From positions 1 through 28,034 of IMG/VR virus record IMGVR_UViG_3300047276_000276: a stretch of DNA of 28,034 nucleotides; one strand, written 5' to 3'. This document shows, one piece after another, positions 1 to 28,034 of this stretch. This DNA is from a virus. A program made the position numbers and the translations under genes. The notes beneath the pieces were generated by a model that worked only from the letters and a program-made list of their open reading frames with translations, had not been told where the DNA came from and did not search any database. How positions within the stretch are numbered: the stretch's first letter is position 1; every line of letters starts with the position of its first letter.

Positions 1-45
1 CTACGGGGGTGTGGTGGATAAATTGCAGAAAATGCCCAATTTGCG

Positions 46-2181
46 GTGGTTTCTGTATCCCGCAGTTTGTCTACCAGTTCCGTTTCGGACGAACTGGCAC
101 GAGAAAGCGCTCAGCGCAGGGAGTCTGAAAGCAGGGCTCAAACCATCCGCCGGAATCTTCAGGATGCGGGCCGGGAGCGCGCCACCGAATACGGCCGAGA
201 ACTGTTCCAACAAAACGCAGAACGGGTAGGCGACGCCCTCGACGCGCTGTTCGGCCGGCTCCTGCGGAAACAATGCGCGGCCGGCCCGCACTACTGCGCC
301 CTGCCCGCGCTGCTGGTGTTCAAGGACAAGGGCCCCAGGCCCATCGCATCGATCGCCCTGGGCGCCGTGATCGATCGCATCAGCCAGCGCCGCCCCTACC
401 GGGAGCTGGCCCTGGCCATTGGCCGCGAGATCGAGGACGAAGTGCGGGCGATGAAGATCCAGGCCAAAGACCGCGACCTATTGCGCGTGCTGAAGAAGCG
501 CAGCGGCGGCCGGCGCAAAGAAGTGGTGGGCAAATGGACCATGGAACTGCTGCACCTGGGGCAGGAGGCCTGGGCCACGCAGGATCGCTTTCACGTCGGC
601 GGCCTGCTGCTGGATTTGGTGGTGGAGCACACCGGCCTGGTGCGCGTGGTGCAGCAGACCCGCACCCGGCAGGTGGTGGAGCCTGCCCCAGAAGTGCTGG
701 CCCTGATCAAGGCCAACCCGCCGCGGCCGATCCCTGTACGCCGGCTGCCAATGCTGGTGGAGCCGAGGCCATGGAAAGGCCTGCATGGCGGCGGCCACCT
801 GGACAACAGCTCCGCCCTGGTGGTGGCGCGGCGGCCGCTGGATCTGGCCCCCTACGAGAAGGCCGACCTCTCGGTGCAGCTGGTTGCGATCAATGCGCTG
901 CAACGGCAGACGATGGTGGTCGACCCCTGGATGGTCGAGCAGCAGCGCGCCGCATGGGACGGCAACATCCGCGGGCTGTTCGCGGTGCAGCGCGACCCGC
1001 TGGTGGCACCGCCAGAGCCGGAGATGGACGCCGGCAAGCAGGCCTGGGTGGACTACCGGCGCCGGCGGGCCGAGGCGTGGTCGGACGAGAACGCCAACCG
1101 GACGGCTCGGGTTCGCATTGAGGAGGCTCTACGCCAGTGCGAGTCGGTCGCCGGCCGGCCCAGCTGGTTTGCCTACGAGCTGGATTTCAGGGGGCGGATC
1201 TACAGCAGCAACCGCTATGCCACCCACCAAGGGCCCGACCACGAGAAAGCGCTGATCAGTTTTGAGCAGGGCGAACCATGCGGAGAGCGCGGGTTCGAGT
1301 GGCTGCTCATGGCAGCGGCAGGCCACTACGGGCTGGGCAAAAGGAAGTGGGCAGATCGGCTGGACTGGGGCAAGCAAAACCTCGAGCTGCTGACCGCCAT
1401 CGCCGAGGAGCCCCTCGAGCGGCTCGAGCTATGGCGCGGCGCTGATGACCCATGGCAGTTGCTCCAGGCAGCCAGGGCTGTGCGCCAGTGGCTGGCTGAT
1501 CCGACCACCCCGATCGGCTGCCCGGTGCGGCTGGACCAGACCTGCTCCGGGGTGGGGATCGCCGCGGCCCTGCTGCGGGACAAGCGGCTGGCCCGACACA
1601 CCAACCTGATCGGCAGCACCCGGGGCGACATCTACCAGGCGGTGGCCGACCGGGTGGTGCGCCTGCTGCGCGAAGAGGTGGAGCTGGCCGGCGGCACCAT
1701 CGCCAAGCACGCCATCTTCTGGCTGGACTTCGGCATCGACCGCTCCCTGGCCAAGGGGCCGGTGATGACCTCTATATATGGAGCAACGCATCAGACCCTG
1801 CTCGACGGGCTGATTGCTGCGGTGGAGCAGCGCAACGGGCAGGCCGACCTTTGGCGCCTGCAGGGCGACGTGCTGGCACCTGTTCGGCACATGGCCAAGG
1901 TCATGCGCCAGGCGCTGCAAGAAGAGGTCGCGCCTGGCATTGCAGGGCTGGCTGCGCGAGCTGTCGCGGCGGGTGGTCAGCAGCAAGAAGCCGATCGAAT
2001 GGACGGGCCCCACCGGCTGGCCCATGCGCCTGGGCGAGGAGCTGTCGGGAACCATCTGCAGCGGGACGGCGCTGGCCTCCCTGCCTCGGCAGCGCAGCAG
2101 GCGCGAGGACCGGCCGGCGGGGGAGCTCAGCGCACGCGCCACCAACAGGGGTATCACCGCCAACGTCATCCACTCCTTTGA
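46..2181 (+). CDS. T7-like single-subunit RNA polymerase, N-terminal and central part (frameshifted)
   Basis: DNA-directed RNA polymerase that would transcribe the phage middle and late genes. Motif A is visible as LDQTCSG with catalytic Asp at about residue 497 (T7 D537). Motif B has R566, K570 and Y578-G579 in K-GPVMT-x2-YG (T7 K631/Y639). After about residue 634 this frame loses all resemblance to the family and becomes low-complexity Gln/Ala/Gly-rich, while the missing C-terminal part continues in the +1 frame. Removing one G from the GGG at 1945-1947 joins both parts into a protein of about 802 residues, the size expected for cyanophage-type enzymes. Start: a TAA at 19-21 lies just upstream and GTG 46 is the first usual start codon; no convincing Shine-Dalgarno is seen, so the start is uncertain. 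As it stands the product lacks motif C and would be inactive. Confidence 0.9.
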   Translation: MVSVSRSLSTSSVSDELARESAQRRESESRAQTIRRNLQDAGRERATEYGRELFQQNAERVGDALDALFGRLLRKQCAAGPHYCALPALLVFKDKGPRPIASIALGAVIDRISQRRPYRELALAIGREIEDEVRAMKIQAKDRDLLRVLKKRSGGRRKEVVGKWTMELLHLGQEAWATQDRFHVGGLLLDLVVEHTGLVRVVQQTRTRQVVEPAPEVLALIKANPPRPIPVRRLPMLVEPRPWKGLHGGGHLDNSSALVVARRPLDLAPYEKADLSVQLVAINALQRQTMVVDPWMVEQQRAAWDGNIRGLFAVQRDPLVAPPEPEMDAGKQAWVDYRRRRAEAWSDENANRTARVRIEEALRQCESVAGRPSWFAYELDFRGRIYSSNRYATHQGPDHEKALISFEQGEPCGERGFEWLLMAAAGHYGLGKRKWADRLDWGKQNLELLTAIAEEPLERLELWRGADDPWQLLQAARAVRQWLADPTTPIGCPVRLDQTCSGVGIAAALLRDKRLARHTNLIGSTRGDIYQAVADRVVRLLREEVELAGGTIAKHAIFWLDFGIDRSLAKGPVMTSIYGATHQTLLDGLIAAVEQRNGQADLWRLQGDVLAPVRHMAKVMRQALQEEVAPGIAGLAARAVAAGGQQQEADRMDGPHRLAHAPGRGAVGNHLQRDGAGLPASAAQQARGPAGGGAQRTRHQQGYHRQRHPLL

Positions 2182-2455
2182 CGCAGCGGTCTGCCACTCG
2201 GTTGTCTCCACGGCCGTTGCGCACGGCGCACAGATCCTTACGAACCACGACTGCTTTGCTGTCGTTCCCGAACGAACGGAGTGGTTGCACGGCGAACTGC
2301 ACCGGCAGCTGCGCGAGATGTTCAAGGTGGACTGGCTGGAATTGATGGCAGCCGAGATCGCTTCCACGGCAAAGGTTCGCAAGATGCGTCGCGCCCCTTA
2401 CACCGGAGATCTCTGCCCAGGACAGGTGGGATCCAACCCCTACTGCTTCTCGTAG
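1814..2455 (+). CDS. T7-like RNA polymerase, C-terminal part in the +1 frame
   Basis: Continuation of the RNA polymerase reading frame. The part that resembles the family begins around 1949 (WLRELSRR, then a P-x-GWP segment matching the T7 TPDGFPV region), runs through SARATNRGITANVIHSFDA (the NFVHS-D region of T7) and reaches motif C as NHDCF, with the catalytic Asp codon at 2249 (T7 D812). It ends in NPYCFS, the hydrophobic C-terminal foot typical of these enzymes, so the gene end is complete. The ATG at 1814 lies inside the upstream frame and is not a plausible native start. This segment is therefore a fragment of one broken gene, or the product of ribosomal or transcriptional frameshifting, or a casualty of a sequence error. 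Its stop codon lies within a tandem TCTCGTAGGA repeat. Confidence 0.85.
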   Translation: MLRWSSATGRPTFGACRATCWHLFGTWPRSCARRCKKRSRLALQGWLRELSRRVVSSKKPIEWTGPTGWPMRLGEELSGTICSGTALASLPRQRSRREDRPAGELSARATNRGITANVIHSFDAAVCHSVVSTAVAHGAQILTNHDCFAVVPERTEWLHGELHRQLREMFKVDWLELMAAEIASTAKVRKMRRAPYTGDLCPGQVGSNPYCFS

Positions 2456-2468
2456 GACTCTCGTAGGA
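2448..2468 (+). repeat. Tandem 11-bp direct repeat at the end of the RNA polymerase gene
   Basis: TCTCGTAGGA occurs at 2448-2457 and again at 2459-2468, a period of 11 bases. The first copy contains the RNA polymerase stop codon (TAG 2453-2455). The second copy supplies the left arm of the hairpin at 2462-2478. Confidence 0.7.
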
Positions 2469-2478
2469 GACACCTACG
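2462..2478 (+). other. Short perfect hairpin in the RNAP-SSB spacer
   Basis: CGTAGG, a 5-base loop AGACA, then CCTACG form a perfect six-pair stem just after the RNA polymerase stop codon. No T-run follows, so it is not a classic intrinsic terminator. It could be an RNA processing or pausing site; its function is unknown. Confidence 0.45.
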
Positions 2479-2520
2479 GGTTGACGACAAGTAGGTAGGC
2501 GACTACGTTCCGCACGTCTA

Positions 2521-2535
2521 CTACAGACCCGTAGA
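2521..2535 (+). promoter_or_regulatory. Putative phage RNA polymerase promoter upstream of SSB
   Basis: CTACAGACCCGTAGA begins 19 bases before the SSB start codon. Closely similar 15-mers precede the capsid gene (10668), the tail tubular A gene (11856) and the tail fibre gene (27612), and a weaker one precedes the structural block (6662). The ACCCGTA core is shared with the Syn5 promoter as I remember it. If transcription starts at or just after the G of the core, the SSB leader would be only about nine bases, with no Shine-Dalgarno. Confidence 0.6.
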
Positions 2536-2539
2536 GCAA

Positions 2540-3178
2540 ATGCCCAAGGAGATCAAGGTTTCGCCGCAAGGGGAGTTGATGTGGGCCAAGGTGCTGCGCC
2601 CTGGCATTGCGAACAAAGGCAAAGACAACGAGAAGGAGCAGTGGTCGGTTGACCTGCTGCTGAGCAAGGACGACGCCGAGGCCCAGGCCTTTGTGAAGTC
2701 GTTGAAGGAGGCTTTCATCGAGGCGCACGGCAGCAACAGCCGGCCCGGTCCCAACGGGCTGCCGTACAAGACGTTCCTGGATCAGAGCGGAGACGAGACC
2801 GCGCTCTGGCAGTTCAGCTTCAAGCGCAACGTGCTGACCAAGCGCGGCATGGAGCTGCCTCCCCCTGCAGTGCAGGACGCCAAGGGCACGCCCTGGCCTC
2901 AAGACGTGCTGATCGGCAACGGCAGCGCCGGGAAGGTGGCGTTCACCGCGTGGAGCTGGACCAACCCGGAGGGCGGCAAGGGCGTGAGCCTCAACCTCGA
3001 GGCTGTGCGCGTGCTGCACCTGGTCGAGTTCAGCGCGCCGGACGTGGGCTCTGTGTTTGGCGAGCCCGAGAAGGGCTACGCGCTGACCGGCGACGAAAAG
3101 CGCACACCAGTCGAAAGCCCGGCCAAGCAAGATGCGCCGCCTGCCTGGGGCACGGAATCGGAAGAGATCCCCTTCTGA
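2540..3178 (+). CDS. Single-stranded DNA-binding protein (T7 gp2.5-like)
   Basis: 212-residue protein expected to coat single-stranded DNA during replication and recombination and to recruit replication partners through its tail. The main part is a mixed alpha/beta sequence consistent with an OB-fold gp2.5-like protein, with a segment rich in conserved aromatics in the middle (LWQFSFKRNV, AWSWTN). The C-terminus is low-complexity and acidic and ends ESEEIPF, which closely resembles the DDDIPF protein-interaction tip of bacterial SSB and is functionally like the acidic tail of gp2.5. The position directly after the RNA polymerase gene is the usual one in T7-like cyanophages. ATG 2540 follows the phage promoter by four bases. 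The gene ends by sharing one base with the next start, beginning a long chain of overlapping genes. Confidence 0.8.
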   Translation: MPKEIKVSPQGELMWAKVLRPGIANKGKDNEKEQWSVDLLLSKDDAEAQAFVKSLKEAFIEAHGSNSRPGPNGLPYKTFLDQSGDETALWQFSFKRNVLTKRGMELPPPAVQDAKGTPWPQDVLIGNGSAGKVAFTAWSWTNPEGGKGVSLNLEAVRVLHLVEFSAPDVGSVFGEPEKGYALTGDEKRTPVESPAKQDAPPAWGTESEEIPF

Positions 3179-3537
3179 TGCAGTCCGCCGACTTCGAGCT
3201 GAATGTCCCGCTGATGTCGAAAGCCAGGCCGCGCTCCGCCAGAGGCGGCGGCCGGCCCTACATGCCGCCGGCCTACATGAAGTGGAAGGCCAACGTGCGA
3301 GCTCTGCTGGCCGAGTGGTGGTGCGAGCCGCCACTGCAGCAGGTGAGCTGCCTGGTGCTCTCGTTCAACGGCCCGGCCAGGGGCGACCTGGACAACCTTG
3401 CGGGCGCCGTGCTCGACAGCGGCAACGGCCTGGTGTGGGCCGACGACCGGGTGAGCGTGCTGCCTGCGATGGCGCTGCGCTTCACCCGGGCACCCAAAGA
3501 CAAGCAATCGATTTACCTCAAGGTGATCTGGGAATGA
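3178..3537 (+). CDS. RusA-like Holliday junction resolvase
   Basis: 119-residue endonuclease of the RusA family, which as a dimer cuts four-way DNA junctions; E. coli RusA is also about 120 residues. The diagnostic block is present: GDLDN (D70, D72), then D80, then WADD (D89, D90), matching the catalytic aspartates D70, D72 and D91 of RusA. A basic N-terminal region (KARPRSARGGGRP) could contact DNA. It occupies the place where T7 has its gene 3 endonuclease (a different fold), so it probably performs branch clearing or genome debranching before packaging, and possibly host DNA breakdown. ATG 3178 overlaps the SSB stop by one base, consistent with translational coupling. The longer open frame upstream is only an overlap with SSB. 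Confidence 0.85.
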   Translation: MQSADFELNVPLMSKARPRSARGGGRPYMPPAYMKWKANVRALLAEWWCEPPLQQVSCLVLSFNGPARGDLDNLAGAVLDSGNGLVWADDRVSVLPAMALRFTRAPKDKQSIYLKVIWE

Positions 3538-3734
3538 CCAATCGCTTCCCGCCGATGGCGGAGCAGTCCTGCGCCAACTGCAGATACGCGCGGCAGTTTG
3601 AGTACGAGAGGAAGGCACTGCTGCAGTGCCGTCAGCGGCCGCCTGAATACAGCACTCGCTACCACCCCCGCTGGCCAACGGTTTATCCGTCGAGCTGGTG
3701 TGGCGCCTGGGCTCCCACGGAGGGCGAGGCATGA
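3534..3734 (+). CDS. Small cysteine-rich putative zinc-binding protein
   Basis: 66-residue protein with four cysteines spaced as a metal site: C13-x2-C16, C32 and C56, the last in a WCG motif preceded by a proline/aromatic-rich stretch. The pattern CxxCryaR...CRqrPP...WPtVyPssWCGaW is one I recall from small bacterial and phage proteins of unknown role; I do not know a function. ATG 3534 overlaps the resolvase stop by four bases and its own stop overlaps the next gene by four bases, so it is embedded in the same operon. It may be a structural metal-binding adaptor or a host-takeover factor, but the sequence alone does not say. Confidence 0.7.
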   Translation: MTNRFPPMAEQSCANCRYARQFEYERKALLQCRQRPPEYSTRYHPRWPTVYPSSWCGAWAPTEGEA

Positions 3735-4318
3735 ATTGCCCCAAGTGCGGCGGCACCAGCAACCGGATCCTCGACACGATCAGGGTCAAAGAGGGGATTC
3801 GCCGTCACCGCATCTGCAACGGCAAACGGTGCCGCAACAAGTTCGCCACCCTCGAGCGCATTGAACAGTGGGATCCAGGCATCCAGTCCTATGTGGCAGT
3901 GGTGCCTGATCAGCCGGCGCCGCTGGCCCCGGTGATTCAGCTGCAGCAGGACCGTCCGGCTGCTGCGACCAAGGCCCAGCGCTACCTGGTCGACGCCGAC
4001 AAGAGCGACTTTCTGACCGTGTGCGATGAGGCCAGGCCCCTGCTCTACGAGTGGTGGAACGTCAGCCGCAAGAGCAAGCACGGCTCCAGGGCCGCATGGA
4101 CCGAGGCGGCTTGGCTCTCGAGCGTGGCCCGTGTCGCCAGGCTCCCCGACTGGCAGCAGGTGCTGCTGGCCAGGGCCGGTGTCGAGCACGGCTGGCAAGC
4201 GCTCAAGCCCGAATACATGAAGGACGAGCTCACGGCCCCTACGGGCCAGGGCCGCCCGATGCCAAAAGACCCGGCGATGCTCGCCGCCCTTGAGCAATGG
4301 CCAAGTCAAACAGCCTGA
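3731..4318 (+). CDS. Protein with N-terminal Ogr/Delta- or NrdR-like zinc finger
   Basis: 195 residues. The N-terminal 45 residues form a zinc finger: C3-x2-C6 (CPKCGG), then C29-x4-C34 followed by NKFATLE. The C-x4-C spacing and the F-x-T-x-E ending match the Ogr/Delta family of phage late-transcription activators; NrdR repressors have a similar start but C-x2-C in the second half. The remaining ~150 residues (a Pro-rich linker near 50-75, then a helical, tryptophan-rich region) are not recognised, and full-length Ogr proteins are much shorter. A transcriptional or DNA-binding role is therefore inference. The start ATG 3731 is supported by GGAGGG at 3719-3724 with six-base spacing; the longer upstream open frame is not needed. 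Confidence 0.7.
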   Translation: MNCPKCGGTSNRILDTIRVKEGIRRHRICNGKRCRNKFATLERIEQWDPGIQSYVAVVPDQPAPLAPVIQLQQDRPAAATKAQRYLVDADKSDFLTVCDEARPLLYEWWNVSRKSKHGSRAAWTEAAWLSSVARVARLPDWQQVLLARAGVEHGWQALKPEYMKDELTAPTGQGRPMPKDPAMLAALEQWPSQTA

Positions 4319-4824
4319 CGCCGGAGACGTTCCTGGCGGTGGCCGAAATGATCGCGGCCCAGCTGCGCATCAAGGAGGCCGATCGATGGAGCCCGCACAT
4401 CTGCCGGCTCAAGTTCCACAGCTTCACCTCTGAGTTCCCGGAGATCAGCGAGCCGCAGTTCATGTGGGCCGCTGAGCAATGGATCCAGGGGCTCGAGCCC
4501 AACACCTTCAAGCGCTACCCAACCTGGAAAGAACTGATGGCACCGCTGTATCGAACAGAGAACGGCATGGCGAACAGGAGCTGGGGCTTCCGCGAAGAGC
4601 TCCCGCCCTTCTGCCGACCTACCGCCAGTCAGCTCGCGATGCTGCCGACCGGACGCCGCTCGCTAATCAGCGCCCCTGACGCGCACAACAGCGAGGCCTA
4701 CCTGCCGTTCGCCACCACAGATCAGCCTCTGCTGCCGCCGATCACAGAAGACTGCCCTCTGACCGAAAAGAAGTGGCAGGACTATCTGCGGTGGGCGCAA
4801 GAGGAAGCGACCCGTGAGCAGTGA
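4297..4824 (+). CDS. Hypothetical protein, 175 aa
   Basis: Unrecognised. The N-terminal ~85 residues look helical and well folded (regular hydrophobic spacing, several Trp and Phe), and contain a YPTWKELMAPLYRTENG...NRSWGF segment that looks conserved in character. The C-terminal half is Pro-rich and less ordered, ending in a charged helix. It sits where T7-like phages place replication genes, and the general shape of a helical head plus flexible tail would fit a replication accessory or loader protein, but there is no motif to support that. It overlaps the preceding gene by 22 bases and shares one base with the next start. Confidence 0.65.
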   Translation: MAKSNSLTPETFLAVAEMIAAQLRIKEADRWSPHICRLKFHSFTSEFPEISEPQFMWAAEQWIQGLEPNTFKRYPTWKELMAPLYRTENGMANRSWGFREELPPFCRPTASQLAMLPTGRRSLISAPDAHNSEAYLPFATTDQPLLPPITEDCPLTEKKWQDYLRWAQEEATREQ

Positions 4825-5021
4825 TGGAGCCACTGTTCAGCAGGCACGAGCTGCAGTCGATCCTCGAGCGGGGCCTCGTGACCGGCAAGTGGTCAACGCT
4901 TCAGTTCAACAAAAAGGGGCGGGACGTGATCCTGCCCAGCCCTGAGTTCCTGGCGCAGCACCCGCAGTTTCAGGAGATGGACTTCAGGGATATGGAGGCC
5001 TTTCGCAAAACCCACGGATGA
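4824..5021 (+). CDS. Hypothetical small protein, 65 aa
   Basis: Unrecognised 65-residue protein. The sequence reads as an N-terminal helix (RHELQSILERG), a short beta-like section around KGRDVILPSPEFL and a C-terminal acidic helix. ATG 4824 overlaps the previous stop by one base (TGATG); a GTG one codon earlier is also possible. The stop overlaps the next start by four bases. Position and coupling support it as a real member of the early/middle operon, but nothing indicates its role. Confidence 0.6.
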   Translation: MEPLFSRHELQSILERGLVTGKWSTLQFNKKGRDVILPSPEFLAQHPQFQEMDFRDMEAFRKTHG

Positions 5022-5242
5022 GCTGGACCAATGACTACGAACCCGGCGACGAGATCAAGGCCTACCACCAGGGCAACTGGAAGCGCGGGGCTGTGGTCTC
5101 TCGGCGCAAAAACAGCTTGATGGTTTTTCTCGGCAAGTTCGGCCACATCAATGTCCACGACCCTCGCAACATCCAGCCATGGCAACCCGACAAGGAGAAG
5201 AACCAATCGATGTCTCCCGAGCCGCCGTCGTTCGACTTCTGA
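5018..5242 (+). CDS. Small SH3/Tudor-like hypothetical protein
   Basis: 74 residues. The segment GDEIKAYHQGNWKRGAVVSRR followed by short beta-like stretches (NSLMVFLG, HINVHDPRNIQPW) has the rhythm of a small SH3- or Tudor-like beta barrel: Gly-Asp at the first strand, G-x-V in the second and a final R-x-I-x-P. Such folds bind nucleic acid or protein partners; no specific partner can be named. The C-terminal 15 residues are disordered and overlap, in another frame, the start of the next small gene. ATG 5018 overlaps the previous stop by four bases. Confidence 0.6.
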   Translation: MSWTNDYEPGDEIKAYHQGNWKRGAVVSRRKNSLMVFLGKFGHINVHDPRNIQPWQPDKEKNQSMSPEPPSFDF

Positions 5243-5352
5243 GTCGCGCCCGCAGTCACCACGCCGAGTGTGTCGATCGCTCCTATGCCCAGATGTGGTG
5301 GGAGGGATACATCCGCTGCTGTGAACACATGCTCGAGATGGAGAACGAGTAA
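5179..5352 (+). CDS. Short hypothetical protein, 57 aa, overlapping its neighbour
   Basis: A 57-codon frame beginning at ATG 5179 inside the end of the preceding gene (64-base overlap in a different frame) and ending with TAA at 5350-5352, which shares one base with the next ATG. Without it there would be a 109-base gap in an otherwise gapless operon, which is the main reason to believe it. The product is helical, with RSHHAECVDRSYAQMWWEG and a later CCEHMLEMENE; the His/Cys/Trp content is notable but no family is recognised. No Shine-Dalgarno is evident, so translation would depend on coupling. Confidence 0.55.
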   Translation: MATRQGEEPIDVSRAAVVRLLSRARSHHAECVDRSYAQMWWEGYIRCCEHMLEMENE

Positions 5353-5576
5353 TGGGACTCAACCCCAACTACATCCCGCCCGGGTGGGTTGAGCCGAACC
5401 TCGGCCCCGGCATCAGCCGGCCCAAGGCTGACGAGCGAACCAACGACTACCGGCTGCGCGTCAAGCAGCCAAACATGCCGGCCATGCGCGTTGTGATCCC
5501 AGCGCCGACCAAGGCCAAGGCCGTCATGTACTGCAAAAACCGCTGGCCAGACGCAACTATCGAGGCAATCGAATGA
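5352..5576 (+). CDS. Hypothetical small protein, 74 aa
   Basis: Unrecognised 74-residue protein. The first ~30 residues are Pro/Gly-rich and probably extended. The second half (RLRVKQPNMPAMRVVIPAPTKAKAVMYCKNRWPDATIEAIE) looks like a compact strand-helix-strand unit of the kind seen in small phage proteins where a helix KAK-x3-YCKNRWP packs on strands. ATG 5352 shares its A with the upstream TAA, with GGAG about ten bases before. The stop overlaps the next ATG by four bases. Confidence 0.6.
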   Translation: MGLNPNYIPPGWVEPNLGPGISRPKADERTNDYRLRVKQPNMPAMRVVIPAPTKAKAVMYCKNRWPDATIEAIE

Positions 5577-5788
5577 CCCTGCTCAATGAACTGACCGAGC
5601 TCTACTGGAGCCTGGGGGAATACAGCATCGATGACCGCCGGCGCATGAAGGCGGTGGTGCATGAGATCAGCCAACGCATCCGCACTTGGGCGCCTGACGA
5701 GGGCCAAGCCCGCATCTGCTTCCTGGCCATCAATGAGGTGGCCGATCGACTCATCCGCGAAACCACTGATGACAAACCCCAAGGCTGA
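5573..5788 (+). CDS. Hypothetical small protein, 71 aa
   Basis: Unrecognised all-helical 71-residue protein (LLNELTELYWSLGEYSIDDRRRMKAVVHEISQRI..., then a second long helix with ICFLAINEVADRLIRE). The heptad-like spacing would suit a small helical hairpin or a dimer. It overlaps the preceding stop by four bases and the next gene by 20 bases. No function is suggested by motifs. Confidence 0.55.
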   Translation: MTLLNELTELYWSLGEYSIDDRRRMKAVVHEISQRIRTWAPDEGQARICFLAINEVADRLIRETTDDKPQG

Positions 5789-5918
5789 GCAGCGCCGCCA
5801 GGACTACCTCGAGTGGCTGTATCAGCGCTCCGGCCGCACCTGTGGCACCTACACCGGGCTGTACTCGGAGCGACTGAAAGAGCTGGTTGAGCGGGACATG
5901 CAGGAGGCTGGCCTGTGA
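5769..5918 (+). CDS. Very small hypothetical protein, 49 aa
   Basis: ATG 5769 opens a 49-codon frame overlapping the previous gene by 20 bases and the exonuclease start by four. The product is highly charged and helical (KAEQRRQDYLEWLYQRSGR, then YSERLKELVERDMQEAGL), resembling short phage proteins that describe a clinical two-helix unit, but it is not a family I can name. The longer open frame that begins upstream is mostly a shadow of the preceding gene, so this shorter start is preferred. The end of the gene also supplies AGGAGG, the ribosome binding site of the exonuclease. Confidence 0.5.
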   Translation: MTNPKAEQRRQDYLEWLYQRSGRTCGTYTGLYSERLKELVERDMQEAGL

Positions 5919-6655
5919 AGCTCCTGATCGACGCCGAGGTCTACCTGTTCCGCTGCGCCACCGCGGCGGAATGGGAGGCCGAGTGGGATGACGGCGACTG
6001 GACCTACCTGTGTCGCCACCACGATGCGCAGGCCAACTTCCAGGAGTTGATCGCCGAGATCCGCGAAGGCGCCCCCGACCACCAGCCCGTCCTGGTCTTC
6101 GGGGATCGCGTCTCCTTTCGCTATGGCGTGTGGCCCCAGTACAAGGCCAACCGCAGGAAGTACCGCAGGCCAGCCGGCTTCAAGCAGCTGATCGAGTGGG
6201 TCGAGAAGGCGGCGCAGTCCCGCGGCTGGGACGTTGCGCGCCTACCTGACATCGAAGGCGACGACGTGCTCGGCGTGCTTTACGAAGACGGCGACGTGAT
6301 CGCATCCCTCGACAAAGACCTGCTCACCATCCCCGGCCTGCACCTGCGCAATGGCGAGATCATTCACGCCAGCAGGCTCGAGGCTGATCGCACCTTCTAC
6401 GCCCAGGTGCTGACTGGCGATGCAACTGATAACTACCCCGGCTGCCCTGGCTATGGCCCGGTGACAGCGGAGAGGGCCTTGGCCAGTTGCTCTACGGAGG
6501 TGGAGATGTGGCAGACGGTGCTTGCCGCCTACGCCAAGAAGGAGCTCAGCGAGGACTATGCGATCACCCAAGCCAGGTGTGCTCGCATCCTTCGGCCTGG
6601 TGAGTATGACTTGCAAACCGGCACTCCCCTGCTATGGAGCCCGCCGGTAGCCTGA
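5915..6655 (+). CDS. 5'-3' exonuclease (T7 gp6-like)
   Basis: 246-residue FEN/PIN-type exonuclease. In T7 the equivalent enzyme degrades host DNA to nucleotides and removes RNA primers. Metal-binding acidic residues are visible in order: D6 in LLIDAEV, E114-G-D116-D117, D133-K-D135 in SLDKD, and D169/D172 in TGDATDNYPG followed by the helix-hairpin GCPGYGP. The PQYKANR motif near residue 75 matches the gp6 YKANR signature, and the C-terminal ARILRPGEYD...LLW mirrors the end of T7 gp6. T7 gp6 is about 300 residues, so this version is compact. Start is GTG 5915, backed by AGGAGG at 5902-5907 (seven-base spacing) and a four-base overlap with the previous stop. It is the last gene of the first operon; a promoter-like site follows immediately. 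Confidence 0.9.
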   Translation: MKLLIDAEVYLFRCATAAEWEAEWDDGDWTYLCRHHDAQANFQELIAEIREGAPDHQPVLVFGDRVSFRYGVWPQYKANRRKYRRPAGFKQLIEWVEKAAQSRGWDVARLPDIEGDDVLGVLYEDGDVIASLDKDLLTIPGLHLRNGEIIHASRLEADRTFYAQVLTGDATDNYPGCPGYGPVTAERALASCSTEVEMWQTVLAAYAKKELSEDYAITQARCARILRPGEYDLQTGTPLLWSPPVA

Positions 6656-6661
6656 CTACAT

Positions 6662-6676
6662 CTGCAGGCCTGTAGT
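6662..6676 (+). promoter_or_regulatory. Weak phage-type promoter before the structural block
   Basis: CTGCAGGCCTGTAGT agrees with the promoter at 2521 at 11 of 15 positions, including the C-C-y-G-T-A-G core. It lies between the exonuclease and the structural genes, where a T7-like phage would need a promoter. It also sits in an inverted repeat, CTACA at 6656-6660 and TGTAG at 6671-6675, and contains the start codon of the next gene, so a transcript starting here would be almost leaderless. Confidence 0.4.
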
Positions 6677-6866
6677 GGTTGCGCTGCCTCCGATCTCTGA
6701 GCGCCTTGTGAGTGCATTGGCGCAGAAGTTCCCGGATCGTGCGCCTGATCTGCAGTGGACCGAAAAGGAGGTCTGGTTCCGCTCCGGCCAGGCCTCTGTG
6801 GTCCGCTTCCTGATCACTGCAATGCAGGAGCAATTCGAGAAAGGTGTTGATCTGGAGGTGGGCTGA
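6675..6866 (+). CDS. Hypothetical small protein, 63 aa
   Basis: 63-residue protein between exonuclease and the first virion genes, a place where T7-like phages commonly carry a short gene. The sequence (ISERLVSALAQKFPDRAPDL..., WTEKEVWFRSGQASVVRFL, then a C-terminal helix) reads as helix-strand-helix. I recall similar short proteins in cyanopodoviruses but cannot give a function. GTG 6675 is the only reasonable start and overlaps the promoter-like site; no Shine-Dalgarno is visible. The end of the gene contains GGAGGTGGG, which serves the next start. Confidence 0.55.
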   Translation: MVALPPISERLVSALAQKFPDRAPDLQWTEKEVWFRSGQASVVRFLITAMQEQFEKGVDLEVG

Positions 6867-7417
6867 TGTGCGTTGGAGGCGGCGGCGGGAGTGTCCCGGC
6901 AGCCCGGATCACTGACCCACTGCGGGGCACCAAGCAATACAAGCAGGCCACGCAACGGGTCCAGCGGGTGAAAGCGCGCAAGGACCAGATGAGCCCGGCC
7001 GCCTACAAAGAAAAGCTGGGCAACGCCAGGCAGCAGCGCAAGGCGGTCAAGACCAAATACAAAGACCCCCGCGCCAACCGGGTTGAGAACGACACCCAGT
7101 TCATGTGGGACAAGGTCAAAGACCTGCTGGCCCCAGACAACACGCTGAACCTGGCGCAGGATCTCCTGAACCAGTCGAACCAGGGGCTGCAGGACACGCT
7201 GACGCAGCTCAAGGATCTGTCGGAGATGGCGGCCGACAACCAGCAGCTGCTGCAGCAAGACGCCATGCGGCAGAGCTTGCTGAAGGGCGCACCCCCGCCA
7301 GAGGACAGCGCTGATCGGCCGGTGATCGGCCGGTTCCGCGACGAGAACTACAGGCCTGGGCAGACCAGGCAGGCGCTGCGGATTGACCGCACCCCCTCCA
7401 GCACCCTCACCATCTAG
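6866..7417 (+). CDS. Putative small virion protein, position of T7 gp6.7
   Basis: 183 residues, beginning MCVGGGGGS, then a very basic helical stretch (residues ~15-70: Lys/Arg-rich with KQATQRVQRVKARKDQ), a long Gln-rich coiled-coil-like region (~85-135, LLNQSNQGLQDTLTQLKDL) and a tail ending ALRIDRTPSSTLTI. The MC start followed by a disordered region and the basic tail finishing in a hydrophobic-x-I are like T7 gp6.7 and gp7.3, minor virion proteins that leave the head early in ejection and contribute to tail assembly. The family link is by position and general shape, not by a clear domain. ATG 6866 overlaps the previous stop by one base with a good upstream Shine-Dalgarno. Confidence 0.6.
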   Translation: MCVGGGGGSVPAARITDPLRGTKQYKQATQRVQRVKARKDQMSPAAYKEKLGNARQQRKAVKTKYKDPRANRVENDTQFMWDKVKDLLAPDNTLNLAQDLLNQSNQGLQDTLTQLKDLSEMAADNQQLLQQDAMRQSLLKGAPPPEDSADRPVIGRFRDENYRPGQTRQALRIDRTPSSTLTI

Positions 7418-7428
7418 GAGCACGACCG

Positions 7429-8169
7429 ATGGCCAAGAACGCCAACAAAAAGATCAAGCAGGCCCTGCAGGGCAACAACAAACTGACCAGGTCCGAGATT
7501 CAAAATCTCAACAACGCCGGCATTTCCACCGCGAAGATCCTCACCGTCGCCGCCAAGAACGACGCAACGATTGGGGATAGAGCGCAGGAGGCCTACAACA
7601 TTGACCAGAACAAGAAGGGCGTTATCAGCTACACGCCAACGGCAATGGACGCAGCCCCAAAGCCTGGCTCTGGCTGGGCTGTTACCGGCTCGCAGACAAC
7701 GCGGTCGCCCGTAATGAAAGGGGAGAGCTCCACCACGACTCTGCCGACCTACAGCTTTATGCCTTCTACGAAGGTGACGGTCAACAAGGGGCCGGCAGAC
7801 CCTGCCACAGCAACCGATACGACGCAGGCACCCGCATCAAATCAAACTCAGCAGTGGTCTGACTCGGTTGATGCCGGCACGCAGGCAATGATCGACGCGA
7901 TCAATGCGTCAGTCGCCCAGAACCAGGCGAACCAAGACCTCTACATGGGGATGATCAATGACTTGATGAGCCAGATGTCGGCTGCGAATACACAGCAGCA
8001 GCAGATGTCGGCCACGCCTTACGCCGTAATGACGACCACCAGCGCTCCGGCGCAAGGCGCGCAGGTGACGCAGGCCATCAACCGTCGCCTCAAGAACCTC
8101 AACACCTCGTTGGCGATCTCGCCGACTGAGACCGCAACGGCCGGCACTGGCCTCAACATCCCCGTCTGA
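7429..8169 (+). CDS. Putative virion/tail assembly protein, position of T7 gp7.3
   Basis: 246 residues. A basic N-terminus (MAKNANKKIKQAL, like the Lys-rich start of T7 gp7.3) is followed by a helical segment, a long Thr/Ser/Ala/Pro-rich disordered middle (~65-130), a Gln-rich region with QQQQ, and a C-terminal tail RRLKNLNTSLAISPTE...GTGLNIPV. The final pattern, a basic stretch, L-x-I, small polar residues, then L-N-I, is strikingly like the end of T7 gp7.3 (LSV...GGGINI) and also like the preceding gene product. The portal gene follows directly, as in T7. A good AGGAG lies at 7416-7420, eight bases before ATG 7429. The DNA here is less GC-rich than its neighbours. The assignment is inference from position, composition and tail motif. 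Confidence 0.6.
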   Translation: MAKNANKKIKQALQGNNKLTRSEIQNLNNAGISTAKILTVAAKNDATIGDRAQEAYNIDQNKKGVISYTPTAMDAAPKPGSGWAVTGSQTTRSPVMKGESSTTTLPTYSFMPSTKVTVNKGPADPATATDTTQAPASNQTQQWSDSVDAGTQAMIDAINASVAQNQANQDLYMGMINDLMSQMSAANTQQQQMSATPYAVMTTTSAPAQGAQVTQAINRRLKNLNTSLAISPTETATAGTGLNIPV

Positions 8170-8171
8170 TC

Positions 8172-9788
8172 ATGGCCACTGCAGCGCAGCGTTACCGGGC
8201 CCTCGAGTCCGATCGGAACTACTACCTCGAGCGGGGGCGGGAGGCTGCGCGGCTGACCCTTCCCTACCTCGTGCCATCCAGCAACGAGCCCACCAAGGGG
8301 AACAAAGAAGTGTTCCCCCTTCCGTGGAATGGCATCGGCGCCCGGGGCGTGCTCAATTTGGCGAGCCGGATGCTTTTGGCTCTTCTCCCTCCAACGCAGA
8401 GCTTCTTTCGGTTCACGCTCAACGAGATGGAGATGATCCGCCAGGGCATCGAAACCTCCCAGAAGTCAGAGTTTGATTCGGCCCTGGCAAAGATGGAGCA
8501 GGAAGTGCTCCGCTCGATCGAGGGCACCAACGATCGGGTCGCCTTCCATGAGGCGCTGCTGTGGCTGATCGTCTGCGGCAACGTGCTGCTCTACGTCGGC
8601 AAAGACGGGCTGAAGGTTTATCACCTGAACCGCTACGTCTGCTCGCGCGACCCCATGGGCAATCCCCTGGAGGTGGTGACGTGCGAGGAGCTGGCGATGA
8701 ACACGCTCCCGCCCGAGATCAAGGCGCTGCTCGAGGAGGACGAGGACGACGTTGTCGGCCGCCTGGCCAAGGACGACTACGACGAGATCGGCGAGTACGA
8801 CAAGACGGTCAAGGTCTACACCTGCGTTCACTGGGAGAAGGGCAAGGTCGAGTGGTATCAGGAGGTCAAGGGCAAGCGGATCCCCGGCAGCGAGGGCGAG
8901 GCCCCGATCGAGTCGAACCCGTGGATGCCACTGCGCATGTCCCGCGTGGATGGCCAGCCCTACGGGGTGGGCTACGTCGAGTCAGCCGCGCTGGCTGATC
9001 TCAAGACGGCTGAAGCCCTAAGCCAGGCGGTGGCCGAAGGCTCCCTGGCCAGCGCTGCGATCCGATTCCTGGTGCGCCCCAATGGCGTCACCAAGGCCAA
9101 GGCCCTGGCGGATGCTGCCAACGGCGCCTTTGTTGTCGGCGACATCAATGACGTCCAGGCCCTGCAGGTGCAGAAGGCCGGCGACATGCAGGTGGCCATG
9201 GCCGGCCTGGCCAGGGTTGAGGCCCGCCTCAGCCAAGCGTTCATGCTCGCCGACGTGCGCGACAGCGAGCGCACCACCGCAGAAGAGGTCCGCCTCCAGG
9301 CGCTGCAGATCGAGAACTCCCTTGGCTCGATCTATTCGATCCTCACCACCGAGTTCCAGACCCCCTACGTCACCCGCAAGCTGGATCTGCTGATCCGCCA
9401 AGGCAAGCTCCAGCCCCTGCCCAAGGAGCTGGTGCGCCCAGTGGTCAGCGTGGGCCTGGCTGCCGTTGGCCGCAGCAATGACCTCGAACGGGTGGTGCGC
9501 TTTGTCAGCACCATCGCCGAGCTCGGCAACGCCATTGGCCAGCAGGAGGTGACGATGCGGGTCAACCCCTCTGAGTTGATCCGCCGACTCGCCGCCTCCA
9601 TGGGCGTCGACACCGTTGGCCTAATCAAGACCGACGAGGAAGTCGCCGCCGAGCAGCAGCAGGCCCAGCAGATGGCGCTTGCTCAGCAGGCCATGGCGTC
9701 ACCCATGGCCGACCCGCAGAAACAGGCCGAGGCCGCTGCCATCGAGCAGCAGCTGGCCAACCCTGACCAACCCACCGAACCGCAATGA
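8172..9788 (+). CDS. Portal (head-to-tail connector) protein, T7 gp8-like
   Basis: 538 residues, almost the same size as T7 gp8 (536). Forms the dodecameric ring at the capsid vertex through which DNA is packaged and ejected and on which the tail is built. Clear family landmarks: PWNGIGARGVLNLASRMLLALLPP (T7 PWQAVGARGLNNLASKLMLALFP) near residues 52-75, CGNVLLYV near 135, YVCSRDPMGNPLEVVT near 155, RMSRVDGQPYGVGYVE near 255, and EARLSQAFMLADVRDSERTTAEEVR near 350. The C-terminal 50 residues are Gln/Ala-rich. The ORF begins two bases after the previous stop with no separate ribosome binding site and overlaps the scaffold start by four bases, so it is translated as part of the head operon. Confidence 0.97.
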   Translation: MATAAQRYRALESDRNYYLERGREAARLTLPYLVPSSNEPTKGNKEVFPLPWNGIGARGVLNLASRMLLALLPPTQSFFRFTLNEMEMIRQGIETSQKSEFDSALAKMEQEVLRSIEGTNDRVAFHEALLWLIVCGNVLLYVGKDGLKVYHLNRYVCSRDPMGNPLEVVTCEELAMNTLPPEIKALLEEDEDDVVGRLAKDDYDEIGEYDKTVKVYTCVHWEKGKVEWYQEVKGKRIPGSEGEAPIESNPWMPLRMSRVDGQPYGVGYVESAALADLKTAEALSQAVAEGSLASAAIRFLVRPNGVTKAKALADAANGAFVVGDINDVQALQVQKAGDMQVAMAGLARVEARLSQAFMLADVRDSERTTAEEVRLQALQIENSLGSIYSILTTEFQTPYVTRKLDLLIRQGKLQPLPKELVRPVVSVGLAAVGRSNDLERVVRFVSTIAELGNAIGQQEVTMRVNPSELIRRLAASMGVDTVGLIKTDEEVAAEQQQAQQMALAQQAMASPMADPQKQAEAAAIEQQLANPDQPTEPQ

Positions 9789-10645
9789 CCCAAGCACCCG
9801 TCGACAACAGCCTCAGCACAGCTGAAGCCATCCACGAAACGCCGGTCGCCCCCGGGCAGGAGAGCCTGCTCGAGGAGTTCCTGGCAGAACGGGACGCTGA
9901 ACAGGCTGAGCCGGAGAAGATCCTCGGCAAGTTCAACAGCCAGGAGGAGCTGGCCAAGGCGTATCAGGAGCTGGAAAGGAAACTGGGCCAGCCCAAAGAC
10001 CAGCCCGCGGAGACCTTGCCTTCACCCCCCAAGGCTTACACCCGGGAGGAAGGCGTCAAGGAGTACGGCGAGTTTCTGGCCGGCAAGTTTGAGGAAGCTG
10101 AGTTCAACCCCTACGAAATGGCTGCCGCCTTTGAGGCAGGCCAGGACGTCGAGTCGTTCATGGCCAAGCTCGAGGGCGTTGGCATCCCCCGCTCCATCGT
10201 CGAGCGCTACCTCGAAGGCGGCTACGAATCCGCGCCTGGGTCCGTTGAACTCAGTGCTGAGGATCAGGCCGAGATCAAAGGCCTGGTCGGCGGCGAGGAG
10301 CAGTTCCAGCAGCTGTCGGCCTGGGTGAAAGAGAACGTCCCCCAGGACGAGATCGACGAATACAACGCAGTGGTCGCGGCTGGGAACAAAGAGGCGATCC
10401 GCTGGGCGCTGAAAGCGATGCAGGCACGGGCATCCCAGGGCAGCGCACCCAAGCAGGCAACCCTTAAGGAGCCGGAGCTGGTGGGCAGCGGCCGCGCGCC
10501 ATCGGCCGGCAAGACATTCGAGTCGAAAGCCCAAGTTCTCGAGGCGATGAACAAACTCAACGGCAAGCGTCAGCGCCTGTACGACGTTGACGAGGCCTAC
10601 CGCGCGCAGGTGATTCGGATGTTGGACGCTTCCGACGTGTTCTAG
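9785..10645 (+). CDS. Capsid assembly scaffolding protein, T7 gp9-like
   Basis: 286 residues (T7 gp9 is about 307). Acidic protein expected to direct procapsid assembly and then leave. The N-terminal ~80 residues are strongly acidic and disordered, with SLLEEFLAERDAEQAEPEKILGKF followed by SQEELAKAYQELERKLG, a segment very common in podovirus scaffolds. The centre is helical and Glu-rich, and the C-terminal ~40 residues are basic (NGKRQRLYDVDEAYRAQVIRM), the part that usually contacts the coat protein. Position between portal and major capsid confirms the role. The start overlaps the portal stop by four bases; the end is followed by a structured 112-base spacer. Confidence 0.92.
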   Translation: MTQAPVDNSLSTAEAIHETPVAPGQESLLEEFLAERDAEQAEPEKILGKFNSQEELAKAYQELERKLGQPKDQPAETLPSPPKAYTREEGVKEYGEFLAGKFEEAEFNPYEMAAAFEAGQDVESFMAKLEGVGIPRSIVERYLEGGYESAPGSVELSAEDQAEIKGLVGGEEQFQQLSAWVKENVPQDEIDEYNAVVAAGNKEAIRWALKAMQARASQGSAPKQATLKEPELVGSGRAPSAGKTFESKAQVLEAMNKLNGKRQRLYDVDEAYRAQVIRMLDASDVF

Positions 10646-10654
10646 TTACTCTCA

Positions 10655-10697
10655 AGGGAGGCAAGTTCTACACCCCCGTAACTGAACGGGCCTCCCT
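10655..10697 (+). other. Long hairpin enclosing the capsid promoter
   Basis: Perfect eight-base arms AGGGAGGC (10655-10662) and GCCTCCCT (10690-10697), then an inner stem GTTC (10665-10668)/GAAC (10684-10687) and a further TAC/GTA pairing around a run of five C. The loop region is the promoter at 10668-10682. Read-through RNA would fold strongly here, so this may be a processing site (RNase III-like, as before T7 gene 10) or a weak barrier; RNA started at the inner promoter would contain only the right arm. Confidence 0.55.
10668..10682 (+). promoter_or_regulatory. Phage promoter for the major capsid gene
   Basis: CTACACCCCCGTAAC is the same motif as at 2521 and 27612, with the final GTAA identical to the end of the Syn5 promoter as I remember it. 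It is the equivalent of the T7 phi-10 promoter upstream of the capsid gene. It would give a leader of about 80 bases carrying the hairpin at 10722-10746. Confidence 0.6.
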
Positions 10698-10721
10698 AGG
10701 GAGACAACCCGGTGCAGAGGG

Positions 10722-10746
10722 GAAGAAGTCAGCCGATCACTTCTTC
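10722..10746 (+). other. Stem-loop in the capsid mRNA leader
   Basis: GAAGAAGT (10722-10729) and ACTTCTTC (10739-10746) form a perfect eight-pair stem with a nine-base loop, extendable by G-U pairs to the following TT. It ends 11 bases before the capsid ATG. No Shine-Dalgarno lies in the usual window; the nearest purine run (GAGGGGAAG) is at the foot of this stem, so folding would bring it close to the start codon. Could stabilise the mRNA or control initiation. Confidence 0.5.
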
Positions 10747-10757
10747 TTTGAAACACC

Positions 10758-11768
10758 ATGGCTACCCCTCCCGATGCCGCGCTTCAGCGGCTTGGTCAAA
10801 TCAAAGGCACGGGCGATGACCGTGCCCTATTTCTCAAGCTCGGCGCTGCCGAAGTTCTCGATGCGTTCGAGCGCACCACCGTCTTCAAGGGCAAAACCCG
10901 CGAGCGCAACATCAAAGGTGGGAAGTCGGTTGCCTTCCCAATCACCGGGAAAATGGCAGCGAGATACCACTCGCCCGGCGTTCCGATTCTCGGTGAAGGC
11001 AACAACCCTTCCGACCTGAACGAGCGCCTCATTGAGCTCGACGGCCTGATGATCGCCGACGCTGCTGTGGCAGAGATCGACGAGCTGATGGCGTACTACG
11101 ACGTACGCCAGATCTACACCACCGAACTCGGCCGGGCCCTGGCCTACGAGTACGACAAGCGTGTGGCTCGCATCCTGTTCGCCGCCGCCTCCAATGTCAC
11201 CGAGCCCCTGGGCAAGGCTGGCAACGCTGGCCGCATCGGCGCGGGCAAGACCCTCACCGCTGGCTACGCCGCTGCCACCAACCAAGCCAAGGGCGACGAG
11301 CTGGTCGACGCGATCTTCGCTGCACGGGTGAACTTCGATAAGAAGGACGTCCCCGTTGACGGCATGTATGCCGTGTTTGCGCCCGAAGAGTATTACTACA
11401 TCACGCAATCTTCGCGCGCGATCAACGCGGACTTCAACGGCGGCAGTGGCGGCAACGGCACCATCGCCAGCGGCAAGACCCTGCAGGTGGCCGGCATCCC
11501 CATCCTGATGTCGAACCACGTCACCCAGGCGGCTTACACCAACGTCACCGGCGACAAGAACACTGACTACGCTCAGGATCTGTCGAAGTGCCGCGGCCTC
11601 ATCTTCAACAAGGAAGCCGCCGGCGTGGTGACTCTGATGAGCCCCTCTCTGCAGATCACCAACGGCGACTGGAACGTCCAGATGCAAGCAACCCTGATGG
11701 TGGCCCGCCAAGCCATCGGCATGGGCGTGCTTCGCGCTGAGGCCGCCTACAAGGTCGTGGTGCCTTAG
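10758..11768 (+). CDS. Major capsid protein, T7 gp10-like
   Basis: 336 residues (T7 gp10A is 345). HK97-fold coat protein that builds the T=7 icosahedral shell. Matches along the length: DDRALFLKLGAAEVLDAFERTTVFKGK (T7 DKLALFLKVFGGEVLTAFARTSV), IKGGKSVAFPITGKMAARYHSPG (T7 ISSGKSAQFPVLGRTQAAYLAPG), LIELDGLMIADAAVAEIDELMAYYDVR (T7 ITIDGLLTADVLIYDIEDAMNHYDVR), and VPVDGMYAVFAPEEYYYI in the second half. No sign of a frameshift extension of the gp10B type was seen. The gene has its own promoter and structured leader before it and a strong intrinsic terminator after it, which would give it high, separately set expression. Confidence 0.97.
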   Translation: MATPPDAALQRLGQIKGTGDDRALFLKLGAAEVLDAFERTTVFKGKTRERNIKGGKSVAFPITGKMAARYHSPGVPILGEGNNPSDLNERLIELDGLMIADAAVAEIDELMAYYDVRQIYTTELGRALAYEYDKRVARILFAAASNVTEPLGKAGNAGRIGAGKTLTAGYAAATNQAKGDELVDAIFAARVNFDKKDVPVDGMYAVFAPEEYYYITQSSRAINADFNGGSGGNGTIASGKTLQVAGIPILMSNHVTQAAYTNVTGDKNTDYAQDLSKCRGLIFNKEAAGVVTLMSPSLQITNGDWNVQMQATLMVARQAIGMGVLRAEAAYKVVVP

Positions 11769-11806
11769 GCTTCTATCCGACTCCCGCGAGTCGAGTGGAA
11801 TGAGTT

Positions 11807-11834
11807 GGGGCTGGCTACGGCTGGCCCCTTTTTT
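11807..11834 (+). terminator. Intrinsic terminator after the capsid gene
   Basis: Nine-pair stem GGGGCTGGC (11807-11815) with GCTGGCCCC (11820-11828), two of the pairs being G-U, closed by a TACG loop. C(UACG)G is the very stable UNCG tetraloop class. Six T follow (11829-11834). It is placed like T7 T-phi just after gene 10. Confidence 0.85.
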
Positions 11835-11855
11835 GTGCGGCTCGTACAGTTAGGG

Positions 11856-11870
11856 CTACGGCCCCGCAGA
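11856..11870 (+). promoter_or_regulatory. Phage promoter upstream of tail tubular protein A
   Basis: CTACGGCCCCGCAGA matches the tail-fibre promoter at 12 of 15 positions. It begins 19 bases before the next start codon, exactly as the SSB promoter does, and lies 22 bases after the capsid terminator, so it would restart transcription of the tail genes. The core has C where the others have T (CCCGCA), so it may be weaker. Confidence 0.45.
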
Positions 11871-11874
11871 GAAA

Positions 11875-12537
11875 ATGGGCACCGCCAACCAGTCACTGAC
11901 GCCAGGGCGGACCAGCCTTCTCGAGGCCGTCAACGTGCTGCTCGAGAACATCGGCGAAGCGCCGGTCGAAACACTCGAGAACGAGCAGGTTGCGGAGGCT
12001 CGAATCGCTGAGCGCACCCTGCTCGAGTTTCACAAGGAAGGGCAATCCAGAGGGTGGGCGTGGAACACCGAATCCGGCTACCCCTTCAGCAAGGACGTCA
12101 CCACCAACACGATCATCGTGCCGGCCAACGTGGTGCGGTGGTCGCCCGATCCGTACCAGTGGGCTGGGCGCTTTCAGCTGCGTGGGCAGAAGGTTTACGA
12201 CCGCGAGAAGCGCACCTCAACTCTGGGTTCTGACATCACTCAGGTGCTGGCTGATGTGGTGTTCCTGCTGCCGTGGGATGACTGCCCAGAGCCTTTCAAC
12301 CGCTGGATCACGATTCGATCCGCTCGTGTCTTCAGTGATCGCGTCCTGAGCTCTGACGCCCTGTTCAAGTACACGGCCATCGACGAGCAGGCAGCGCTGA
12401 ATGAGCTGCTGCGGATGGAGGCCGAGAACGACCACTACAACCTGCTGACCGGCGGCCCTGGCCTGCGCCCCTTCCCGACTTACAGCCCGGGCTACGGCCT
12501 GCTGCGCGGACCGGGAGGAGGGCACCTCATTGGCTGA
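11875..12537 (+). CDS. Tail tubular protein A, T7 gp11-like
   Basis: 220 residues (T7 gp11 is 196). Forms the dodecameric gatekeeper ring joining portal and nozzle and carrying the tail fibres. The N-terminal pattern LTPGRTSLLEAVNVLLENIGEAPVETLE, then ARIAERTLLEFHKEGQSRGWAWNTE, is the characteristic start of this family, followed by WSPDPYQWAGRFQLRGQKVYDREKRT and a WDDCPEPFNRWITIRSARVF segment. The C-terminal tail is Gly/Pro-rich. ATG 11875 sits four bases after the promoter-like site, so it would be read from a very short leader. The gene end carries a strong GGAGGAGGG that serves the overlapping next gene. Confidence 0.95.
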   Translation: MGTANQSLTPGRTSLLEAVNVLLENIGEAPVETLENEQVAEARIAERTLLEFHKEGQSRGWAWNTESGYPFSKDVTTNTIIVPANVVRWSPDPYQWAGRFQLRGQKVYDREKRTSTLGSDITQVLADVVFLLPWDDCPEPFNRWITIRSARVFSDRVLSSDALFKYTAIDEQAALNELLRMEAENDHYNLLTGGPGLRPFPTYSPGYGLLRGPGGGHLIG

Positions 12538-15043
12538 ACTCTTCTCCTACACGATCCCCAACCTGTTCCAGGGGATCAGCCAGCAGCCCGATGCGCAGCG
12601 TGACCCGACCCAGGGCGAGCTGCAGATCAATGGCTACTCGTCAATTTCGGAAGGGCTGAGGAAGCGGGAGCCAACGCAGTCGCTAGCCAAGATCAGCACC
12701 ACCGATTTGGGCGACGTGTTCGTCCACTCCGTGCTGCGAGACAGCGCAGAGAAGTACTTGGTGGTGATCAGCAAGACCGCCATCCGGGTGTTCGATCTGG
12801 CCGGCACTGAGTACACCGTCAGCGCCGCGGCGGGTGCGTACACCTACCTGTCGTCGGTGGTGAGCGCCAAGAGCGACATCCGCGCCGTCTCCATCGGCGA
12901 CTACACCTTCATCTCCAACACCCGGGCGCTGCCGGACATGGACAGCACCCTGCTAGCCCCGGCGACCGCCAGGCCCGCCACCCATGAGGCGCTGGTCTGG
13001 GTGAAGGCCGCCAACTACGGCCAGAAATACACCGTCACCTTGAACAGCACGACGGTGGATGTGACCACCGCCACGGCGGCCGTGATCGTGGTCGGCAGCA
13101 CGCTGACCGAAACCAAGATCAGCGCGGCTGAAATCGCCGAGAACATCAAGACCGGCCTGGCCGGCGTGAGCGGCGTCACGATCGAGCGCAGTGGATCGGT
13201 GCTGCACTTCAAGAGCAGCAGCGCCATGACGATCAAGGCGACGGATGCCCGTGCCAATGCCGACATCACGGCGATCACCAACAGCGTTCAGGTGTTCACC
13301 GAGCTGCCGACCATCGCGCCAGTCGGCTACCAGATCGAGATCACCGGCGACCCGGGCAATGCCTGGGATGGCTACTACGTCGAGTTCAAACCGCGCTCCG
13401 GCCAGGGCGCTTTCGGCGAGGGCTCCTGGAACGAAACCGTTGCCCCTGGTGCCGAGTACCGCATCAAGCCGAGCACGATGCCGCACGTCCTGGTGCGCAA
13501 GCCGGACAACACCTTCTATTTCGGGCCGATGGATGGCTCGACCATCGCCACTGGCGTCACGCTGCGGAAGTGGGGTGATCGCACCTGTGGTGACTATGTG
13601 ACAGCCCCCGATCCCAGCTTCATCGGGAAGGGCATCCAGGATCTGTTCGTCTTTAAGAACCGCCTGGGGATCCTGGCTGACGAGGCCGTGGTGCTCAGCC
13701 GCCCCGGCGAGTTTTTTGAGTTCTTCCCGGAGACCGTCACCACAACGCTGGCGACCGACCCGATCGACATCAAGGCCAGCGGCACACGGGTCAGCGTGCT
13801 GCGTTACGCGGTGCCGTTCCAGGACGAGCTGATCCTGTTCTCGGACCAGACGCAGTTCCGCCTCTCGAGCAACGACACCACGCTGACCTCAGCCACGGCG
13901 CAGATCACCGCGCTGACCCAGTACGAGATCGACACCCGCTGCCGGCCAACGCAGATCGGCAACGGCATTGTCTTCGCCCAGGTGGCCGGCGACTGGACCA
14001 AGTTCCGGGAGTTCAGCATCCGCGGCAGCGGCACCTCGATCGCGGCCGATGCGGTTGAGCTGACCCAGCAGGTAGCGGCCTATGTGCCGAGCGGGGTGTT
14101 CCGCATCGCGGCCGATGACACCAGCAACAGCTGGTACGCCATCAGCGACAGAACGGGCTACCTCAACCGGATCTACGCGCAAAAGTTCTTCCTGCGAAAC
14201 ACGGGCAACGGCGTCGAGCGCCTGCAGAACAGCTGGAGTCATTGGCAGCTGAGCGGTGCCGACAAGGTGCTCCAGGTGCTTGCCATCCAGGAGGTGCTCT
14301 ATCTGCTGGTGCAGTACGGCGCAGAGGTCTGGCTGGAGAAGATGCCGATTGCGGATCAAACCGCAGAGAGCGCCACTAAGCCCACCCCACTGCTGCTCGA
14401 TCGCTGGGTGTCCACCACCACGGACACTCCGACAGCGATTCGCGTTGCGGCGGGCACCTACAACGCCACGACGGGCATTACGACGTGGACGCTGCCCTAC
14501 ACGATCAAATCCAAGACGCAGGCTTGGAGCTCGTTCTCGACGGCCAATGGCGGCGTGCTGCTCGGGGAAGCAAGCAGCGGCAGCACAATCACCGCGCGTG
14601 GCAACTGGAGCGCCAAGGCGATCTTTTTTGGCGAGGTCTACGACTTCCAGTACCGCTTCACGCGGTTCAAGGCGATGCGCGAGATCGGCAGCGGCAAGAC
14701 TGCTGCCAACAGCCTGCGCACGCAGGTCAGAAAAGCGCTGCTCAGGTATCACGAGACGGGCTATTTCGAGGCGCACGTCAAGGCCGAGCGCCGCAGCACT
14801 GCTGTCTACAAGTACAGCGGCGTGATCCTTGGCAGTCGCAACAGCGTGGTGGGTCAACCCGCCTGGAACTTCGACGCCGCAACAGAGGACAAGCGCTACC
14901 GCGAGGGGGTGTTCACCATCCCGGTTCTCAGCAAGGGCGACAACTGCGTGGTGGAGATCCACAACGCATCGGCCCTCCCTTGCAAGTTCAGCACTTGCGA
15001 GTGGATCGGGCTGATCACCGGCAAGGCCAAGTCAATGCAATGA
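12530..15043 (+). CDS. Tail tubular protein B (nozzle), T7 gp12-like
   Basis: 837 residues (T7 gp12 is 794). Forms the hexameric nozzle of the short tail. The start YTIPNLFQGISQQPDAQRDPTQGELQINGYSS is the family hallmark (T7: IQG...SQQP-x-R). Later landmarks include FIGKGIQDLFVFKNRLGILADEAVVLSRPGEFFEFFPETV, TDPIDIKASG and VPFQDELILFSDQTQF near residues 365-445, as in the gp12 central propeller. It starts with TTG 12530, overlapping the previous stop by eight bases, with GGAGGAGG about eight bases before; the rare start is believable because the family N-terminus begins exactly there. It ends overlapping the next gene by four bases. Confidence 0.95.
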   Translation: MAELFSYTIPNLFQGISQQPDAQRDPTQGELQINGYSSISEGLRKREPTQSLAKISTTDLGDVFVHSVLRDSAEKYLVVISKTAIRVFDLAGTEYTVSAAAGAYTYLSSVVSAKSDIRAVSIGDYTFISNTRALPDMDSTLLAPATARPATHEALVWVKAANYGQKYTVTLNSTTVDVTTATAAVIVVGSTLTETKISAAEIAENIKTGLAGVSGVTIERSGSVLHFKSSSAMTIKATDARANADITAITNSVQVFTELPTIAPVGYQIEITGDPGNAWDGYYVEFKPRSGQGAFGEGSWNETVAPGAEYRIKPSTMPHVLVRKPDNTFYFGPMDGSTIATGVTLRKWGDRTCGDYVTAPDPSFIGKGIQDLFVFKNRLGILADEAVVLSRPGEFFEFFPETVTTTLATDPIDIKASGTRVSVLRYAVPFQDELILFSDQTQFRLSSNDTTLTSATAQITALTQYEIDTRCRPTQIGNGIVFAQVAGDWTKFREFSIRGSGTSIAADAVELTQQVAAYVPSGVFRIAADDTSNSWYAISDRTGYLNRIYAQKFFLRNTGNGVERLQNSWSHWQLSGADKVLQVLAIQEVLYLLVQYGAEVWLEKMPIADQTAESATKPTPLLLDRWVSTTTDTPTAIRVAAGTYNATTGITTWTLPYTIKSKTQAWSSFSTANGGVLLGEASSGSTITARGNWSAKAIFFGEVYDFQYRFTRFKAMREIGSGKTAANSLRTQVRKALLRYHETGYFEAHVKAERRSTAVYKYSGVILGSRNSVVGQPAWNFDAATEDKRYREGVFTIPVLSKGDNCVVEIHNASALPCKFSTCEWIGLITGKAKSMQ

Positions 15044-15498
15044 GATTCACCGAACCCGCCAATCACGACATCGAGCACCTGGCCGCGCTATTGCGGGCCG
15101 AGGACCGCCGCGAAGCAAGGGCCAGTCACGGCCTGGGGGCCAGGGAGGCGGTGTGGCAGAGCTGGAACGGCAGCTCGGAGCGCCACGGAATCCTGGGTGA
15201 TGACGGCGATCTGGTCGGGCTGTGTGGCGTCTGCCCGGACTCCGGCGCCGGAGAGATCTGGATGCTCGGCACCGACGAGCTGGTGGCCACGCGCAGTCAC
15301 CAGGTTCAACTGGCCCGCAAGGGGCGGGAGTGGGTGAATGAGCTGCTGCCGGATTGGCGGTTCCTTCACAACTGGGTGTTTGCGGCCAACACCCGATCGG
15401 TGGCATGGCTGCGGTTCCTGGGCTTCACCGTTCATCCGGCCCAACCCCATGGGCCCTACGCCCAGCTGTTTCGTTATTTCTGCAGGGAGGCGGACTGA
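15040..15498 (+). CDS. GNAT-like protein, position of T7 gp13 (internal virion protein A)
   Basis: 152 residues. The fold looks like a small acetyltransferase: an N-terminal helix (HDIEHLAALLRAEDRREA), strands around HGILGDDGDLVGLCGVCP, EIWMLGTDELV, and the last part NWVFAANTRSVAWLRFLGFTVHPAQ, which is the classical N-x3-W-L-x-x-L-G-F ending of GNAT proteins. A weak or degenerate CoA-binding region suggests a structural rather than catalytic use. Podoviruses often have such a GNAT-like protein (DUF2833 type) between gp12 and gp14, where T7 has gp13. The start ATG 15040 overlaps the nozzle stop by four bases; the much longer upstream open frame is only overlap. Confidence 0.75.
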   Translation: MRFTEPANHDIEHLAALLRAEDRREARASHGLGAREAVWQSWNGSSERHGILGDDGDLVGLCGVCPDSGAGEIWMLGTDELVATRSHQVQLARKGREWVNELLPDWRFLHNWVFAANTRSVAWLRFLGFTVHPAQPHGPYAQLFRYFCREAD

Positions 15499-16376
15499 TG
15501 GCATTTGGATGGGATGACGCCATTGGCCTTGGCCTCGGGCTCGGCCAAATGGGCATGGGTCTTTTTGGCGCCAGCGCTCAGAACGCATCCGCCAGACAGC
15601 AGTACAAAGACGCGCTGAAGTTTCAGAAGGTCAGCGACAAGTACGCCCGCTGGTCCTCCAAGATCAACGCCCGCATCGCAAACACCCAGAGCAAGTACCG
15701 CTACTGGGCCGAGACGGTCAACTACAACCAGAACCTCAGCTACGTCAACCAGCTGCGGAACTACGAGCTGGTCAAGGCCTACAAGCAGGCCGATGTTGTG
15801 CGCCGCACGCGCACCTCTGCCATGGCCGACTTCAGCCTGCAGAGCCAGGCACTGAGCGAGGGCATCCGGGAACAGGCCTCTCAAGACGCCGTGGCTGCCT
15901 ACCAATACGCCCACCAGGCGATGAAGGCGCAGTCGCAGGTGGTGGCCAGTGGCCAGGAGGGCGCCAGCGTCGATCGGCTGGTGAACGACTACGCGCGTCA
16001 GCTGGGTGACTTCGAGGCGCTCAAGCAGATCAACCAGAACTTCCGGGAGCGCCAGTACACGCGCGAGCAGGCCGGCCTCGTGGCGAACTACGTCAGCCGA
16101 TACAACAGCCAGCAGTTCTATGACCCTGCCCCGTATCAAGACCCGGTGCGGCCGTTTGCGCCGCTGCCGACGCTGGTGATGCCGCAGCCGCCGTCGATGA
16201 CGGGCGCAGGGCCGAGCCAGGCGGCCGCCAACTTGACCATGGGCAACGCGGTGCTGGGCGGCATCAACACCGGCCTGAGTGTGTGGCAGGGCCTGCAGCA
16301 GTTCACATCAAGCGGCAAAGCCGGCGCCGCAGCGGTCGGCAACTTGACCGACGGCATCCGCCAATACGGGGGCTAA
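15498..16376 (+). CDS. Internal virion protein B, T7 gp14-like
   Basis: 292 residues (T7 gp14 is 196). In T7 this core protein is ejected and forms the outer-membrane part of the DNA channel. The N-terminus has a Gly-rich hydrophobic stretch (AIGLGLGLGQMGMGLFGA, residues ~6-23) suited to membrane insertion, followed by a long helical domain with many Gln, Tyr and Asn (YNQNLSYVNQLRNYELVKAYKQADVVRRTR, EGASVDRLVNDYARQLGDFEALKQINQNF). The C-terminal 90 residues are Pro/Gly/Ala-rich. This layout is typical for gp14 of cyanopodoviruses. Start ATG 15498 shares one base with the previous stop and has AGGGAGG at 15484-15490. Confidence 0.85.
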   Translation: MAFGWDDAIGLGLGLGQMGMGLFGASAQNASARQQYKDALKFQKVSDKYARWSSKINARIANTQSKYRYWAETVNYNQNLSYVNQLRNYELVKAYKQADVVRRTRTSAMADFSLQSQALSEGIREQASQDAVAAYQYAHQAMKAQSQVVASGQEGASVDRLVNDYARQLGDFEALKQINQNFRERQYTREQAGLVANYVSRYNSQQFYDPAPYQDPVRPFAPLPTLVMPQPPSMTGAGPSQAAANLTMGNAVLGGINTGLSVWQGLQQFTSSGKAGAAAVGNLTDGIRQYGG

Positions 16377-16382
16377 TCAGCA

Positions 16383-19115
16383 ATGGCACGCGAACAACTA
16401 CCTCTTGGGCAGATCCAGCCGGCAGCCCGCCCGGTATCGAGCTTTGTGCAGCCAGGGCTGATCGAAACAGCTCGCCCTGCGCAGCCCCAGCAGATCAACC
16501 TCTCCAGCGATCGGATCGGCCTGGTGCAGACCGCTGCCGCGCCGAACGTGCAGGGTTACGACCAAGGTGAGCAGCTGGCTCGAGCACTGGCTCCATTCAG
16601 CCAGAACCTCACCAAGCTGATGAACTATGGCGTCCAGCTGTACGCCTCCAATGAATACCAGCAGGGCCAGAACGAAGCGCTGAAGGCCTACACGATTGCC
16701 AACCGTCAGCTGATGGTTTCGGCGGACGAGTACGCAGCCGAGAACCGTGACGTCGCCCGGCAGGATCCCGTTGCCGGCCTGCTGATGGATCGGGCCAACC
16801 CGTTCCGCACGGCTGGCCGCCAGAACCAGCTGAGCAAGCTGGCTGCGGTTGAGATGCCGATGATCATGCGGCGCGAGTTCAACCAGCGCCGTGCCGATCT
16901 GGCACTGATGGATCCCGCCGACCCCAAGGTCAATGCGGTCAAGGCCGCCGCCATCGCCCAGGTCAATCAGAAGTTTGGGCTGAGCGAGTTCACCCCCGGG
17001 TTCATGGACTACGTCCTGCCGCGGATGAACAACGAGTGGGACAAGATCACCCAGGACCAGATCGACGACCACAACAAGTACCTGGACGAGACGGTCCACC
17101 GGATCGCAGCGGCCACCGTCTATGGCCGCGTGAAGAAGGCCATGGCGGACGGGGTGCCGCTGTCTCAGATCGTTGCCAACGAAACCAGCTATCTCGATCA
17201 AGAGGCGCGGCGCTTCGGCATCCCTGGCAAGGGCCAGGAGATGAAAGAGAAGGCGATCAAAAACGCCATCTCTATGGCGATGGATCCGCAGACCGGTGTG
17301 ATCGACCGAGAGGCCCGCGCCGTGATCGGCTCGATCTTGGTGGGCCCGCCGGACTCCAGCGGCTATCGGCCCACGGCGCAGCAGATGTACGGGCTGGAGA
17401 TCCTCGAGGCGACCGACAAGACCGACCAAATGAACTACCGCGCCCGCAAGGCGCAGCAGGAAGTTGTCGGCCAGCGCTATGCCGACGAGGTCGCCGGGGC
17501 AACGCTCGGTCTGCCGGATGGGCCAGAGAAAGCCGCTCGACTCGAGCAGATCAGGGGGCAGTACCAGGGACAGCTGCCGCTGTCGGAAATGCTCAAGATC
17601 GAACAGAGCACAACCAACGTCACCGAAGACGTCACCAACCGCGGCTTTGCTGACGACGCCGGTGCGTCCTTTCTTCAGGAAGCCGACGCCTCGTATGGCA
17701 GCGATTGGGATCCGGCTCAGTTCGACCGGCTATTCCAGCTCGAGCTGCAGAACGTGGCGCCGGACAAGCGCGCTCAGTTCTCTGCTCAGTACGCCGAAGT
17801 GCGCCGCCGGAAGGAAACGCAAAAACAGAACATGCCGGACAGCCTCATCAATGGCGCCATCGCGCGCCAGGTGAAGGCAAATCTCGAGGCCAATTACCCG
17901 GACACGGTTACGGCTGCGATTCGCGGTGCGCGCAACATCGAGGAGCTGATGGCTACTGGCGACGCCAATGCCGCGGCATCAGCAGCTCGGCAGAACACTG
18001 CGTTCCGCACCTCGATCTACCGGGCGATCGACGCGAAGCGGGCTGAGCTCAACCGCGACCTCACCCCGGCCGAGCAGCAGCAGGTGATCGATTTCACCCT
18101 GACCGGGTTCCAAAAGAACGCACCGGCCACTTGGAGGACCCTGTTCCCCGGCACCAACGGCCAGCCGAGCACGGTGCCGTTCGGAACCACGCGCCCTGGC
18201 GCTGATCGCCCGGAGCCTCCCCAGCCTCCCCCAGGCCGCCGTGCGCAGGGAGCGCCCACCTTTGGTGTGGCCCAGCTGGACACCATTCCCAATCGTGAGC
18301 AGCGACTGCAGAACTGGCGCGGCGAGGCCGTGCTCAGCGCATCGGAGACAGCTCGCCTAATCCCTCTGGCCCTCGGCGGCCAGTCGCTGCCGGCACCGCT
18401 GGCCCGTGCGGCAAAGGCCGCCGGCACCAGCCCGCAGCAGTTCCTGCTGCAGCAGGCCGACTTCTACCCCAACGACATCCGGCTGACGCCAGCGCAGCGC
18501 TCGCAACTGGGGAGGAGCGGCCAGCAGGCCAGGGCAACGCAGAGCTACTCGCAGCAGGTGGCCGCAGCGCAGCGCAGCTCGCAGTCGCCCTTGGCGGCTG
18601 CCGGCATGTGGGCTCTGGATGCGCTGACCGGCACGGCCCCTGCCTACGCCGGCTCAATGCAGAGCTTTTCCGCAATGAGGCAGCCAATGGCTACTGCTTC
18701 CGGCCCAGTCAATCTCAACCGCCTTCGCCAGGCGATCTTTGGCAAAGAAAGCGGCGGCAACTTTGGGGCCGTCAACCCAGTCTCCGGCGCGCTTGGCATT
18801 GGCCAGGTGATGCCTGAAAACGTCGGGCCCTGGACGCAGAAGCACTACGGCCGCCGGCTGACGCCGAAGCAATTCCTCGCCAGCAAGGAAGCGCAGCTCG
18901 CTGTTGCCAATGGCCAGCTGGGCGAAATCATCCAGCAACAACTCAAGGCTGGATACAAGCCAGACGTCGCCATTCGCCGCGCTGCATCCATTTGGTACAG
19001 CGGGCGTGGCGACCTCTATGACGACGGCCGCCCGCAGTATTCCAACGGCCGCCGGTATCCATCCATCCGGGAATACACGACCGACATCCTCAATCGCTAC
19101 CGCAGCGGGAGCTGA
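16383..19115 (+). CDS. Internal virion protein C, gp15-like, with C-terminal lytic transglycosylase domain
   Basis: 910 residues (T7 gp15 is 747). N-terminal ~700 residues are the helical core/ejection protein, with LARALAPFSQNLTKLMNYGVQLYASNEYQQGQNEAL near residues 65-105 typical of gp15-like proteins. Between about 600 and 660 lies a Pro-rich linker. The last ~130 residues are an SLT-type domain: IFGKESGGNFGAVNP (putative catalytic E789), SGALGIGQVMP and IRRAASIWYSGRG (A-x-x-x-WYSG matching A-YN-G of the family). It would open peptidoglycan during DNA entry. In T7 this activity is at the N-terminus of gp16 instead, so the domain has a different address here. Start ATG 16383, six bases after the gp14 stop, has only a weak G-rich ribosome binding site. 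Confidence 0.85.
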   Translation: MAREQLPLGQIQPAARPVSSFVQPGLIETARPAQPQQINLSSDRIGLVQTAAAPNVQGYDQGEQLARALAPFSQNLTKLMNYGVQLYASNEYQQGQNEALKAYTIANRQLMVSADEYAAENRDVARQDPVAGLLMDRANPFRTAGRQNQLSKLAAVEMPMIMRREFNQRRADLALMDPADPKVNAVKAAAIAQVNQKFGLSEFTPGFMDYVLPRMNNEWDKITQDQIDDHNKYLDETVHRIAAATVYGRVKKAMADGVPLSQIVANETSYLDQEARRFGIPGKGQEMKEKAIKNAISMAMDPQTGVIDREARAVIGSILVGPPDSSGYRPTAQQMYGLEILEATDKTDQMNYRARKAQQEVVGQRYADEVAGATLGLPDGPEKAARLEQIRGQYQGQLPLSEMLKIEQSTTNVTEDVTNRGFADDAGASFLQEADASYGSDWDPAQFDRLFQLELQNVAPDKRAQFSAQYAEVRRRKETQKQNMPDSLINGAIARQVKANLEANYPDTVTAAIRGARNIEELMATGDANAAASAARQNTAFRTSIYRAIDAKRAELNRDLTPAEQQQVIDFTLTGFQKNAPATWRTLFPGTNGQPSTVPFGTTRPGADRPEPPQPPPGRRAQGAPTFGVAQLDTIPNREQRLQNWRGEAVLSASETARLIPLALGGQSLPAPLARAAKAAGTSPQQFLLQQADFYPNDIRLTPAQRSQLGRSGQQARATQSYSQQVAAAQRSSQSPLAAAGMWALDALTGTAPAYAGSMQSFSAMRQPMATASGPVNLNRLRQAIFGKESGGNFGAVNPVSGALGIGQVMPENVGPWTQKHYGRRLTPKQFLASKEAQLAVANGQLGEIIQQQLKAGYKPDVAIRRAASIWYSGRGDLYDDGRPQYSNGRRYPSIREYTTDILNRYRSGS

Positions 19116-19118
19116 TCC

Positions 19119-22100
19119 ATGCCCATCGAGTACGTCACCGATCCCCGCACCGGGAAAGTTGTTGCCAAGGGCTCACTGGGCTTTGGTCAGCCTGTTGTCC
19201 CTGAGCGCCCCCCAGCCCCTCGCGCGAAACCCAAGCCGAAACCCAAGACAAAGGCCAACAGCTTCTGGGGCGTCGGGTCTGGCGGCTTCTCGCTGGGCAA
19301 GCTCGGCAACGACCTTCGCTACGAGCTCAACCAGCTGGCGACAGACCCGCTGCGCAGCGTTGAGCGCGCGGCCAGCACCACCATGCGCAGCACGGCGGCC
19401 GGCATTGCCTTCAGACAGGGCAGCCTTGGCGCCACGGCGGCGACCGCCAATGCCGTTCGCGCTGGCATCGAATGGAAGCAGCGGGCCGGCGGCCGCAAGC
19501 AGACCGACTACACCACCAGCCCAGCGGGCCGCGCCGTCGACCGGGTGGTCGATCACGTCTACCGCTCGGCAGGGGTAACGCCTCCATCGCAGATGACGCC
19601 CGAGGAGAAGGGCGTCGATGACCTTCGCAGCGCACTGACCCTTGGCGTGGCCGGCGGTGTTGGTGTTGGCGTTGGCCTGAAGGCGCTGAGTGGCGTCCGC
19701 TTTGTGGGCCCAGCAGCGCAGAGCCTGGCCAACGCCATGAACCCAGCCCTGGCGCAGTCCTGGCAGGGCGCTGCATCGCGCCTGGCGTTTGATGCCGCGG
19801 TAGGCGAGGCCGTCACCGCGCCGTTGGATTACACCGCCACCGGCGGCAGCGCTGTAAGCCTGGTCGATGCGGTGCTTGGCACCAAGCTCGACCCGGTCAA
19901 GCCAGGCATGGCTTTCCCTGATGCGGCCGCAGCCTCATTCATCCCCAACGTCGCGTTCGGCGTCGGCCTAGGCGGCGCGTTCATGGGCATCAATCGGGCA
20001 CGGAAAGCCCGCAGCGTGGTGCAGCAGACCGTCGAGCGGCCCCGGGCGGAGCTCGAGGGCGCTGGCCTGGTCCAGAGCGACCCCGACACCGGCGCCACAG
20101 CGTTCACTCCAGAGGCTGTGCAAGGCCAAAGCCTGCGCGAGGCCAATGCCGCGCTGGAGGAGAAGTACGGAATCAGCACGCCAGAGCCTGCGGCCGCACC
20201 AGAGCCAGCGGTCCCCAGCCAGGTGATGGAGCCCGGCGGCGCCGTCACGGAAGGCGAACTGCCAACTGCTGATCCCGGCATCGACTTCTGGGCAATCGAC
20301 TACGACCCCGAGCTGCCGGAGGCTGACGTCGCACTCAGCCAGATCAAGAACGCCTCTGACGCCGAGCTGCTCGACACCGTGCGCAGTGGCGGGCCAGTGC
20401 TGCAGGAGCTGGATCAGCGCATGGCCACCCGCCAGCCGCTTGAACCAGACCCCGCGCTGAGCACTGAGCTGAACACGGCACCGAGCGACAGCCTTGCCGA
20501 TCCGATTACGCCCTTCGCGCAGCAGTGGCAGCAGCTGGGCAAGCGTGAACCGCAGCAGCTGATCAATGTCCTCCACCCCGAGGTGAACCCCGACCTGGCC
20601 GCAAGAGCCCAAGCGCTCACAGGCAAGGAGTGGGAGGAGCTCACCCCGTCCGATGCGGTGCAAACGCTGCAGGCAGCGGCTGATGACGGCTCGATCGTCA
20701 TCCCCAGCCGCATGGTGCCCGGCCAGCAAATGATGAAAACGGGCGACCTCAAGATCGACCCCGCCCGCTTCCAGTTCAAGCAAGGCACTGACGCCCGTGG
20801 CGTGCAGCGGGGCTCCTCCCTCGAGGGCGTCGACCGCTGGAACACCGACATGGAGCAGCCGGTCGAGGTCTGGCAAGACCCGGCTGACGGCGAGTTCTAT
20901 GTGGTCAACGGCCACAACCGCTTCGCCCTGGCGCAGGCCAAGAACATCCCGACCCTGCCGATCAAGGAGATCTTTGCCGAGTCGCCGGAGCAGGCAAAAA
21001 CCGTCGGCGCGCTGAGCAATATCGCCACCGGCGGCGGCCGGCCAGTCGATGCGGCCTGGTTCATCAAGGGAGCTGGCATCAGCGAGCCTGGCCAGCTGGA
21101 GGCGCTGGGCGTCCCCCTGGCCCCCGACTCCGGCAACGGCCTTTCGGGCTTCCAGCTCAGCCGCCTGCCGGAGGACATCCTGCGCGCGGTCGAGAGCGGC
21201 CAGATCAAGGAGCGCCAGGGCCGGCTGATTGGCGGCAGCGGGGCTGATGAGGCCTCGATGCGCGGCGCCTACCGCTACCTGGTCGAGAACCCCGGCACCA
21301 CCGAGGGCCGCCTGAAGGGGATGCTCGAGCTGAGCAAGCAGATGACCGGCGAGGCCCAGGCGACGGGCGAGCAGACCGACCTGCTGGCCGGCACCGACTG
21401 GGATCAAACCTTCAACAAGCAGATGGTGGCGGTCGCCGACCTCGCCGACGAGGTGGCCACCCTGCTGAAGCGGGAGAAGCGGCTGTTCTCCATGGCGGAC
21501 GCCAACTCGGCGGCACTGGAGGCCAAGGGCAGCCGAATCGACAAGGCCAGTGCGCAGCAGGTGGCCGAGGCCAATGCCCGCGCCATCGACTACTTCCAGC
21601 GCACCTGGATGGAGACCGGCCCGATCCGCGACCTGCTCAATGAGGGCGGCAATCGCGTGGCGGCCGGCGAGAACAAAGGCGCGATCGCCAAGCAGATCAA
21701 GAACCGCCTGGTGGGCCAGCTCGCTGATCTGATGGGCGAGCAGGCCATCACCCGGGCCGACGTGGTCCAGGAGGATCTGCTGGCCCAGGCGCCGCAACAG
21801 CTCGACGAGCTACTGCCTGATGACCGCCAGGCGATGGAGATGCTGGCCATCCAGCGCGCCATCCAGAACGGCGAGGTGCGGCCGCCTGAGACGCCGATCC
21901 CCGATCTGCCAATGGATTCAGGCGTCGACCTGACGAAGGTGCAGCGCGACCTGGCCGAGAACACCATCACCGACGACGTGGTGCAGGCGATGGCGGACGA
22001 GCTGGAGCTCCGCGATGCCTACCGCCAACTGGATGACGTCATCGCCCAGGAGACCGAGAAGGCCGCGCGTGACGCCGAGGGCTACGACCTCAAGACCTTC

Positions 22101-24209
22101 GATGAGAAGAAGGCAGCGGGCGTAGTGAGCGACTTCCAGGAGCCGCCGCCAGGGAGCGCCGCCGCCAAGCGCCGCGCCGAGGAGATTGACCGGCTCGAAC
22201 GCAACATCCGGCAGATCGAGCAGTCCCGCCTGCCGGCCGCCGAGGCCCGCGACCCCGAGTTTGCGCAGCAGCTGCGCGACCTCGCCGCAAAGCAGCGCAG
22301 GCGGCTGCAAGAACTCACCGGCCAAGACCTTGCGCCGCCCGAGGTGTTCACGTTCCCGGCTGACCTGGCCAAATCAGCTCCCCGCTACGGCATGGCGAAG
22401 GTCGAGTTTGCGTCCGACCTGGATCGTGCCGCTTACATGCTGCGCGACGAGGCCAAGAAGTCGAAGGGCGAAACACGCCTGATCCAGGCACTGGAGGCTG
22501 CGGGCTACAACATCACCGCGATCCGCACGCACGGCGCCAAGGTCCGCGATGTGATCAAGGGCGTCGTCACGCAGCAGACCGGCTCAGCCGCCGCGCCGCA
22601 AAAGGCGATGAACCTGCAGGTGCCGGAGCAGGGCTTCGGCGGCGCTGCGCCCGTTGCCGCCAAGGCGACTGCCCGCGTCGAGGCGACGGCCGTCGAGATC
22701 CCTGCTGGCGCCAGCCGCAAGATCACGGCCAACACCGGCGAGGGCAGGGTGGAGGCTGCCGCCCAAAGCCTGCAGAGCTGGACGGCCGGGGTGCTCGGCC
22801 AGCCAGTGCCCCTTGACCAAGCGAGAGCCCTGGTGAAGGCCAAGGGCGCAATCCTCGACCCCGACAAAATCCCTGGCCTGGATATGGATGCCGCCAGGCA
22901 GGACTCGTCGAGAGGGGTAAGCGACACGCCCGCCATGCAGGCCGTCGCCCAGGCCTACCGCCAGTTCTATGGCGTCGAGTCGCCAGGCCTCCGCGCCGCC
23001 CGATCCAGCTCCGCTATCCCCCCAGGCAGCGGCATCCCCAGCCGCCTGGTCGACGAGTGGCTATTCGAGAAGCCGGACGGCTGGGCTGCATCTGCAGCGC
23101 AACAGCTGATGGCGACAAAGAAGCCCAAGGACTTCACAAAGCGCGAGGCGTTCCTGGTCGACTTCGCGGCCGAGGTGCGGGACTTCGGAGGCGAGCAGCG
23201 CTTCCGCGATGCCTGGCTGAACAGGCTTGAAAGCGGTGCCATGGAAGGAGCAGCCGCTGTCGAGAGGGGCGATCTCGATGGCTGGCTCGCCACCTACAGC
23301 GAGCGCTCAGCGGCGGGTCTGGCCAAGAACGCCACCGACGAGCTGCTGACCGCAATGCGCGAAGGCATCCGCGTTTCAGGCATCAGCCCCGAGCGGGTGA
23401 AGGTGCTGGATCAGATCCTGATCAGCCGCGAGTTCGGCCCGGATGAGGCGTATCAGGCAGCGAAAGCCTGGGATCCAGTCACAGCGCGGATCGTCGGGGA
23501 GCGCCCTTACGGAGACGCCGCCAGGTTCATCGATAGCCGGACCGCCGGACTCCGAGTTCCTTACACCTATCCCTCACCTCTTCAAGACTCAATCTTTCTT
23601 TCTTTGGAGCTGCAGCTCTCGAAAACCTTCGGACGCGGGCGGTCACTGCAGAGACGAGGTCGATCAATGGTTGGAGACGCCTATCACGAGGCCTTCCATC
23701 GCCTTCAGGAGTTCCTCTATCCGGCTGAGGCGAAGGCATTGGGGACTCCAGAGGCCAAGGCCGAAATGGTCGACCTAATTCAAAAGGGTGGCGGCACTTA
23801 CGAGCCTGGCATGGACATTAGTGAAATCCAGGCCGAGTCCTTCGCCGTGTGGGCGTTGCGCCGCTTTAAGGCGCGTCAAGGCAGCACTGTGCAGCGCCTG
23901 TTCTCCCACATGGGCGAACTGCTGAATGTTGTCGGTGCCGCCGTCAGGGTGGTGCGCAAGAAGAGCCCCACGCTCATCGACGTATTTGAGGACGCGTGGG
24001 CGGGCGGGATCGGCGAGCGGTCCGAGCAGGTGCTGGGGAAACTCCCCAACGCCGACTTACTGCGCGTTGCCGGCGACGTCGACAGCTACCTGGCCGATGT
24101 TCGCCCTGACATCGCTCAAAGAGTTCAGGCCGAGGTTGACCGCAGGTATGCGCAAGTCGAAGCCGCCCTGGATGATTGGAACAATCGCAACCGCGAAGGA
24201 GGCTGCTGA
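19119..24209 (+). CDS. Giant internal virion protein with DdrB-like ParB domain and HExxH metallopeptidase motif
   Basis: 1696 residues, by position an ejected core protein between the gp15-like and gp16-position proteins. N-terminus: basic Pro/Lys-rich stretch (residues ~25-48), then Gly-rich hydrophobic segments near 173-190 and 273-291 that might insert in a membrane. Residues ~545-720: DPARFQFK, a beta-rich segment with VVNGHNRFALAQ (N597-H599-R601), and GFQLSRLPEDILRAVESG...RLIGG, the arrangement of the DdrB-like ParB superfamily domain seen in large polyvalent phage proteins. Residues ~750-1080: long helices including a coiled coil. Residues ~1519-1575: zincin-like site H1523-E1524-A-F-H1527 with a likely third ligand E1569 or E1573 in EIQAES. 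The combination suggests host-defence countering or protein processing after entry, as inference. ATG 19119 follows GGGAG by a few bases. Confidence 0.8.
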   Translation: MPIEYVTDPRTGKVVAKGSLGFGQPVVPERPPAPRAKPKPKPKTKANSFWGVGSGGFSLGKLGNDLRYELNQLATDPLRSVERAASTTMRSTAAGIAFRQGSLGATAATANAVRAGIEWKQRAGGRKQTDYTTSPAGRAVDRVVDHVYRSAGVTPPSQMTPEEKGVDDLRSALTLGVAGGVGVGVGLKALSGVRFVGPAAQSLANAMNPALAQSWQGAASRLAFDAAVGEAVTAPLDYTATGGSAVSLVDAVLGTKLDPVKPGMAFPDAAAASFIPNVAFGVGLGGAFMGINRARKARSVVQQTVERPRAELEGAGLVQSDPDTGATAFTPEAVQGQSLREANAALEEKYGISTPEPAAAPEPAVPSQVMEPGGAVTEGELPTADPGIDFWAIDYDPELPEADVALSQIKNASDAELLDTVRSGGPVLQELDQRMATRQPLEPDPALSTELNTAPSDSLADPITPFAQQWQQLGKREPQQLINVLHPEVNPDLAARAQALTGKEWEELTPSDAVQTLQAAADDGSIVIPSRMVPGQQMMKTGDLKIDPARFQFKQGTDARGVQRGSSLEGVDRWNTDMEQPVEVWQDPADGEFYVVNGHNRFALAQAKNIPTLPIKEIFAESPEQAKTVGALSNIATGGGRPVDAAWFIKGAGISEPGQLEALGVPLAPDSGNGLSGFQLSRLPEDILRAVESGQIKERQGRLIGGSGADEASMRGAYRYLVENPGTTEGRLKGMLELSKQMTGEAQATGEQTDLLAGTDWDQTFNKQMVAVADLADEVATLLKREKRLFSMADANSAALEAKGSRIDKASAQQVAEANARAIDYFQRTWMETGPIRDLLNEGGNRVAAGENKGAIAKQIKNRLVGQLADLMGEQAITRADVVQEDLLAQAPQQLDELLPDDRQAMEMLAIQRAIQNGEVRPPETPIPDLPMDSGVDLTKVQRDLAENTITDDVVQAMADELELRDAYRQLDDVIAQETEKAARDAEGYDLKTFDEKKAAGVVSDFQEPPPGSAAAKRRAEEIDRLERNIRQIEQSRLPAAEARDPEFAQQLRDLAAKQRRRLQELTGQDLAPPEVFTFPADLAKSAPRYGMAKVEFASDLDRAAYMLRDEAKKSKGETRLIQALEAAGYNITAIRTHGAKVRDVIKGVVTQQTGSAAAPQKAMNLQVPEQGFGGAAPVAAKATARVEATAVEIPAGASRKITANTGEGRVEAAAQSLQSWTAGVLGQPVPLDQARALVKAKGAILDPDKIPGLDMDAARQDSSRGVSDTPAMQAVAQAYRQFYGVESPGLRAARSSSAIPPGSGIPSRLVDEWLFEKPDGWAASAAQQLMATKKPKDFTKREAFLVDFAAEVRDFGGEQRFRDAWLNRLESGAMEGAAAVERGDLDGWLATYSERSAAGLAKNATDELLTAMREGIRVSGISPERVKVLDQILISREFGPDEAYQAAKAWDPVTARIVGERPYGDAARFIDSRTAGLRVPYTYPSPLQDSIFLSLELQLSKTFGRGRSLQRRGRSMVGDAYHEAFHRLQEFLYPAEAKALGTPEAKAEMVDLIQKGGGTYEPGMDISEIQAESFAVWALRRFKARQGSTVQRLFSHMGELLNVVGAAVRVVRKKSPTLIDVFEDAWAGGIGERSEQVLGKLPNADLLRVAGDVDSYLADVRPDIAQRVQAEVDRRYAQVEAALDDWNNRNREGGC

Positions 24210-27200
24210 TGTCTAGCTGCGAAGAGCTCTATCAAGAGAGACAGCAACTGCTTGCCGAAAAGCGAGCGATTGAGGACGCCGGCAACCGCCTTCGCTTGCG
24301 GGCCTCACGGGCGCCAATGCCCGATGGCGGCGACTATCTCGACGGCGTTCCCGAAAATCAACTCAACGAGGAGCTCCGTCGTCAGACCGAACTGCTCGAC
24401 AACGATCAGTTCAATGCCTACATCGAGGCAGCGCTGGAGACCAAGCCGCGCGTCGATATTGGCGGCGACCAGCCGATCAACTTCAAGCAGCTGCTGGCCA
24501 ATTACGACATCGAGACCGCTGAGGACTACGCCAAGCTCGCCCAGCTGCTGACCATCTCCAACCGGCGCCTGAACCCTCGGGACTACGCCTTCATCACCGA
24601 GCAGCTCGGTCAGGAGCGCATCGCTCAGCTGGTGGTCGACAGCTACCGCGATCTGAACCTGGACGTGAACAACGTCATGGCCCTGATGGCCAACGACGCC
24701 GCAGCGTTCAACGCCATCCCCGAGCGGATGATCCGCCTGCGTGTCGCCAAGGAGGGCTACCGCGATGCCTACCTCGACAAGCTCGACGAGATCAGCACCG
24801 CCATCCGCGCCGGTGACGTCCCGCCTGACCTGAAGGGTTCAGCGTTCAAGGCATGGAAGCTGGCCCTGGTCTCCGAGCGCCACTACAGCCTCGCCGGCCG
24901 CCGTACTGGCCAGGCCCTCTACGCCCGCCGTGGTGCCGTGGACAGCCCGGGCGCCATGGACACCGAGCTGGCCGACCAGCTAGCCGACGGACGCCTGTTT
25001 GAGCCAGATGCACCGGAAGTCCAAGGCGCGCTGACGATGACGCCAGAGGAGCTGATGCGCGACGACCACTTCGCCCGGGTGGTCGATGCCGTGGATGACG
25101 CCAAGGTCAACCCAGAGCGGGCGGCCGAAACCATCGAGCAGCTCAAGCTCATCACCCAGCTCGATGGCGTCGACCCCAAGAGCCGCCTGGGTGACAAGCA
25201 GTGGTTCAACCTGCAGATGCGACGCGGCAATGCGCTGGCCAAGGACAGCCAGCTGCTGAACGCAATGACCCAGTTCAAGACGAACGCGGGCAGCAACATC
25301 GGGATGTTCTTCCTGGGCCCCTACCGCCAGGCCTACGAGAACGTCGGCCTGCTGACGTCGGCCGGCACCAAGCTGACCCGTGAGCAATGGGAGGCCACCA
25401 AGGAAGGCTTTGGCGTCGCCTGGAACAGCGTCAAGTTCGGCCTCGACCTAACCCGCGCGTCCGCGCGCGAGCTGTTCACCAGCGCCTTCAAGGGAGGCGT
25501 CGCCCCGTTTGGCGGCAACGCCGACACCTATGGCCGCCAGATGTCGACCAACCAGCAGCTCAAGGCCGAGCTGCAGCAGATGCTCGACATGCCGTTCCGC
25601 ACCGGCCGCGATTCCGGCGTCTGGTCGATCCCCGAGAACGTCGGCGTCTTCCGCAACAAGATGCACGCCGCCTGGCGGCTGTGGCTCGAGAGCATGGGCG
25701 CCAGGGTGCTCACGCCCGGCTTTCGCATGATGGCCGGCGTCGACAACACGGCCGGCTACTTCTTCCACCTGTTCAAGATCAAGAACGACCTGGAGATCAG
25801 GGCCAGGCGTGATGGCGCCCAACTCGGCCTGTTCGATCAGCGCAGCCGTGATGAGTGGGTGCAGTCCGAGCTGGACAAGGCCTTCTATCAGTTCGAGCCG
25901 ACAGAGGAAAACATCAAGAGCTTCCGCCGCGAGAACGCCCCAGGCGCCGACGTGACGGACCAGGAGATCGCCGAGCGCATCCTCAACGAAAAGGTCGGCG
26001 AGACCTACGGCTACCCGACGCTCGATACGCCGAACTCCATGGCCGCCGAAGGGTTCTCGCAAGAGATGCGGATGCAGAACCGCCCAGAGGAGGGCACGAT
26101 CACCGGCGGCGTTTTCAACGCCATGCAGGGCGCCCGAAAGCACTGGTTCTTCGATCTGGCGTTCCCTTATGTGCAGTCGCCGTTTATGGGCACGCTGCTG
26201 GACTTCCGCCTCGCCAGCGACTGGCTGACCGTTCCGGTGCAGGCAGCCTTTGGCAAGAGCGCAACGCCAGAGCAGGCGGCTAGAGCCAAGGCCGCGTGGG
26301 CGGTTTCGGCTCAGCTACTGGGCCTGTTCGCCACTCTGGACGCCATGGGACTGATCATCGGCAACGGGCCGATCGACCCACGCGAGCGGGAGGAGTGGCG
26401 CATCGGGCTGCAGGCCCAGGGCAAGGCGCCAAACACCATCGCCGGCACCCCCTTCCTAGGCGGCATCCCCGTGCTGAACACCCTGTTCCTGTGGAAGGAC
26501 ATCAAGGAGACGTTCGTGACCGGGGCGTACTCCAAGTACGACCAATACAACGCCCTGGGCGGCGTGATGCAGGTGCTCACCGGCCACCTCATGCGCCAGA
26601 CCGCCCTGGGCCAGGTGAATCAGCTGATGGAGCTGTTTCTCGAGCCCAACCGCTCACCAGCCCGACTCCTTGGCTACCTGGGCAGTGGCCAGATCCCGAA
26701 CATCGGCCTGATCCGCGACGCTGAGCGCTTCACCGGGATGCAGGGCCGCAACGTCTTTGCCAGCACCGCGCCGAGCGCATCCCAAAACTTCCAGGGCGCT
26801 GACGACAGCCCGCTCGAGAAGATCGAGCGCCAACTGCGTGAGCTCGCCTACGGCACCCTGGGCCTGACTGGCCTAATCGGCGGCGCCTACAAGGAGCGCG
26901 ACTGGCTTGGCAGCAAGATCAAGCTCGCCTGGGGGCAGCAGCTGGCCGACGCGCTGAAGGACCGCTTCTTCCCTCAGGTATGGCCCGAGGCCGACGAGAA
27001 GCTCTATGCCGAGCTCGACGCCCAGAACCAGCTCAACCCTCCCAGCGCCCTGATGTCAGGCGTGCTCGAGGGCGTGGCAATGAGCGACGACCTGAAGAAG
27101 GAGTACAACGACACCTACGCCACGATCAAAGGTGAAATGTCGCCGACGGCCCGGCTGGCCATCGCCGGCAAGGCGCCCTCCGTCAGCTTCCAGCTGGCCT

Positions 27201-27625
27201 TCCCCGTCGACACCCCGACCGGCATCACCATCCCAAACAGCAAGACGGTCAGCTTCCCTGTCGTGCAGTTCGTGGAACCACACGTCAAAGGCCGCACTGT
27301 TCAGGAGGCGCTGCGTTCGCTGATCAACTCGCCCGTCTACCAGGCGATGCAGGACGATCCACGCACAACGGCAGACCTCAAGGCGCGGGACATGCCGGCC
27401 GCAGAGCGCCGCCGCAAGGCCGCTCAGGTGCTCATCAATGCAACCAAGGAGTATTACCACCTGATTACAAGGGATCAGATCAACACCAGCAGCACTTCAG
27501 CGGCGCAGGAATGGCGTGAACGGCGCGACATCATGCGCACTGACAACCTAGAGCGCAACACGGATGGAGGGCTGCGTGGCTTTGCTGAGGCCTTGAACGG
27601 CGCCACAATGACTACAGCCCCGTAG
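24209..27625 (+). CDS. Large internal virion protein at the gp16 position, polyvalent-protein-like
   Basis: 1138 residues (T7 gp16 is 1318), last of the internal virion proteins and directly before the tail fibre, so it is the positional counterpart of gp16. It lacks the N-terminal transglycosylase of T7 gp16. N-terminal third: helical, charged. Around 480-560: GVDNTAGYFFHLFKIKNDLEIRARRDGAQLG, which resembles the D-x-x-F-K-x-x-x-Y-R region of large polyvalent proteins (LPD38-like). Around 640-720: WFFDLAFPYVQSPFMGTLLDFRL and a hydrophobic helix AVSAQLLGLFATLDAMGLIIG that could be membrane-embedded, consistent with an inner-membrane channel. Start ATG 24209 overlaps the previous stop by one base and has AAGGAGG at 24196-24202; an in-frame TTG further upstream is less likely. 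Confidence 0.8.
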   Translation: MSSCEELYQERQQLLAEKRAIEDAGNRLRLRASRAPMPDGGDYLDGVPENQLNEELRRQTELLDNDQFNAYIEAALETKPRVDIGGDQPINFKQLLANYDIETAEDYAKLAQLLTISNRRLNPRDYAFITEQLGQERIAQLVVDSYRDLNLDVNNVMALMANDAAAFNAIPERMIRLRVAKEGYRDAYLDKLDEISTAIRAGDVPPDLKGSAFKAWKLALVSERHYSLAGRRTGQALYARRGAVDSPGAMDTELADQLADGRLFEPDAPEVQGALTMTPEELMRDDHFARVVDAVDDAKVNPERAAETIEQLKLITQLDGVDPKSRLGDKQWFNLQMRRGNALAKDSQLLNAMTQFKTNAGSNIGMFFLGPYRQAYENVGLLTSAGTKLTREQWEATKEGFGVAWNSVKFGLDLTRASARELFTSAFKGGVAPFGGNADTYGRQMSTNQQLKAELQQMLDMPFRTGRDSGVWSIPENVGVFRNKMHAAWRLWLESMGARVLTPGFRMMAGVDNTAGYFFHLFKIKNDLEIRARRDGAQLGLFDQRSRDEWVQSELDKAFYQFEPTEENIKSFRRENAPGADVTDQEIAERILNEKVGETYGYPTLDTPNSMAAEGFSQEMRMQNRPEEGTITGGVFNAMQGARKHWFFDLAFPYVQSPFMGTLLDFRLASDWLTVPVQAAFGKSATPEQAARAKAAWAVSAQLLGLFATLDAMGLIIGNGPIDPREREEWRIGLQAQGKAPNTIAGTPFLGGIPVLNTLFLWKDIKETFVTGAYSKYDQYNALGGVMQVLTGHLMRQTALGQVNQLMELFLEPNRSPARLLGYLGSGQIPNIGLIRDAERFTGMQGRNVFASTAPSASQNFQGADDSPLEKIERQLRELAYGTLGLTGLIGGAYKERDWLGSKIKLAWGQQLADALKDRFFPQVWPEADEKLYAELDAQNQLNPPSALMSGVLEGVAMSDDLKKEYNDTYATIKGEMSPTARLAIAGKAPSVSFQLAFPVDTPTGITIPNSKTVSFPVVQFVEPHVKGRTVQEALRSLINSPVYQAMQDDPRTTADLKARDMPAAERRRKAAQVLINATKEYYHLITRDQINTSSTSAAQEWRERRDIMRTDNLERNTDGGLRGFAEALNGATMTTAP

Positions 27626-27626
27626 T
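27612..27626 (+). promoter_or_regulatory. Phage promoter upstream of the tail fibre gene
   Basis: CTACAGCCCCGTAGT differs from the SSB promoter (2521) at only two of 15 bases. It overlaps the end of the preceding gene, whose TAG stop codon (27623-27625) is part of the CCCGTAG core. It begins 21 bases before the GTG start of the tail fibre gene. Confidence 0.6.
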
Positions 27627-27632
27627 TATGCC

Positions 27633-28034
27633 GTGTCCGCGACGCCATTCTCGTACCGCCAGTACGCGGGCAACGGGTCGACAACGACCTTTTCTGTCCC
27701 GTTCCCGTATCTGCTGAAGGCTCACGTCAAGGTCTACATAGGCTTCAACATCCTTGACGGCACTTTCAGCAGCGAACTGGCGGATGGCGTCGGCTTCAGC
27801 TGGACCAGCGGCACCCAGATTCAAACCACAACAGCCCCCGCCAGCGGTCAAACGCTGACCGTGATTCGCCAGACGCCGAACACCACGCGCCTGGTCGATT
27901 GGCAGGACGGCAGCAACCTGATCGCCGACGATCTCGACACCGCCGACCTGCAAAACCTGTACGTGGTGCAGGAGCAGCAGGACCGTACAGATGCCGGGGC
28001 GCTTGCGGCGGTGGCTGCCGATGTCGCCGCCGAC
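27633..28034 (+). CDS. Tail fibre protein, T7 gp17-like N-terminal domain (partial)
   Basis: First 134 residues of a protein that runs off the window. The sequence matches the virion-attachment domain of T7 gp17: YRQYAGNGSTTTFSVPFPYL (T7 YQLDGSNRDFNIPFEYL), KVYIG, then TLTVIRQTPNTTRLVDWQDGSNLIADDLDTADLQ (T7 [33 protein letters not shown]), followed by the start of an Ala/Asp-rich helix. This domain anchors the fibre to the tail; the receptor-binding part lies beyond the window. GTG 27633 is the only reasonable start: a stop lies at 27609-27611 in the same frame with no ATG between, and the family sequence begins right there. Confidence 0.92.
   Translation, partial: MSATPFSYRQYAGNGSTTTFSVPFPYLLKAHVKVYIGFNILDGTFSSELADGVGFSWTSGTQIQTTTAPASGQTLTVIRQTPNTTRLVDWQDGSNLIADDLDTADLQNLYVVQEQQDRTDAGALAAVAADVAAD

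Follow-up and report, generated by a model that had tools for sequence, protein, structure and literature searches.

A giant protein with a ParB-like module and an exchangeable, predicted protease cassette at the ejection locus of T7-like phages

A giant protein encoded by an extra gene of the T7-like ejection locus carries a C-terminal enzyme cassette that near-identical phages swap on a fixed backbone. We describe it in IMGVR_UViG_3300047276_000276, a contig of 28,034 bases from an uncultured virus that was analyzed over its entire length (hereinafter the window). The protein combines an internal module with a predicted ParB/Noc/KorB-type fold with a C-terminal domain predicted to be a zincin metallopeptidase. 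We posit, with a probability of about 0.55, that it is a fourth T7-like ejection protein of the polyvalent type, in which a DNA-holding ParB domain is joined to an interchangeable, host-directed protease payload.

The giant-protein gene and its genomic setting

The window has a T7-type RNA polymerase gene at its left end and a late block in the order portal, scaffold, capsid, gp11 and gp12 (by PHROGs), a gp14-like gene, and three genes coding for proteins of 910, 1696 and 1138 aa, after which comes a T7 tail-fibre N-terminal domain. The synteny around the giant-protein gene is T7-like, and its location inside the gp14–gp16 block, 5′ of the tail fibre, makes it a member of the ejection locus. 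The preliminary description had proposed a single giant reading frame between the genes in the gp15 and gp16 positions, and this frame is indeed open throughout (Table 1). It begins directly past the stop of the 910-aa gene, and its end overlaps the start codon of the following gene (ATG at 24209), whose Shine-Dalgarno sequence (AAGGAGGCTGCTGATG) lies within the 3′ end of the giant frame. With this ribosome site of its own, the ATG is more likely to be the start of the downstream gene than the listed TTG at 24176.

Among the neighbors, the protein in the gp15 position probably has a lysozyme-like C-terminus, and its P-SCSP1 counterpart matches SLT_3 with an E-value of 1e-13. Searching the PDB with a profile of the 1138-aa protein gave no match. 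The close relatives of the window are all metagenomic contigs. Since its closest cultured relative is the Synechococcus phage S-SRP02 (nozzle 66%, capsid 63%), the host is likely a freshwater picocyanobacterium. Elsewhere in the window, an NrdR-like zinc ribbon protein (3698–4315; E 2e-8) is coded among the replication genes, and ARAGORN reports a tRNA-His (anticodon atg) at 9683–9777 on the minus strand, which lies antisense in the portal gene and is probably a false positive.

Table 1. Positions of the giant-protein gene, its neighbors and its domains in the window (res, residues of the giant protein)
Feature	Position	Strand	Description
gp14-like protein	15354..16376	+	340-aa frame; Pfam T7_gp14 E 1.9e-4, under the curated cut-off; start codon provisional
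gp15-position protein	16383..19115	+	910 aa; RpfB-like match E 0.12
Giant-protein ORF (extra ejection-locus gene)	19119..24209	+	ATG start, 1696 aa, uninterrupted
TRUNK1 (res 64–290)	19308..19988	+	Conserved N-terminal body; own HMM, found in most homologues
ParB module (res 543–714)	20745..21260	+	NTPase fold, VVNGHNR 595–601, invariant N634, then HTH-like helices
HEL (res 900–1006)	21816..22136	+	Conserved, charged, helical; own HMM; also in S-SRP02 gp46
PRE module (res 1077–1169, 'APRYGMAKVEFASDLDRAAYML...')	22347..22625	+	Own HMM; also in P-SCSP2
Exchanged cassette	22646..24345	+	Covers the C-terminal module of the giant and ~45 codons at the start of the next gene; replaced in L011
MZ module (res 1192–1286)	22692..22976	+	Own HMM; mobile accessory domain; other combinations elsewhere
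Zincin-A domain (res 1407–1633)	23337..24017	+	Own HMM; predicted
HEAFH (H1523, E1524, H1527)	23685..23699	+	Predicted zinc ligands and catalytic Glu
E1569 of ExQA	23823..23825	+	Predicted third zinc ligand; aligned between zincin types A and B
gp16-position protein	24209..27625	+	1138 aa counted from the ATG

A Pfam search with the entire 1696-aa protein returned no match, and its conserved regions were delineated with HMMs of our own. TRUNK1 includes hydrophobic stretches at residues 172–190 and 273–291 by hydropathy, and the exchanged region has its left edge at a TGSAAAPQKAMNLQVPEQ stretch that overlaps the PRE module. Across residues 1–1170 the comparison of the window with the 97%-identical relative L011 gives a dN/dS of 0.065, indicating that the giant protein is under purifying selection.

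A ParB/Noc/KorB-type module

A ParB-fold domain had been proposed from the initial reading of the sequence, and several lines of evidence bear this out. Residues 540–667 match a PHROG with an E-value of 6e-25, and the VVNGHN motif and N634 are invariant across 53 aligned homologues of the region. Its structure model (pLDDT 80.6) retrieves Caulobacter ParB (6t1f, E 1.6e-6), Noc and KorB in Foldseek searches (also 7nfu and 8qa9), with the match spanning both the NTPase domain and the HTH over about 206 columns. As modeled, the region has the fold of the ParB/Noc/KorB NTPase–HTH type, with the HTH-like helices at about residues 674–723 extending slightly beyond the end of the module as delineated. 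The GHNR box is conserved, the ENxxR box is reduced to its N, and the residue is variable where the CTPase ParBs have their catalytic Glu. The initial assignment of the domain to the DdrB type is dropped because both comparisons that bear on it fail: PF18763, the DdrB-like ParB family, is not matched by any of 7 records even at E ≤ 10, nor is it among the matches of the 53 aligned homologues, and hhalign of the ParB profile to P1 DdrB gives a probability of 5.8%, a comparison of low power given that the target is a single sequence.

Two other matches to this region were set aside. A sequence profile run against the PDB recovered only armadillo-repeat and Bcl-2 proteins, which we judge spurious, and we take the PHROG label "portal protein" for an effect of family annotation, as the phage has a separate portal gene.

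A predicted zincin domain

The C-terminal region bears an HExxH motif at residues 1523–1527 along with a downstream glutamate, the combination characteristic of zincin metallopeptidases. The motif, noted at the outset as one that should be conserved in homologues, is retained in all 58 zincin domains found, 29 of type A and 29 of type B; by chance, an HExxH appears in 0.17% of shuffled copies of the giant protein. By a simple pattern search, ExQA is present in all the type A domains and in 24 of the 29 type B domains, and around the motif type A can be aligned with type B at 90.5% probability (E 1.4e-6). The family MPTase-PolyVal (PF18818) gave no match; type B weakly resembles SprT-like proteins (E 0.078), and the structure model of the region is too poor for a fold search (pLDDT 42). 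The domain is thus predicted to be a zincin from its motif and conservation. A scan of cellular genomes with the type A domain yielded only 4 loci.

Exchange of the C-terminal cassette

The exchange is seen in the comparison with L011, which shares 97.4% DNA identity with the window over positions 9113–22645 and 96.6% over 24346–28034, with the intervening segment, 22646–24345, being replaced. The window codes here for a type A zincin region of about 500 aa and L011 for a type B region of about 350 aa; along with the cassette, the first ~45 residues of the next protein also differ. Likewise, residues 1–480 of the giant protein are the same in L004, which has type A, and in L009, which has type B, and the 10.8 kb of DNA before the cassette region are 96.6% identical between the two. 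The replacements extend beyond zincins: L055 combines a related trunk and ParB module with an ART-like C-terminus, whose last 75 residues are 53% identical to type B, and L086 has, relative to L083, about 570 nt of additional in-frame sequence coding for an ART-like domain. In L012, the cassette is shared with the window at 70% and the remainder at 40%.

Between the window and L004, both with zincin A, dS rises from 0.35 in the trunk to 0.88 in the cassette, which suggests that alleles are probably exchanged within a single zincin type too. The dN/dS in the cassette is approximately 0.2. Zincin A and a next protein with a C-x-x-L-F/Y-x-x-R/K N-terminus are almost completely linked, with one exception on the zincin B side (L081); we do not claim a functional pairing, as DNA proximity could explain the linkage. 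At the junction itself (24206–24230 in the window, and its equivalents), the giant protein ends in xGC and the next protein starts with a CDDxFQ-like sequence in nearly all relatives. These cysteines may or may not be functionally relevant, and a reading of the conserved C-terminal "EGC" as a functional tag was discarded as it is largely explained by the GGAGG ribosome site of the next gene and the stop–start overlap.

Spread of the family and its payloads

A scan of viral contigs with the ParB domain recovered at least 242 loci, of which the best 80 were read; in most of those sampled the domain is part of similar giant proteins. The carriers of ParB giants include the cultured Prochlorococcus phages P-SCSP1. 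On the TRUNK1–ParB–HEL backbone, our HMMs identify zincin A, zincin B, three ART-like types and the domains DX, DY and MZ, singly or in combination, or no payload at all. The payload varies even among the members of one group of relatives that are mostly 76–93% identical over aligned columns. ART1 resembles PARP (E 3e-5), and the three ART-like types match ART-PolyVal (PF18760) with E-values of 0.013–0.064, under the cut-off. ART-like domains occur without a zincin in L055, L086, L089, L091 and L098, many complete homologues have no zincin, and most zincin-bearing relatives show no second recognized payload.

Several further architectures were recorded. Nine loci (L144–L147 and L149–L153) combine the trunk and helical region with zincin A and lack the ParB module. 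DX (L092, L098 and L087), DY (L084 and L092) and MZ are mobile domains of the payload region with no convincing match in Pfam or PHROGs. In P-SCSP1g (L014, 10657–18345), a 2563-aa protein annotated just as hypothetical unites ParB, zincin and ART-like domains. Ruegeria phage 45A6 (L016), which is not assigned to the Autographiviridae, codes at 9778–21537 for a protein of 3920 aa that has both a ParB-like and an HExxH region.

The extra gene had been thought absent from canonical T7-like phages, and in agreement with this P-SSP7 has only two large genes at its ejection locus (gp15, 837 aa, and gp16, 1245 aa), whereas S-SRP02, MedDCM-OCT-S31-C1, P-SCSP1 and P-SCSP2 have three, with middle proteins of 1016, 1484, 2563 and 1596 aa, respectively. 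The 1016-aa protein of S-SRP02, gp46, shares the HEL region with the giant protein (E 1e-18), and a check of its domains found no ParB and no HExxH or zincin. Accordingly, ParB and zincin are not essential to the locus, and the extra protein is a feature of this lineage onto which the enzyme domains look to have been grafted. The BFVD entry for the MedDCM-OCT-S31-C1 homologue reads "Large polyvalent protein associated domain-containing protein"; in the P-SCSP study, the homologous genes have no functional annotation, and internal virion proteins are merely suggested for these phages (PMC9860041).

Relationship to known systems

Polyvalent proteins were described by Iyer et al. in 2017, who noted their paucity in cyanobacteria and classed P1 DdrB, a ParB domain with a C-terminal metallopeptidase (MPTase), among them (PMC5512222). 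The giant protein shares with this class a large multidomain late-gene product that unites disparate activities (a ParB superfamily domain and a zincin, with ART-like domains in relatives), mosaic domain sets and a predicted injection with the DNA, predicted here from its position. It differs in being an extra gene of a T7-type ejection operon, in its NTPase–HTH ParB, in the exchange of payloads among near-identical genomes and in that its relatives infect cyanobacteria. With P1 DdrB, which is virion-associated, it has in common a ParB superfamily domain and, C-terminal to it, an HExxH domain, but a sequence relationship between them is undetectable (hhalign 5.8% and 0.2%) and the PF18763 match is lacking. 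The preliminary suggestion of a new system was overstated in that the polyvalent class, including the union of a ParB with a metallopeptidase in P1 DdrB, is already known; as far as the accessible literature goes, what is new is the location in a T7-type operon and the cassette exchange seen here.

The locus resembles that of T7 gp14, gp15 and gp16 in gene order, size class and the presence of a gp14-like protein and a probable peptidoglycan hydrolase as neighbors. It differs from it in the added fourth protein and in that the lysozyme-like domain is apparently on the gp15-position protein, a placement also known from K1E (PMC8954989). As in polymorphic toxins (PMC3482391), a constant body bears a C-terminal enzyme cassette that is replaced among close relatives, although the giant protein would be carried in a phage particle and no immunity gene or secretion-related domain came up in passing. 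ParB, Noc and KorB clamps likewise feature an NTPase fold followed by an HTH; however, the module here is embedded in a giant protein, has no ParA partner in view and has its ENxxR box reduced.

Proposed role and alternatives

In the reading that we favor, an ejected protein with an exchangeable payload, the N-terminal trunk and helical region would pack the giant protein into the virion core, and it would pass through the tail together with its gp14-, gp15- and gp16-like partners, as its position and size suggest. It occupies the same place, between the gp15- and gp16-position genes, in MedDCM-OCT-S31-C1, P-SCSP1 and S-SRP02. The ParB/KorB-like module, going by its predicted fold, would hold or shield the incoming DNA, and the zincin would be an interchangeable payload that cuts a host protein, most likely a defence or regulatory one, in the first minutes of infection. 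Recombination would swap the payload cassette, taking the start of the next gene along.

The zincin might instead be a maturation protease that cuts the giant protein or the neighboring ejection proteins, at assembly or after entry. P1 DdrB is processed prior to packaging, and self- or partner cleavage is predicted for its C-terminal MPTase (PMC5512222); moreover, the cassette reaches into the N-terminus of the following ejection protein, as though an enzyme stayed linked to its substrate or docking partner, and the usual lack of a second payload in zincin-bearing relatives is in keeping with this. We nevertheless consider it unlikely, as the many complete homologues without a zincin include several with ART-like domains, and a swap to a much diverged zincin or to an ART-like domain leaves the remainder nearly unchanged. 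The ART-like domains without a zincin imply that self-processing cannot be the sole role and that the protease is not needed for payload release in general, which favors an effector; processing by the zincin is possible in the members that bear it. It is more doubtful still that the giant protein mainly serves anti-restriction or DNA handling, with its ParB binding to or sliding on the entering DNA to block nucleases or organize the genome and the C-terminus being secondary. No module of the family is as widespread as ParB, and it matches the clamp structures over both of its parts, but it is not of the DdrB type, it has no conserved Glu at the catalytic position, and it is dispensed with in the nine loci that keep trunk, HEL and zincin. 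Least probable, in our estimation, is an ordinary structural ejection protein with the ParB-like and HExxH regions as mere building blocks of the internal core: S-SRP02 gp46 would fit this, as would the strong variability of ejection proteins in size and domains (PMC8954989), but the catalytic motif is conserved across two diverged zincin groups and the replacements are other recognized enzyme domains.

Building on the payload reading, we tentatively propose a broader picture, which is possible rather than probable: T7-like cyanophages may have a polymorphic effector system in their ejection apparatus, with a constant ParB-clamp carrier and an exchangeable protease or ADP-ribosyltransferase, whose cassette is exchanged along with a docking segment that fits it on the following ejection protein, such that carrier and channel stay compatible.

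Implications

P-SCSP1 on Prochlorococcus MED4, whose homologue has ParB, HExxH and an ART-like domain, offers a cultured phage for testing these proposals. If they hold, the particles of phages on abundant aquatic cyanobacteria would deliver to the host pre-made enzymes that can be exchanged quickly, host resistance could be compared with the cassette types of near-identical phages, and the polyvalent proteins would be extended to T7-like cyanophages.
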